Shown in pieces: positions 1 to 64,000 of a DNA stretch of 64,000 nucleotides. Origin of the DNA: Chloranthus sessilifolius (Eukaryota; Streptophyta; Magnoliopsida; Chloranthales; Chloranthaceae). Below the pieces are notes generated by a model, which searched no databases, had not been told where the DNA came from, and saw nothing but the letters and a program-made list of their open reading frames with translations. The position numbers were made by a program, and so were the translations under genes. Within the stretch, counting starts at the first letter, position 1. The number at the start of each line of letters is the position of its first letter. Location of the stretch: positions 15,575,501 through 15,639,500 of the forward strand of contig CM037596.1 of the NCBI GenBank assembly GCA_021018995.1, written 5' to 3'.

Positions 1-726
1 CTTTAACACGACCTAGTTAGTTTTGGAGGTGTGTGCCATGTGGAATCAATATATACTCGTTTGATGGGTGAACCATGATCTCAATGTCAATTATGTGAAA
101 GTAAGGTATATCAAATGAATGTGTATAGAATTAGTTGATGGGTGTCACATAACTGCAAACTATGAGGGTTGGGCACAGACCAAATCACAACATGAACTAT
201 GCACAGAAGTAAGATGAAGTTATACCGTTAGCTCAATAATCAAACTATATTGGTTGGGCACAGACCAAAGCACAATATGAACTGTCAACTGAATAAGAGG
301 AAGCTACACCATTAGATCACGATCAAAGCAACAGAAAAGGAAAAAATATCAAGTAGCCTACTATATACAATGTATATCTTTTATGGATACTAATACTATA
401 TATCTCTATATTTTTTAAATATAGATCGAAATTGATCGATGACCACCAAATTTGGTGGTGAGTTACCGGTGGTATTTCTAGGCGACCCCCAAATTTGGTG
501 ATGAGTTACTGGTATTGGGCAATACCTATATTTTTAATGCTTATGACACAATCCATAATGCTTACACAAGGGCACGAAATAGGCTATTAGCAACTATATC
601 GATATTTGTTATATAAGGAGAACATGGACCACAAAAAACCATAAAATTGGACTACCTTGATAAATTGAAACCATAAGGGTATGATTGTCATACATGCTTA
701 CCAAATTATTAAAGGCTGACAAACTT
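1..726. other. Unassigned AT-rich flank
   Basis: No gene is visible. Two diverged copies of a unit that starts with GTTGGGCACAGACC lie about 85 bases apart, near 168 and 253. A palindromic box CACCAAATTTGGTG near 446-459 is partly repeated near 488-498, and each is followed by a GAGTTAC motif. The stretch is probably repeat-derived intergenic DNA. It ends where the copia LTR begins. Confidence 0.4.
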
Positions 727-922
727 TGGTATTTTTTTATATTGCTTCATCTTGTTCTTTACAGAGATGGAAATACATATATATAGAAGATAATTGAAAC
801 CTATTCTTGGATATACAAATGTTACGGCTAGAATAATGGATGACCCTTGAAACAGGGGAATTACATTCAAGACTCATCCTTATAATCTCTCTAACTGATC
901 TTAATGACAACTCACGCCAACA
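727..922 (-). repeat. 3' LTR of a Ty1/copia element
   Basis: Read on the minus strand, the segment starts TGTTGGCGTGAG directly after a polypurine tract and ends ATACCA, giving TG...CA ends and a length of about 196 bases. This is short but normal for a copia LTR. It follows the end of a copia polyprotein in the expected order: RNase H, polypurine tract, LTR. The outer edge at 727 is chosen from the terminal CA only, because no second LTR is present for comparison. Confidence 0.6.
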
Positions 923-934
923 CTCCCCCTCAAG
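923..934 (-). promoter_or_regulatory. Copia polypurine tract
   Basis: On the minus strand this reads CTTGAGGGGGAG immediately before the LTR's TG. A purine run at this place primes plus-strand DNA synthesis in LTR retrotransposons. Its position fixes the LTR start at 922. Confidence 0.6.
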
Positions 935-1537
935 TTGGTGCATACAGATCTCTCATGCCCAACTTGTCAAGTGAGTAGAAGTTCTTGCTACACACTGCCT
1001 TGTAAGTATGTCCGCTAACTAGTCTTCAGACTTCATGAAAGGAAAACGAATTATCTTGGCTTCAAGGTTTTGTTTGATGAAATGTCGATCTACCTCCACA
1101 TGTTTTGTGCGATCATGCTAGACAGGATTGTGAGAAATAGCAATAGCTGCCTTATTGTCAGAGAACAAATCCATCTCGGAGCTAGGAGCACAATCGATTT
1201 CCGTCAATAGTCCCCTCGGTCAGAGAAGCTCACAAAGACCCTTAGCCATTCCATAGAACTCATTGATAATGCCACTACCTTTTATTTCTTACTTCTCCAT
1301 CTAACTAGATTCCCGCCCACAAACATGAAGTAACCTGAAGTGAACTTTCTGTCCAAGATATTCCCTACCCAATCTGCATCAGTATAGCCTTCAACTCTTA
1401 GATGATTATTCTTTGAAAACATAAGTCATTTTCCAAGAGATGACTTTAAGTATCAAAGAATCCTAACACGACATCCATGTGATCTTCACTAGGACAATGC
1501 ATGAATTGACTTACTATGCTCACAGCGTAAGCAATAA
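935..1537 (-). pseudogene. Ty1/copia reverse transcriptase end and RNase H, decayed
   Basis: Conceptual minus-strand translation shows the usual copia C-terminus in order: an IAYAVSIVSQFMH stretch (end of RT), GYTDADWVG with the RNase H aspartates, TSGYFMFVGG, a KK-VVALS stretch, then SDNKAAIAISHNPV, RTKHVEVDRHFI and an LADI-T motif. Several stop codons and at least one frame change interrupt it, for example in the -HDRTKHVEV and KSED-LADI stretches. It cannot encode a working enzyme. The remnant stops at about 1537, where the Athila LTR begins. The rest of the copia element is not in the window. Confidence 0.8.
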
Positions 1538-2595
1538 ATTGTTGTGATTTTAATCTTATTTTAAACTCGCAAGCGCACGAATCGATTGTAGCAATAGATC
1601 AATGGAGTACGAGATCGTCCCACGACGATTGGTTAGAAAATAAATGGAAAGGAAATAGTAAGTAATCTAAAGAAAAACTACAGATCTATCGCAATATTAC
1701 TCTAGTTTCCCGATTTTGAAGTGTGTGAAAGAAAGAAATAAATAACAATGTACTGAAATTTAATACAAGATATAAAGCGAGGGTTGGGATGCTAAATCCT
1801 CCCATCCATGGTCTAATATTTACCATCATAGATCTAACTAGTTGGAATTCAAGAGATGCAAGACACAAGATTGTGGTTTTTCCAAAACCACAAAAGAAGT
1901 CGGCAAAACATTCACCGTAAAAAAAATTTAGCTCTAATGACGATAAATAAATATTACAGCAGAAATGAACAAAACATTTACCGTAAAAGAAATTTAATTC
2001 TAATGACGATAAATAAATGTTACAAACCAAATGAATAAAATATGTACCGTAAAAGAGGTTTCTAATGACAATGAATAAATGCCGCAAATATAAGCAATAA
2101 AGAACCCGATATAAATTTTAAATCACAGATCCGCATTCATCGGAAAAGTATGACTAAATCTCATACCTTAGAAATGGTGTTCGGCATTTACATAGATCGG
2201 CAAGAAAAAATAAGCAATAAAATCAAAATACACCAAACATTGAATTCCAACCACAGATCTATAATAAATAAATAAAACTTAGGATGAGATTTATTAGATC
2301 CCAATTCTCAAAAAAATTTAGCTACACATGCTAGAAATGAACAACATAATTGTAAAATAAATTAAAATAAATATTAAAATACCGTAAAAGATGTTCCACA
2401 GAAATCTACAAAAGCTTTAATCCAATTGGTACAATCCATTTTTGAGTATAGAAATTAAACTAATCTAGGTTCTAGAACTAGGAAATGGAAGAACAGTTCT
2501 TGAAAAATAAAAGGGCAAGCTGGAAGAAAGCTAGAAAAATTCCTAGAAAATAAAAGCCAAGATAAAGTCCCCCCAAAACCCTAGACATTGCTTTG

Positions 2596-2604
2596 TTTTT
2601 ATAG
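2596..2604 (-). promoter_or_regulatory. TATA-like box in the Athila LTR
   Basis: The minus strand reads CTATAAAAA about 475 bases into the LTR, a plausible core promoter for the element. Only the motif and its place in the LTR support this. Confidence 0.35.
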
Positions 2605-2633
2605 GGCACGGGCTGAAAGGTTGCCATTTAAGG

Positions 2634-2822
2634 GTCAATCAATTGAATTGCATAATTCAATCGATTGAATTCAAATTCTGAGTTTTGGTGGCTTCATTTG
2701 AATTCAAAAATCAATCGATTGATTTTCATATTTCAATCGATTGAGTTTAAATTCAAATCTTGAGCGGCAAACAGTTGTCAAAGAGTCAATCGATTGAAAT
2801 ATGGATCTCAATCGATTGATTT
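2634..2822. repeat. Cluster of TCAATCGATTGA palindromes
   Basis: About six copies of the palindrome TCAATCGATTGA, or one-base variants, lie within 190 bases inside the Athila LTR. They occur partly as close pairs separated by AT-rich spacers such as ATTTTCATATT. The spacing is irregular, unlike the strict arrays in the MULE. Confidence 0.75.
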
Positions 2823-3079
2823 TAGCATGTGACAAATTTAGTTCTCTTTATCTTTGACTGAATCAATCATTTCTTTCATGATTTTCGGTGCTTTCGTTGG
2901 CTTCATGATTCAATGCTCCCATGTAGCCTTTAATTATGCACAATTATGCTCTTGTAAGATCCAACGATCACGAACACCTGCAGCCACTAAAACTACACAA
3001 TAGTCGTTAGATAGCCTTCATCGGATAGCTAAATGTAGGTTTTACGGTTTGAAATATGATCATATTTTATACCTCATCA

Positions 3080-3092
3080 CACCCCCAAACCT
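3080..3092 (-). promoter_or_regulatory. Athila polypurine tract
   Basis: The minus strand reads AGGTTTGGGGGTG directly before the LTR's TG at 3079. Two identical 13-base copies occur upstream, at 4922-4934 and 4972-4984. Duplicated tracts in the 3' region of large gypsy elements would allow extra initiation of plus-strand synthesis. Confidence 0.6.
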
Positions 3093-5433
3093 ACACTTTG
3101 CTAGTCCTCGAGCAACAAAGAAGATAAACAAAATTAAAAAATAGACTAACAATCTAAGAAAAGTACAGAGTGCCACTTTCATAGGGATCACGATTGCATT
3201 TAACACATACAACAAGCCTTTAAACCACTAGGTGATCTCGAGTTGAGGAGTTTTGTCTTCTGAGGGTTTTCAGTGAAGTTACCCACAAACTTCAACACAT
3301 TTTTGAAATCATCGATAAAATTGAGTTTTCAAAATATGATTTTCATATATATATTTAGTTTCAAAGCACAAAACCACTAATCAATTCAACATGTGAATTC
3401 TCAATTTCAAATATCAATCTCATACCAATCATATTAGTATCCATTTAAATTAGTCTAATGCTCCAATTTTAGATAACTCATTCATCCATGCCTAAAAGTA
3501 AAGTGTACGTACACTAATGCTAATATCCATTTATCTCGGAATCAGTTCAAACAATAAACCATCGGATCTCATGTCTTGACTCAATCCTCACAATAGATAT
3601 ACTCTCAAAAATAGAAACACTCTGATGATAGCTAAATTTTTACACATACGTGAGAGATCAATACAAAGCAAATAAAATGTCTCACATGATAGAAGAAACA
3701 CGATGTAATCAATGAATAAAGGAGAATCTCATAAAAAGATACTTGTATATCATTTGTATGTCATACCAAGTGTCATAGGTATTGTATATTAACTCTCTAC
3801 AAGACATTACTAATACAAGATCGGATCATGAAGGTCTTTTGTAGGGTTGTAATAGGGCTCAGGTAAGGGTAAGAAAGAAAGGGAATTTGAGATTCAAAGT
3901 TTCTGAGAAATTGAAAAATAAACTAACTTCTGATTTTTTTATTTCTTTTCTTTTCCTTTCTAATCTCACGCTATTTTTCTTAATATTTTTTTCTCCATTT
4001 CTCAACTTTCTTTTCTTTTCTCACTCTGTTTTCTTCTTTTGAATTTCATTTTCTTAAAGCACCTCATATTTTTCATTATTTTTCAAATTTTTCTTTTTCT
4101 CCGTTAGTTTTTTTCATTTTCCTGTCATACATTCTTAGTAAATACTACAACTCGATATCTCTCCACTTACTCTCTTTTCATTCATTTTCGTCCATTGTTC
4201 CTAATTTCTCCTAAGTAAGAAGGGTAAGTCTAAATTTTTAAAAATTGTGAAGGGGTAAAGGTTAATGTGGCTTATCAAAAAATGTATAAAGGCAAAAAAA
4301 TATTTAATAGGCTCAAAGGGGTACTAGAAGTATAAATTTATATGTGGTGGGGCATTTTAAGCACAAACGAGCCAAAGATGGCTTTCAATCATATCCTCAA
4401 AAAATGATAATTCTGCCTATTTGTCTTGAGCAAATATATAATACGTTTTAGCACAATGATACGAATTTAATGTCATGCAAAGTCACAAGTGAAAGCAAAG
4501 TGTATAAGAATATGCAAACGTAATTCGTATTCAAAGATAACTTCGAGTTTATGTAAGCACCCATCAAGGACGGGAAATTAGCTCTAAAGCTCACCGGGTT
4601 TAGTCTCCATTAAGAACCTAAGATTCAAAGTTCAATATAGTTCCTCGATTTCTAGATCTTAAGCATGGTGTACGTGCACAAAGGTGTCTCTAGGCATGAG
4701 TTTCAGAACCATCATCAAATTATTACATTAAATTTCATCATCCTAGATACAAGTAATCAAAATATGATAATTTTATTCTCAAAATCAAATTTACATGCAT
4801 CATTGACTAAAGTTTTAAAATTATCGCAAACTAACAAGTGTGATGGTTCCAATTTTTTTTTTTTTTTTTTTGAAAGATAACTGCTCCAAATTGAAAAGAA
4901 ATGACCTAATGTACGAACTCTCACCCCCAAACCTATTAGGTGCAATGTCCTTATTGTACAAAATTAGAGAGCACCCCCAAACCTGGATTATACTAACATA
5001 GTCCAACAGAAAAGAATACGTGAAGGTAATCATATCATATAAATGATCAAATATAAGTCATCCAATTTTAGTGATTGTAAGAGAGCAGATTATAGAAATA
5101 ATTGCATACAATAATTAACTAACTAAAATTTTATTAAGCAATGTGTTTTGCATACACTTATGAAAGGGAAATCCTAAACTCTAAAACAAACTTGACCCAA
5201 AACAGAAATTAAACTCAAGCTTAAAACAGAAATAAAGAAGAAATATCTAAAACAACCTAAAAACTCTTAAATTAGTCATTTTTTTTAATTTTTTTTTAAT
5301 TGTTTTTTAGAAACTTGGGTTGCCTCCCAAGAAGCGCTAAATTTACTGTCGTCAGCCTGACATTCCAAATTTTCACCTCATCCTGACTGATAAGGATCAC
5401 TCAACTGAACTTCATCAGATCCCAAAATATTAT
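3093..5433 (-). other. 3' region of the Athila-like element
   Basis: This stretch lies between the polyprotein stop and the 3' LTR, the usual long non-coding or env-remnant zone of Athila elements. On plus it contains the phrase GGGTTGCCTCCCAAGAAGC (near 5318-5336), which recurs in plant elements of this clade. The last residues of the polyprotein (an LGSDEVQLSDPYQSG-like string, then a stop) are encoded at about 5433-5380. A T18 run lies at 4854-4871. No env-like protein is recognisable. Confidence 0.55.
4922..4984 (-). repeat. Two extra polypurine-tract copies
   Basis: The 13-base sequence that forms the element's polypurine tract occurs twice more, at 4922-4934 and 4972-4984, in the same orientation. 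They are about 1.8 kb upstream of the LTR and 50 bases apart. All three match base for base. Confidence 0.6.
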
Positions 5434-6921
5434 TGTGACAACCCGAATTTCGGCACCCCGAAACCCGTGCCATCAGCACAATCATCTTGACCGTGCCCCT
5501 TAGCTAAGCACGGAACATTGGCATATCAAGCAAAATGAAATAGTAAATGAAACTGCGGAATTTAAATCTATATAAAAGCATTTCTCAAAAGACAGTTCTA
5601 CCCTCATGCCTCAGCATGAATGGAGAACCGATCCGAACCATCGATGATAGCAAATCATCACGGATGGTTCGCCCCAAAAATCACAATCTCAATTTATACA
5701 TGTACATTGTTTAGGCCAAAACCAGGCTTGACATACCAAGCCGTACAAATCTCTATCCCAAAAGCCCTCAAAGCGGCACAACGGAGTCCTCTAGAAGAAG
5801 TCCTCAGGAGGTGGCTCCAACTCTTCACCGGCCGCAAGGTCTGACTCACCGGGGTCAGCGTCTCCTGAAGCCTCGGCAGCTACTAGTAGTGGACCTGCGA
5901 CGTATAGTTTATAGGGTGAGCTACATCCTAGCTCAATAGGAAATAAAACACAGTTGAACATGTAAATTATTACTCACATATATTCTATGATATGCCATGC
6001 ATGATGTGTCTATGCAGTTACTGATGAAAACAGTTAAAAAGCATTTCATTTTACTGGTAGTTTACTTATGTCTTTATTTATTCATGAATGATGCTGAAAA
6101 GGCCTAAAGCAAAACTTAAACTTTCAACTTAAGTAATCCCCGAGCAATATAGCATCGAGCCCCGATGAGATACCCATCATCGTCATCTATATAGACAGTT
6201 TTAAACGTATTCCCTGGGAATATAAATAGTACCCAAGCCTCTTTCCCCTGGGGATTGGTGGCAGGGTTTCACTTGTCTCAATCAACACCCATGGGGTGTG
6301 CTTACTGTGTACGGATAAGTCTTCGCACTGGCCTACGGTTTCGCCGCCGTATCGGTCACGGATATCCTGTCGTGTCAGTCGTGGATATCCCGCCACGTCG
6401 GTGGGGTACCCTATCAAACCTCAAATAATAAAAGTATCAGGTGCTTTACATATAGTTATTCACCGTGTAATTGTGCTATCTTGTATCAGTTAGGCCCTAT
6501 CAAGTATGATTCAATCTTGGATACATCCCTGGGATGTATCCATTCACTTGCATCACACTTGATGCTCTTATCTCTTTACTTCCTCATCCCCTGGGGATGG
6601 CTCATTATAATTACTCTTATTGATGTCACGCACACACACTTTTCATAAACTCTTAAGTAATAAAAATATTTTGAATTGAATTCTATATCACTACATACAT
6701 GCTCTTGCAAAATAAAGTATATGTTCAAGGTGTTCCCTACCTCAAGTCTTCGTTTGATCAACGCATCAAGGTCCCATGTGGCTCCTTGTGCACTTGCTCA
6801 CACGTACCACCTATGGTACCACATAACATGTGAAACACATCACTATGGATGCAATAAAGGAGGTCCAAGACCCCCCAAGAATCTCAAAGTCAAACTCAAA
6901 AGTCAACATAAACTGGCCCAG

Positions 6922-7357
6922 TCGATTAATCGATTTCCAAAATCGATTAATCGAAAGTCAATATCGATTAATCGATTCTCAAATTGATTAATCGAGATTC
7001 CCATTCGATTAATCGAAACCCAATTCGATTAATCGAATTTCTCTGCTCCATCAAGTCGATTCTCAATTCGAGTAATCGAGTTTCCAAAATTGATTAATCG
7101 ATCCCAAATCGATTAATCAAATTTACAAATCGATTAATCGAATTTTCATTTCGATTAGTCGATTTCATCAAACTCATTTCTTTTCTTCACTGGAGTCCAC
7201 TGTAGGCTCCCAGTCGATTAATCGATTCTCAAATCGATTAATCAAGATCCAAGGTCGATTAATCAAAACTCAATTCGATTAATCGAAATCTTGGTCCTCT
7301 GACTTTTCAACTTCCTGGCCAATTTCGATTAATCGAAACCCAATTTCGATTAATCGA
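6922..7357. repeat. Array of TCGATTAATCGA palindromes, period 20-21
   Basis: Roughly 16 copies of the 12-base palindrome TCGATTAATCGA, some with one change, are separated by 8-9 base spacers. The first starts are 6922, 6943, 6964, 6984, 7005 and 7025. Two spacer-like interruptions (near 7040-7060 and 7165-7210) break the array into blocks. It lies inside the solo LTR. Confidence 0.85.
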
Positions 7358-7644
7358 AATTGCCAGATTTTTCCCCCCTTTGGCTGTTCTTCCACATATT
7401 TTTCCTTACTTCTTCCTCCATTTTTCTAAGCTTTCTACACTACATTTTACACCATTCTAACTACGATTAACCTCTTATATCTTATGCATTTAATTCACAA
7501 GAAATTTACCTCAATCAAATCTCAATTTGATTATATCTTGTGGTTGGAAAAAGCTAGGGTTCCAGCTTTGGCTCTAACGGATCCAAACCGTGTCGAATCC
7601 GGCTTTTATCGCTTGAATCCCCCTTCCAATCTTTCTCTCCTTAC

Positions 7645-7672
7645 TTCTCTCTCTCTCTCTCTCTCTCTCTCT
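7645..7672. repeat. (CT)n microsatellite
   Basis: An uninterrupted run of about 14 CT units inside the solo LTR. Confidence 0.9.
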
Positions 7673-7946
7673 TCTTTACTCTCCTTCAACAACCAAAATA
7701 TAGATTTTAGGATTATTAAACCCTTTTATCTATCCCCTTCCTTGTGTGTTGAGCACATACACTGCTGTAGGTGTATGCGACTTCACATTCACATCACACA
7801 CCACACAATCTCACAACCCATCACATCTCATCCGTTCATCACACTCTATGTTAACCATTTAACTCCTAATTGTTCAAACATGTGACCAATCGGGCATGGA
7901 TCCCGAGGTCACTGTTTAACGTGATTTTTCGGGATATCATAATTAT

Positions 7947-9289
7947 TTTCCAAAAATGACTTCAAACGTTGTCCATTCACTCAAAATTTATTCCCATTGT
8001 GCAGATTGATGATTTCAACAACTCCATTTGAAAATACTTGGTGAACCAGGAAAGGACTTGTCCACCGAGATTTTAGCTTTCCAGGGAAAAGGTGCAGTTT
8101 GGAGCTATACAGGAGGACTTTTTGACCTGGCGTGAAAGACTTCCTCAAAATTTTAAGGTCATGATCCCTTTTCAACTGATTTTTATACAATTTTGCACAA
8201 TCGTATGCGTCAGCCCTTAACTCTTCAAGTTCATCTAGCTGCAACTTCCTGTGGTCAACAGCTTTTGGTAGGTCAAAATTTAACTTTTTAATAGCCCAAT
8301 AGGCCCGATGTTCAAGTTCGACTAGGAGATGACAGGCCTTTTCGTAAACCATCCGATATGAGGACATTCCAATTAGAGTTTTGAATATTGTACGATAGTC
8401 CCACAGTGCGTCATTCAGCTTTATCGACCAATCTTTTCTGTTTGGGTTAATAGTTTTCTCCAGTATCCTTTTTAGCTCCCGATTGGATACGTCCACCTGA
8501 CCACTGGTTTGGGGATGATATGGGGTGGCCACTTTGTGTGTGATACTGCATTTTTTCATGAGCTGCTCGAACACTTTATTACAAAAGTGTTTTCCTCTAT
8601 CGCTAATGATAGCGCGTGGAACATCGAATCTTGAAAATACTTGTGGCCACCGTACAGCTTGCAAGCCATGGCCTCAACCCATTTTGAAACATAGTTCACT
8701 GCAATGAGAATATACATATTCCCAAAAGAATTTGAAAATGAGCCCATGAAGTCTATCCCCCAAACATCAAACAATTCGACTTCGAGAATAGGGTTTAAGG
8801 GCATCATGTTTCATTTGGAAATTTTTCCCAACATTTGGCAGTTGTTGCATGAAGTGCAATGCTGGTGGCAGTCTTTAAAGATCGTTGGATAATAATACCC
8901 ACTCTAAAGAATTTTTGTTGCAATCTTCCTGAAGCTGAAATGTCCTCCACAAGACAGTTCATGACAAAATGAAATTATATCCGACTGTTTGGATTCTGGA
9001 ATGCATCTCCTTTTGATTTGGTCAGGAAAATATTTAAACAAATACGGGTCCTCAAAAAAATAATGTTTCACCCGTGCTAGGAAAACAGATTTCTCATTCT
9101 TGTTCCAATGTTGTGGCACTTGATCAGTCACCAAATAGTTGACCAAATCTGCATTCCACGGTGCGCGATCAATGGCAAACAACTGCTCATCAGGAAAGTT
9201 TTTCAAAATCTGAACCAGATCATCAAATTTGTCAACGATAATTCGTGAGAGGTGGTCAGCCGCCACATCCTTAGATCCCTTTTTGTCCT
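7947..9289 (-). pseudogene. Athila integrase, decayed
   Basis: On the minus strand, ADHLSRI and a PWNADLVNYLVTDQ-like linker (about 9266-9100) come first. An HHCC zinc-finger zone follows (CHELSCGGHFS; then CTSCNNCQ near 8860). The DDE core has DVWGIDFMG with the first aspartate (about 8775), [12 protein letters not shown] with the second (about 8620) and [10 protein letters not shown] with the glutamate (about 8465). The C-terminal part, with [13 protein letters not shown], runs to about 8050, and a GNKF-VNGQRLK tail reaches the solo LTR with a stop in it. At least two frameshifts, near 8660-8560 and 8810-8900, break the frame. The enzyme would have joined element cDNA into host DNA. Confidence 0.85.
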
Positions 9290-10600
9290 AGATTTCCAAG
9301 TCAAATTATTGGAACAGTAAAATTCACCTGATTAATATGGCTTTTGCATCTTTCTTCACAAAGAGGTAGCGAAGAGCCACATGATCTGTAAACACAACTA
9401 CCTTTGACCCCAAAAGGTAGTATTGAAATTTTTCCAGTGCAAAGACCATTGACAGGAGTTCATTTTCTGTGGTGGAGTAATTAAGTTGTGCATCATTCAA
9501 AGTACGACTAGTATGATAAATGACGCGCGACATTTTCTCCACCCTTTGTCCTAAAACAGCTCATATCGCGTAATCAGATGCATCGTACATGATTTTAAAT
9601 GGAATGGTCCAATCTAGAGATTGGATTATTGGAGCTTGGACGAGCTCAGCTTTGATTATCTCAAAAGCTTTCAAACATTTCTCATCGAAAAAGAATGGAA
9701 CGTCTTTGCCAAGTAGGTTACACAGGGGCTTCACAATCTTACTAAAGTCCTTGATAAATTGTCTGTAAAAATTGGCGTGCCCCGGAAAAGATCTTATCTC
9801 TTTGACAGTTCTTGGCGGTGGAAGACTTGCAATCAAATCCACTTTTGATTTGTCCACCTCGATGCTTTTGGATGATATGATGCGTCCAAAAACTATGCCA
9901 CTCTGTACCATAAAGTGGCATTTTTCCCAGTTCAAAACTAGATTCTTTTCCTGACATCTTGCAATAACCAGAGATAGATGATATAGACAACCACTAAAAC
10001 TATCTCCAAAAATTAAGAAGTCATCCATGAATACCTCTAAAAATATTTCCACCATATCAGAGAATATGCTCAATATACATCTTTGGAATATAGTTGGAGC
10101 ATTGCAGAGGCCGAAAGGCATCTTGCGGTAGGAGAAAGTTCCAAAGGGACAAGTGAATGCCATCTTTTCTTAGTCTTCAGGCGCAATGACTATTTGATTG
10201 TATCTGAAATAGCCATCCAGGAAATAGTAATATTCATGCCCGACTAATCTTTCGAGCATTTGATCAATAAAGGGGAGAGGAAAATGATCTTTCCTTATCA
10301 TTCCATTCAATTTTCTATAGTCAATGCACACCCTCCAACCAATTTACACTTTTGTTGGCACTAACTCATTTTCTTCATTCTTCATCACCGTGACTCCAGA
10401 CTTTTTGGGGACCGCTTGCGTACGACTAACCCATTTGCTATCAGAGAAGAGGTATATGATTCTGGCATCTACCAACTTAATAACCTCATTTCTGATCACA
10501 TCTTGCATAATTGGGTTCAATCTGCAATATGGTTCTCTAGACGGTTTCACATCTTCTTCTAGATGAATACGGTGCATGCACACCGTTGGGCTGATACCTT
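9290..10600 (-). pseudogene. Athila reverse transcriptase and RNase H, decayed
   Basis: On the minus strand the RT starts with VKPSREPYCRLNP (about 10550) and continues WVSRTQAVPKKSG. After a frame break near 10340-10170 come TCPFGTFSYRKMPFGLCNAP (about 10150) and the catalytic box FMDDFLIFG (about 10030). The connection has PGHANFYRQFIKDFSKI. RNase H follows: IMYDASDYAI (about 9580), LNYSTTENELLSMVFALEKF and VVVFTDHVALRYL (about 9390). The central RT block of about 200 residues is still open, but the domain as a whole is interrupted. Confidence 0.85.
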
Positions 10601-10640
10601 TTATGTCCTTTATAGACTACCCAATTGCACTTTTGTGATC

Positions 10641-10901
10641 TTAGAGCACTGCAATCAGCCGCCCCTCGTGGTTCTCATTCAATTTGGATGAAATTATTAC
10701 CGGATAAGTTTCGCCTTCTCCCAGGTAGGCATATTTCAGATCTACAGGAAGAGGTTTCAACTCCAACTTCGATTTCTCTTCTTCTTTTGGCATTTCTTTC
10801 CTTACTTCTTCTTTGGCTGCAACTTTCAATTGCCATCCATCTTCTCCCAAGAGTGGTGTGGAGTTCAACATATCATTCACTTCCTGGATCAAATGATCCA
10901 C
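10641..10901 (-). pseudogene. Athila linker between protease and RT
   Basis: An open minus-strand stretch has a lysine/glutamate-rich segment followed by LKPLPVDLKYAYLGEGETYP. The last part matches the conserved Athila-type sequence that precedes RT (LKPLP..L.YA.LG). It lies in order between the protease (to 10936) and RT (from about 10600). Confidence 0.65.
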
Positions 10902-10935
10902 ATCAAAGTCCTCATTGAAATGGACTAATATTTCA

Positions 10936-11563
10936 TCAAATGATCAAATGATCCATATCAATTGCCTCTAGAGGGTCCTTATATTCATAAGTAAAAAATA
11001 TATTTTCCACAACATTATCAATCATGCAGACTTGTGCATGTTCTTCATCCTCAGCTGGGTGTTTTACAATGTGGAAAATGTTCAACTCCACAGTCATATT
11101 GCCAAATGATAACTTCATTATCCCGTTCCGACAATTGATTAATGCATTCAATGTTACTAGGAATTGTCTTCCTAGGATCACCGGAACATTATTCTTCAGA
11201 TTGGGGACAGGTTCGGTGTCGAAGATAGTGAAATCAACTGAAAAGTAGAAAGAGTCCACCTTGATGAGGACATCTTCCACTATTCTCCTGGGTATTTTAA
11301 TTGACCTATCAGCTAGCTGAAGTCGTTGTAGGTTGTAGTTCACCCAACTCAAGATCCTTGTAGACAGAGTATGGCAATAGGTTGACACTTGCCCCAAGAT
11401 CCAGCAATGCTTGATCAATACTATTGTCGCCAATGACGATTGAAATAGTCGAACAGCCAGGGTCCTTATACTTAATTGGGAGTCTAGCTTGAAGTACTGA
11501 ACTAACCTGCTCAGCTAGAAAAGCTTTCTTCGGGACGTTAGTCTTCCTTTTGATTGTGACCAA
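10936..11563 (-). pseudogene. Athila retropepsin-like protease, decayed
   Basis: On the minus strand, ALLDLGASVNLLPYSVYKDL (about 11400-11340) carries the active-site triad in the clade's usual D-x-G form (DLGAS). After a one-base frame change near 11320, RSIKIPRRIVEDVLIKVDSF and VPVILGRQFLVTLNALI complete the retropepsin fold. The frame change and a preceding stop disrupt the gene. Confidence 0.8.
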
Positions 11564-11589
11564 GTCCTTTAAGAATTTTACATAAGCCG

Positions 11590-12460
11590 GTACTTGCTAG
11601 ATGGCATCGAGGAATGGGATGTTAATCTTCAATTATTTAAAAACCTTGATGATTTCATTCAAATTCTGATTTTTCTTGGGTGCCATCAACCTTTGAGGAT
11701 ATGGGGCTTTAGGTATGAAACTTTTTTCTTCCATAATTTTTTCTTCATCATTTTTCTTTTCTTCTGTCTCTTCTTCAACTTCTTCATTCTTCTCCGTTTG
11801 AATTTTTGATTTCGATCTCTCGTCCTCTTCTGGCATTCTCACGTTGTTTTCGATCTGCCGGCCATATCTCAACGTCGCGATTGCCATTAGTTGCTGATGA
11901 TTCTCACCTTGTGATTGATTCGTGCTACATTCAATAACCATTTGCCCTCTTGGATTTGGGACCGGTTGGCTTGGGAATGTTCTCTTTTCTTTTTCACTGA
12001 GTTGTGCTGCCACTTGACCCATTTTTTTCCAATTTGGATACATAGCTGGCTAGTGGTTGGATGACTCTCATAAGGAAATCCTCCATCTAAGGATATTGGT
12101 TCTGGGGTGGACGTTGTGCATTGTTTCCCTATTAATTGTTAAATCCAGGTGGTGGAAACATTTGCGTAAAGTTCAGCTGACCCACGAGTTGCTGTGTGGG
12201 TTGGCTTTGATACCCCACTATTGGCTGTGGAAATTGAAATTTTTGGGCCAACTACCTGAATTGCCCACTTTGATTCTGATTTTGGTGGAATTGATTCATG
12301 CCACCAAAATTTTGCTATTGAAAATTTTCTTGACCGAACTGTTGTTGTGGTCCTTGGCTGAAATTTTGTTGGGGATAGAAGTTCACCCCTTGCCCTCTAG
12401 CTTGAGGTTTTTGATTTTCTTGCCTCCACGAAAAATTTTGATGGTACTTCCAACTGTTTG
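11590..12460 (-). pseudogene. Athila gag C-terminal part, 5'-truncated
   Basis: On the minus strand a glutamine/asparagine-rich NFYPQQNFSQGPQQQFGQ stretch (about 12390-12330) precedes VAAQLSEKEKRTFPSQPVPN and a Glu/Lys-rich tail. It ends with APYPQRLMAPKKNQNLNEI (about 11700), the usual order of Athila gag near its protease. The N-terminal capsid part is missing because the element breaks at about 12460. The reading frame at 12315-12515 fuses a few codons of the neighbouring LTR fragment to gag by chance. Confidence 0.8.
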
Positions 12461-13250
12461 GGTGCGTGCCCGACTGGTCAAGTACCCGACCTTGTGAAAA
12501 TAATTGATAAGTCATATTAGGTCATGTGTTAAGTGAAAATTAGGAGTAAAGTTATGTGTGAACCTTTGAATGAGTTTTGATACACCTAGTTGCAGTGTAT
12601 GTGCTTAACACCAAAACCAAAGACTTAATATAAGTGCATGAAGCCTAAGAGAATTTATTTCTCTTATGATTTTTGGATTATAGAAAGGGAATGAAAGTTT
12701 ATTAATGGTTAAACAACTTATTTGACTAATTGGGCCAACTGTATTTGGCTTACTAGTTGGGCCAACTAATTGGGCCGACTATTCGAGCCGACTATAAGTC
12801 CTGATTAGGTGCATGTCTGTTAAGAAACACGTCACCGTTTGGATTTTTCAAACGGAATTGCTTAGGTGTATTTGTTTCACGTGGAGTCTAGTTCCTTGGA
12901 TATGGCTAATACTCAAAATGGGTGTATGAGTTTTATAGGGGAACCAGTCCCTTTAGTTATAAAAAGAAACAAAGCGTCTTTTGGAAGCTATTTGTCGGGT
13001 TCATTTCTTTGGGGCGTGAGGTTTCTAGAGAGAGAAAGAGAGAAGATGGAGGAGATCGCTCACGTGGACGTCTAAAGCTCGAATCAGCTCCATTGAACTA
13101 CGAGGTATTGGCCTCATGTTAGTATGTGTGCCGCGGGAAGTTGTTAGATTTCTACTTCAGTGAGATTTGAGATATTTGAATGTGTGGATGTACCAACCGT
13201 TGTGATCACGGCATACGCGATTGGGAGAGTGAAGAGTAGTGCGAGTTGGA
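12461..13250 (+). repeat. Internal fragment of LTR family A
   Basis: The sequence from GTGCGTGCCCGACTGGTCA onward matches the start region of the solo LTR at 30829-31760 in the same orientation, with moderate divergence. The fragment begins about 48 bases inside that LTR and ends about 980 bases in. It lacks a segment of about 160 bases that is present at 31235-31390. Both ends are abrupt, with gag of the Athila element on one side and a family-B LTR on the other. It therefore looks like a recombination or deletion product, not an insertion. Confidence 0.75.
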
Positions 13251-13650
13251 GATGGGTACCCACCCCTCGAAGCATGAACAGTAGATTACCTTTAGGGTTG
13301 AATAGATCGACGATGCGATGGCCTTCACATGATTTCTCCTTCTTCCTCCATGATCTTGATGGTGGAAATAGATCACAATGATTCTTGTGGAAAAACACAC
13401 GGGAGTTTTTAGGGAAGATAATAGGGAGTTTTGGGAAGAGATGCGTTGAGAAGAGAAGTTGTGACAGCTAGGGTTTCTTAAGAGATTATAATGAGAAAAA
13501 AAGAAAAGATATACGTATATAAATAGAGTTTTCTAAAATAGGGTAGGTGTGGAGTGCTAACACCGTGCGTAGTGCAAAATACATCTAACACCATTAAAAA
13601 GGTTTAAGAAAATCCGGGTCATTACTATTTTCAAGGCGTGTTTAGAGGTA

Positions 13651-13744
<94 letters not shown>

Positions 13745-13789
13745 CTTATTAAATGACCCTAACTTAAAATAGCGATCTTAGGCTCGTTA
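13251..13789 (-). repeat. Fragment of LTR family B (start region)
   Basis: Read on minus it begins TGTAACGAGCCTAAGATCGC at about 13788. It includes the family mark AATGGTGTTAGATG then GCACGGTGTTAGCACTCCAC (about 13595-13545), and ends at a GGTGGGTACCCAT motif (about 13253). The same marks occur at 48388-48858 (minus), 37990-38283 (minus) and 56362-56960 (plus). A long TA/T microsatellite expanded inside it. Confidence 0.65.
13652..13744. repeat. (TA)n followed by poly-T
   Basis: About 28 TA units run directly into a T run of about 37 bases. The homologous site in the other copy (near 48785-48815) has only short AT repeats, so the expansion is specific to this copy. Confidence 0.9.
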
Positions 13790-14995
13790 CAGTTGCAAAT
13801 GACCTGTCAATTTTGATCTACTTGACGAGACTTATCCAATGAAACTATTTTTGAAATTTTTTGAGATTGTTGATGTGCTAAAAAAATGGCAGTGAAAGAT
13901 TCAATGGCAATTAAAGTAATAAATAATATTAAAATATTATTGGTTGGGTTACTCGATCAGTCGGGTACATTTTGCTATTTAGTTTTTCTCTTTTTTTGTT
14001 GCATTTTTCTTTAAAATATATTTTCTTTAATTTGTTAGTTGTATATTCATATTATAAATAGTAGAATGAAATATATAGATGTTTGTAATCTAAAAGCAAT
14101 GAGTATTGTTTTATTTGTCAAAAAAAAAAATTATAGCAATTTTGTTTTTAAAAGATTAATATGAAAGAGGGTTCCTATTTTAGGAACTCACCTTGGGCCT
14201 CCAAAATCACAGGGCCAGCCTTGTTGAAGAGGTGGATGGAATGAGCAACTGCGCACAATTGGGGGGGCTGAGGTTACGAGGAGTCTTTGGCATAACATTA
14301 ACCAACCATCTTTGGATGAAATGCACTCGGCTTCGGCAAACTTAGGGAAGTCGAGAGTGTAGACTGTGTTACTGATTGGTCCTAAGAATTGTCTGACTGA
14401 GCTCCTCTTTTTCCAAGTGATCATGTTGGATATTTAAAAAAATAAATATCTATTATTAATTTTAAATTAATAATATATATATATATATATATTTACTTTA
14501 GTTAAAAGTTTTTGGCTTAACTTTACATGGTTCCTTCATTTAATGGTTCCATGTGGAGAAACTACTTTCACACTGACGAGTAGACACTAGTGACATTTGA
14601 CTTTCGTCTGTAAGAACAAGTGTTGCGAGAAGTACGAGTCTTGTTTTGTTATAAGTTGATTCCGTGTAATGAGATACATGATTCAATCAAGTGATGGTTT
14701 TTCTTCGCCTTCTTTCAGAGACAGATTTGACAAAGCAAACTTTAGTGCATGGGTTTCAACCCTTGACCCTTTCAGGATTAATGTCTTAACCAAGAGAAAG
14801 TGAACACAAGGTCCATTTATGTCTTTTCTCCTCTTTTAGAGTTTGATTTGACAAAGCATAGTTATGAGCATGGATATCGCCCTTTCACCCTTTCGGGATT
14901 AGTGGCTTCGACAAAGAGAAAGAGAGTCTAGTGGCCACCACTCTTCGGCAAAGAAGGATTGCCGAAGAGATCCTAGGGGCCACCACTTTTTGGGA
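13790..14995. repeat. Dispersed segment, copy 1, left part
   Basis: The segment matches 48859-49993 closely, and copy 1 resumes at 23661 after the MULE insertion. It contains an F-box-like remnant on minus (14188-14424) and a duplicated pair of blocks with TTTGACAAAGCA near 14727 and 14851. The last 60 bases before the MULE (about 14935-14990) have no counterpart in copy 2. Confidence 0.75.
14188..14424 (-). pseudogene. Possible F-box/DUF295-type (KIB-like) beta-propeller remnant, copy 1
   Basis: The minus frame encodes about 78 residues with NTVYTLDFPKFAEAECISSK followed by DGWLMLCQ. DUF295/KIB-type plant F-box proteins have a similar pattern: a yxLxLPxl strand, a small cysteine-containing strand, then a GWL strand. 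No F-box domain or full propeller is seen. The paralogue at 49294-49509 keeps most residues, so the stretch was inherited with the segment. The family assignment is tentative. Confidence 0.35.
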
Positions 14996-15004
14996 TTTAT
15001 TGAA
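14996..15004. repeat. Left target-site duplication of the MULE
   Basis: TTTATTGAA, repeated exactly at 23661-23669. Nine bases is the standard duplication length for Mutator superfamily transposons. The paralogous uninterrupted segment has it once (49994-50002). Confidence 0.9.
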
Positions 15005-15133
15005 GGGAAATTTACCTGACCGACCCTATCAAATACACCTTTTATGTCAGAGGCCCTATAGTTTCACCTTTACCCAAATCGACCCGCTGCACACCAAGCC
15101 GTCTCCTGCCTTTAGGAAATGTTGAAACTACCC
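15005..15133 (+). repeat. Left terminal inverted repeat
   Basis: The first about 80 bases pair with the right end at roughly 90 percent identity (GTCAGAGGCCCTATAGTTTC is shared exactly). A weaker match continues to an AACTACCCCC motif at about 15125-15134, which has AATTACCCCC as its counterpart. Terminal repeats are where a MULE transposase binds. Confidence 0.9.
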
Positions 15134-15279
15134 CCAATGTAATAAATAGCTGCCCTTTTTTCAACTCTTCACTGTTTACCTTTTTTTACTTTTTACTTTT
15201 TCATTCGAAGTTAGTGGAGAGGCGGTGTCGATTCGTTGTCGCGAGCATTCCTTTCTTCAATCTTCACGCTACTAAATCT

Positions 15280-15622
15280 GTAAGTTATAAATAAAATTAT
15301 CTTCCATTGCTATAGAGTTTTATCTTCTTCTTTCGTCAGTGTACATTTTGTCATAATATTTTAAGGTTACTCTATATACAATCGATATCGATTGTATTTA
15401 TAGTCGTTATCGATTACATATAGCGTCGATATCGATTACATATAAAATTGATATTGATTGCATATAGAGTCGATATCGATTGTATTTATAGTCGATAGCG
15501 ACTATATATGCAATCGTTATCGACTGTATATGAATTCGATATCGATTTTATATATTACAGTTCAATTAACATTTAAACAAGCTTTGTTAGTATGAGACTC
15601 AGTCCTTTCTCTTTTATTACAG
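15280..15622 (+). other. Predicted 5'-leader intron of the Ulp1-type gene
   Basis: A donor-like CTGTAAGTT (GT at 15280) and an acceptor TTTATTACAG (ending 15622) precede the ATG at 15645. The interval holds an 8-unit palindrome array. It is inferred from splice motifs only. Confidence 0.45.
15380..15555. repeat. 22-bp palindromic array 1 (8 units)
   Basis: Exactly 8 x 22 = 176 bases without an indel. The first unit is AATCGATATCGATT plus GTATTTAT. Cores are RTCGWTAWCGAY-type palindromes and spacers are AT-rich (for example ACATATAG). It lies in the predicted leader intron of the Ulp1-type gene. Confidence 0.92.
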
Positions 15623-16433
15623 TTCATTTCAACAAGTTGTCAAGATGGTTGTACACCGACCTATTGCCAAGTGTTCCCCCAGTGCCATTTCGAATCTCTA
15701 CGATACCGCTAACCCAACTCGAAAGGAGTTGCTGAGAGCTTTAGTTTTCGATGGAATATTTCAAATGCCTAAGGGTGTAGGATTTCTTAGAGATGTGGTC
15801 GATGCAATGTTGACTGTTTGGGTTGAAAAAAATTACTTCCGAATCGGGAAGACTGATGTCTATCTTCGGAAGTTGGACTGCATTGATACTAGGGCTTGCC
15901 GTAGTTGGCCCCAAAAAGTATACCCTGTCTATTAAACCACCAAAAGAACAATCCATTCGATACAAATATTTTCGTGGAACGCCTCATGCAAAAATTTTCC
16001 GGCCTCATATAGATAATGCAATTTGGAGAGCGGAAAGTAATGACGACTTCGTAAAGTTGTCCCTTCTATATGTGTTGTGTATATTTTTTTTTCTCGGGTC
16101 TCACCATCAACTAGCGAAAGACCACATCAACATCATCGATGACATTGAGAACTTTAACCGAACTCCATGGGGTCTTCACTTGTACCATGACTTGAAGGAG
16201 TATATAATGAAGGGAGCGACGAATAAAAAGACTGTCGAAATGGATAAAGCCCTTAAGACATACAACACATATGGATGCATATGTGTACTCCAATGGCGGG
16301 CTTATGAGATGCTGTCAGATATCTCGCCTTCCCAGACCTGCCTTAAGGACCCTTTCCCATGATGGTAAAATGGTCGGACAAGGCGCAATCAAGGATCAAA
16401 GGTTACACTCGTGGACAGATGTTGAACAATAAG

Positions 16434-16751
16434 GTATGATGTCTATTAAATAATTCAAATTTATAAAATTAAGGAATAGAGAGATCCGATGCCGATTGAA
16501 AAAAAAAACGTCTAATTCATTACAGAATTGATATCGACTTATTAAATACTCGATAACGATTCATTACAGAATCGTTATCGACTATTTAATAAGTCGATCA
16601 CGATTCATTACCGAATCGATAACGACTATTATATAAGTCGATAACGATTTATTACAGAATCGATAACGACTTATTAAATAGTCGATACTTTGCATTTGGA
16701 ATATATTATCAATTTAGTCTATTATTTACCATGTTTCCTTTTCTTCAAAAG
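16434..16751 (+). other. Predicted intron with palindrome array
   Basis: Donor AATAAG|GTATG and acceptor CTTCAAAAG, 318 bases. The array at 16526-16688 fills half of it. Confidence 0.6.
16526..16688. repeat. 22-bp palindromic array 2 (about 7.4 units)
   Basis: Units start at 16526, 16548, 16570 and so on to 16680 with no change of register. Spacers here alternate between TATTAAAT-like and CATTACAG-like forms, giving a 44-base higher-order alternation. Confidence 0.92.
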
Positions 16752-17335
16752 GTTCGCGCTCCCCTCGAGCCTGTTGGCTTTGAATTAGAGATACCCGTCT
16801 TAAAAGAATATCTATGGGGTCGAAAGGTCATTGGAGGGAAGACGAAAGAGGTTCAAGAATCGGTCAAAAAAGTTGTGAAAGAGTTGCGATCGAATAAAAA
16901 GAGAATTTACATTCCGATCGAGAATATTCATGAGGAAGAATTTGACGTCCAATCAACGTCGGACGAAAAATCTTCCTCGAAAGAGGGCCCCGTCCATGTA
17001 GATGTAGAGCATCCGAGAATTAGGGGGCCACCAAGGAGAGCCCAGCCACGAAAGGGAGTCCAGCTGCACCGACCTCCTCCAATGAGCCGTTGTTGAGGAG
17101 GATCGACGGTTTGGTGCTGGAGAACTTGAAGCTCACTCAAAGAGTGAGCCATTTAGAGGAAGAGAATGTGATCCTCGCGATACGTTGTGCCTCCATAGAG
17201 AAATTATGCAACTCCTTGAATGAGTGGCTCCATGCAAGGGATGCGGAGTGGCAGAAGATGATTTACTACAACATATTGGTCAGGAAGGGCCAGGGAAATT
17301 TAATACTTAAAAATTTATTGAAGGCGAGACCTAAG

Positions 17336-17726
17336 GTATGTGTTAGTACGTAGTTTTTATATGTTCAGAATTGTTAACATAAATCGACTCTATATATAAT
17401 CGATATCGATTGTAAATATAGTCGTTATCGATTGTGTATAGAATCAATAACGATTGTAAATATAATCGTTATCGACTGTGCATAGAGTCGATATCGATTG
17501 AAAATATAATCGTTATCGACTTTGTATTCAATCATTATCGATTGTATATAAAGTCGATAACGATTATATTTACAATCGATATCGACTGTACATAGAGTCG
17601 ATTTTGTATACAATCGTTATCGATTGTATATAGAATCGATAACGATTATATTTACAATCGATATCGACTTTTTAAAATGGGGACGAGAAATTATTTCTTA
17701 TACTGCACCATTATTTTGATGTTTAG
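17336..17726 (+). other. Predicted intron with palindrome array
   Basis: Donor CTAAG|GTATG, acceptor GATGTTTAG, 391 bases. About three quarters of it is array 3. Confidence 0.6.
17382..17669. repeat. 22-bp palindromic array 3 (about 13 units)
   Basis: Unit starts at 17398, 17420, 17442, 17464, 17486, 17508, 17530, 17552, 17574 and 17596 are in strict register. One unit has lost 6 bases (17596-17611), after which the 22-base register resumes (17612, 17634, 17656). A 16-base partial unit precedes it. Confidence 0.92.
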
Positions 17727-18341
17727 GATGTCGCTCTATCGAACCTGATGTCGAAGGTGTGTGGCACAGCCTTCGATAAGGAACCATCAGCTCTAATGCA
17801 TGAGGATCCTCCCACGGATGAGGTGACGGCAACTGCTGACGAGCAGCCTGAGTCTTAAGCCGATAAGGGTCCAACTGGTGAAGAGCAAACCTCTTCCCAA
17901 TTGTCTCATCAATAAATTAACTCTCGCTTAAGACCTAGGCAAGGGAAAAGCATGAAATCAACTATCGTCAAACCTAGGACACAGCGAAGGGGAGTGATGG
18001 TGAAAAAGCTTGTAACGGAGAAGGCCATTGAAGGACCTACAACTATGCCTGGACCTGTGGCTGATGCTACTACTGAGCCTAGACCTACGGCTGATGATGC
18101 TACTGCTGAGCTGACAGCAAAGCAGAAATACAAGCTGAACCTATGGAACAAGCCCGAGGCTGAAGATGAGTAAGTTATTCTTCCCATGAACAAGCCTGAA
18201 TCTTTCATTTTATTATTTTTTATAAAAATTAGTTACGTTGGCCTTTATTTATGCAGTAACTACGTTAGCATCATCGGTGATTATACGCTGGTGATGCAAT
18301 CATTCAGATGTATGGCGGGCACGCGGTACTTGGATAATATT

Positions 18342-18730
18342 GTAAGTAAAGTAATTATACTGTAGGCACAAAATAGACAATATAAAGATGTTGACGACTC
18401 GAAATAGAGTCATCATTGACTCTACAACGAATCGATATCGATTCATTATAAAGTCGATGATGATTATTTATATAGTTGATAACGACTGTAATTAGAATCG
18501 TTATCGATTCTCTATACAGTCGATATCAACTCTACAACAAATCGATATCGATTCATTGTAGAGTCGATACCGATTATTTATATAGTCGGTAATGACTGTA
18601 TGTAGAATCGATATCGATTCATTGTAGAGTCGATACCGACTTTATTTCTAGTCGTCCACTTTATACATTGAAGGACAAGAGACGACTCTTTTTAATATTA
18701 CTTATTTAACTGTAATTGCATTGGTTTCAG
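18342..18730 (+). other. Predicted intron with palindrome array
   Basis: Donor AATATT|GTAAGT, acceptor TTGGTTTCAG, 389 bases. About two thirds of it is array 4. Three short introns of the same gene (18170-18256, 19016-19081, 19223-19296) have no array. Confidence 0.6.
18408..18655. repeat. 22-bp palindromic array 4 (about 11 units)
   Basis: Units start at 18408, 18430, 18452 and so on to 18650 without drift. Cores vary (CGATGATGA, CGATACCGA, CGGTAATGA), but the 22-base spacing does not. Two four-unit blocks within it look like a duplication (18430 and 18540 both begin AATCGATATCGATTCATT). Confidence 0.92.
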
Positions 18731-19703
18731 ATTATGGGCGCCTACTTGAGACACTTGGAAGTAATTGATGACAACATTCATCTTGATTGAAAAGATAAAT
18801 GCTTCCTTATGTGCCCTACTGCTCTGACCTACATGGACTTTGAATTGAACGATTTCAACAAGTTCCTTCTCATTGAAAAATTGTACGAAAAATCATTCGA
18901 GATTCAAGTCGAACGGTGGGCTGCTCATAAACTCGAGGAGAACCAAGGCCAGAAGTTGCTGCAACATTTCTTCTTCAATCAGTTTTGAAATCTGTGGGCT
19001 CACGAATGCAGCACAGTATGCTTCCAACATCTTTATAATTTTTTCTATCATACTCTTTGAGATTATATTACTTTTTTATAGATATTTATCCCAATTCATT
19101 AACAACAACCATTACACTGAGCGCTTGTGATCGTGAAGATAGTCGAACAATCGATATTGGTCGTGGACCCTATTTTTAATAGGCCCTCTAAGGAAAGATA
19201 TTTGAACTAATTGTAAACACTGGTAAGATATTTTGCTTAGCATATCTTTCATCATTGTTAGCTTAGCATATCTGACATTCTTCTATTTTGAAACAGTCCT
19301 AATACCTTTTCGTTGTTTTCTATTCATACGGTGACTCCACTACACTGAACGTGAAGACATATCCTTTGTCATCTAGTAACTACCGGTACAAAGGCCTTCC
19401 CCGACAAACCAATTTGAGTGATTGTGGGGTATTTGTGCTAAAGTATGTGGAGTACTTCATGTCGAGAAAGAAATTTGACTTCGCGCAATCAGATATGGAT
19501 AAGATCATGACAGAAATTAACCATATACTGGCTAAATACACCGGCGGTGAAGGAGGAGAATTGGAGCAGGACGACTCAAAGGAGGAGGCGCAGAAGTAGC
19601 AATGGTTACATTGTAAATGAAATATTTTGTAAATATAAATGAAATATTTTTAAGTAGCAGTAATTATATTGCAGAAGTAGCAGTTTTTATTGATTTTATA
19701 TAG

Positions 19704-19960
19704 AGTCGCCATCGACTATATAAATAGTCGATAGCGACTCTATATAAAGTCGCTATCGACTTTATATAGAGTCGCTATCGATTATATAAATAGTTGATAG
19801 CGACTCTATAATGAATCGATATTAACTCTATAGACCGTCAATGGCGACTCTATATAAAGTCGCCATCAACTATTTATATAGTCTATGGCGACTTTAGACA
19901 TAATCGTCATCGACTGTCATCGTCATCAACTGTCTGGCCAATCGTCAACCACTCTATATA
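19704..19960. repeat. 22-bp palindromic array 5 (about 11 units), between the two genes
   Basis: It lies between the stop of the Ulp1-type gene (19599) and the stop of MURA (20129). Cores here are mainly GTCGCYATCGAC and GTCGATAGCGAC, a different sub-family with more G+C than the other arrays. Register is 22 from 19704 to 19902, then slips by a few bases in the last two units. Confidence 0.88.
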
Positions 19961-20128
19961 GAGTTTGTGAATGGCGCATCTATACATTCCATGATCTATG
20001 TTTTTAGGCAAGTGTATATTTTAAAATTACAACTATTACGAAACAAATTATCGAGATTCTAAGCTTCTGAGCAAATATACACAATGTCTCGTTTACATTC
20101 CATCTATCACTATTAAAAATATGCACTA

Positions 20129-22885
20129 TCAACCCATCGGTTCCATTACCGTGCAACTCCTGCGATTGTGACCATACTTACTGCACCTGCCACACTGTAG
20201 AGCCCTAACCTCACCCTTAGACCGTATTCTTCTCTTCCTCGAACAGTCGGCTTGCTTTCGATAATAATAGGGTGGTCTTACTTTCATATTTTCACGGAGT
20301 TGCTCTGCTTGAAACTCTCATTGGCTTTTATCGAGGGTGAGAAGCCATTGTTCGTCGTATGTATGTCTAAAGCAAGCGATAAAAAACTACTTCTCACAGA
20401 AGTTATGGTAATCGTAACTTCACTGATTGATGGCCGCTACGGCATGGGAGCAAGGCAAGCCATGAATGTGCCAACGGCGGTAAGTACACGTCTTGTGTTC
20501 CAAGTCGACGTGATGAATGAAATTTTCAGAGTTGACTTGGAATTGATCGCGCCCATATGGTTGAGCACTCTTTCTACCAGCCCATTGCAACACCTTCTTC
20601 ATGTGCTCATCTGCTTTTAGGCAGAGGAGGGTGGTCCATTTCTCAGATATCTGTCGGTGCTTTTGAAAATGATCGGCAACTTTCTCTCTATTAGTTCTGA
20701 TTAAGATGATAATTGGTCTCTCTCAAGCTATCTTTAGTATGCTGTTCAAGCGTTCGATATTATTCGTAGTCAGGGAATCGTACTGCCTTCCTTTCATATA
20801 TGCGCGTACCCAATGCTTCGGGTCTATTTTCAAAATATACTCTACGGCCCGAAGATCAGCAGGATCTTTCTTCATTTTATTCATAAAATAATCAAATCTC
20901 TCTACTGAATATGCACGCGCAGCGCTCCACCATAGATGATTCACATTGTTCCTGGGATACTTGTATGCCAAATTTTATGTCATATGTCACATGCAGTAGT
21001 TGTGGTATGCGTTAGGAAAGATATACATTTGTCATCGCCTTTATTAAACCCTTCGACCTATCCGTGATAAAAATAAAATATTCGATAAACCCACCGATCA
21101 CGAACGCACTTACCCGTTCAAAAAACTTCATCCACGATTCCTCTTCTTCTAACTCGACGACGGCAAATACTAACGGTAATATATGGCCATGACCGTCTTC
21201 CGTTGAGGTGATAAGTAGGATCCCTTCTAAACGTCCTGGTAGGTGTGTGCTATCTACAAGTAATATGCAACGAAGTGTATTACGGTAGCTTTCGATGTAG
21301 GGGCCAAAACTCTAAAAATCTTTAAAACTTATAGTCAAGCGTAAGTTGAAAGGATGTTTGTACATTAGGATCTATCATCTCCATCTCCTTCACGTAGGCC
21401 GGTAGATTCACAAATTATCTTTCTCAACTGCCTCTAATATCATTAAGGGTAAGTTCTTTCTCCCTCCAAGCCTTTGCATATGAGATTTACATATTATAAG
21501 TTTTTGTAATATCAAATATTATCGACACCGGTGTGTAGTCGAATCCTTTCATAAGTTTCTCCCGTACATAGTTGGCTATGAAGGAGATTGTTGCATTACA
21601 ATGACCGTGCGGTCCGATCTTAGCGGCCTCGCATGTGTGAGTACTATTGAATGTCTTGATTTGAAAAGAGTCAAACTCAGTCAATTTAGACGCATGTATT
21701 TACCACGAACAATCGGGTTCGTAGCATCCGGCTATTACTCGATAACTAATGGTTTTCAACGGCCGAATTTAAAAAAATTTCTCCACCTCGTTCTCTTTCA
21801 ATGCTCTTTGAAATATTTATTTGTCTCTGAAAATCTCTCCAACTTTAAACGTTTAATTCTGATATTCAGTTTCCACCTCTTCATCAGAGGAGTCGCCCGA
21901 TATCTCTGACACTTCGTAAGCTCCGTCTACTAGGGGATTATCAATGTCTCTCACAAAAATTTTTGGATCATCTTTTATAAATCTATCCGGTTCGCTTTCA
22001 TAATCTTCTTCTAAGGTATTTTCGTTAGTAGGTTGAGGATGACTACGTCATTCACTAGCGGTGTTATCAGGTGGTTGACTAGATCTTTCACCGAAGGGGT
22101 TCTGATGTGATTGATTAGATCTTTCACCGCAAGAGTTCTGGCGTGGTTGACTAGGCCCTTCACCGAAGGGGTGCTCATGTGTATGGGCATGGGGTTGAGC
22201 TTCTTCGGTAATCCCCATCGATGGCATGGTAGAACATAAGTCGCAAGTCAACTAAATTGTCCATCCACCGGGGAAGATATGACTAAAATCGACGATATTC
22301 ACCATCCTTTCTAAAGTGTAGTCTAACCATTGACTACATTGTTGTGACCCATGCATATATTTTAGTGGGTCATCATACAATTTCAACCGAAGTATCATTT
22401 AAATCAAAAATTGCTTTTCTGACAGTCATGTTCACCGTAGTATCGTTGTCATCACCTAACGGGACGGTATTGTATATAGCTTCATCCTCCTCAAACTTAC
22501 ATGACTGAAATGAATGGTTACTCACAAAATCAGTCCCGCCAAAATTTACTTGTTCAGTTTCGACTCAAAAGGATAACGGTTTCTTAATGATGAATACCTT
22601 TATGACGTCCACCCCGAATCTATAAAACGTAAATAGGGTGGCTAAATCATCAGAGTCTAAAATGTCGACAACCACATGGGTATTCACTATCTTCATACTA
22701 AACTTTATGAAAACTATTTTATCTGCCATCGCAAAACTGACAGCAGACATTTGTCTTATGAATTATTCATAAGAAATATCAGTCGAAATGTTAATAACCC
22801 TCCGCTGACTACCTTCATATAAGCCATCATCGTTTACAAGAAGGTCATCATAGTAACAGAGAAGAGGAATCTCCACCTCCGTCAT
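20129..22885 (-). pseudogene. MURA-type transposase of the MULE, decayed
   Basis: The probable start at 22885 begins with methionine and a VEIPLLCYYDDLL stretch, then LYEGSQRRVINIS, as in MULE transposases. A MuDR N-terminal domain follows, with FQIKTFNSTHTC (about 21660) and YTPVSIIFDI (about 21540). The DDE core is open from about 21320 to 21005: ILLVDSTHLPGR with the first Asp (about 21255) and ITDRSKGLIKAM with the second (about 21064). Next come WVRAYMKGRQYDSLTTNN-IE (about 20805-20750), a SWIM finger with TCTYRRWHIHGLPCSH (about 20490-20440) and a terminal CCHC knuckle CGRCSKYGHNRRSC (about 20195-20150). The 2757-base span suits the family, but many stops and frame changes disable it. 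It would cut and paste the element. Confidence 0.85.
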
Positions 22886-22921
22886 CGCTTGTTTAAGAAT
22901 GAGAAGGAATGGGTCATAAGA

Positions 22922-23320
22922 CTGATGACACAAAAAAGAAAAGACGATTATTAATACATATCGACTCTATATACAGTCGATATCGATTGTATAAACAGTC
23001 GATATCGATTGTAAATATATTCGTTATCGACTGTGTATAGAATCGATAACAATTGTATTCACAGTCGATATCGACTGTATATACAATCGATATCAACTAT
23101 TTATACAATCGATATCGACTGTATATAGAGTCGATAACGAATATATTTACAATCAATATAAACTTTTCAAAAAAATTATCAAGGAAATAAAGTCTTTCTT
23201 ATACTGCACGATTAAAAGATCCTAACAAACTGAAAATGAAGACCAATAAACCTAAATTATTTCTTATACTGCACTATTAAGAGACCCTAATAAACTGAAA
23301 ATAGGGTTTAAGTAGGATAC
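22922..23320 (-). other. Predicted 5'-leader intron of MURA with palindrome array
   Basis: On minus, donor CGCGAG|GTATCC (GT at 23320-23319) and acceptor GTGTCATCAG (ending 22922) frame 399 bases upstream of the MURA start. Half of it is array 6. It is inferred from splice motifs. Confidence 0.5.
22959..23160. repeat. 22-bp palindromic array 6 (about 9 units)
   Basis: Starts at 22975, 22997, 23019, 23041, 23063, 23085, 23107, 23129 and 23151 are all 22 apart. Cores are mostly GTCGATATCGAY, and spacers include TGTATATACA and TGTAAATATA. A near copy of a TTCTTATACTGCAC tail found after array 3 follows this array at about 23197-23210 and again near 23255. Confidence 0.92.
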
Positions 23321-23534
23321 CTCGCGTCGCAACGACAAACTGTAGGGTCTTCTTGTCACAATAGATAAATGCGCTTCTTCTCCCAAGCCTCTGTTTTCTT
23401 CTTCGAAATAGCAGATCGGAGCAGATCAGACTAAGGAAGAAGACGTCGTCACCTGACCCACCTCTAAATTTTTAGCAGATTAAAATAAGGAAGAAGATGA
23501 TGCTTTGTGGGTTAAAGAAAGTCATAGAAGGGGG

Positions 23535-23660
23535 TAATTTGAACTTTTTACTCTCCTTAGGGTCGGCTAGGTTTGGAGTTGGTCGGTTTGGGTAAAGGTG
23601 AAACTATAGGGCCTCTGACGTAAAAAGTGTATCTGACAGAGTCGATCAGGTAAATTTCCC
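23535..23660 (-). repeat. Right terminal inverted repeat
   Basis: Its reverse complement starts GGGAAATTTACCTGATCGAC and matches the left end. Confidence 0.9.
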
Positions 23661-23669
23661 TTTATTGAA
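23661..23669. repeat. Right target-site duplication of the MULE
   Basis: TTTATTGAA, identical to 14996-15004. Confidence 0.9.
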
Positions 23670-24209
23670 TGTATTGAGTGTAGTGGTCTAAGACCCTTGT
23701 CTCTCTTGGGATGCTTATGTCAGATAACTCATTTAAGAAAAACACCTAATGTCAGATATTTCAGTTAAGAAAAACACCTTTGTATGATTCTTTATGATTG
23801 TAAACTGCCCATGTTCCCATGATCTTGCCAGTTATTGAAACTGCTAAGTTACCTCGAGTGGACATAAATCACCAGGTACAATCATTGTGAATGGACTTGG
23901 AGCCATTGCAATCAGACACCACTAGACTTGGAGCCATTGCAATGAGACACCACTAATGGGCTTGGGGTTACTGTGAAAGGCTACAGCGAGTGAATTGGGG
24001 GGTACTGCAATCAGACACTGGAAGTTGGGTTGGAGTCATTGCAAATGGGTACAGTGAGTGTACTTGGGGTCACTGGGAATACAAACTGTCAGTGGCTTGG
24101 AGGTTACTGCGAACTTCAGAAATTTGAAATTTCAGGCGCCAACATTGATTTGATAAATTCCATTAATTTATATACTTGAAATGGAGATTAACTCAGACTG
24201 CATGAGTGC

Positions 24210-24219
24210 TTATAAATAG
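24210..24219 (+). promoter_or_regulatory. TATA-like box conserved in both segment copies
   Basis: TTATAAATAG followed by AGATGCAATAGATGCTTACA is retained identically at 50703-50712. A core promoter in the duplicated segment is plausible, possibly that of an unclassified LTR. Confidence 0.4.
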
Positions 24220-24879
24220 AGATGCAATAGATGCTTACATAAACCGTAAAAAGAGTTAGTTTGCAATGAGTGTCTACCCATCATGGGTGATAAAGAAGTC
24301 CACATGCTTGTGTGACTTTGTGACTTGCACGAACTTTCATGTATTCAAAGTCCTTGCACATCATAAAGTCACATATTGTACGCTAACCTTCTTCAAAAAA
24401 TAAATGTGTGGATTGTCGTGTCCACCCATCATCCATCATGGGTGGATACCCATGGTAGACTATCAAAAAACCTAATATGATGGATGTGCAAAGAAATTGC
24501 GAGCATTTTTCTTACACAAAAGATCATCGCTTTTTGGTTTTATCTTGTTTTGTATTTTATGTATATTCTAGTGTTTGTGCAAATGTACATAAGAGCATCT
24601 CAAAAATATAATCAAATTTGAATAGCTAAAGTATTTTGATCCCACTCTCTATTTTAGCTACTGCCTTTTTAAAAAAGCTTCCAGCAAGGATATCTATTTT
24701 AGCTACTCCTTTTTTAAAATAAAATATTTTTTTCTATTTTAATATATTCTTAAAATAAATGTCGAGTGGAGAGAGAGAGAGATTTAATAGTTTTTTATTA
24801 ATAGCGATTGGAGGAGGACTCACCAAATATGGCGAGTAGGGTAGGAGTCGCCAAATATGATTTCTAGCGACTCTGCTGG

Positions 24880-25007
24880 CACTACAAAAAATAAGGCTAT
24901 TAGCGGCAACCAAAATCTGCCGCTAATAGTCTTAATAGTTTTTTTGTTAATAGCAGTACTTTTTTGTTGTAAAAAATTGTCGTTAATAGTCTTATTTTTT
25001 TGTAGTG
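24880..25007. mobile_element. CACTA-type MITE, 128 bp, target duplication TGG
   Basis: Begins CACTACAAAAAATAAGG and ends CTTATTTTTTTGTAGTG. The flanking 3-bp TGG (24877-24879, 25008-25010) is the CACTA standard. The interior is a fold of GCGGCAA/CTGCCGCTAATAGTC-type repeats. Relatives lie at 37572-37679 and 50214-50367. Confidence 0.88.
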
Positions 25008-25010
25008 TGG

Positions 25011-27174
25011 AGCAACTTTTAAGAGCTTTCAATCACAAAAATAGCGATTTTGGTGCTGGAGATGCTCTAGTTTGTGTAGGGTCACCAACCAATTTTTCTT
25101 CTAAAAAGAATATGGCTCAACCTTGCTGGACTTATAACACCTCTTTGCTCGAATTCCATTTAATATAAAGACTACAATACTTAGATTTGTGGTATGAAAG
25201 ATTATATAGAAAAAGGATAACTCTATAGCGGTCATAGGAGTAATAATTTTAGGATTGATACCATATAAATGTTCACAACTTCCTTTAATAATTCATTTTA
25301 AAAGCTTTGACCATAAGACCACCAAAGAGATGTATCTTCCATGCAAATTTTTGACACTACAGATTTAACCATAACGATCCTCAGTTTAAGTGATACAATT
25401 TATGAAAAATTGTTCCGTGTGTTCAACTAAGGTGACTAATGTATTTAAAATGTGTTGGAAATGCTCCCTGAGCACTCCCGGCCACTTTCTGGCGCGAGAC
25501 ATGCCTAGAGCACGTTTGGTCAACATGCAGGAGCTGACGGAGATCGGGCGGGATGCTGGTTTTTTCTGAGAGGTGAGAGCAATTAAAAACCGCTCTAGCA
25601 GGAATGGAGCGGACAGTGCCAAACACTCTAGCAGTGGAGTTACTCTTATAGGGCACTTAAAAGGGACTGGTACTAGCTTGTTGGGCCTGACAAGGCCCAA
25701 CAACATTGATCGTCAATGCCCCATCGTTGATTTTGGCTGCGTATGACATAGCTCTCTTTTAGTCCATGTCATAGCAGAGTTCACCTGTTGTAGCAGGTTC
25801 CCATCCTCATTGCTAACATTCTGCTACCTGCTTTAGCAGGTACCCCTTCTCTTTGCTTTGGTAGTTAGTAGAGACCCCAGGGAGGTTGCTACTAGAGCAG
25901 GTAAATTCTCCTTTGCAGAGAGTTAGAAAAGAGAATGAGAACCAACTAAAGCAAGTGAACTTTGTTGTGGGGGGGGGTTAGCAGAGAGCTATGCCACACG
26001 CAGCCATTATCATCACCACACATGTAAGTTCCCATGGGAAATCTATCGCCGACCCTAAGGTTGTCAATGGGTTGGATTTGGTCTGCCCTATGGGTAAAAG
26101 CCATATACCCCGATCCAACCCAATGCACAAAGGTATATATCTGACCTGCCTCCAAAATTGATCCGACCTGAAAACCTGACCCAATTAAAAGCCTATTAAT
26201 TTTATTGAATTTATATATACGATTTTGGGGCGGATCAGGTTGACCCGACAAATCCCAAATTTCTGTGCAACCCGATCCTACCCGAAAGTCAGGTCGAATG
26301 CTTCAAGCTTTGATTCGAGTCTACGTTAACTTTAATAATCCAGCTTTATAACCCTTGAATAAAGAAGACTTTGAGAGTAGTTTCCGTCAACCTATGAAAA
26401 TGGATGCAGTGAAAGTCAAGATTCCGCGTATCTAGCCGCTATATAATTGATTGGCCTAGGTTAGATTCAATGGGTTGAACCTGACGACAACTATCTTTTG
26501 ACAAGATTTTTATGGCCAAAATACTAGCTAACACGGTATTTGAAGGCTCAGGGACCACGTAAATATCACACCCTCTTTTTAACCACATATATGATTATCG
26601 ATTAAATATAATTTTTTTCAAAATCTTCGCTCAATATTTTTAAATAAATTCTATATTTTAATTCCACTTTCACTATCTAAAATCAGTTAGATTACTTTTC
26701 ATTGGAAAATTTTATCCTTACTTGATCAAACCCAATTATCCCAATACAAGATTCAAGAACCTGATTAACTTATGGAGATGCATTTAATTACCATAATCCA
26801 AGATGATTTAACCCTTAATTTATACAATTTCATTGAAACCAGGATATTACCTCTAAACCTAACCTTTCTAACAGCTTATTTTTGTTTTATTCTCTCTTCT
26901 AGAATTATTTTTGGATGGGTGACATTTGTTACTAGTTCAACGACCCTTTCCCAGAGAAAACCATAATCCTAACTTTAATTGATTTCTAATAGACACTGAA
27001 CATTTGTCAAGTATCCATCGGCTCTCCAATTGCATATATATATATATATCCGATCAGGTAGAATTTTATCTCTATGTAGCAAAGATTTTTAGACTAGAGA
27101 TTATCTTTGGTGCTAAATTTCTTCATTATAGATTTATGGATCATAAACTTAAATCAGATAGCTTACTAGCTTAA
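25011..27174. other. Intergenic stretch without recognisable genes
   Basis: No domain-bearing frame is visible. It contains a perfect 11-bp stem with a 4-base loop at 25678-25703 (TTGTTGGGCCT...AGGCCCAACAA). There are short repeats of a GCTACCTGCTTTAGCAGGTA type near 25820-25850. A low-complexity zone rich in GACCCGA/GGGTCGGGT-type words (about 26060-26300) is common in decayed plant transposons. Confidence 0.4.
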
Positions 27175-27754
27175 ATGTGGTTTCGTATTTGTCCGAAGAA
27201 GGAACAGAGTAGGGGTGTGGAAGAGGAACAAACAACATTCATATCTTGTTCTGAGTTTTTTCGAGAGGTGTTTCTGATCTCGATCTTTTCTGTTGTTGAT
27301 AAAACTTTTCTATTGAGAAGCTTGATCTTTTCTGATAAACCTTTTCTCTTGAAAAGAAATGCGATGAAGTTGACAGTGTTGCGACAAGAGAAATGGACGG
27401 AGCGTAATTGCCGGCCGCCCGATCGCCGAAGAAATGCGATGAAGTTGACAGTGTTGCGACAAGAGAAATGGACGGAGCGTCATTGCCGGCCGCCCGATCG
27501 CCGAAGAAATGCGATGAAGTTGACAGTGTTGCGACAAGAGAAATGGACGGAGCATCATTGCCAGCCGCCCGATCGCCGTATCTTACGATCCTGTCGGGCT
27601 TTTGCCAAATTGGGTGGCAAATGGAGGGGAATTTCCATATCAACTTGCTAATTTGAGTTTGGGTGATACCAAATTTTAAGTTTTTGCGGCAGTTAGTAAC
27701 CTCTTTATTAGTATCTTGCGATGATACAAATTCCATTGTGTTTGATAACTGCAA
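27175..27754. other. Open block with 75-bp tandem repeats, possible short gene of unknown function
   Basis: A plus frame of 158 codons (27175-27651) and a minus frame of 171 codons (27239-27754) are both open across three 75-base repeats. The length is a multiple of three, so each frame repeats 25 residues (plus: NAMKLTVLRQEKWTE; minus: SISLVATLSTSSHFF). Local G+C is far higher than nearby. No known domain is recognised in either frame. Because the repeat lacks stops in four frames, open length alone is weak evidence for coding. Confidence 0.3.
27356..27580. repeat. 3 x 75-bp minisatellite
   Basis: Three head-to-tail copies start at 27356, 27431 and 27506, nearly identical (for example GCGTAATTGCC, GCGTCATTGCC and GCATCATTGCC). 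They are rich in GATCG, CCGGCCG and other CpG words. High identity suggests recent expansion. Confidence 0.95.
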
Positions 27755-27990
27755 ATTGAAGCCTTAATTTTTTATTGGAGCAAAATCATAGAAGGTTTTT
27801 ATTCCTTCATCTAGAATGTCTCATATAAAAGATGACATTTTAAAATAGTTAATTTATTGATGCAAGCTAGTAACAACAGTTACATAATAAAGCTGCTATT
27901 GGATTTTTCTCTCTTTCTCTCTCATAAAGGAGGTAAAAAATAATTATCTATGAAACACTGGTGTATCACAATTCTAAATATATTAATAGA

Positions 27991-27992
<2 letters not shown>

Positions 27993-28051
<59 letters not shown>
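27993..28051. repeat. (AT)n microsatellite
   Basis: About 29 uninterrupted AT units. Confidence 0.9.
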
Positions 28052-28055
<4 letters not shown>

Positions 28056-28439
28056 ATGTAGTACTATATGCTACAGCTACACAATCTCAATATATTATGA
28101 TATCGGACATTGGGACACTGTATTGGTAGATGTATGTATAAGCTTATCTATTTTTCTATGACCTGACATTTTTTTGGAATGTAAAGTAACATAACTTCTT
28201 GTATCCAGCAAAATAAAATTCATTATAATGAGAGAACAAGAATAGATGAAACTACTGCTATCCAAAAATAAATAAATAAAATAGAGGAAGCTAAATTGGC
28301 TTGGACTAAGTCATAAAACAAAAAGTAATGATTCACGGCCTAGGCAACCACAAAAGGTGAACATAAGATCAACACACAATTGATGGCATTCATGTCTTAG
28401 TTGAATTCGTGTGTTGCATTTAGATCGATCTTAGAGAAG

Positions 28440-29238
28440 TATTATGTACCTTACAGTTGATCAAATAGAATATCGATTCGTGGCAATGGATACTTATTTT
28501 TAATCATCGCTTGGTTCAATTGTCGGTAATCAATGCACAGCTTCTGAGAATCGTTATTCTTCTTCACAAATAAAACAAGAGCACCCTATAGTGACTGGCA
28601 CCTTCTAATAAAACCTTTATCTTGCAATTTCTGTAATTGTTTCTTCAATTCTGACAGTCAGTGTCAGATTTGAGCTCAATCTGAAATTCGACTTTCCTAC
28701 TCGACAGCAAACTTGTCACCTCATCAGAAAAAACTCCTACAAATTCATTTACAACAAGAATCGAAGATATATCTCATCGCTTTTCCTCGGCTTCCAATAT
28801 AACAAAGAGTTTCTGAATGACACACTTCCGTACTCCCTTGAATTTAAACGTCGGTCCATCCAAAGGGATAAAAATCACAATTTTGGCGAAACAATCAAGG
28901 GTCGCATGAGATTCAGCAAGCCAATCCATCCTTAGGATAATATCGAAATCTTTAAATTCTAATTCAATTAGATCGGCAACCAATGCATGGGCTTCAATCT
29001 GAACAGAACATCGAGAGTAGACTCTATCAGCAAGCACACTCTTTCCTAGGAGAGTTGCTACGGTTAAAGGAATGCTCATTAGAGATGAATCCCTATCAAG
29101 ACGTTTAGCGAAGTTCAAGGAGACGAATGAATAGGAAGCATCCGAATCCAAAAGCACATGAGTAAAAAGCTTAATGATCAACATCGAACCCACATTAGAC
29201 TCTAGTTCTACCTATTCCTGACGTAAGAATCAACCTTA
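28440..29238 (-). pseudogene. Chromovirus-like gypsy remnant: protease and start of RT
   Basis: The minus frame 29193-28774 encodes HVLLDSDASYSFVSLNFAKR, the retropepsin site with DSDA in place of the usual DSGA, and DFDIILRMDWLAESHATLDC. Both are hallmarks of chromovirus (Tekay/Del-type) proteases. Further on, a decayed RT start with FVGVFSDEVTSLLS and an ID-R-LN motif continues to about 28440. A primer-binding site lies only about 45 bases upstream of the protease frame, so the whole gag gene is missing. Confidence 0.75.
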
Positions 29239-29252
29239 GGCTCTGATATCAA
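29239..29252 (-). promoter_or_regulatory. Primer-binding site (initiator Met tRNA type)
   Basis: The minus strand reads TTGATATCAGAGCC just inside the LTR's terminal CA. The common plant form is TGGTATCAGAGC. It marks where minus-strand DNA synthesis starts and fixes the LTR edge at 29254. Confidence 0.7.
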
Positions 29253-29877
29253 CTGTAACGATTCGAAATCTCACAACCTCTTGATTGTAAGATCTTAGAC
29301 CATACCTTCGTATCGTGAACCATAAAAATATAATAAGCCAATAAAAGTGCCTTAAATAGCGAAAGATAAAATTTCTTTAAAACATTAATTAATCAAAATA
29401 AAACTCATGATAATATTTTTATTCCAATAATAAAATCCAACATGATTAAAGCTTAAACAATCTTAATAAAATACTAACTAATTATTGTCTCATTTATTTA
29501 AAAATTAATAATAATAATAATAAAAGAAAATAGATAATTAGGCCATGAAGCATTCATCATTATTTATTTTAGGTTCCTGAGTACCACGTGTAGTCTCATC
29601 ACCATAGACTCATACGCTGTCCTCAGCTACACCTCTCTCATCCGGCCACCCACATCAATAAGGGGTGTAAGTTTATACTTGTATGGACCAGACATACAAT
29701 CATTAAAGTATAAAATATTAATCATATGAATATGAATATTTTTATATATTTTATGTGTGTCTTTATAGGGTGTATAATCTCAATAAGCTGAAATGAACTA
29801 AACATAAACACGGATATCAATGTTGCATGAATGCATCCTTTCTTTTAATTTCATCTTTCTTGTCATTTAATGCATGT

Positions 29878-30235
29878 TAGACTCTATCCCGCTTAAGATG
29901 TTGAGTCGTAATCATGCTTATCACTTGTTTAGTTAGACTCCGTCATGCTCAAGACGTTAGGTCTAATTATTCATATCATTTATTGCACGTCAAATTTCGT
30001 CGCGCTCAAGATGTTGGGCTTAATCATGCTTATCGTGTTTTTGTTTAGTTAGACTCCATTATACATAAGATGTTGGGTCTAATACCATCTTAGACTCCAT
30101 TAAGATACAAGATATTAGGTCTAATATTTCTTAATCATATTTAGTTAGACTCCGTCGAACACAATATGTTGAGTCTAATACCTTCTTATACTCTATCATG
30201 TACAAGATATTGGGTCTAATGCTCATTAATCATGA
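29878..30235. repeat. Diverged tandem repeat in LTR C
   Basis: Seven or so units of the form TTAGACTCCRT, 8-12 bases, AAGATGTTGGGTCTAAT, spaced 45-65 bases. The start and end of each unit are imperfect inverted copies (TTAGACT/GGTCTAA), so each can fold on itself. Confidence 0.7.
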
Positions 30236-30526
30236 CTTGATATTTCATCATATTTTACGTGTCTTGATTGTGTATTATATAAATCATGTAAAGTGCATAT
30301 AAGTAAGATCATAATACGTAAGCATTTAAGTATATTTAGTCATGGTACATAAACATTGAAGTGTACACAATCATGGTGCAGAAATAATAATACATAAACA
30401 TTAAAATGTACACAATCATGGTGCATAAATATTGAAGTGCATATAATATGATCATGGTATATAAACATTGACATTTAATCGCACTGTTAAGAGAAGAACG
30501 GAATATAGAACTTAACTGCCCATACC

Positions 30527-30775
30527 CAATCTATTGATTTCCCATAATCAATCTATTGATTTCATGTTCAAACTCAATCTATTGATTTCTCATAATCAAT
30601 CTATTGAGTTCGTGTTCAGATTCAATCTATTGAGTTCGTCTTCAGACTCAATATATTGAGTTCTGTCTATGAGTATTTAAAGCATTCATTTGTTCATACT
30701 CAATCGATTGATAATCGATTGACTCAAATCCATGCTCAGACTCAATCTATTAATTTCAGCTCAATCTATTGATTT
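30527..30775. repeat. TCAATCTATTGA array, left half
   Basis: About ten copies of TCAATCTATTGATT or TCAATCTATTGAGTT, usually 22-26 bases apart. The near-palindrome has a central mismatch (ATCTAT where a perfect form would have ATCGAT). True TCAATCGATTGA copies occur once or twice (near 30700). The array continues after the inserted LTR at 34722. Confidence 0.85.
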
Positions 30776-32019
30776 TATTTTGTAACATCCTGAAAAATTT
30801 TGACCTTTGAATAGTATGTCTTGGTGTGCGTGCCCGACTGGTCACATACTCAATCCTGTGAAAATAATTGATAAGTCATATTAGGTCATATGTTAAGTAA
30901 AAATCAACAGGAGTATAGTTATGCGTGAACCTTTGAATGAGTTTCGATACACCTAGTTGCGGTGTATGTGCTTAACACCAAAATCAAATACTTAATATAA
31001 GTTTATGAAGCCTAAGAGAATTTATTTCTCTTATGATTTTTGGGTTCTAGAGAGGGAATAAAAGTTTATTAATGGTTAAACAACTTATTTGACTAATTAG
31101 GCCAACTGTATTTGACTGACTAGTTGGGCCAACTGATTGAGCCGATTATTCGAGCTGACTATAGGTCCTGATTGGGTGCATGTCTGTTAAAAAGCACGTC
31201 ACCGTTTGAATTTTTTAAACGAAATCGTTTTGAGTCTATTTGAGCTCGTGTGAGATTTTTAGGACCAAGTTCATACACCGAGGTTGTGTGTATTGGCTCA
31301 ATACCGAGTCCGATTGATAAGTAGTTAGGGTGTACAGGCGCCACACCGAACCAAAAGATTAATTCTATAATAGCTAGCACCTCCCATAGGTGTATTTATT
31401 TCACGTAGAGTCTAGTTTCTTGGATATGGCTAACACCCAAAATGGGTGTATGAGTTTTATTGGGGAACCAGTCTCTTTAGTTATAAAAAGAAACGAAGCT
31501 TCTTTTGGAAGCTAATTGTTGGGGCGTGGGGTTTCTAGAGAGAGAAAGAGAGAAGATAGAGGAGATCGCTCACGTAGACGTCTGAAGCTCGGATCGACTT
31601 CGTTGAACTACAAGGTATTGGCCTCGTGTTAGTTTGTGTGCCGCGGGAAGTCGTTAGATTCCGACTTCAGTGAGATTTGAGAGATTTTGAATGTGTGGAT
31701 GTACCAATTGCTGTGATCATGGCATACGCGATTGGGAGAGTGAAGAGCAGTGCATGTTGGAGCCGAGCACCATCATAGGCTTCGTTTCGATTCAAACGTC
31801 GGAGAAATCAACGAAATTCACTCCGAAACCCTCGCTTGGGCGTGAGCTCGTAGATCGACAAATCGATCAATTTGAGGTATGAAAATTATGCAAAATCATG
31901 ATTTATAGTTGAGTTAATTTGATTTATATTTATGGGTAAAAAATTAGAAGAAAAAGAAGTTAAGATTTAAGAAAAATGGGTTTTGAAACATAAACCCTTA
32001 AGAATGGTGAAATCTGTCA

Positions 32020-32170
32020 ATTTCGATCGATCAAAATTGGATTCGATCGTTCGATTTTGACAAGAGATGATGAAATTCGATTTGTCTGAAAATTAGATCG
32101 ATCGAAATGAAATTCGACCGATCAAAATGAAATTCGATCGATCGAAATTAAATTCGATCGATCGAACTTG
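32020..32170. repeat. TTCGATCGATCGAA palindrome cluster in LTR A
   Basis: About seven copies of ATTCGATCGATCGAAAT or close variants with AT-rich spacers lie 18-22 bases apart in the last half (for example near 32110, 32131 and 32153). The cluster ends just before the TTAAGGCGTTAGAAAG block. Confidence 0.8.
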
Positions 32171-33172
32171 ACATAGATTTTCGATGCTACTTCGGTATTT
32201 TAGCCGTAACTTTCTATCCCGAAGTCAAAATTATATGATTCTTAAGGCGTTAGAAAGAGAATAACGAGATCTACAACTTTTATAAATTAACCAACTCTTG
32301 AATCAAACTTTTTAAGAGTCAAAATTGAGTGAGAAGTTTGGTCAAGTTTTGAGTTAGCACATTTTGACTGAAGTGCCGATACAGCTTCTGTATTTTTGCG
32401 ATAACTTTTTACTCTGAACTCTGATTGATATAATTCTTAAGGTGTTAGAAATAGGACAACACGGCCTACAACTTTTATGTTTTAATCATTTCGTGAATCC
32501 AAAGTTTTAAAGGTCAATATTTAGGAGGAAGTTACGTAAATGTCTAAGGTAGCACGAATTTGCCCGTTCCAACCTCGGTTTTGAGAAAATACTTAAATAC
32601 ATCGAGATTAATAGTAATTAAGGTCAATCTTTAATACATCGTGTATTTGAAATGTAGATTGAGGGAGGGAAGCTATCGATAGGACATTGCTTGACTTCGT
32701 GCTATTTCGAAGTTAAGGTAGGAAAAGTTCTATACACAATTGCATTTTTTATTTAAATTCATAGATGCTTGATATGATCGAATGAAATATGATACGCTTT
32801 GATTTGAACATGAATTACTATTTAAAATTTTTGTAATTGAAACCTTGGCTTTCTGAAAGTTATTTTGTGATTGAATAATTTCAATGTTTGACATACTCAA
32901 AAGATTGAATTATCGAATCTTTGACATATTTGTTTGTTTTGGAAATTTATTGAAATGTCGAACCAAGTAATGATTTTCATTTTGAACATCATATTTTAGC
33001 CTGCATAAATCAAGTAAATAATTTCGTTTTGAACATTGTGTGTGTGAGTTTTGCAAGTTTTGAATTGAACCCAGAAATTAAATTTGAAGCAAATGTGAAC
33101 TTTAAATTGAATCCAAATAGAATATGTATATAAATTTGAATCCAAATCGAACCACAAGTCAAGAAAATTTAA

Positions 33173-34200
33173 GTGGACTACTATGGGCGGACTACAAGTA
33201 TGTTGTGGACCGCTACAGGCAGATTATATGACATCGTGGACTGCTATGGGCGGATTATATGGTACTTTGTGGGCCGCTAGGGCGAAATCGAACTGGCATG
33301 GTGACTAACCGTGAATCGAACCGGCATGGCGGTTAAACCCATGAATTGAACCGGCATGGCGGGATATTCATGAATCGAACCGGTACGGTGGCTAACCGTG
33401 AATCAAATTAGTATGGCAGTCTCCGTGAATCGATCTGAGACGACAGTCTCCGTGAATCGAACCGGCACGGCAGGATATCCATGAATCGAACTGTATAAAC
33501 TATGTGACAATGTGCAAGCTATGCAAGTGAGTGTGAATCAAACTAGCACGGCAGTCTCCGTGAATCTAACCGACACGGTAGGATATCCGTGAATCGAATT
33601 GTGTAAGCTAAGTAAGAAACTGTGAAACATATAAGTAAGCTAAGTAAGAATGTGTAAGACTTGTAAGTTAAGTAAGGATTTTATAAGACATGCAAATAAG
33701 CCAAGTAAGAATGTATAAGACATGTATGTAAGCAAAGATAGAATGCGTAAGACATGTGAGTAAGCCAAGTAAGAGTGTGTAAGACATGTGAGTAAGCCAC
33801 GTAAGAATATGTAAGGCATGTAAGTGAATGTGTAAATGTGTAAGCAATGTAAACAATATATGAGGTGTGAGAGAATGTGATTCGAACTTAGTAAATCAAA
33901 TATAAGAAATATGCTTCTTATAAGAGATTAGTTTCGATTTTTATAAGAAATGCCTTTGAAATTAGTTTCGGCTTTGATAAGAAAACGTCTTCGAAATCAG
34001 TTTGCCTTTGAAATCAGTTCGATTTTGTTAAGAAAATGTCTTTGAAATCAGTTTCGACTTTGATAAGAAAATGCCTTCAAAATCATTTTGCCTTTGCAAT
34101 CAGTTTCAATTTTTTAAGAAAATGTCTTTGAAATCAGTTTCGATTTTGATAAGAATATGTCTTTGAAATTGATATGCCTTCGAATTCAGTTTCGGTTTCG
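33173..34200. repeat. Four consecutive tandem arrays in LTR A
   Basis: 33173-33282 has units of about 32 bases with GTGGACYGCTAYGGGCGGAT. 33283-33600 has units of 27-30 bases with GTGAATCGAACCGGCAYGGC. 33604-33860 has 32-base units with TAAGCCAAGTAAGAATG. 33900-34200 has about 34-base units with GATAAGAAAATGTCTTTGAA. The arrays do not share sequence, only a similar unit length. Confidence 0.8.
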
Positions 34201-34721
34201 AATATGCAAATATTTTGATCTTGTCTTTGAATTTATGCATGTGATGAGATATATATTGGTATTAATTTTTTCCACTGAGCTTAGATGTTAGCTAACCCCG
34301 ACTATACGTCACAGGTGTAGGTTTGAGGAAGGCCAAACTACGTACTTGAGGAAAATGAGCTTCTGCTTAAGGATTTGTACTCTATTCTTGAATTGTAGAT
34401 TTAGTGCATCGTGGACTTTGGTAAGTTCGAACTTAGTATGTTTGTACTATTATACATGCATGGTACACTACTGTTGGTGATGGTTGGTCATCACTGGTGT
34501 TGTTTTGTTCTGTACATATTAGGTATTAGAACTGAAGATTTTTATTCATGACATATATAACTTTACTTTAATTTTCGTATATATATGGATGTGCCAAGTA
34601 TTCTGTATCAGATTGTGATCTACGATCCAACGATCCGGGTTTTCCCATTGAGTATAAGTTAAAAATATATATATGTCTCAAAATTTTTAGGTTAGAAAAT
34701 TCGGGCTGTCACATATTTTCA

Positions 34722-35259
34722 GGCTCAATCTATTGAATTCATATTCAGGCTCAATCTATTGATTTCTGTCTGTGAGTATTTAAAGCATTCCTCTGTTCAT
34801 ACTCAATCGATTGATTTTCAAGAATCAATCGATTGACTCAAATCCATGCTCAGATTCAATCTATTGATTTCGGCTCAATCTATTGATTATATGTTCAGGC
34901 TCAATCTACTGATTTCATATTCAGGCTCAATATATTGATTTCTGTCTGTGAGTATTTAAAGCACTCATCTGCTCATACTCAATCGATTGATTTCCCATAA
35001 TCAATCCATTAACTCAAATCCGTGGATTTTTCAAAATAATATCCTTTATCAGTATCTGTTCAGACTCAATCTATTGAGTTCGTGTTTAGACTCGATCTAT
35101 TGAGTTAGTGTTCAGACTCAATCTATTGAGTTATGACTGTGAATATTTAAAGCATTCCTCTATTCATACTCAATCGATTGATTTCCAAGAATCAATCGAT
35201 TGACTCAAATCCGTGCTCAAGCTCAATAGATTGATTTTCCATAATCAATCTATTGATTC
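34722..35259. repeat. TCAATCTATTGA array, right half
   Basis: Continuation of the array at 30527-30775, with the same motifs (GGCTCAATCTATTGAATTC; CTCAATCGATTGATTTYC). A larger unit of about 180 bases repeats: cues such as TCTGTGAGTATTTAAAGCA recur at about 34768, 34945 and 35135, and also at 30664 on the left. Confidence 0.85.
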
Positions 35260-35770
35260 TAATCCATGCTTTCAATCTCATCATGGGGTTTCCAACCCGT
35301 CTTCTAATTAACCCAAAATCACCAACATTAAATCTATCAATCATAGCATGCATCTTATTTATTATCCATTCATTTTTCATAAAATAAAAGCATTAATTCA
35401 CATAAAAACCTATTTTTAAATCAATATTTTATGTTCAAGGGAAAGCATGATTTCTCCATACCTAGTTCGATCGTATCACCATAATTAGATCGAGATCCCA
35501 ACAACGATGATGATTCTAGAAGGAGGCGAAGGCCGCTTGAAAATATACGCCAACGTCTTACCGATCTTTCAAAGGAAAGGTTCTACAAAGGTAGATTTAG
35601 AATTTCTTCTTTAAGGTCTCTAGGATTTCTGACGGCTCTATTCTTAAGAAGAACTCTAATGAGATTATGATTTAGTGTTCTCCGTAAGATACTTATTTAT
35701 AACATTTTGGGGATTATCCGGTGTTAAGCTAACACATCAAGGAAAGGTGTATAAACTTTTACCTTAAATT

Positions 35771-36077
35771 CTAAAATAGAGGTTTGAAATACACATAAAA
35801 AAGTTCAATCCCTAGACCTCTTGTCTAGAACTCAAGCCTTTAACCAGTAAGCAATTACCCAACTTGTGTCCATTAATAACAAAAACAAATATAAGAGCTT
35901 GAAAAACTAAAATATGTATTTTTAGTTAGAACGTTTTGAAAAGTCAAAGCATGCGGTGAATACTTTATTAAGCACATACACATAGGTGTATAAAAGATAT
36001 GAAATTCGAATCACAACAATAAGAGCAACCATAAATAAATAAATAACTATAAAATCCACGTATATAGTCAACAATAA
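35771..36077. other. Unassigned stretch between LTRs
   Basis: AT-rich, with no recognised gene. A TTCAATCCCTAGACC string near 35807 looks like a tRNA T-loop, but no cloverleaf surrounds it. Confidence 0.3.
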
Positions 36078-38283
36078 CGGTAACGACCTAAATTTTCTAC
36101 GCAAAAATTTGTGCCATTAGCATTCATGTCATACGCATGCAATGATTTAATCCTAATATGATAGTAAATTATTTGAGGAAATACCAACCTTTTTTTTTTA
36201 AAGATACCTACATATAGATCATGCGCTAATAAAAGTAAAAATATTGATATTAATTTTTAGCCATGCCTAAATTTAATAAATTATACTAACAAAGTCTCAA
36301 ACATTTTAAATTTACCATGCACCTATAGTTCTGTGACCCAAGTGTCACTCATCAATCCTAAAGTGAGCTAAAATAGTACATGTACCATCTATTTACTGTC
36401 CCAAAATTCCCATTAAATTAAAGTAATTAACTTACAGATAAAACCTTCCTGGTGGCCTCTTCCAATGGTAGATAATCAGGGTCCTCTTCGGGTACCTTAT
36501 CCTCTAAGAAATCAGAGATAAGAGGATCTGTGACACAAAGGTGTCGGGGTCAATAAAAATTTTCACGGTGTTTAGCATGGAGGAGTTAATTACCCATAAT
36601 GACTTGAAACATTTAATTAACTAGCATGCACAAAATTTATCTAGTTAATGTGACAATAATTTTGAGATAGAGTTATCATAAGACATGGCAAGGCTAGCAA
36701 ATTTAAGATTATGAGAGAGAGATTACAAAAAAAACTGTCTAAAATTCTACACATAAATTTTATTAAAAATTTGGGTTCATTAGTATTTCGTGAAACATAT
36801 GCGTGAGAAGTAGACTAGTCCAAATAGCACATGTCTTGTAGTTCTTACATGACTTAAATACTATCTTAAAGCACTTTTCGCACATATTAGGTGTCAAAAC
36901 TAAAGTAATATTTATAGTGATGGAGACCCCGTCACTCGTCGCTTATGGACAGTTTTTATAATTAGCCGTAGCCCCTACTCATTGAGGTGGCTCGCGCTTG
37001 GTTTGTGTCTTAACGTGACATGATGAGATCCTATTAAAATCGAAATTCATACATGCAGAACGATCGTTTGTCTTTTTAACATATATATAATTATAATCAT
37101 TGACTTGCTTTGTCGTAAATTCGTGTCGTGTCTATTCGTATTACTGTCTTAAATGACCTTTAAACTTATGAAATTTTTTCTTATTTCATGACGCACACTT
37201 TATATTTGATAATCATGTGGATAGACATAGTATAATTAGAATAAACTAAATATTGATAACATATTAGAACATTCATGACCACAAAATATGCGACTTACCC
37301 ATGTATAAAATAATTATGTATTTATAATGCAATCTGATCGAATTAGGACCTAATTAGTCAAAAATTTAACGTTTATAATTCCTGTTAGAATCGAAGAATT
37401 CTAACCATCAGATGTGAAGATCATAAAAAGTTGGGAGGGGGTGATCATACTGAAATTTTTGTTATTCTACTCATGTAGGTGTTTGATTAAAGGTCAAACA
37501 AGAATTCACAGAATACTTGGAAAATGGCTGGCATAAAAATTACCATAAATAAGAAAAATATTTCAAAGGACCACTACAAAAATAAGGCGTTTTAGCGGCA
37601 GCCAAAAACTGCCACAATTAACAAAAAACTATCACTATTAACAAAAAAACTGCCACTAATAGTCTTATTTTTTATAGTAGACTAAAATTTTGGAATTTAT
37701 TTACTCCTTTAAGAAAATCATTAAGCAAGGAGTAACGATTAATGAAAGATTTTATTTATAAGGAGATTATAAGTTGGTCGAAACCAAAGAATCACATATT
37801 AAAATTTTATTTCTTGTTCATACACTACTAATTAATCAAATAAAGAATAAGTAATTTCCCCCTACTTCGGGTCTTAACGTCGCAAATGATTGAAACTTTG
37901 ATCCCGATTTTCTAAAAATAGATTTAACAATGTCGATGATCACGATATTTATAATCTAAGCCTCCGAATTCATCATCTTTCTTTGATCTTCGATCTAATC
38001 ACTTGAAAGACGTCACAGTGGTTAAGGGGAAAGAGGCTCTAAAGAGTTTTGAGGGAAGAGATTAGGAAGAGAGAGATTGTGGCGGTTATGATTTCTTAAA
38101 AGAAGAAGAGTTAAAAAATGGCTAGCTAGGTTCTCAAAAGAAGAAAATGTGAAAAGAGAGTTACGTAAATCAAATAAGGTTTTCTAAAGATAGGGTAGGT
38201 TTCAGTGTGGAGCACTAACACCGTGCATAGTGTAAAACATCATCTAACACCATTAAAAGATCAAAATGGGTCAGGTCATTATA
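36078..38283 (-). repeat. Probable solo LTR related to family B
   Basis: On minus it begins TATAATGACCTGACCC at 38283 and passes the family mark AATGGTGTTAGATGATG...GCACGGTGTTAGTGCTCCAC. It ends AAATTTAGGTCGTTACC at about 36078. The terminal TG and CA are both altered, and I find no matching 5-bp duplication. Marks of the family's 3' half lie near 36470-36545 and 36960-37020. A CACTA-type MITE sits inside. Confidence 0.5.
37572..37679. mobile_element. CACTA-type MITE, 108 bp, target duplication GAC
   Basis: Starts CACTACAAAAATAAGGCG and ends CTTATTTTTTATAGTA, with the last base changed from G to A. GAC lies on both sides (37569-37571, 37680-37682). The interior repeats ACTGCCAC-type words. 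Confidence 0.85.
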
Positions 38284-38289
38284 TTCTCA

Positions 38290-38950
38290 TCAAAAGTCAA
38301 CAATTCCACGTTAGCCAAAAATTTGGGTTGGTACAATAGCAGTATAAAATGAAACTTAATACTGAATCTCCTACTATCAATAGTCTGCACTCGGGGTCAA
38401 AATCAGCACTAAGGTCCTCCAGGTACTCAGCGGCATCGCCCTCCCAAGGATCCTGGTACTCGGCGTTCATGAGGTCAACAAAATTACCGCCAACATGATC
38501 TAGATAGCTGGCGTCTACTCTGAAAATATAATAATCTTAAATAGATAAATATCATGAGGGTTGAGTTGCTAAATAACATGCAACTTAGTGGATACACCAG
38601 CAATCCACCCTACTCTACTCAGGTGCATTGTGGGTGCATCACGTGAGTCATAATAATAATAATATATCAAAGCAACTGAAAGAAGGAAGTAATAAATTTC
38701 TACGTATCATAGAGTTCATATCATACCATAAATGCAAGATCATGACCTAGACACACCCATATCCTAACGTACCTCACTATACCTCAGAAATATAATATAT
38801 CTAATTATTCTCACATATGCGTATGTACATCACATGGGTGTACCTAACATACTCATAAATCCTATACGACATATGTCAAAGTCGTTGCTCGAACCTACCA
38901 TGTGAGGGTCACCATAGTAGTTTACCACCCTTCATAACGCCCTTCATAAC
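38290..38950 (-). repeat. LTR family B, 3' half, cut by the Tat element
   Basis: The reverse complement matches 58780-59410. Shared marks include GATGCACCCACAATGCACCTG (58 kb copy near 59092; here near 38620), the TGAGTACCAGGA...GGGCGA...GCTGA block (38400-38480) and the GTCRCTGCTCGAGC-like zone (38890). The 5' half of this LTR lies beyond the Tat element at 48388-48858 in the same orientation. Confidence 0.65.
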
Positions 38951-39601
38951 ATACTCATACATTCTCCCAATATCTCACATTTACCTATACCCAAGTCCAC
39001 CAAGGCCCAAACTTGGGAGCCCCATTTACAAACCCATCATCATTCTCCCAATATCTCACATTTACCTATACCCAACAGGCTCCATTCTCCCTCAGATAAT
39101 ACACCCCTCTCATCCAATCCCTCAACCCGACCTAGGCCCCATTTATCCACATTCTTCACACCTAACTCAATATAGGAATCTATCCCATACCATCAACCAT
39201 CTCCAATTTATCCATCCACTCACTCCCCAACTAAATCCCCATCATATCCAAAATGTACAATGGCCTCTTCAGACACCTGCTCAAAATCCACTATTCACTC
39301 ATCCCATCACTCCACAAGCCACTCATCAAAGTTTTCCACAACCCCAATGGCCTCATCAAGCATCTGCCCAACTCATTCAGAATCAGCAAGATAACCTCAC
39401 CCTCTCTCACTGTATGTTGATCAACAATACGAGGAAGATGAGGTCAGAAATAGTGGGGCCTATGCGGGGGCATTCGCCAGCTTTAATCCTCCACCACCCA
39501 CACTTACTAATCCTCATGCCATCCAAAATGAAGGGAGGCAGCCTCTTGAGGGAACAACCCCAACTTTGCCATCCAGAAAATCTGAGCAGCTAAAAAAATA
39601 A

Positions 39602-40700
39602 ATGGATAAAATCCAAAAGCAGCTAATGAAGTTAGGAGGAATCAAGAATCATGCCATAGATTTCTCAGATCTGTGCCTTTTTGCAGAGGTGACACTACCA
39701 CCCAAATTTAAAGTGCCCACATTTGATAAATATAACAGCACGGGTAATCCAATTGCCCATCTAAAGTCCTACTACGGGGACATGTGCCAGTACGGCAGAG
39801 ATGAACGACTCCTCATCAAAGTGTTCCAGAAGAGTCTTACTGACCCCGCTTTGAGATGGTTCACGTCCCTTGAACCATCCATGATTAAAACTTGAAAAGA
39901 TCTGACCCACCTATTCCAAGAGTAATATGTCTACAACATTAACATTGAACCCAAAAAATTGGACCTAGCCCTGCTAAAGCAGAAGCCCGACGAAGCATTT
40001 AGTGATTATCTTGGGCGATGGAGGGCACTGGCGTCTCAGGTCAGGAATAACATCCCTGACGATGAGCAGATTGAAATGATATCAAAGAGCACCCTGTTAG
40101 TCATCTCGGACTTCTTGGTATACTAACAACAATCCAACTTCGCTGATTTCGTAAGAAATGTCAACCGTTGTGCGGACGCAATTAGAGAGGGACATTTGAG
40201 CAAGAATGTGTCCAGTGGGGTTAGTGGGGTCCGAAAGTTCATTGAACAAAGGACTGAGAGAGGAGCAGGGGCAGAGGTACAAAATATAATGAATACACAA
40301 CCCAATACTAACATGGTTCCCTTTCGATTCGCGACAGTACAACCAACACCAGCACTAACAAATCAAGGGCCAAGGCAGAACAATGTCCCCTGGGGGAAAA
40401 TGACCCCTGAGCAGAGAAGGGCCTGATATGACTGAGTTTTCACTCCCTTAGGAAAATCCCTAAATGTCTTCTTACCGTTGCTGCTCGAGAAGGGTTTGGT
40501 TACTCGACTTCGACCAAGACCCCCACCGAATCCGATCCCAAAGAATTATGCTCCCAGCACACATTGTAATTTCCATCAAGAGTCAGGACATCCAATTGAT
40601 CGGTGCTTTCCTTTGAAACACGCAAGAGAGGATTTGATAGAGGCAGGGAAGCTCATACCCCCAGCACCCCCCCCAAGCAAACCTGCACACTAATATCATG
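39602..40700 (+). pseudogene. Tat-type gag, decayed
   Basis: The capsid-like part has FKVPTFDKYNSTGNPIAHLK, a DERLLIKVFQKSLTDPALRW stretch and, after a stop at about 39893, KQKPDEAFSDYLGRWRALAS. This is the Retrotrans_gag pattern. More stops follow (about 40125, 40425). A zinc-knuckle-like HCNFHQESGHPIDRC is encoded near 40558-40605, ahead of a proline-rich end. Gag would form the particle shell around element RNA. Confidence 0.8.
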
Positions 40701-41369
40701 CAGGCACCGTTACCACTGCACCCACAGAGAGAAATGGACCCAAAGGCCACTATTAACATGTTGGAGGAAGGGATGAAAGAATTCGATCCCTCTGAATCTA
40801 TCACTAGGGGAGGGAATTTTGTAGTACCCAAGCAACAGAGTCATGAGAATGCGATCATAGGGGTGATTAAGCCATTAAATTTAACCGATACACCGTAAAC
40901 AGCACCTTTGGATTTAAGGATGTAGTTCCCTACACCTGTGACCGTTTCCCATGTGCAGCCCATTTTTACTCCACCCCCGCAATAACAAGCATATCTAACA
41001 CCAACTCCGGTCAATTACAGGGTGACAAATTTTGCCCCATCTCTGGCACCAACCCAATACAGTTGGCCCGATTTTGCCACATCATCATCAGTCCAGCTGC
41101 CTCCTGCACCAGTCAACCACATCTGGCCTAGTTTTGCCACACCAACCCCATCGGTTCAATCATATCAAGCACCCCCATCTGTCCCATTTCAAATCTCCAG
41201 ACCAACATATGATCCCCATCAGGTCCCGCTCGATTACAATCAAACAAACATCAATGCAAGTAGTCGCACAGAGGAGACAGTTGATTTTATTACTCAATCG
41301 GGAAGGATTTCCAAACAACCTGAGGTATCGGTACCAACCTGACCGGAAGAGAAGAAAGAACATACTGCG
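40701..41369 (+). pseudogene. Gag-protease linker, proline-rich
   Basis: Overlapping open frames encode a proline/serine/glutamine-rich stretch with repeated WPSFATP/WPDFATSS-like words (about 41060-41150), followed by a frame change near 41340 into the protease frame. Linkers of this kind are usual in Tat elements, and no domain is recognised. Confidence 0.5.
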
Positions 41370-42011
41370 GTGCACCCCTTTAAAAAAATGAGCAGAGAGC
41401 ACATATTGGAAATGCAGTTGAAGAGAATGCCGACCCACATTACCATTTGGGACCTATCAATGACATCCCCGCTTCACTTCCAAGCTTTAATGGGAGCATT
41501 GAAAGATGCCCGCGTATCCGACAAGGTCTCACCAGATGAAGTAGGGCAAATAATCGGGCAGGTGTTGGCTCCCAACTCCATCTCATTTTCAGATGCCAAC
41601 CTACCAAGTGAGGGAAGAAATCATTCCAAACCCCTCAACATCACAGTGAAATCAAAGGACTTAATAATTCCTTTAGTACTAATAGACAATGGTTCGACAT
41701 TGAATGTATGCCCCCTCAGAACTACAACCAAAATAGGAGTTGATCCCTCCACATTTAGGCCAGCCAGAACAAGTGCAAGAGGGTTTGATGATACCAGGAG
41801 GGAGGTGATAGGAGAAGTCGATCTTGAGCCAATGACCCTCTCAATCCCATTCCAAGTCATAGACATCAAGTCCTCCTTCAACCTGCTACTAGGACGCCCG
41901 TGGCTACATAAATTCGAGGCAGTGCCCTCTACTCTACACCAACAGCTCAAATTCATCTTCGAAGAGAAGGAGAGAAGATGGCCCACACTATCAAAAATCT
42001 CAAGGTGCTGA
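41370..42011 (+). pseudogene. Tat-type retropepsin protease domain
   Basis: An open frame of 213 codons. IPLVLIDNGSTLNVCPLRTT (about 41668-41727) carries the active site in the lineage's DNGS form. GFDDTRREVIGEVDL and SSFNLLLGRPWLHKFEAVPS (about 41872-41931) complete the fold. The C-terminal end is altered by a direct duplication that begins at 41970. Confidence 0.8.
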
Positions 42012-42228
42012 ATGTACACCATACAGCTAAAGACACGGATTTCCACAGCTTCCACTATCAAAAATCTCAAGGTGCTGAATGTACACCAACAACTCAAAAA
42101 TCTCAAGGTGACGAAATTCATCAGAGGTGAGGGACGAGATGAAGGAGAGAAGATGGCCCACACTATCAAAAATCTCAAGGTGCTGAATGTACACCATACA
42201 GCTAAAGACACGGATTTCCACAGCTTCC
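41970..42228 (+). repeat. Direct duplication of about 83 bp, offset 175
   Basis: GAGAGAAGATGGCCCACACT starts both at 41970 and at 42145, and both copies run to CACAGCTTCCA. A partial third copy of the inner part (ACTATCAAAAATCTCAAGG) starts at 42053. It lies at the end of the protease frame. Confidence 0.9.
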
Positions 42229-42503
42229 AGTATGATGTGTCAACATTGGTGCTAGAATCTATCTGAGAGGTCACCACAAAAGCTAGAAGTGGAATGACTG
42301 CAGCAGTGGCCATGCTCTAAAAGTAGAGCTATCAGAAAGGAAAAGGTTTGGGTCCCCGTTTGCAATGCAGGAGAGACTCAATCAGAGCGAAAGATGGCCA
42401 ACATGTCAAATTTGGATTAGGTTATAAGCCCACTGAGGAAAAAGTTCAGGAAGCCAAGGAGAAGGCCTGAACCATAGCCACTGCCAAAGCCCGGGAGATA
42501 GAT

Positions 42504-42800
42504 ATGAAGGATGAACCCCACCCGAAACCTCACATCCGAACCACATTCGTGAGCGCAGGGGTCATCAAAACCGACCAAAATGGGCAGTTGATCCCATATA
42601 AGCAGGTAGCCATCCACCAAACGAATCCCCAAATCATCCCTCCAAAAGTTGAAATAGACCTCGCCTCATTATCACTTTTTGAGGAGGAGATACCCATGCC
42701 TGTACAGCCATCCATCCTGAATCATTCCAAACCAGTGTTAACCTTTGAGGATCAGGTTCAAGATGAGCCAATGATAAACATGATGGAAGCTAACTCCTAA
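42504..42800 (+). pseudogene. Tat protease-RT spacer
   Basis: A 98-codon open frame of charged and proline-rich sequence without a known domain. By position it is the linker before RT. Confidence 0.4.
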
Positions 42801-43363
42801 AAGTCATCTCAATCAGCCTCTTCCATAAGGCTAGGTAAAAGGGCGGCACCTCAGGTGAGGAATTGGGCGTCAATGCCCCTAACTCTGGAAGCATCAAATG
42901 GCCACAAATACGGCACTAGCTTCCCAAAAAAAATAACCTTTAAAAAGCAAGGTTAGCCTTTGGCAGGTAATACCATGTGTATATAAAGACCCGCTTTGCC
43001 AAGGGCCCATCTCCGAAGAAAAAAAAATCTAAAAAATTAAATAAATATTAAATAATTCAAAATTTTTGTCTTTTAAAATTCTCGATAAAATTAAGAAAAA
43101 TGATACCTTAATTGAGAAGCTTGTCCCAAGTGAAATCGATTCCTTTCCTGTAGAAATACAAGAAGAGGTAGGAGTCACGAGTTTGGACGAGGAAAACCTT
43201 GCTGAGGAGCTTCCCAATGAGCTCCTTAAACGGTAAGCCGACTTTATGCATGGCCCTACCCCAATTGTCGAAGAAACAAAAGGCATCAACCAGGGTATAA
43301 AGGAGGTTCCTTGAATCACTAAGATCAGAACGTCGTTGTCCTGCTAGAAAAGAAAAGGCATGA

Positions 43364-43895
43364 TTGATTTCTTTCTGTCATAACAAGACGTCTTCACATG
43401 GTCATATAAGGATATGCCTGCTTTGGACATCGATTTGGTCGAACATGAGTTGCCGCTCTATCCAGATGTTAGCCAATCAAGCAGAAGTTGAGACTCCTCA
43501 GACCAAAATGGAGGCTGAAAGTGAAGAACGAGGTCATCAAATAGTACGATGCAGGATTTCTCATAGTCTCCAAGTACCCGCAATGGCTAGCCAATATCGT
43601 CCCAGTACCGAAGAAGGATGGAATGGTTCGCATGTGTATTGATTTCAGAAATCTCAATAAGGCGGGCCCAAAGGATGACTTCCTGTTGCCACACATCGAC
43701 ATCTTGGTTGATAACACTACTAGGCATGGGATGTTGTCATTCATAGACAGATTTTTTTGATACAATTAGATCAAGATGGCCAAAGAGGACCAAGAGAAGA
43801 CAGCGTTCATTACTCCATGATAAACTTTCTGTTATCGAGTCATGCCATTTGGGTTGAAGAATGCTAGGGAGACATACCAAAGGGCGATGATGGCA
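43364..43895 (+). pseudogene. Tat reverse transcriptase, N-terminal part only
   Basis: Conceptual reading with frame changes gives DVFTWSYKDMPALDIDLVEH (about 43383-43442), WLANIVPVPKKDG, CIDFRNLNKAGPKDDFLLPH (about 43634-43693), MLSFIDRFF, then RVMPFGLKNARETYQRAM (about 43838-43890). The polymerase motif with two adjacent aspartates should follow but is absent. The sequence jumps to the integrase end. Confidence 0.8.
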
Positions 43896-44035
43896 CACTG
43901 ATTTGAGAGGAAAATTCAAGCTCAACTGGGAAGGACCTTACGTCATCCGAGAGGTGCTGCCTGGATACGCGCTCCGCCTCACCACCATGGACGGAGATCA
44001 CTTTTCTGAGCCAATCAACGCTGAATATGTCTGAC
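43896..44035 (+). pseudogene. Tat integrase C-terminal tail fused to RT
   Basis: FKLNWEGPYVIREVLPGYAL and DGDHFSEPINAEYV are the conserved end of gypsy integrases. They follow directly after the RT MPFGLKNA region, so the second half of RT, RNase H and nearly all of integrase were lost in one internal deletion at about 43896. Confidence 0.8.
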
Positions 44036-46752
44036 GATTCTATTCATAAGTCTCATGCAACAAGGTAAGTATTGATAATACGGATACGTAACTGTTTAAG
44101 GACCCTATAAAAGAGGTCATCATTCCAAAGCCAAGTAGCCAAAAAGTATCCCTAAATGCACATACCAGTTTGCTACCCAGTTTGAGCCATTGGCCTTTCT
44201 TTCGTACCTCCTCCCAGAAAAAGAAAAAATGTGTGTATACCAAAGAGAAGAGGAAAGTGTTACCCTCAAAAATCCAAAAAAATTAGAAAATCAAAACTCC
44301 AAAAAGAGATTGTCTGAAAAAAAGAAAAAAGAATAAAAAATAGAAAAGAAAAGAGATAGAAAAATCATGGGGCATGTACAGTAAAAAACCCCAAGGAAGA
44401 ATTATATTACGGCAGTTGGAACCCTATCAAGGAAAACTTCTTAAACCAAGAATACCTTCAAAATTCCTAACCTATCCCATGGCTAAGAAAGCCCTCTTTA
44501 AAGGTCTACAAATAGTCACAGTATCATTTGAGTCGGCATGAGCCAAGCTAAGAGACGACTAAAGAATTCCATCCAGTCAGCTATAACAGAATCGGCGTCC
44601 ATGTCGTGATCTTTGAAAGAAAAAAAAAAAGAATACAAGCTCAAAGTAAAATGGACATAGTGAAAACCCGAAAGGGCGCTATGAGTAAAAATAGCGAGTT
44701 TGTGCGGACCAAGTGAAAACTTGAAAAGGCACTTGGGATAAAAATGCATACCCATGGACGTAGTGAAAACCTGAAAGGGCGCTACGAGTAAAAAAGAGAA
44801 AAATAACGGACACGGCGAAAACCCGTCTTGGGCGCTGTGAGTAAAAATGTTGTACTCCCTTGGTTACAATCCCTAGCTATCTGGTCTTCAACTGGGCCGC
44901 ACTTGTCCGCTTAAATCGGTATTTTGATCATGGAGATCTTTCAGACTGCACCATCAGAAGCATGACCCGAGGTAAGGATAAAAGGTTGATTCGACCCAAA
45001 AGGATGGACATTCTGACCTCAGTAAAAAATTTATGAACCTCACTAAGGTCTGATCGCATGAACGGGTTCGGCTATGCTCAAAATGGGATCTGCGACTTTG
45101 TCTCATTATTAAGGCATCAAACAAAAAAAAGAGAAAAAGAAAAAAAGAGAAAGAAAAATCTAGAAAATACATAAGAAAAAAAAATATTATATATTTCTAC
45201 TCTATTCCATGTACATATGTACATCATCATACTTCCATCTCAAAATGAAGAAAAAGAACAAAAAATCTAAAAATAAAAATCCAAAAAATATATAAATCTT
45301 AAAAATTAAAAATGTATAGGTAAAGGTTTGCTTCTCCTTCTATTAATTAGGATGCATATTATTACCTATATAAATAAAAAAGGGACTGATATTTTCTTGA
45401 GAATGTGCAGGAACATCAAATGGTCCAAAGCCTCAAAGCCGGCAACCTCTTGGCGATGGACAGATCAAATGAAGCATCTCTCCACAAATATCGGTCTATT
45501 CAAAAAAATAGAAAAAGCAATCATTTGAAAAAAAAAAAAAAAAAAAATCTGTGTTTTTATTACGCATAGCTACGCACATGCGTGCTTCAATGAGATAAAA
45601 TATCAATATTTTACCGATAATGCCGTTGTGCTAAATTAATGTCTTAAAGTCTAAGGTTTGCCTTGGATCTTTGGATCCTACTTTAAAGTAGGAACAACGA
45701 TGTCAATCCCGATCAAATGGTCAATATTTCGATCAGGTTGATTTCATAGCTAAATCTTTGCGCCAAGCGCTTCATTTTTGGATTCACATGAACTAAGTGT
45801 CTTAAGCTTCAGCTTCCTCAGAAAAGGGTCATTCGTTGGTTAAAACTAACCTGTCAAAAAGAAAATTACCTATGGAACGAATATGTTCAAATATACATTC
45901 TGAAGGGCTCATTTTAGGGTGCAGGCTTAAAACTTGCATTTGTACGATATCCCGATAAAGTGTACTCCTTGCGTCTGGGTATCCGTTGGGTGATCGTCTG
46001 TTCTCATAAATTATATCCGGACGGGTTCTGGGTCGAGACTTCCATTCCCCTTTATTTTTATCTACCCCTGATGAGTGCATGTTTTTATATAATTATTCGA
46101 TAATAAGATCATCGTTGACGGAGACCAAGATTGAGTGCCTCCTCCAGTAAGCACCAATTTTGGTCTGACCTGCTCTGTATTATTTAAAGTTGAACACTCT
46201 AGGTCATGTTGATCCAGGACACACTATCAAAAAGTGGCATGTACTCCCAAAAAGCGTTGTGACATCAATTCGCTCTACTCGGATAGTCATGCTAAATTAA
46301 CTTCGAGATCGATGGGTTTGCCCAAAGGCCTCGACCCCTGCTTCACGTAGGGGCACCCGTGGTCGGTCAAATGAGGTAATCAATGCCTCATAGGATTGGA
46401 CACAAACTGTGGATCTTCGCGTCATTGCTTCAAGCCAATCTTTAAGTATGGGTCTCGATCACTCTCCCGCTCGCTGGGCAGTCTTGTTTGAAATTAATCT
46501 CAAACACCGTGTATTGCATCTTCAATTATTTAATCTCAGTTATGCCCAGTAATATCGTCGTGTGCTTGGGGACTGATAGCCTTGAGTGACGGACGTTTTC
46601 CCTAATGTTGGGCTTACGTCACTCTCCGTTTAGTTTTTCTCTTTTACTTTTGATGTTTGAGGTTCTCTTTGAATATGGCAGACCCATTAGTGTGCCTTGG
46701 GTCTCTTCGGATGTCTATTTCTTTGGCATACGATCGTTACTGATCGGATAGT
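44036..46752 (+). other. 3' region of the Tat element
   Basis: A long non-coding zone. It holds four diverged units of the form GTGAAAACCYGAAAGGGCGCTAYGAGTAAAA (about 44655-44850), which recur in this place in Tat-lineage elements. There are several purine-rich runs (for example 44590-44635, 45120-45180) and an A-rich run at 45527-45547. No protein is recognisable. Confidence 0.6.
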
Positions 46753-46765
46753 AAAGAGGGGCATC
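46753..46765 (+). promoter_or_regulatory. Tat polypurine tract
   Basis: AAAGAGGGGCATC runs directly into the LTR start TGTAGACACCC. It sets the LTR edge at 46766. Confidence 0.75.
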
Positions 46766-47139
46766 TGTAGACACCCAAATTTGGCCTAAGGCCCGATCAA
46801 AACATACTTCGAGAAAGTCGCACCCCCGAGCTTATGAGAGCATTCCCAAAACCCTTAGGAATCATCCCAAAACCCTTAAGAATCATCCCAAACCCTTAGG
46901 AATCAACCCCAACCTTCCCGGACCCCTTAGAACCCGTCTCGGACCAATTTCTGAACCCTCCTGAGCAGTGATTGGAAAGAGGAGTACCAAATTTTATACA
47001 TACGTCTGTTGAATCTAAGTTATATACCATTGGAAAGAATACTTCCCCGACTTTCCAACGAGCTAAGAATCACCTCATTCCGATATATAGATCAAAAGTT
47101 ACAGAGATTTAAAAATCAGGCAGAAATGTAAGTATGTTG

Positions 47140-47340
47140 TCTGGCATGTAATACACACACCAAGCCATTTCTGGATAAATGTTACCTGGCATGTATATTA
47201 TACACGTCAGGCCATTTTTGTCCCAGAAATGGCTTGGCATATTTATTATACAGGCCAAACACTGATGGGTCCCACAACAGGCTCTAAACTTCTCTGTTAT
47301 TGTACATATGCTTGGCGTGGATAATACATGCGCCAGACTT
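47140..47340. repeat. Four imperfect palindromes in the Tat LTR
   Basis: Four copies of a CTTGGCATGTATATTATACA...GCCA-type palindrome (near 47141, 47187, 47231 and 47310). One reads CTGGCATGTATATTATACAC then GTCAGG. Spacing is irregular (44-79 bases). Confidence 0.7.
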
Positions 47341-47615
47341 AGCTACAGTAACTATTGGTTTTTGCCTGAATTTTACTTTTGGGGTTTGACTTGTTGACCA
47401 TTCCAATTTTTAGGGTGGGTTTCATTAGGACTGTTGCATCATTATTTACCTTATTTACAACCCTCTAGTCATTTGAAACCTCACCCTATCATCCACCATT
47501 GAAATCCATTGCCCACTTTTTCATGCCTTTAAGATTCTAAGAAACCTTAGATTAGAAGATTACCTAATTGTTAACCCTAATTAGCTCTTAAGTACCCTCC
47601 TAACCTCCCTTTATC

Positions 47616-47625
47616 CTATAAATAG
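47616..47625 (+). promoter_or_regulatory. TATA box of the Tat LTR
   Basis: CTATAAATAG followed by AGAGGCACCCC, about 850 bases into the LTR. This is a textbook plant TATA context and probably the start of R. Confidence 0.6.
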
Positions 47626-48092
47626 AGAGGCACCCCTCCCTTTACAAAGGCTTAAAAAAAAATTTAAAAGAGAAAAGATTAAGAGAGACCTTTTCCCCCC
47701 TTTGGTGCCCCAATCCCATACAAATTTCAGAATTGATCTTTACCCTTTAAACCCTATTTTCCACCATCAATCTTCGAGATTTAGCTAGAACTACCGCCTA
47801 GCCTTCTTCCTCTACCTCTTAGCTACCAAGCCTTAGAAATTAGAACTCGTTTCCTAACCCGTTTGCTATCAGAAGCTCACCGGCGATGCCATCGTGCGAA
47901 GGACCACATCGGTGCTCCAAGGGCCCGAGAGCTCCGACTCTCTCCTCTATTCCTCTACCTTTTTTAGCTTTTCTTCTATCCTAGAATTAAGTCATTACGC
48001 TACCCAAATTTTGACAAGCGAGATGTGCTCAATAGGATCGGTGTGCCGTCGAGCAAGGAGAAGTGCTGCCCATTTTCTTTTCTTTTATATAC

Positions 48093-48100
<8 letters not shown>

Positions 48101-48126
<26 letters not shown>
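48101..48126. repeat. (AT)n microsatellite
   Basis: About 13 AT units within the Tat LTR. Confidence 0.9.
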
Positions 48127-48131
<5 letters not shown>

Positions 48132-48387
48132 TATATTCACATCCAAATAGCCATAGAAGAGACCGCTTACGAGCGGGTTGGTCGGGTGCCTAACACCTTC
48201 CCGATCGATCACCGAAGCTCCTATCCAAGAGCCTTTGGCGTAAACTGGAATTAGAGTCATACTTTTGCACTTCGGTGCTTTCAATATTGATTTAGGTTTC
48301 TCGGGACACCAAAAGTTCTAGGTGGCGACTCTTTATTTTTCATATGATCGCATCGTCGCGACGGATCATTAAAAATCCACGGTTGCA

Positions 48388-48858
48388 CACTCTCGAAGCA
48401 TAAACAGTAGATCTATGGCGATTATGGTTGAATAGATCGACGTCCAACACGATGGCCCATTCAAGATTTCTCTTTCTTCGTCCTTGATCTTAATGGTGGA
48501 AATAGATCACAGTGATTCTTGTGAAAGAACACACAGGAGTTTTTAGGGAATAGAATAGGGAGTTTTGGGAAGAGATGAACTGAGAAGAGAAGTTGTGATG
48601 GCTAGAGTTTCTTAAGAGATTAGAATGAGAAAAGAAGAAAAGAATTATGTACATAAATAGAGTTTGTTCCGGTGTGGTGTACTAATACCGTGCATAGTGA
48701 AAAACACATCTAACACCATTAAAAAGGTTTAAGAAAATCCGAGTCATGACAATTTTCAAGGTACGTTTAAAGGTACCCTTATAAATAAATATAAATATAT
48801 ATATACAAATTTTTCTTATTAAATGGCCCTAACATAAAATAGCGATCTCAGGCTCGTT
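48388..48858 (-). repeat. LTR family B, 5' half
   Basis: Homologous to 13265-13789 almost throughout, in the same orientation. On minus it starts at about 48858 with TATAACGAGCCTGAGATCGC and ends at the Tat LTR. Together with 38290-38950 it forms one LTR split by the Tat element. Confidence 0.7.
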
Positions 48859-49293
48859 ATAGTTCCATTTTTTGCAAATGACCTATTAATATTTATCTAC
48901 TTGATGAGACTTATCCAATGAAACTATTTTTTTAACTTTTTGAGACTGTTGATGTGCTAAAAAATGGCAGTGAAAGATTCAATTACAGTTAAAGGAATAA
49001 AAAATATTAAAATATTAATATATTATTGGTTGGGTTACTTGATCAGTCGGGTATGTTTTGCTATTTAGTTTTTCTCCTTTTTTGTTGCATTTTTCTTTAA
49101 AATATACTTTCGTTAATTTGTTAGTTCCATATTCAAATTATAAATAGTAGAATGAAATATATAGATATTTGGCATCTAAAGCAATGAGTATTGTTTTATT
49201 TGTCAAAAAAAAAAATTATAACAATTTTTTTTTTTAGAGATTAATATGAAAGAGGGGCCCCATTTTAGAAACTCACCTTGGGCCCCCAAAATC

Positions 49294-49509
49294 TCAAGCC
49301 CGGCCCTGTTGAAGAGGTGGATGGAATGAGCCACGACGTACAATTGGGGGGCTGAGGCTTACGAGGACTCCTTGGCATAACATTAACCAACCATCTTTGG
49401 GCGAAATGCACTCGCCTTCGGCAAACTCAAGGAAGTCGAGAGTGTGGACTGTGTTACTGATTGGTTCTAGGAATTGTCGGATTGAGCTCCCCTTTTTCCA
49501 GGTGATCAT
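49294..49509 (-). pseudogene. Possible F-box/DUF295-type remnant, copy 2
   Basis: The minus frame has NTVHTLDFLEFAEGECISPK and DGWLMLCQ, paralogous to 14188-14424. It is slightly shorter (71 codons), and no F-box domain is present. The family call is tentative. Confidence 0.35.
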
Positions 49510-50213
49510 GTTGGATATTTAACAAAATAAATCTCTATTATTATTTTTAAATTAATAATATATATTTATTATTTATTACTTTGGTTTAAAGTTTTTGGCG
49601 TGATTCCTTCATTCAATGGTTCCATGTGAAAAAATTACTTTCACACTGACGAGTAAACACTAGTGACATTAGACTTTCGTAGTCTGTAAGAAGTTTTGCG
49701 AGAAGTACGAGTCTTGTTTTGTTATAAGTTAATTCTGTGTAATGAGATACGTGATTCATTCAAGTGATGTTTTTTCTCCGCTTTTTCTCCGAGACGGATT
49801 TGTCAAAGCAAACTTTAGTGCATGGGTTTCAGCCCTTCACCCTTTCAGGATTAATGCCTTAATCAAGAGAAAGTGAGCACAAGGTTCACTTATGTCTTTC
49901 TCGGCCTCTTTTACAGTCGGATTAGACAAAGCATAGTTAGGTGCATGGATATATTCCTTTTGAGAATGAGAAGAAAAATGAAAAATTTTGGGATTTATTG
50001 AATGCATTGACTGTAGTGGGCTAAGACTAGGAATGCTCGTCTCTCTTGGTGTGCTTATGTCAGATATCTCATTTAAGAAAAACACCTTTGTACGATTCGC
50101 TATGATTGTAAACTGCCCATGATCCCATGATCTGGGCAGTTATTGAAACTGCTAAATTACCTCGAGTGGACATAGGTCACCAAGTACAGTCATTGTAAAT
50201 GGACTTGAAGCCA

Positions 50214-50367
50214 CACTATAAAAATAAGGTGTTTCAATGGCATCTGTTGTTAAGACAATTTTTTATAGCGGCAGTTTTTGATAGCAACAGGAGTCACAGG
50301 ACTAATAGAAGCAGTTTTTTGTTAAAAAACCAAAAAACTGCGGCTAATAGTCTTATTTTTTGTAGTG
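50214..50367. mobile_element. CACTA-type MITE, 154 bp
   Basis: Starts CACTATAAAAATAAGG and ends CTTATTTTTTGTAGTG. Flanking triplets are CCA and TCA, one mismatch from a 3-bp duplication. The homologous site in copy 1 (near 23927) is unoccupied. Confidence 0.82.
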
Positions 50368-50702
50368 TCACTCCAATCAGACACCACTTAATGGACTTGG
50401 AATCACTGTTAAAAGTTATCGGAGACGGACTTTAGGGTTACTATGAAAGGTTACAGCCGGTGACTTGGGGGCTACTGCAATCAGACACTAGCATACTTGG
50501 GGTCACAATTATAAAAAAAACAAAAAAAAAAAAGGTCTACTTGGGGTCATTGCGAATACAAACTGTCAGTGGCTTAGAGGTTACTGCGAGTGGTGACTGC
50601 GAACTTCAGAAATTTGAAATCTCAGGTGCCAACTTTGGTTTGATGATTAACTTGCATTAATTTATATACTTGAAGTGGAGATTAACTCAGACTACTGGAG
50701 TG

Positions 50703-50712
50703 CTTATAAATA
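50703..50712 (+). promoter_or_regulatory. TATA-like box, segment copy 2
   Basis: Same TTATAAATAG with identical downstream bases as at 24210-24219. Confidence 0.4.
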
Positions 50713-51084
50713 GAGATGCAATAGATGCTTACATAGACTTTAAAAAGAGTTAGTTTGCAATGACTTTCCACCCATCATGGGTGATAAAGCAGTTCACATA
50801 TTTGTGTGACTTTGTGCTTTGCACAGACTTTCATGCATTCAAAGTCTTTGGACGTCATAAAGTTACACATTGTAAATTAGCCTTTTTTTTTAAATAAATG
50901 TGTGAATTGCCATGTCCACCCATCATCGATCATGGGTGGATACCCATCGTAGACCAACTTATTCCAAAAACCTAGTATGATGGATGTGCAAAGAAATTGC
51001 AAGCACTTTTTTACACAAAAAATCATCTCTTTCTGGTTTTATTTGTCTTGTATTTGATGTATATTCTAGTCAAGATATCAAAAA

Positions 51085-51155
51085 TCAGCCGATACCGATA
51101 AGTATCGGTCCTCCAACTCGGTATCGGTATCGGTATCGGCCGATACCGATAATTA
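51085..51155. repeat. CCGATACC/GGTATCGG cluster
   Basis: GCCGATACCGATAAGTATCGG then three GGTATC units and GGCCGATACCGATAA form two nested inverted repeats within 70 bases. Confidence 0.75.
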
Positions 51156-51227
51156 TATAGCATACCTCCACTTGTTTCCACTATCAGTTTTATAGAGATC
51201 TCAAACCACACACTCATGTGTTAGCAA

Positions 51228-51230
<3 letters not shown>

Positions 51231-51282
<52 letters not shown>
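51231..51282. repeat. (AT)n microsatellite
   Basis: About 26 AT units. Confidence 0.9.
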
Positions 51283-51286
<4 letters not shown>

Positions 51287-51329
51287 GAAAAATTTATGTT
51301 AATGTATATAAACATTGCGGAATCACTGA

Positions 51330-51515
51330 GTCGGTTAAGGGATCTGATCTCACGCTGCCATTATTCATCTCTTGTGGCACTAGATTGGCGGAAAGTCCAC
51401 AACACCTCTATCGCCTAACCAGATAGTGGGACAAGTAATCTGATCCTACTCTTTCATTACGCATAACCTGCGGCACCCGATTGGCGGAAAGTTTAGAACA
51501 CGTTCCGAAGAGGCG
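51330..51515. repeat. Diverged tandem pair of about 105 bp
   Basis: ATCTGATC...GGCACTAGATTGGCGGAAAGT (from about 51336) is repeated as ATCTGATC...GGCACCCGATTGGCGGAAAGT (from about 51438). Confidence 0.6.
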
Positions 51516-51852
51516 TTTCCACCATATGCGTTGGTTCAAATACATAATGGGCACCCTATATATATAGTGGGAGATAAATCTTTCTTACGTACAAGAAGAC
51601 ACCTAAACAGTCTGTCAAGCAAATCGTCTGAAGGCATGTACGTACCTTCATCAATTGCACCCACATCTTAAGCTTTCTAATACACATGTGCGAAATCGAG
51701 TATTTCCTTCCCGAAGAGGCCTATATTTAAAAGCATGATGGATAGATTTACATGATGTGTGACTCGTAATAGATAGGAAGGGTCAGATCCAAATGGGTAA
51801 ACGTCATAGGAAGTACCAGCAGGATTGGGAGAAAAGGGTTGTGAAATGGGGA

Positions 51853-51893
51853 GAGAGAGAGAGAGAGTGTGTGTGTGTGTGTGAGAGAGAGAC
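51853..51893. repeat. Compound (GA)n(GT)n(GA)n microsatellite
   Basis: GA, then GT, then GA dinucleotide runs in direct succession. Confidence 0.9.
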
Positions 51894-52185
51894 GGTAGCT
51901 TTAAGGACCCACTTTGTATTTTGAATTGAATTGAATTTTTCTTAGGTGAGAAACTATTGCTTTCAATTTTAATTGAAACGGATGTACGTCAGAAATTTAA
52001 ATTAAACGGGAGAACACTAATGAGTTATTATGAAATTAAATTAATTGCGGTTTGGGGTATGATACGGGCAACACATGAGCCAATCTCCAAGCACTTTATT
52101 CATTTGAATATCGTGAAAATATATATTAAGAGTACCAATCCACCCATCAAAGAAAATTCGTTCACCTACTCCGAAACACATTGTT

Positions 52186-52485
52186 GGCATTGAATCACAC
52201 GATGGGAACTGTTTATCGTTCCAATCTTTTACGTGATGGATCTTAAGATCATGGGTATACCATCATACGTTCATTTTCTTATTTCACATGGTACACGCCC
52301 AAAAAAGTGAGCTTCAAATCAATTTTGAGCTTCCACATGATGTTAAGATTAATTTTTTGAGATGTGTGTAATGTGAAGTAAAATACTCACCATCTAATGA
52401 TACGCCCATTATCTCAAGATCAATCGTGTGTAACATTGAGAGGATAAACAACCTCCATCGTCCGATTAAACATGGTCAATGTCAT
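52186..52485. mobile_element. Foldback MITE with long inverted arms, copy 1
   Basis: The left arm (about 52186-52325, with ACACGATGGGAACTGTTTAT and GATCATGGGTATACCATCAT) is the diverged reverse complement of the right arm (about 52335-52485). The arms are about 140 bases with a very short loop. The middle carries TCAAAAA/GAGATGTGTG words shared with the element at 54713. Ends and target duplication are not resolved. Confidence 0.7.
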
Positions 52486-54470
52486 TCATCGTATGTTAAC
52501 ACAAAGATTCGATGGGTGAATTCAAAGGTACTCATATATTAAACAGGTGGACCCATCAAACTGAGAACACTGAGATCACTCTATTCATCCCAATGTCTCC
52601 ATAGCACTTTCACATGGTGTGAGACAAAACAATGACAGTTTAATAGTGTAAAAACTGTCCGTGCCTATGATCTAAAAATGTTGATTGATTATAGATTCCA
52701 GTGTGGAAATTATGATTGACTATAGAGTTGTGCCACCATTTCCTGTTTAACTGTGGGTCAAGACTCGGGAGCCTTAATTTGTAATTGATATAAAACTGAC
52801 GAATTTATGTTGTTAGATTTACTTTTTTTTTTTATAAATCGAACAATTCCCGTTTACGATTTGGAAGCGGCTTCGATTTGAAAAATATATTTTATTAATG
52901 AGATCAAGGTATAACTACAGTCTGGTTCGGATTGAACCAATTTGAACCAATATTTTTTAAACCGGACAGGACCAGCCAGTTGAACCGGATTAAACTGGAA
53001 TTGGACGAAGCTGCGGTCCGATTAAGTGACAAGTGTGCGTCACATGGAATTTGACACCTGACTGTAGGATAGGTGGATAATGATCTCCAGATCTATTAAG
53101 GAAAGTAGTTCACCTTCTTTAAAAGTGATCCTGAAGTCATGCCATGCACATCACACTCGGGCATGATTTCACGGTTATTCTTTATTTTGTGTGTCACATG
53201 TAATTGAAAAATGACAATCTGATGGTGGGCTCATAGTATATACATCCATCATGCAGAACAATGAGACGACATATGATTTTTATCATGTGATTCAAGACAG
53301 TCACTGCATGCTTGATGGACGACAATTTGGATGTGCAAGTAGAGATAACACATCAAAACCAAAACTGACCGAAACTAACCAAACCGAATCAAATCAGTTT
53401 GGTTTGATTTGGTTTACGAGTTGGACGGCTAAATTTGGTTTGAAACGGCTATTCAGATGCTCACAAACACCAATGGAATGCCTATTAAAAAAATCGATAC
53501 GTATCACTGATATGTACCGACATGTACCAATATTTGATACCATGGTTTGTACCAAAAAATTTATGAAATTGAGTTTAACTATAATTTCACCAAGCTATTA
53601 TTAAATTCAATTGTTATTATTTCGTATTTAATGGTATACATAATTGATACCGTTACCGAATTTGACTCGGTCATCTTATGCCTATTTGCCTTATCTCACT
53701 GTGATTATACTTTCGTTTTATTATTTGAAGAAAAAAAAAATCATTGTTGGTCGCTTGATCTTCACTAATAAATGAAGTATGATCGAGCCTAGCTTACCCA
53801 TAAAGAAAATACCTAAACATAATTGCTCATGTACATAATCAATGGCTCAATCTTGGTTTTGTTAAATTGATCTTTTAGATGATACGAATATCAATCTTGA
53901 CCACTTAATCATTTATGACCACTATTGAATCCTCGAAGATGAATCATTTATTATAAAATCTAATTATTAAAAATTGATATTGGTATCAAGTATCAGTCCT
54001 TCGAGAAATTAAGCCTATAGTCAAAAAAAATTTGTTATTTTCAAAGGCCTTTAGTCTAAGAGTTTTTTATATATTTTTCTATTAGCCCCATTTTCAAGCC
54101 ACTTTCTTCAAACCTGTCAGCAGATTGTCTATTTGACACTATCCTCACCAACATCATTAGATTATATCAATCCAATAAACAATATATTTCCATTAATTTG
54201 GGCAAAATTAATCAATTTCTTCTTATATTTCCATGAATTTTCTTTTATATTAGTTGTTTTTGTAGTCATGAGAATTTATTTATAAAGATTAAATATAATT
54301 TTCGTATAATAGTTTTTGTACTTGCCGATTATTTTTGAAATTTTCCAAAAGATCAGAATACTACCGAAATTAATATTTGTCACCATAATTGCTCCTAGAA
54401 TACGTATATCTACATATTCCATTCTCCTGTTAAAAATTTGGAAAAACAACTAATAAGCATAGTGACAAAT
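52486..54470. other. Intergenic repeats, no gene
   Basis: No domain-bearing frame is visible. At 53040-53260 there is a one-armed relative of the foldback elements (TGTGTGTCACATGTAATTGA and ATCTGATGGTGGGC). Near 53360-53420 there is AACCGAA/TTTGGTTTGATTTGG low-complexity sequence. Confidence 0.45.
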
Positions 54471-54502
54471 TTCGTTTTCGGTAATTTTTCGATGGGGGGT
54501 CC

Positions 54503-54580
54503 TTTCGATACATTTCGGATTAATTTCGATACATTTCAAATTAATTTCGATACATTTCGGAAAAATTTCGAGAAAGTTTC
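54503..54580. repeat. 21-bp tandem repeat TTTCGATACATTTCRRATTAA
   Basis: Units start at 54503, 54524, 54545 and, partial, 54566, with no indels. Related GAAATTTTCGAAATT words occur in opposite sense on the far side of the foldback MITE (55300-55380). That MITE may therefore have landed inside a larger TTTCG-rich repeat. Confidence 0.85.
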
Positions 54581-54712
54581 GGAGCTTAAAAATATATAAA
54601 ATATACATTTAAGCAATTGATCCAAGTGGCCAAGCACTAACGCCGAACTGAAGCATAGAACTATAGAAGACAAATTGACAAAGGGTGTCGTAATACTCAC
54701 CCAAAAAGGCTG

Positions 54713-55083
54713 CTTTTTCACCCCACCTCCTCCACCTAGTATGTATTGATTGCCTTTGAATCAAATAGTGGAGGTCATTTTTCATCCATATCTTTTGGAC
54801 AATGGATCTATGGATCATGGGCGTACCATCATACGGTCGATTTTTTATTATGCATGACACACATCTCAAAAAGTGACGCTAAAATGAAGTTTGAGCGTGA
54901 TGAGGGTCATATGATTTTAGGGTCATTTTTTGAGATGTGTGCCATGTGTAATAAAAAAACTGACCATCTGATGGTATGACCATGATCCATAGATCTATTG
55001 TGCAAAAGCAGAGATAAAAATGACCTTTATCATCTGATTCAAATGAGATCAATGCATGCCGACTGAAGAAGGTGGGGTGAGAA
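54713..55083. mobile_element. Foldback MITE with long inverted arms, copy 2
   Basis: The left arm (54713-54885: TTTTTCACCCCACC..., TTTGAATCAAATAGTGGAGG, GATCTATGGATCATGGGCGT) pairs with the right arm (54910-55083). Identity is around 85 percent over about 165 bases. The hairpin loop is about 25 bases. The inner part is related to copy 1. No clear target duplication was found. Confidence 0.78.
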
Positions 55084-56361
55084 AGTAATTTTCTAAATGG
55101 AATTTAGTCCCACATCGGTCAGAAGAAAAAAAAATGGCACTCTAGCCACCTCTATAAAAGGCTCTCAATTCACTTTAGCAAGTTATGAGGTGACGCACCC
55201 GTGTGATTTAAGTTTCGAAATTTTTGGAAATTTCTGTCAATTGCAAACATATTCAGGAAAAAAAAAAAATCAAAAATCTAAATCTTAAAAATTTGGTCAA
55301 AAAATTTGAAATTTTTGAAATTTCGCCGAAAAAATTGAAATTTTCGAAATTATCGAAAAGTATCAAAATTTTCGTTTGACTCTCATTTCGGCGAATTTCT
55401 CGGCCCAGCTCAGTTCTATGGCTCGGTTTATATATATATAAGTAACTAACTTTGAGCGGTCTATTTTACCCTTCAAAGTAATCGTTTAAATTTATCTAAC
55501 GATTACTTTGAAGCATAAATAGGAACTTTTGCCCCCCACTTGCCCTAATTTATCTAATGATTTATTTATTTCATAGGTTGCATACTTGTGTTTAATCATT
55601 CATTTAAATCTTTTGTAGAATAGATATTTCATTGAGTATAAATTTTAAAAAGTACTAGGAAAAAAAATATTATAATAGAAAATACTTGGCTCGAAGCTCG
55701 GCTCGATCTCGAAGAGTTGAGCTAGAGCTTGAAATTTTCGAGCTCGAAAAGCTTAGAGTGATGGATCTATCAATTTGACAATCCAAATATATGCCCTAGG
55801 ATCTAGGCGCATAATCAATTAAAATAATAAATCAACAATCCATAAATTAAAATATATGTGTGCACCTTGAGTGTGAGTCATGAATGATGGGTTGCCGATC
55901 TTCTCGCTCTCAATTCCTCTTAGCACAATGGGATGTTTTTGCTAATAGGGAGGGTTGAATGGGGATGTTTTTGCTAGGAGGGTTGAAATATGTCTAGCAA
56001 TCATTGGGTCTAAGCACCCCTTATATTTATAATCAAAGAGTCATTTTCCATTAAGGACTTAAATTATTAATTATATTGTGATTGTGAATCACAATCATAC
56101 CTTAACTAAAAGACTTATTATTATTAGTTGCTTATTCTCTTCAAATTCACCAAATTAGCAACTACACATCTCAAGATTGATCTTACACCATTCACCGGTC
56201 AACGGATTGACCATAGCAACGGCCACCAAAAATAGAAACTTCCAACATAGAGCCAACCTTCATCTCGGCTCGTATAAGGTAGAGCTGAGCTAGAACTGAC
56301 CCAAGCTCAGGCTTGGCCCGGCTCGATTGCAGCCCTAATCACTGGACTTCTGGTAAGCTAC
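55084..56361. other. Intergenic repeats, no gene
   Basis: Contains GAAATTTTCG-rich sequence (55300-55400), a GCTCGGCTCGA/GAGCTCGA low-complexity zone (55690-55755) and another near 56270-56330. No coding signal is visible. Confidence 0.45.
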
Positions 56362-59300
56362 TGTAACAACCCGGATTTTTAGATTTTATTTTAACGGTGT
56401 TAGATGATGCACCACACTATGTACTGTGCCAACGCTCCACATCAGAATCGAAACCCACCTTTTAAAATAGAAAATTTCTAATTTTTCCCATATCAAAATT
56501 AGACTCATTGCGAAGTGCTCGTCGATACGATTTCAACAATATATAATTTGACGACTTCTTACAAGAATATAAAAAGTTATACCCATTTGAAGTGATCAAG
56601 CAAGTCAAAGGGTATAATTGTAATTTCGGGAGAGAAACACCAATTGCTTTGGTGCTTATGCAAAACGCTGGAACGATACCTTTTCTCAAGCTATCCAAAT
56701 TATGTATGAATTCTTATTCCGTGTAAAAATCTCCTATTCTATTAAATCTCCTACGAAAAGTGTTAATTAGAGTTGACCTAAAATTTTATACCATTATAAA
56801 TAAAACTTTAAAAGTTCTCTCCTCTCTATAATAAGAAATTATTCTCTCTCGAGACTTAGACGAGCCGATGCCTTGGGAATCGACCTTTTCAACCCGAATC
56901 GTCGTTGATCTTCCGTTCACGCTTCAAGAGGTGGGTACCCATCAATTCATCTTATTCTTCTCAGATTCCATCGTGTAGGATGCGTTCGATCGCGCATCGA
57001 CGGGTTTAAAAATCTTATTTAAACCCAAGTATCTCATAAATTAATAGATCTATATATTTAATATATGTTTTCCCTTGAAAGTTATATATTTTGTAAATTT
57101 GGTTTATATGTTATTTCTCTTTTCTTTTCAAAAATTTCTTTTGTTTGAGCCATTAATATTTTACCTTATATTAGGTCTGTATATTTAATATGTTTACTTC
57201 CTCTTTTATGTCTGTAAAATTAATTAAATTTTAATACTTATAAATTTGATAGATTGACTTAATTGGCATAATATCATATTAATATTATTTATTTCTAAAT
57301 CTATATAGTATAAATTTATCCTTCTACTAAGACTATAATAATATATATTATTATTGCAAGTTTATATTATTATTTATTTAAAATTAATTAAGCCCAAAAA
57401 ATTAAATTATATTTTTATTTTATTTAAATAAATAATAGATTGCACCAACTTAAAGTTTCGGGTCCGAACTTGCGGCTACGAACCCGAATTCACGTCCACG
57501 AACCCGAGCTCGCGACCATTGATGCACCTGTCCCGATATTTTGATCATAATTTTTTACTCCGACCTCGGATTAATACGATTCTTACGGCGTTGGAAAGAA
57601 AACAGCGATCTTTACAACTTTGTGTGAAATAACCATTTCACGAATCTGACGTTTTATAGGTCAAAATAGAGCAACAAGTCGGGTTCAATTTTGAATGACT
57701 CAAGGCTATTCGAATTTAATATTATTTTCTAAATATCATGACCAAAGTTCTTATGTATATTATATTGTAAAGTCTTTCGATCGATGGTCATGATAAATCA
57801 TAACTTAATAAGTATAAATATTATTTAATTTAATTATCTAATTATTATATATATATATATCAATTTTATCGCTTCAACGCGACTTCTTCGATAATACAAA
57901 GTGTTAGAACTCCGATGTCTTTATGAAATCGAACTCTGACTTTTACGATTATCGAAATCATACTTAAAATTCTATGTTATAATTATATTGGTGTGGTATG
58001 TAAATAAATATAAGTATAAGCATAATCAAAATCTAAGTATAAACCATTCTGTATGTGTGATATTTTTGTATTTGCAACTTAATCAATTTATACGAGTTAA
58101 GAATATGTTAGATCATGAGTACGAGAGTGTATGAGATCATGCCTACGCTTGAGCGTGGTGATTCGCCGAGATGGTATCGAAGCGAAGAATACACCGTATT
58201 CACATGCCTTACAACTCATGGTGGAATGGGACCCATGACGAGTCGGGTGAGTATGAATTCAGTGTAACTTCGTACACGGTGGCATATATAGTGATCCTAT
58301 CACCCCGAGTTTTAATACGAGATGATAAGATATGAGAATCGGGCTTTGGGCCTTAGCTGTGGTGAGGTTTCTTTTACGGTCACGTGAAACTCAGAATATT
58401 GGCGTCCATGTACGGATGCAACACCTCTATGGTAGTATAAACTATCACACGAAGTACATCCAGGTTACTACGAAACTTTTTTCTTGAGAAGCGTGAATTA
58501 TAAAGGTTGCCTCACTATAGTTTGTCATAGGATTAAGTATAAGAGTATGATAAGATATGAGTATGAGATAAAATAAGTTATGAATCTGAAATGCGATAAT
58601 AAGACATCATTTGTAGGCGGAAAGATAAAGAACTTAAGTTTCAGACGCGTCGTTCCTTGAGCCAATCCAACAACGTCTTTCAATCAAGACGGATCTCTGG
58701 GAGAGATTATGAGTATGAGTGCGTTATGAGTGAGTTTGGCCATTATGTCTCCCCATTGGCTGGGTGGTGGAGTATGAGTATGACACGAGGGCGTTATAAT
58801 ATGGTGGTATAATACTATGTTGACCCTCCTATAGTAGCTCGAGCAGCGACTCTGGCACAAGTTGTTTAGGATTTCACTAGTATGTTAGTTATGCTCATGC
58901 GATGTACAGACGTATGTGCGAGAATGATAATAAGACATGATATAATATGTTATGAGATATGGTAAGGTATGTTAGGATACGAGTGTCTAGATTATAGTCT
59001 TGCATTTATGATATGATATGAGTTTTACGATATGCACGTGATTTTGTCTTCCTTTTGTTATCTGCTTTGAGATATTATGTTTATCACTCACAAGATGCAC
59101 CCACAATGCACCTGAGTAGTATGGGGTGGATTGGTGATGTATCCCACTGAGTTTACGTGACTGAGTAAACTCATCCCACGATAATCTAACAGTTGCAGGT
59201 GATTACGCTGGTGGAGTAGACGTCGGCCATCTAGATCTCACCGACGCTGATTTCATTGATTCCACAGGCGTTGAGTACCAGGAGCCTTTGGAGGGCGACG

Positions 59301-59640
59301 CTGCCGGTTATCAGGAGAACTACGGTGCTGATCTTGATTCGAGTGCCGGTTACTGATCATTGTGGACTTAGTATTGAATTTTATTGATACTAGCATTGCG
59401 GATTTTATAGTTTATTTTATCGGATTTGTCTCCGACTGGATTTACATTTTATTGGTGGATTGTGATTTTATCACACTTATTCAGTATTTATGATTACATT
59501 CATATTCCACCCTATTTGTTAGATCTCACGGTTCCAATTCAATTCACGTTTTTTACTTTTTTTGGTTTCGTTTCCGATTTTCGGTTCTTAATAGAGTTCC
59601 TAGGGTTAGGGGATTTTATTTTTTAATCTCTTGGTTGCAG
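56362..59640 (+). repeat. LTR of family B, plus strand
   Basis: Starts TGTAACAACCCGGATTTTTA and passes GGTGTTAGATGATGCACCAC...CAACGCTCCACAT and GAGGTGGGTACCCATCA. It includes a GGGTCCGAACTT...CACGAACCCGA zone (57462-57520) and a block with GATTCTTACGGCGTTGGAAAG (57579) like that in LTR A. Later come GATGCACCCACAATGCACCTG (59093) and TGAGTACCAGGAGCC (59270). The 3' end is not clear; homology with the 38 kb copy fades after about 59415. The 59426-59626 frame has no recognisable domain. Confidence 0.65.
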
Positions 59641-59794
59641 AGTGGAGATCAGGGACAGAAATTGAAGTATCTGGATTTCGTACAAGTGGCAGCCATCCAG
59701 GCCATTCTTTGCTTCACGAGATTCTGTGATTTTGCCAAAATTGGGTTTTTGCACCGTTAAAAAAATTTCAAAACTAGAAAATGTGGTGTCGGCA

Positions 59795-59870
59795 GATAAT
59801 TTTATTTTTCATATTATCGGCCGATAATTTAATATTCTCGGCCGATAATTTCAAATTTTCGGAGGTTAGC
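59795..59870. repeat. TATCGGCCGATAATTT palindromes
   Basis: Two near-identical palindromic boxes (ATTATCGGCCGATAAT and TTCTCGGCCGATAATT) plus a degenerate third (GTCGGCAGATAATT), 22-26 bases apart. Confidence 0.75.
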
Positions 59871-60084
59871 GATAATATGCATTTTTTCGTCTCAGGAACC
59901 GCCGGTGAAACCTTTGAGCACAGTGGTGGGACTACCAAGGAAAGAGGTGTCTGATTGATTTTATTTCCGCCCATGACATGGGTTATATATTTATTAATAT
60001 TTTAATTAAAAATATAAAGAAGTTATTTAAAATTTTTAATATTAGTTTGGCCTATATTTACCCAATACGTATCGGCTTAGAGCT

Positions 60085-60660
60085 GTGCAAAAAATCGATC
60101 GAATCGTCCGAAACTGACCAAAATTTTGGTTTGGTTTCGGTTTCAACAAATAGAAACCAATAGTTATTGGTTCAATTTTGGTTTTAACGTTAAAAAATTA
60201 AAACGGAACTAATAAAAAACCGATAATAGTGTATATATGGATTATAGCATGTCTATGTTTGAGTTTGATGGTGTGTGAGGCTTATTGTAGAAAACCAAAT
60301 GCTGTTGCTGCTTTAGTTTGTTAATCACCAAAAGTCTTAAAATCAGTTGATTCATATGAGTTTGCAAAAACAGTTTGTATAAATCGGTTCGGTTTGTATA
60401 AATTTGAAAAACTCTAAGCCGAGACCGAAAAAATCGATTCAATTCGTTTAAATGCTACAAATAAAAAAAAGTTTAAAAAATGAGATTTAGAAACCGAAAA
60501 CCGACGGAACTGACTGAACCAATAACTATCGGTTCAGTTTCGGTTTTGAACCATATCAATTCGGTTTCAATTTCATAAAATAGAAACCAATAGTTATCGG
60601 TTCTGTTTCGATTTTGCATGAAAACCGACCTGAACTGACCCGATAACACCCCAACCCGTC
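60085..60660. repeat. GGTTTCGGTTT-rich repeat, two related blocks
   Basis: Blocks at about 60100-60195 and 60490-60640 share GAAACCAATAGTTATYGGTTC and GTTTCGGTTT words, partly in inverted order. Between them lies AT-rich sequence. This is a common kind of decayed transposon end in plants; the class is unknown. Confidence 0.5.
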
Positions 60661-61510
60661 CTATATGCATATATGATTTTGGCCACTGAAAAACGCCTCT
60701 TAGGTATATGTGTTTTACAAGGAATATTTTGTACCGCTACCCCGCCTTTCTATTGGTGGGCGATACAAAAGTGAAAGCTCTGACTACTGTGGACGAGTTT
60801 CTGCTGAAAAGGATAAGCTACTGAAACAAAAGAGAGCAACGCAGAAGTAGAAAAAAACAACAGTTAAAAAGGCGAATTAGGGTTTCTAATTCGCTTATTT
60901 GGCTTGGATTTTGATTTGAAGTTTTTTAATGGTGTGTTTGCTGAAGAAGTGTGATTTTTGAGCTGGAGTTTATAAAAAAAAAAAATTTGTTTGGCTTTGA
61001 TTTGGGGATTTGTTGGTTCTGAAGTTACACATTAATGGCTAATTCTGAGATCAAATGTTACGTAGATTTATAACCCATGCCACGGGCGGAAACGATTTTT
61101 AGCCAAATTTTGGCTGAATTTTTTATGTGAGGTTTTTTTTTAAAAAGAACTCTAATTTGTGGGTCCCACATGATTGCGAAACAGCTGAAAGTTTTGATTG
61201 CCATAGAATTTCAAGATTTTACTAAGTTTTTTCCCAAACTCATTCCGCCAAACAAGGCCCAGAAGATGGAAGGGTAACCCAGCCCGATTTTGGCCAGATT
61301 TTAATCCAGCCTGCTTTTTACGGGCCAGGCAGGACTTAGATAGGATATTGGCATTGGTTCGGCCCAAAAAATGTTTACGGTAAATTTCAACCCGGACTCT
61401 AAGATACTGGCATTAAGCCCCCGATATGGCGGACATTACTGTACTTATATATAATGTTATTTTTCATGATATTTCAGATGGCAAAATGGATATAATGTCG
61501 TTTTTTTAGG
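60661..61510. other. Intergenic, no recognised gene
   Basis: AT-rich with short runs (A9-T5 near 60974). No domain-bearing frame is visible. Confidence 0.4.
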
Positions 61511-61932
61511 TCAACGGTCGAGAATATATGACCGGTGGTATAATTGGCATCTCTAAGTTAATGGTTTTAAAGGACAATGTTATAAAGGATATCACACACT
61601 TTCCGAGGTGAAAATGGATTTCTGAAAGTCGATGACGGTCGGGAATATATGACCGATGGTATGATTGTCATCTCTAAGTTAATGGTTTTAAAGGACAATG
61701 TTATAAAGGATATCACACGCATTCTAAGGTGGAAATGGACTTCCGAAAGTCGATAATAGCCGGGAATATATGATCGGTGGTATGATTGTCATCTCTAAGT
61801 TAATGGTCAACGGCCGGAAATATATGACCGGTGATATGATTGTCTATCTCTAAGGTAATGGTTTTAAAGGGCAATGTTATAAAGGATATCACACGCTTTC
61901 TGAGGTGGAAATTGACTTTTGAAAGTCGATGA
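61511..61932. repeat. 120-bp tandem repeat, about 3.4 copies
   Basis: Units contain CGGTCGGGAATATATGACCG, TCTCTAAGTTAATGG, AAGGACAATGTTATAAAGGA and GATATCACACGC. Anchors lie at 61516, 61636, 61757 and 61811. The third unit is cut to 54 bases, and the fourth is complete. Each unit ends in GAAAGTCGATGA. Confidence 0.9.
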
Positions 61933-63700
61933 CGAATTTTGGACTCTCGGGGAGTATTGATGGGATCAAGGTTGAAAAGACGGCACAAAGATCACTACTA
62001 CCTCGCGGTCGCATCTTCTTACCATCGCCGTTGCGATCGGAATACTGTCAATTTTTACTTCTCTATTGTTTGTATTTAATACTTCCAAAAGGCTTGTGTT
62101 ATTACCCGACACTTTTTTGTTGGGTAGATGATTTCAGCTTAGAGAAATCGTGCCATGGGTTGGGTAAGTTCGATAGCGCAATGGGTAGGGTCAATTGGAT
62201 ACCCAATCGACATTACACGATAACCGCATAAACTTCGTATATCAAGTTCGGTAAGGCAAGATGAATCCAACCAAACTGACCTGACCCGAGATTTTATATA
62301 TAGAATCAATGAACATAATTATCTTTTGGGAATATATTTTAACTGGAAGCAGAAAGCTAGAGCCACGCAAACATGGCCTTACCCACAGAATCCAATCGAA
62401 GAAGGCTAAGCTTTTTTATGGCATTTAATGGCTCGAAGGCTGCATCAGGTATAACGATGCCTAAAATTTCAACGTTACAATATTTCAGAGAATGTGGCTT
62501 CACAGCCTTATTCGTTTTTCTAAAAGGAGTGTACCTTCAGAACCATAATGAATCCTAATGCAAATAAGTGTATAATCTTATTTCAAAACAAAGGACCTCT
62601 AATTGAGGCATTTTCAATAGTTAATTTTTATTTAATGTAATGTTATTTAGGTATCAAAATTTTGAAGGTTCCTTACTTGAATTACAAATTTATAGCACCG
62701 CCAACCTTAAAATGCATAAAAGGTTATAGAAACTATTAAGTCGCAGAGAGAACCTTCCAAACAAACCTAAACCAACCGCAAGGTGAGTTCAAGAAATCAG
62801 CTATAAAATGGCGACCTGATGATTGACACAAACTGAACTGAGTGGCTTCAAATGTATGAAGATCTAAATATAGACATGAAAGTAAATTATATATACACCT
62901 GCTCACAAGATTAGGACATCTCAAGTTGACTAGAAAAAAATGGATGGGGATGAAAAATGACTGATCAATGAGATCATAGCTTTGATGGAATGCACGGAAA
63001 AAGTATCAGAATAGGCTATTGTTCATCGACAAAGAGAATAAAAGCATGCTCATCGAGCACATCTATTATCGTGGCAACAAACAGAAAGGCAATTCCAGTC
63101 GATTAAACAATCACGCCCATTCAAAAGTGCATAACAAACAATTACAAAAAAAACAGAAGGGAAAAAAAATGTAGTTTAGTTTTTTAATGACAGTAAAAAA
63201 TAAAATAAAAAATGAAGGGCTAAATATGAAAATTCAACATATATAATGCAAAATAGCACTGCACATACATAATAAAAAACACTTATCTCAGGTAGAAAAC
63301 TAGGTCCAATGATCATGCAACTTTAAAACAAAAAAGAAAACTAACAGCCACCTTGACGAAGATAAAACTATCTATCTAGGAATAGAAACTCCCCCCCCCC
63401 CCCCCCCCAACCAACACAGACCCAAATAAATAAATAAACGCTAGACAATATACTTTTGTTGATTGCATATATATGAGGAACCAACATGAATTATAGAAGG
63501 CTAATGGCTAAATTTAGATTTTATGTTGATAATTCTCTAATCTAAACTCCCTCAAGTCCAAACTTGCAGAACAGCAAGTGAGGCCACTACATACTACAAA
63601 ACGGCATCCTCTGCTTACTAATTGTTGAGGAAAAGAAAACATGTACACATAAAAACATAAAAGGGCAAACAAAAGATGCTGACACTCAACGAAGCTTATT
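61933..63700. other. Likely downstream flank of the gene at the right edge
   Basis: No gene recognised. AT-rich with A-runs and a C18 run at 63391-63408. Part of 63500-63700 may be the 3' untranslated region of the gene whose stop is at 63701. Confidence 0.35.
63391..63408. repeat. C18 homopolymer
   Basis: Eighteen consecutive C. Homopolymer length may be affected by sequencing error. Confidence 0.9.
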
Positions 63701-63946
63701 CTATGCAACTGCCTGGCATAAATCGTCTTCATAGAAAAGAGCCCTATTAAAAGCCAGCGACTTGCAAAGAGGCTTTGGCAAGCCATGTGGCACCTTCAAC
63801 CTTGAAGGAAAAGCAGATTCCTGAAAGGGGACCACTGCAATCTGGCACATTTCCATCATGTTAAGACGAGAAGGAGAGCGGGCCCCATGTCTTGGTGCCT
63901 TCGGAGTATGAGGGCTTGATATCTGTATATCCTTCCCATCTCCTTT
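63701..63946 (-). CDS. Terminal coding exon of an unidentified host gene (partial)
   Basis: On minus, an acceptor CAAAAATTTTTGCAG-like tract (AG at 63948-63947) opens an exon that reads through to a TAG at 63703-63701. It encodes about 81 residues starting KGDGKDIQISS. SPHTPKAPRHGARSPSRLN is basic and rich in Ser/Pro, a likely disordered region with S/T-P sites. A more conserved-looking end follows with CQIAVVPFQESAFPSRLKVP and FNRALFYEDDLCQAVA. There are no stops or frameshifts, G+C is higher than the flank, and the residues lack the low complexity of the repeats. I do not recognise the family. The gene continues to the right beyond the window. The methionine-initiated frame that reaches 63997 probably reads into the intron. 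Confidence 0.55.
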   Translation of the reverse strand, partial: KGDGKDIQISSPHTPKAPRHGARSPSRLNMMEMCQIAVVPFQESAFPSRLKVPHGLPKPLCKSLAFNRALFYEDDLCQAVA

Positions 63947-64000
63947 ACTGCAAAAATTGTTTATAGACAAGTAAGAAAGTAACAATACACTGAACAAGTA

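Follow-up and report, generated by a model that had tools for sequence, protein, structure and literature searches.

Six arrays of a 22-bp repeat, tiling into 58 units, lie within a Mutator-like element (MULE) of Chloranthus sessilifolius and on balance probably serve in cis as targets for a VANC-like anti-silencing protein that the MULE itself encodes. The observed base of this reading consists of the symmetry of the repeats, their density and location, the type of element, its gene content and block copying. With respect to known systems, the new traits are the palindromic 22-bp unit, the CpG carried by each half-site and a TIR-MULE as the host element. The analysis covers a stretch of 64,000 nucleotides of contig CM037596.1, hereafter the window, and positions are counted from its first letter.

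The element and its two genes

The element extends from 15005 to 23660 (8656 bp) and is a Mutator-like element of the TIR-MULE type, with a transposase domain, TIRs and a target-site duplication of about 9 bp. The left TIR (15005..15101, + strand) pairs with the right one (23564..23660, - strand) in a 107-bp match at 86%, a length that counts the adjoining bases of the target-site duplication. The two copies of the latter, TTTATTGAA, are found at 14996..15004 and 23661..23669, and a junction alignment locates an empty target site with one TTTATTGAA at 49994..50002, in a paralogous copy of the flanks. Specifically, 13266-14885 is paired with 48392-49960 (83%) on the left, while on the right 23746-23905 corresponds to 50054-50213 (90%) and 23909-24572 to 50374-51070 (80%).

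The two genes are convergent, and with both of them broken this copy of the element looks dead; its CpGs are decaying. The - strand gene (20132..22892) is a transposase gene with a DDE domain, a SWIM zinc finger and a CCHC-like knuckle (read by eye), and it matches PF10551 (E 1.2e-10, 42.1 bits, cut-off 27.6) and PF04434 (E 5e-6), both above the Pfam cut-off. The + strand gene (15646..19599) comprises a DUF1985-like N-terminal part, a coiled-coil-like stretch, tandem peptide repeats and a C-terminal Ulp1 C48 protease part. The last of these matches PF02902 above the cut-off (E 3.6e-10, 40.5 bits against 20.7), its top match among solved structures is a SENP5 chain (E 7.9e-6), and an Ulp1 protease domain in the second gene is the mark of ULP-containing MULEs (KI-MULE / KIU type). 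The DUF1985 match (PF09331) is weak, as it stays under the Pfam cut-off of 35.1 with 16.2 bits and E 0.011, and it weakens to E 0.027 when a longer joined piece is used; a bZIP-like stretch also falls under the cut-off (E 0.007). The joined N-terminal part found nothing credible among solved structures (top E 0.16), and the AlphaFold2 model of the DUF1985-like ORF alone has a mean pLDDT of 39.9, too low for use. TRF detected two short coding DNA repeats in this gene, at 17027-17064 and 18047-18105. In a database of uncertain plant content, none of 5081 candidates for the + strand gene was a homologue at E <=0.001 and none was found among 902 candidates for a part of the transposase; since neither gene has a homologue there, the kinship of the + strand gene to VANC rests on domain content.

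Places and register of the arrays

The six arrays listed in the initial annotation were recovered both by TRF and from the sequence. Array 1 (15376..15551), which indeed measures exactly 8 x 22 bp, lies in the predicted 5'-UTR intron 15280-15622 of the + strand gene. Array 2 (16522..16675, 7 units), array 3 (17394..17673, 12 units with one 38-bp interval) and array 4 (18404..18645, 11 units in two 110-bp blocks) occupy the predicted introns 16434-16751, 17336-17726 and 18342-18730, respectively, and array 6 (22949..23146, 9 units) the predicted 5'-UTR intron 23320-22922 of the - strand gene. Five arrays are thus within predicted introns, and array 5 (19700..19957, 11 units with one 38-bp interval) is placed between the convergent genes. 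Arrays 1 and 6 had been assigned to 5' leaders; they do lie there, but the GT...AG ends at 15280-15622 (+) and 23320-22922 (-) predict that both leaders are probably 5'-UTR introns.

Of the 52 intervals between units within arrays, 50 measure 22 bp exactly and two 38 bp. The self-match at lag 22 is 0.60-0.75, compared to 0.27-0.30 in 200 dinucleotide shuffles per array (z 8.6 to 13.5), so that the reported register exceeds shuffles in every array. By itself, however, the register was dismissed as proof of constraint, one of the two causes proposed for it, because tandem duplication alone preserves phase and no special mechanism is needed. Seven coding stretches, scanned at lags of 3 to 119, peak at a self-match of only 0.30-0.36; the stretch 20132-20722 happens to have its top lag at 22, with 0.31.

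As already noticed, the long non-coding stretches are filled with arrays while the exons are free of them, and the three short introns hold no units. In particular, the half-site word ARTCGWT occurs 79 times in 1368 bp of arrays, twice in 2624 bp of + strand exons, never in the 2761 bp of - strand coding region, once in the 208 bp of the two TIRs and 77 times in 55345 bp outside the element. The exact core TCGWTAWCGA is present 31 times in 64 kb, always within arrays; of 52 occurrences with up to one mismatch, 46 are in arrays, 2 elsewhere in the element and 4 outside. In viral contigs, a collection unlikely to include plants, the array and TIR patterns had no exact match each.

This distribution bears on the possibility of array binding by the MULE transposase or a transposition accessory protein, which appears quite improbable. 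Parallels do exist in the available text of several reports: mosquito MULEs carry subterminal tandem repeats of 9-15 bp (PMC5225508), CACTA elements display subterminal arrays of a 12-bp motif (PMC8978399), and Spm TnpA and maize MURA are mentioned alongside hypomethylation of their own elements (PMC10398659). The arrays described here, however, are internal, in introns and between genes and at least 371 bp from the ends (371 bp separate the left end from the first array, and about 514 bp the last array from the right end), and the TIRs together have that single half-site. As the repeats of mosquito Muta1 are described as lying within its TIRs (PMC5225508), the transposase is less supported as a binder.

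Symmetry of the unit and growth of the arrays

The unit had been divided into a 12-bp palindromic core and a 10-bp free spacer, a division that does not hold: in the array consensus ATANARTCGWTAWCGAYTNTAT the palindrome spans the full 22 bp, another two-fold axis falls where two units meet, and such axes recur every 11 bp along the arrays. The 58 units therefore equal 116 half-sites of 11 bp in alternating orientation, A-T-A-N-A-R-T-C-G-W-T, with one CpG each. Position 7 is T in 116/116 half-sites and position 5 is A in 114/116, while position 4 is nearly random; considered array by array, position 7 is invariant in six of six and position 5 in four of six, and position 4 shows three to four bases in each. 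The resulting half-site model has positions 5, 7, 8, 9 and 11 constrained, position 4 free, R at position 6 and W at position 10; in array 5, C takes position 10 in 8 of 22 half-sites. The suggestion that all cores face the same side of the DNA fails on arithmetic and strict same-face alignment was rejected, as at 10.5 bp per turn 22 bp correspond to 2.1 turns, a non-integer number, and a drift of about 34 degrees per unit makes the cores leave one face along the array.

The pooled conservation profile is mirror-symmetric, with an r of 0.984 that none of 20000 position permutations reached. The symmetry is maintained when both CpG positions in each half are dropped (0.986), from pure phase with no PWM (0.974) and with left and right halves taken from different arrays (0.92), while no frame offset except 0 and 11 exceeds 0.47; in single arrays it is weaker (0.57-0.90). 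Inside the units, the variable pairs 4/19, 6/17 and 10/13 are matched in 19, 26 and 22 cases against 15.0, 27.1 and 29.1 expected, and with no excess of pairing the unit halves seem to be read separately. The pair 2/21 is slightly in excess (34 versus 28.5, p 0.045), and across unit junctions two of 11 positions pair above expectation (33 versus 26.3, p 0.008; 48 versus 44.3, p 0.002). A mirror-symmetric profile without clear within-unit covariation favours a dimeric DNA-binding protein over hairpins; of the earlier proposal of sites for a dimeric protein such as the transposase, the dimeric sites are sustained and the named binder is less supported.

It is very unlikely that the intronic arrays act as RNA, forming long hairpins that affect splicing or that feed or evade small-RNA pathways, and the evidence on this earlier suggestion is mixed. 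The RNA of intron 1 folds at a z of -9.7 relative to 100 dinucleotide shuffles, and arrays 2, 3, 5 and 6 beat column shuffles (z -3.9, -2.7, -3.7 and -4.1), in line with the excess at 2/21 and at the two junction positions; arrays 1 and 4, on the other hand, fold no better (z 0.1 and -1.6). The array folds were computed on the + strand with 150 column shuffles each, and these, like the array-mirror tests below, used gap-free runs of at least 5 units only, that is 9/12 units of array 3, 10/11 of array 5 and all units of arrays 1, 2, 4 and 6. Against an RNA role, the other ten within-unit pairs have no significant excess and 10/13 pairs less than expected, array 5 is outside any predicted intron, a search of 14900-23800 gave no Rfam match, and inverted block copying could produce the extra folding. 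The idea that every palindrome is selected to form a hairpin was rejected or at least weakened for want of clear within-unit covariation, although the junction and RNA-fold results speak otherwise.

The idea of a copying mechanism found support, in the form of block copying. Among 132 flank comparisons, the highest score (37, versus no more than 28 over 300 shuffles) belongs to a right flank of 26 bp common to arrays 3 and 6, and the two 110-bp blocks of array 4 are 81% alike. A mirror structure of the whole array, with arms of 66-99 bp, is clearly beyond column shuffles in array 4 (reached by 3/200), marginal in arrays 2, 5 and 6 (14, 19 and 18 of 200) and absent in arrays 1 and 3 (165 and 68 of 200).

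Such copying is also what would be expected of a neutral, satellite-like expansion, in which a 22-mer palindrome had a single origin, expanded through slippage or unequal exchange and was block-copied into tolerant gaps, elements with the 22-mer in coding sequence being lost. This alternative is unlikely, yet it accounts for a good part of the data: block copies between arrays, two 38-bp intervals beside 50 of 22 bp, and a location that intron tolerance explains with no need of function. Moreover, an independent-column drift model, corresponding to a freely recombining array, gives the unevenness of conservation a p of 0.079 for spread and 0.0135 for maximum, and shared-tree neutral models attain the observed spread in 8/300 and 31/300 runs, although they predict more linkage than seen (0.158-0.868 in 200 simulations, 0.127 observed). 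Since drift and shared-tree models can give it, uneven conservation was discarded as sole proof of selection. Star-like models, instead, never attain the observed unevenness (0/300 in each of two settings). As for symmetry, a star model in which CpG positions mutate three times as readily is enough for a mean r of 0.72 (maximum 0.95), and exchange between inverted half-units could yield the symmetry observed; in models simulated without such exchange, 0/20000 reach 0.97 and 0/1200 reach 0.95. The persistence of the symmetry without CpG positions and the repeated pattern of positions 7, 5 and 4 across arrays also stand against neutrality.

Relation to anti-silencing systems

The preferred reading, that of an anti-silencing protein encoded by the element, draws on the Arabidopsis systems VANC21/VANDAL21 and VANC6/VANDAL6 (Hosaka 2017, PMC5735166; Sasaki 2023, PMC10398659). 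The initial annotation mentioned neither VANC nor DUF1985/Ulp1, on which the explanation that fits best is built. VANC proteins contain DUF1985, their variable regions frequently hold tandem peptide motifs, and VANC21 motifs are tandemly repeated in VANDAL21, in its introns and in intergenic and terminal non-coding DNA, mainly outside coding sequence (PMC5735166). Ulp1-bearing VANC genes (KIU) are described in a review as acting alike on their own elements (PMC13317346, available part). The element studied here likewise joins a MULE transposase to a second gene with a DUF1985-like part (a weak match), although an Ulp1 domain, as in KIU genes, sets it apart from VANC21/VANDAL21 and VANC6/VANDAL6; its short motif forms dense tandem repeats, subject to repeat turnover, in introns and other non-coding DNA outside exons, as for VANC21; and the two short coding repeats of the + strand gene recall VANC tandem peptide motifs. 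These likenesses support the anti-silencing reading, together with the mirror-symmetric conservation of halves apparently read separately and a CpG observed/expected ratio of 3.24 in the arrays, compared to 0.89 elsewhere in the element and 0.75 in the window outside it.

Several differences weigh against it. VANC-type anti-silencing is documented with short asymmetric motifs, YAGTATTAY and AGTTGTCC/AGTTGTAC, of 8-9 bp, which by eye are non-palindromic and without CpG and differ from the array word ATANARTCGWTAWCGAYTNTAT, and VANC21 motifs share one orientation (PMC5735166); here the unit is palindromic, the half-sites alternate and each has a CpG. VANDALs are said to have no TIRs or short degenerate ones, while some related Brassicaceae elements do carry them (PMC6446971, available part); this MULE has long TIRs. 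The DUF1985 match under the cut-off, the weaker symmetry of single arrays, some pairing correlation and the partial fit of neutral models also count against the reading.

According to this reading, the candidate binder would be the product of the + strand DUF1985-like/Ulp1 gene, resembling VANC/KIU of VANDAL MULEs, and it would bind the alternating half-sites, probably as a dimer. Dense sites in both 5'-UTR introns, the long introns and the intergenic gap would recruit the protein in amounts sufficient to clear the whole element of host DNA methylation, and both genes would then be expressed and the element able to move. The arrays would grow and spread via tandem and block duplication, the motif co-evolving with the protein, which would limit the effect to the element's own family. 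An unlikely variant is a methylation-coupled code, in which an element-encoded dimer would read the 11-bp half-sites along the two-fold axes and would compete with host CG methylation for the same base pairs as a two-state switch, dimer-target arrays being possibly widespread.

Other comparisons, as far as the available text of the sources allows, place the element near KAONASHI and the ULP-containing MULEs (KI-MULE), in which the Ulp1 gene is likewise reversed relative to the transposase; these are described in melon, rice and grapevine, with TIR-MULEs carrying ULP genes in melon and grapevine, and palindromic intron arrays are not mentioned in those descriptions (PMC2528002, PMC13317346). 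Spm/En TnpA is likewise an element-encoded protein for which demethylation is reported and CACTA elements likewise have short-motif arrays, but they belong to another superfamily and the arrays are subterminal, not intronic (PMC10398659, PMC8978399). Mosquito Muta1 is also a MULE, with 9-15 bp repeats and an imperfectly palindromic terminal motif, but its repeats belong to the TIRs and its description mentions no second gene (PMC5225508). Should the arrays be the VANC counterpart of a TIR-MULE outside Arabidopsis, anti-silencing of this type would extend to more kinds of element and could rely on a word that is two-fold symmetric and contains CpG. As a binding model, the half-site profile is exact and testable, and its CpG allows competition between binding and methylation to be tested directly.

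Four further palindromic arrays with 12-14 bp cores lie outside the MULE, at 2635-2830, 6917-7365, 30519-35275 (split) and 32000-32180, and 36 of their 51 spacings are 19-26 bp. The trait is therefore not specific to elements with a DUF1985-like/Ulp1 gene, and in the unlikely variant above it could represent a widespread, convergent dimer-target device among the transposons of this plant. The same arrays would be expected if a host DNA-binding or chromatin protein recognized related words in several repeats of the window as enhancer, insulator or intron enhancer, but the words differ between arrays and this explanation is most improbable. One of the four lies beside a Gypsy-like pol.

Arrangement of the arrays within the element

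All six arrays of 22-bp palindromic units are contained in a single Mutator-like element (MULE) of 8656 bp, located at 15005-23660. Its terminal inverted repeats align along 107 bp with 86% identity, a length in which adjoining duplicated bases are counted. The target duplication, TTTATTGAA, is perfect at both ends of the element. Moreover, the flanks have a paralogous copy elsewhere in the window, with 13266-14885 pairing with 48392-49960 (83%), 23746-23905 with 50054-50213 (90%) and 23909-24572 with 50374-51070 (80%). This copy represents the empty site: it carries a single TTTATTGAA at 49994-50002 and no insertion, and an unbroken 19-base match runs across the junction, the alignment being gappy further left. 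Therefore, the arrays arrived together with the insertion of the element. As a whole, the duplicated segment (13266-14885 plus 23746-24572 versus 48392-51070) exists in copies about 35 kb apart that are 80-90% alike.

The 22-bp arrays are real and well above chance. Their presence at six places and the excess of the 22-bp period, both proposed in the initial annotation, were borne out: 58 tiled units were counted, 50 of the 52 within-array intervals measure 22 bp (the other two, 38 bp), and in every array the periodicity stands 8.6-13.5 SD over that of dinucleotide shuffles (200 shuffles each). In the seven coding stretches, self-match is at most 0.36 at every lag tried, with lag 22 narrowly the best (0.31) in one of them. 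According to intron predictions based on splice-site sequence only, the + strand gene houses arrays 1 to 4 in its introns at 15280-15622 (8 units), 16434-16751 (7 units), 17336-17726 (12 units) and 18342-18730 (11 units), while array 6 lies in an intron of the - strand gene (23320-22922, 9 units); the other 11 units, array 5, occupy the gap between these convergent genes. Three short predicted introns of 87, 68 and 77 bp (the ends assigned to the two shortest being off by 1-2 bases) contain no units, in agreement with what had been claimed for them. The accompanying claim that exons lack arrays is supported: half-sites (11-bp halves of the unit) reach 57.8/kb in the arrays versus 0.76/kb in + strand exons and 1.39/kb in the rest of the window, and none was found in the - strand coding region.

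Symmetry of the unit and its possible readout

The unit consensus, ATANARTCGWTAWCGAYTNTAT, is palindromic over all 22 bp, and a second two-fold axis is found at the junction of adjacent units. Therefore, each array can be described as a series of 11-bp half-sites (ATANARTCGWT) whose orientation alternates, and the earlier division into a 12-bp palindromic core and a 10-bp spacer does not stand, as the two-fold symmetry covers all 22 bp. Specifically, half-site position 7 is invariant (T in 116/116), position 5 is A in 114 of the 116, position 6 holds a purine in 112, and the C of position 8 and the G of position 9 each survive in 105; position 4 is near random (18 A, 35 C, 34 G and 29 T). The information content of the left and right halves correlates with r 0.984 (0/20000 permutations), and the correlation is preserved without the CpG positions (r 0.986), in a pure-phase framing of 56 units (r 0.974) and when the two halves are taken from different arrays (r 0.92). 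The symmetry is weaker within single arrays (r 0.57-0.90) and is lost in frames other than 0 and 11 (r at most 0.47).

A palindrome kept as a hairpin is expected to show covariation of its two sides. Within units, Watson-Crick pairs at the variable pairs 4/19 and 6/17 number 19 versus 15.0 expected and 26 versus 27.1 expected, respectively; pair 10/13 displays a deficit (22 versus 29.1 expected, p 0.008), and a nominal excess is observed in only one of 11 pairs, 2/21 (34 versus 28.5 expected, p 0.045). Because the variable within-unit pairs show no excess covariation, each half-site seems to be recognised independently of its partner, as would be expected if each subunit of a dimer contacted one half. 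A role of the arrays as RNA is nonetheless conceivable: pairing is in excess across unit junctions at two of 11 positions (33 versus 26.3, p 0.008; 48 versus 44.3, p 0.002), and arrays 2, 3, 5 and 6 fold better than their column-shuffled versions (z -2.7 to -4.1), while arrays 1 and 4 fold no better (z 0.1 and -1.6). Inverted block copying could account for both the junction pairing excess and the extra RNA folding.

Likely constraint, growth and decay of the arrays

Judged from one copy, constraint on the array positions is likely, though not proven. Star-like neutral models, in two settings, reached the observed unevenness of conservation in none of 300 runs, and neutral evolution along a shared coalescent tree did so in 8 and 31 of 300. 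Column linkage is 0.127 versus 0.158-0.868 under the shared tree (200 simulations), and exceeds that of column shuffles (0.093, z 6.8). With independent columns, the neutral model gave p 0.079 for the unevenness and p 0.0135 for the maximum, and attained the left-right symmetry of 0.97 in 0/20000 cases; a star model with hypermutable CpGs had a mean symmetry of 0.72, all the neutral models run being devoid of exchange between inverted halves. In the single arrays, position 7 is fixed in six of six and position 5 in four, and position 4 shows three or four bases in all six.

The arrays grow blockwise and seem to draw on a common pool. Array 4 consists of two 110-bp blocks, 81% alike. In addition, arrays 3 and 6, in predicted introns of different genes, have a 26-bp right flank in common (score 37 versus a maximum of 28 in 300 shuffles), and a left flank recurs in arrays 4 and 5 (score 30), these being the two best among 132 flank comparisons. 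Unit differences in arrays 1, 3 and 6 are 0.24-0.26 within versus 0.25-0.26 between arrays; over all six, the values are 0.293 versus 0.327.

The observed/expected ratio of CpG is 3.24 in the arrays; it is 0.89 for the element outside them and 0.75 for the window outside the element, and 96 of 116 half-site CpGs are intact. This copy of the element was probably methylated in the past and is now decaying, given that 16 of the 20 lost half-site CpGs have become TG or CA, the products expected when methylated C deaminates.

Element genes and comparison with anti-silencing systems

The product of the - strand gene is a MULE transposase (PF10551, E 1.2e-10) that also bears a SWIM finger (PF04434, E 5e-6). 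In this gene, a 36-bp tandem repeat of 3.1 copies in the N-terminal part (22071-22181) encodes a repeated peptide. The + strand gene ends with an Ulp1 C48 protease (PF02902, E 3.6e-10) and has a weak DUF1985 match (E 0.011, under the Pfam cut-off); between these two parts lie a bZIP-like coiled-coil stretch (E 0.007, under cut-off) and, at 17027-17064 and 18047-18105, a pair of short tandem repeats predicted to be coding. Both genes are broken by stops and frame changes. A search of a large protein database found no homologues of either gene, and a search of solved structures gave no credible match for the joined N-terminal part of the + strand gene.

VANC proteins, the DUF1985-containing anti-silencing factors of Arabidopsis VANDAL MULEs, are described as binding short motifs whose tandem repeats lie in introns, between genes and in non-coding terminal regions, whereupon methylation is stripped from the whole element (PMC5735166, PMC10398659). 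According to a 2026 review, KIU, the Ulp1-bearing VANC genes, do the same to the elements that carry them (PMC13317346), and a meeting report mentions an unpublished crystal structure of VANC21 (PMC8756742). MULEs with terminal inverted repeats and ULP genes are reported from melon and grapevine, in the latter in both orientations (PMC2528002). Gene content, with its weak DUF1985 match, and array placement in the Chloranthus element fit the VANDAL/VANC system closely; in contrast, its unit is palindromic, 22 bp long and CpG-bearing, and its terminal inverted repeats are long. No description of such a unit was found among titles and abstract beginnings in the literature, its absence from print being unproven. 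Our preferred interpretation, of moderate probability, is that the arrays are target sites of an element-encoded, VANC-like anti-silencing protein, in a variant with a new unit.

Other palindromic and tandem repeats occur in the window. A Gypsy-like pol (7984-12049, - strand) adjoins an array at 6917-7365 of 17 near-palindromes TCGATTAATCGA (10 exact), where 13 of 16 spacings are 19-22 bp, the spacers are variable and CpG-type transitions make up five of seven core changes. At 2635-2830, six TCAATCGATTGA palindromes (five exact) form three pairs 22 bp apart, with 53-54 bp between pairs. Near-palindromes of the TCAATCTATTGA/TCAATCGATTGA type at 30519-30790 and 34716-35275 (10 and 17 sites) appear to be one array into which a segment has inserted; by eye, this insertion starts with TGTAACA and ends with TGTCACA, and it includes, at 32000-32180, six TTCGATCGATCGAA-like palindromes (two exact), four of their five spacings being 20 bp. 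Finally, three 75-bp tandem copies are found at 27354-27578, the second 99% and the third 96% identical to the first, with several frames open on both strands.
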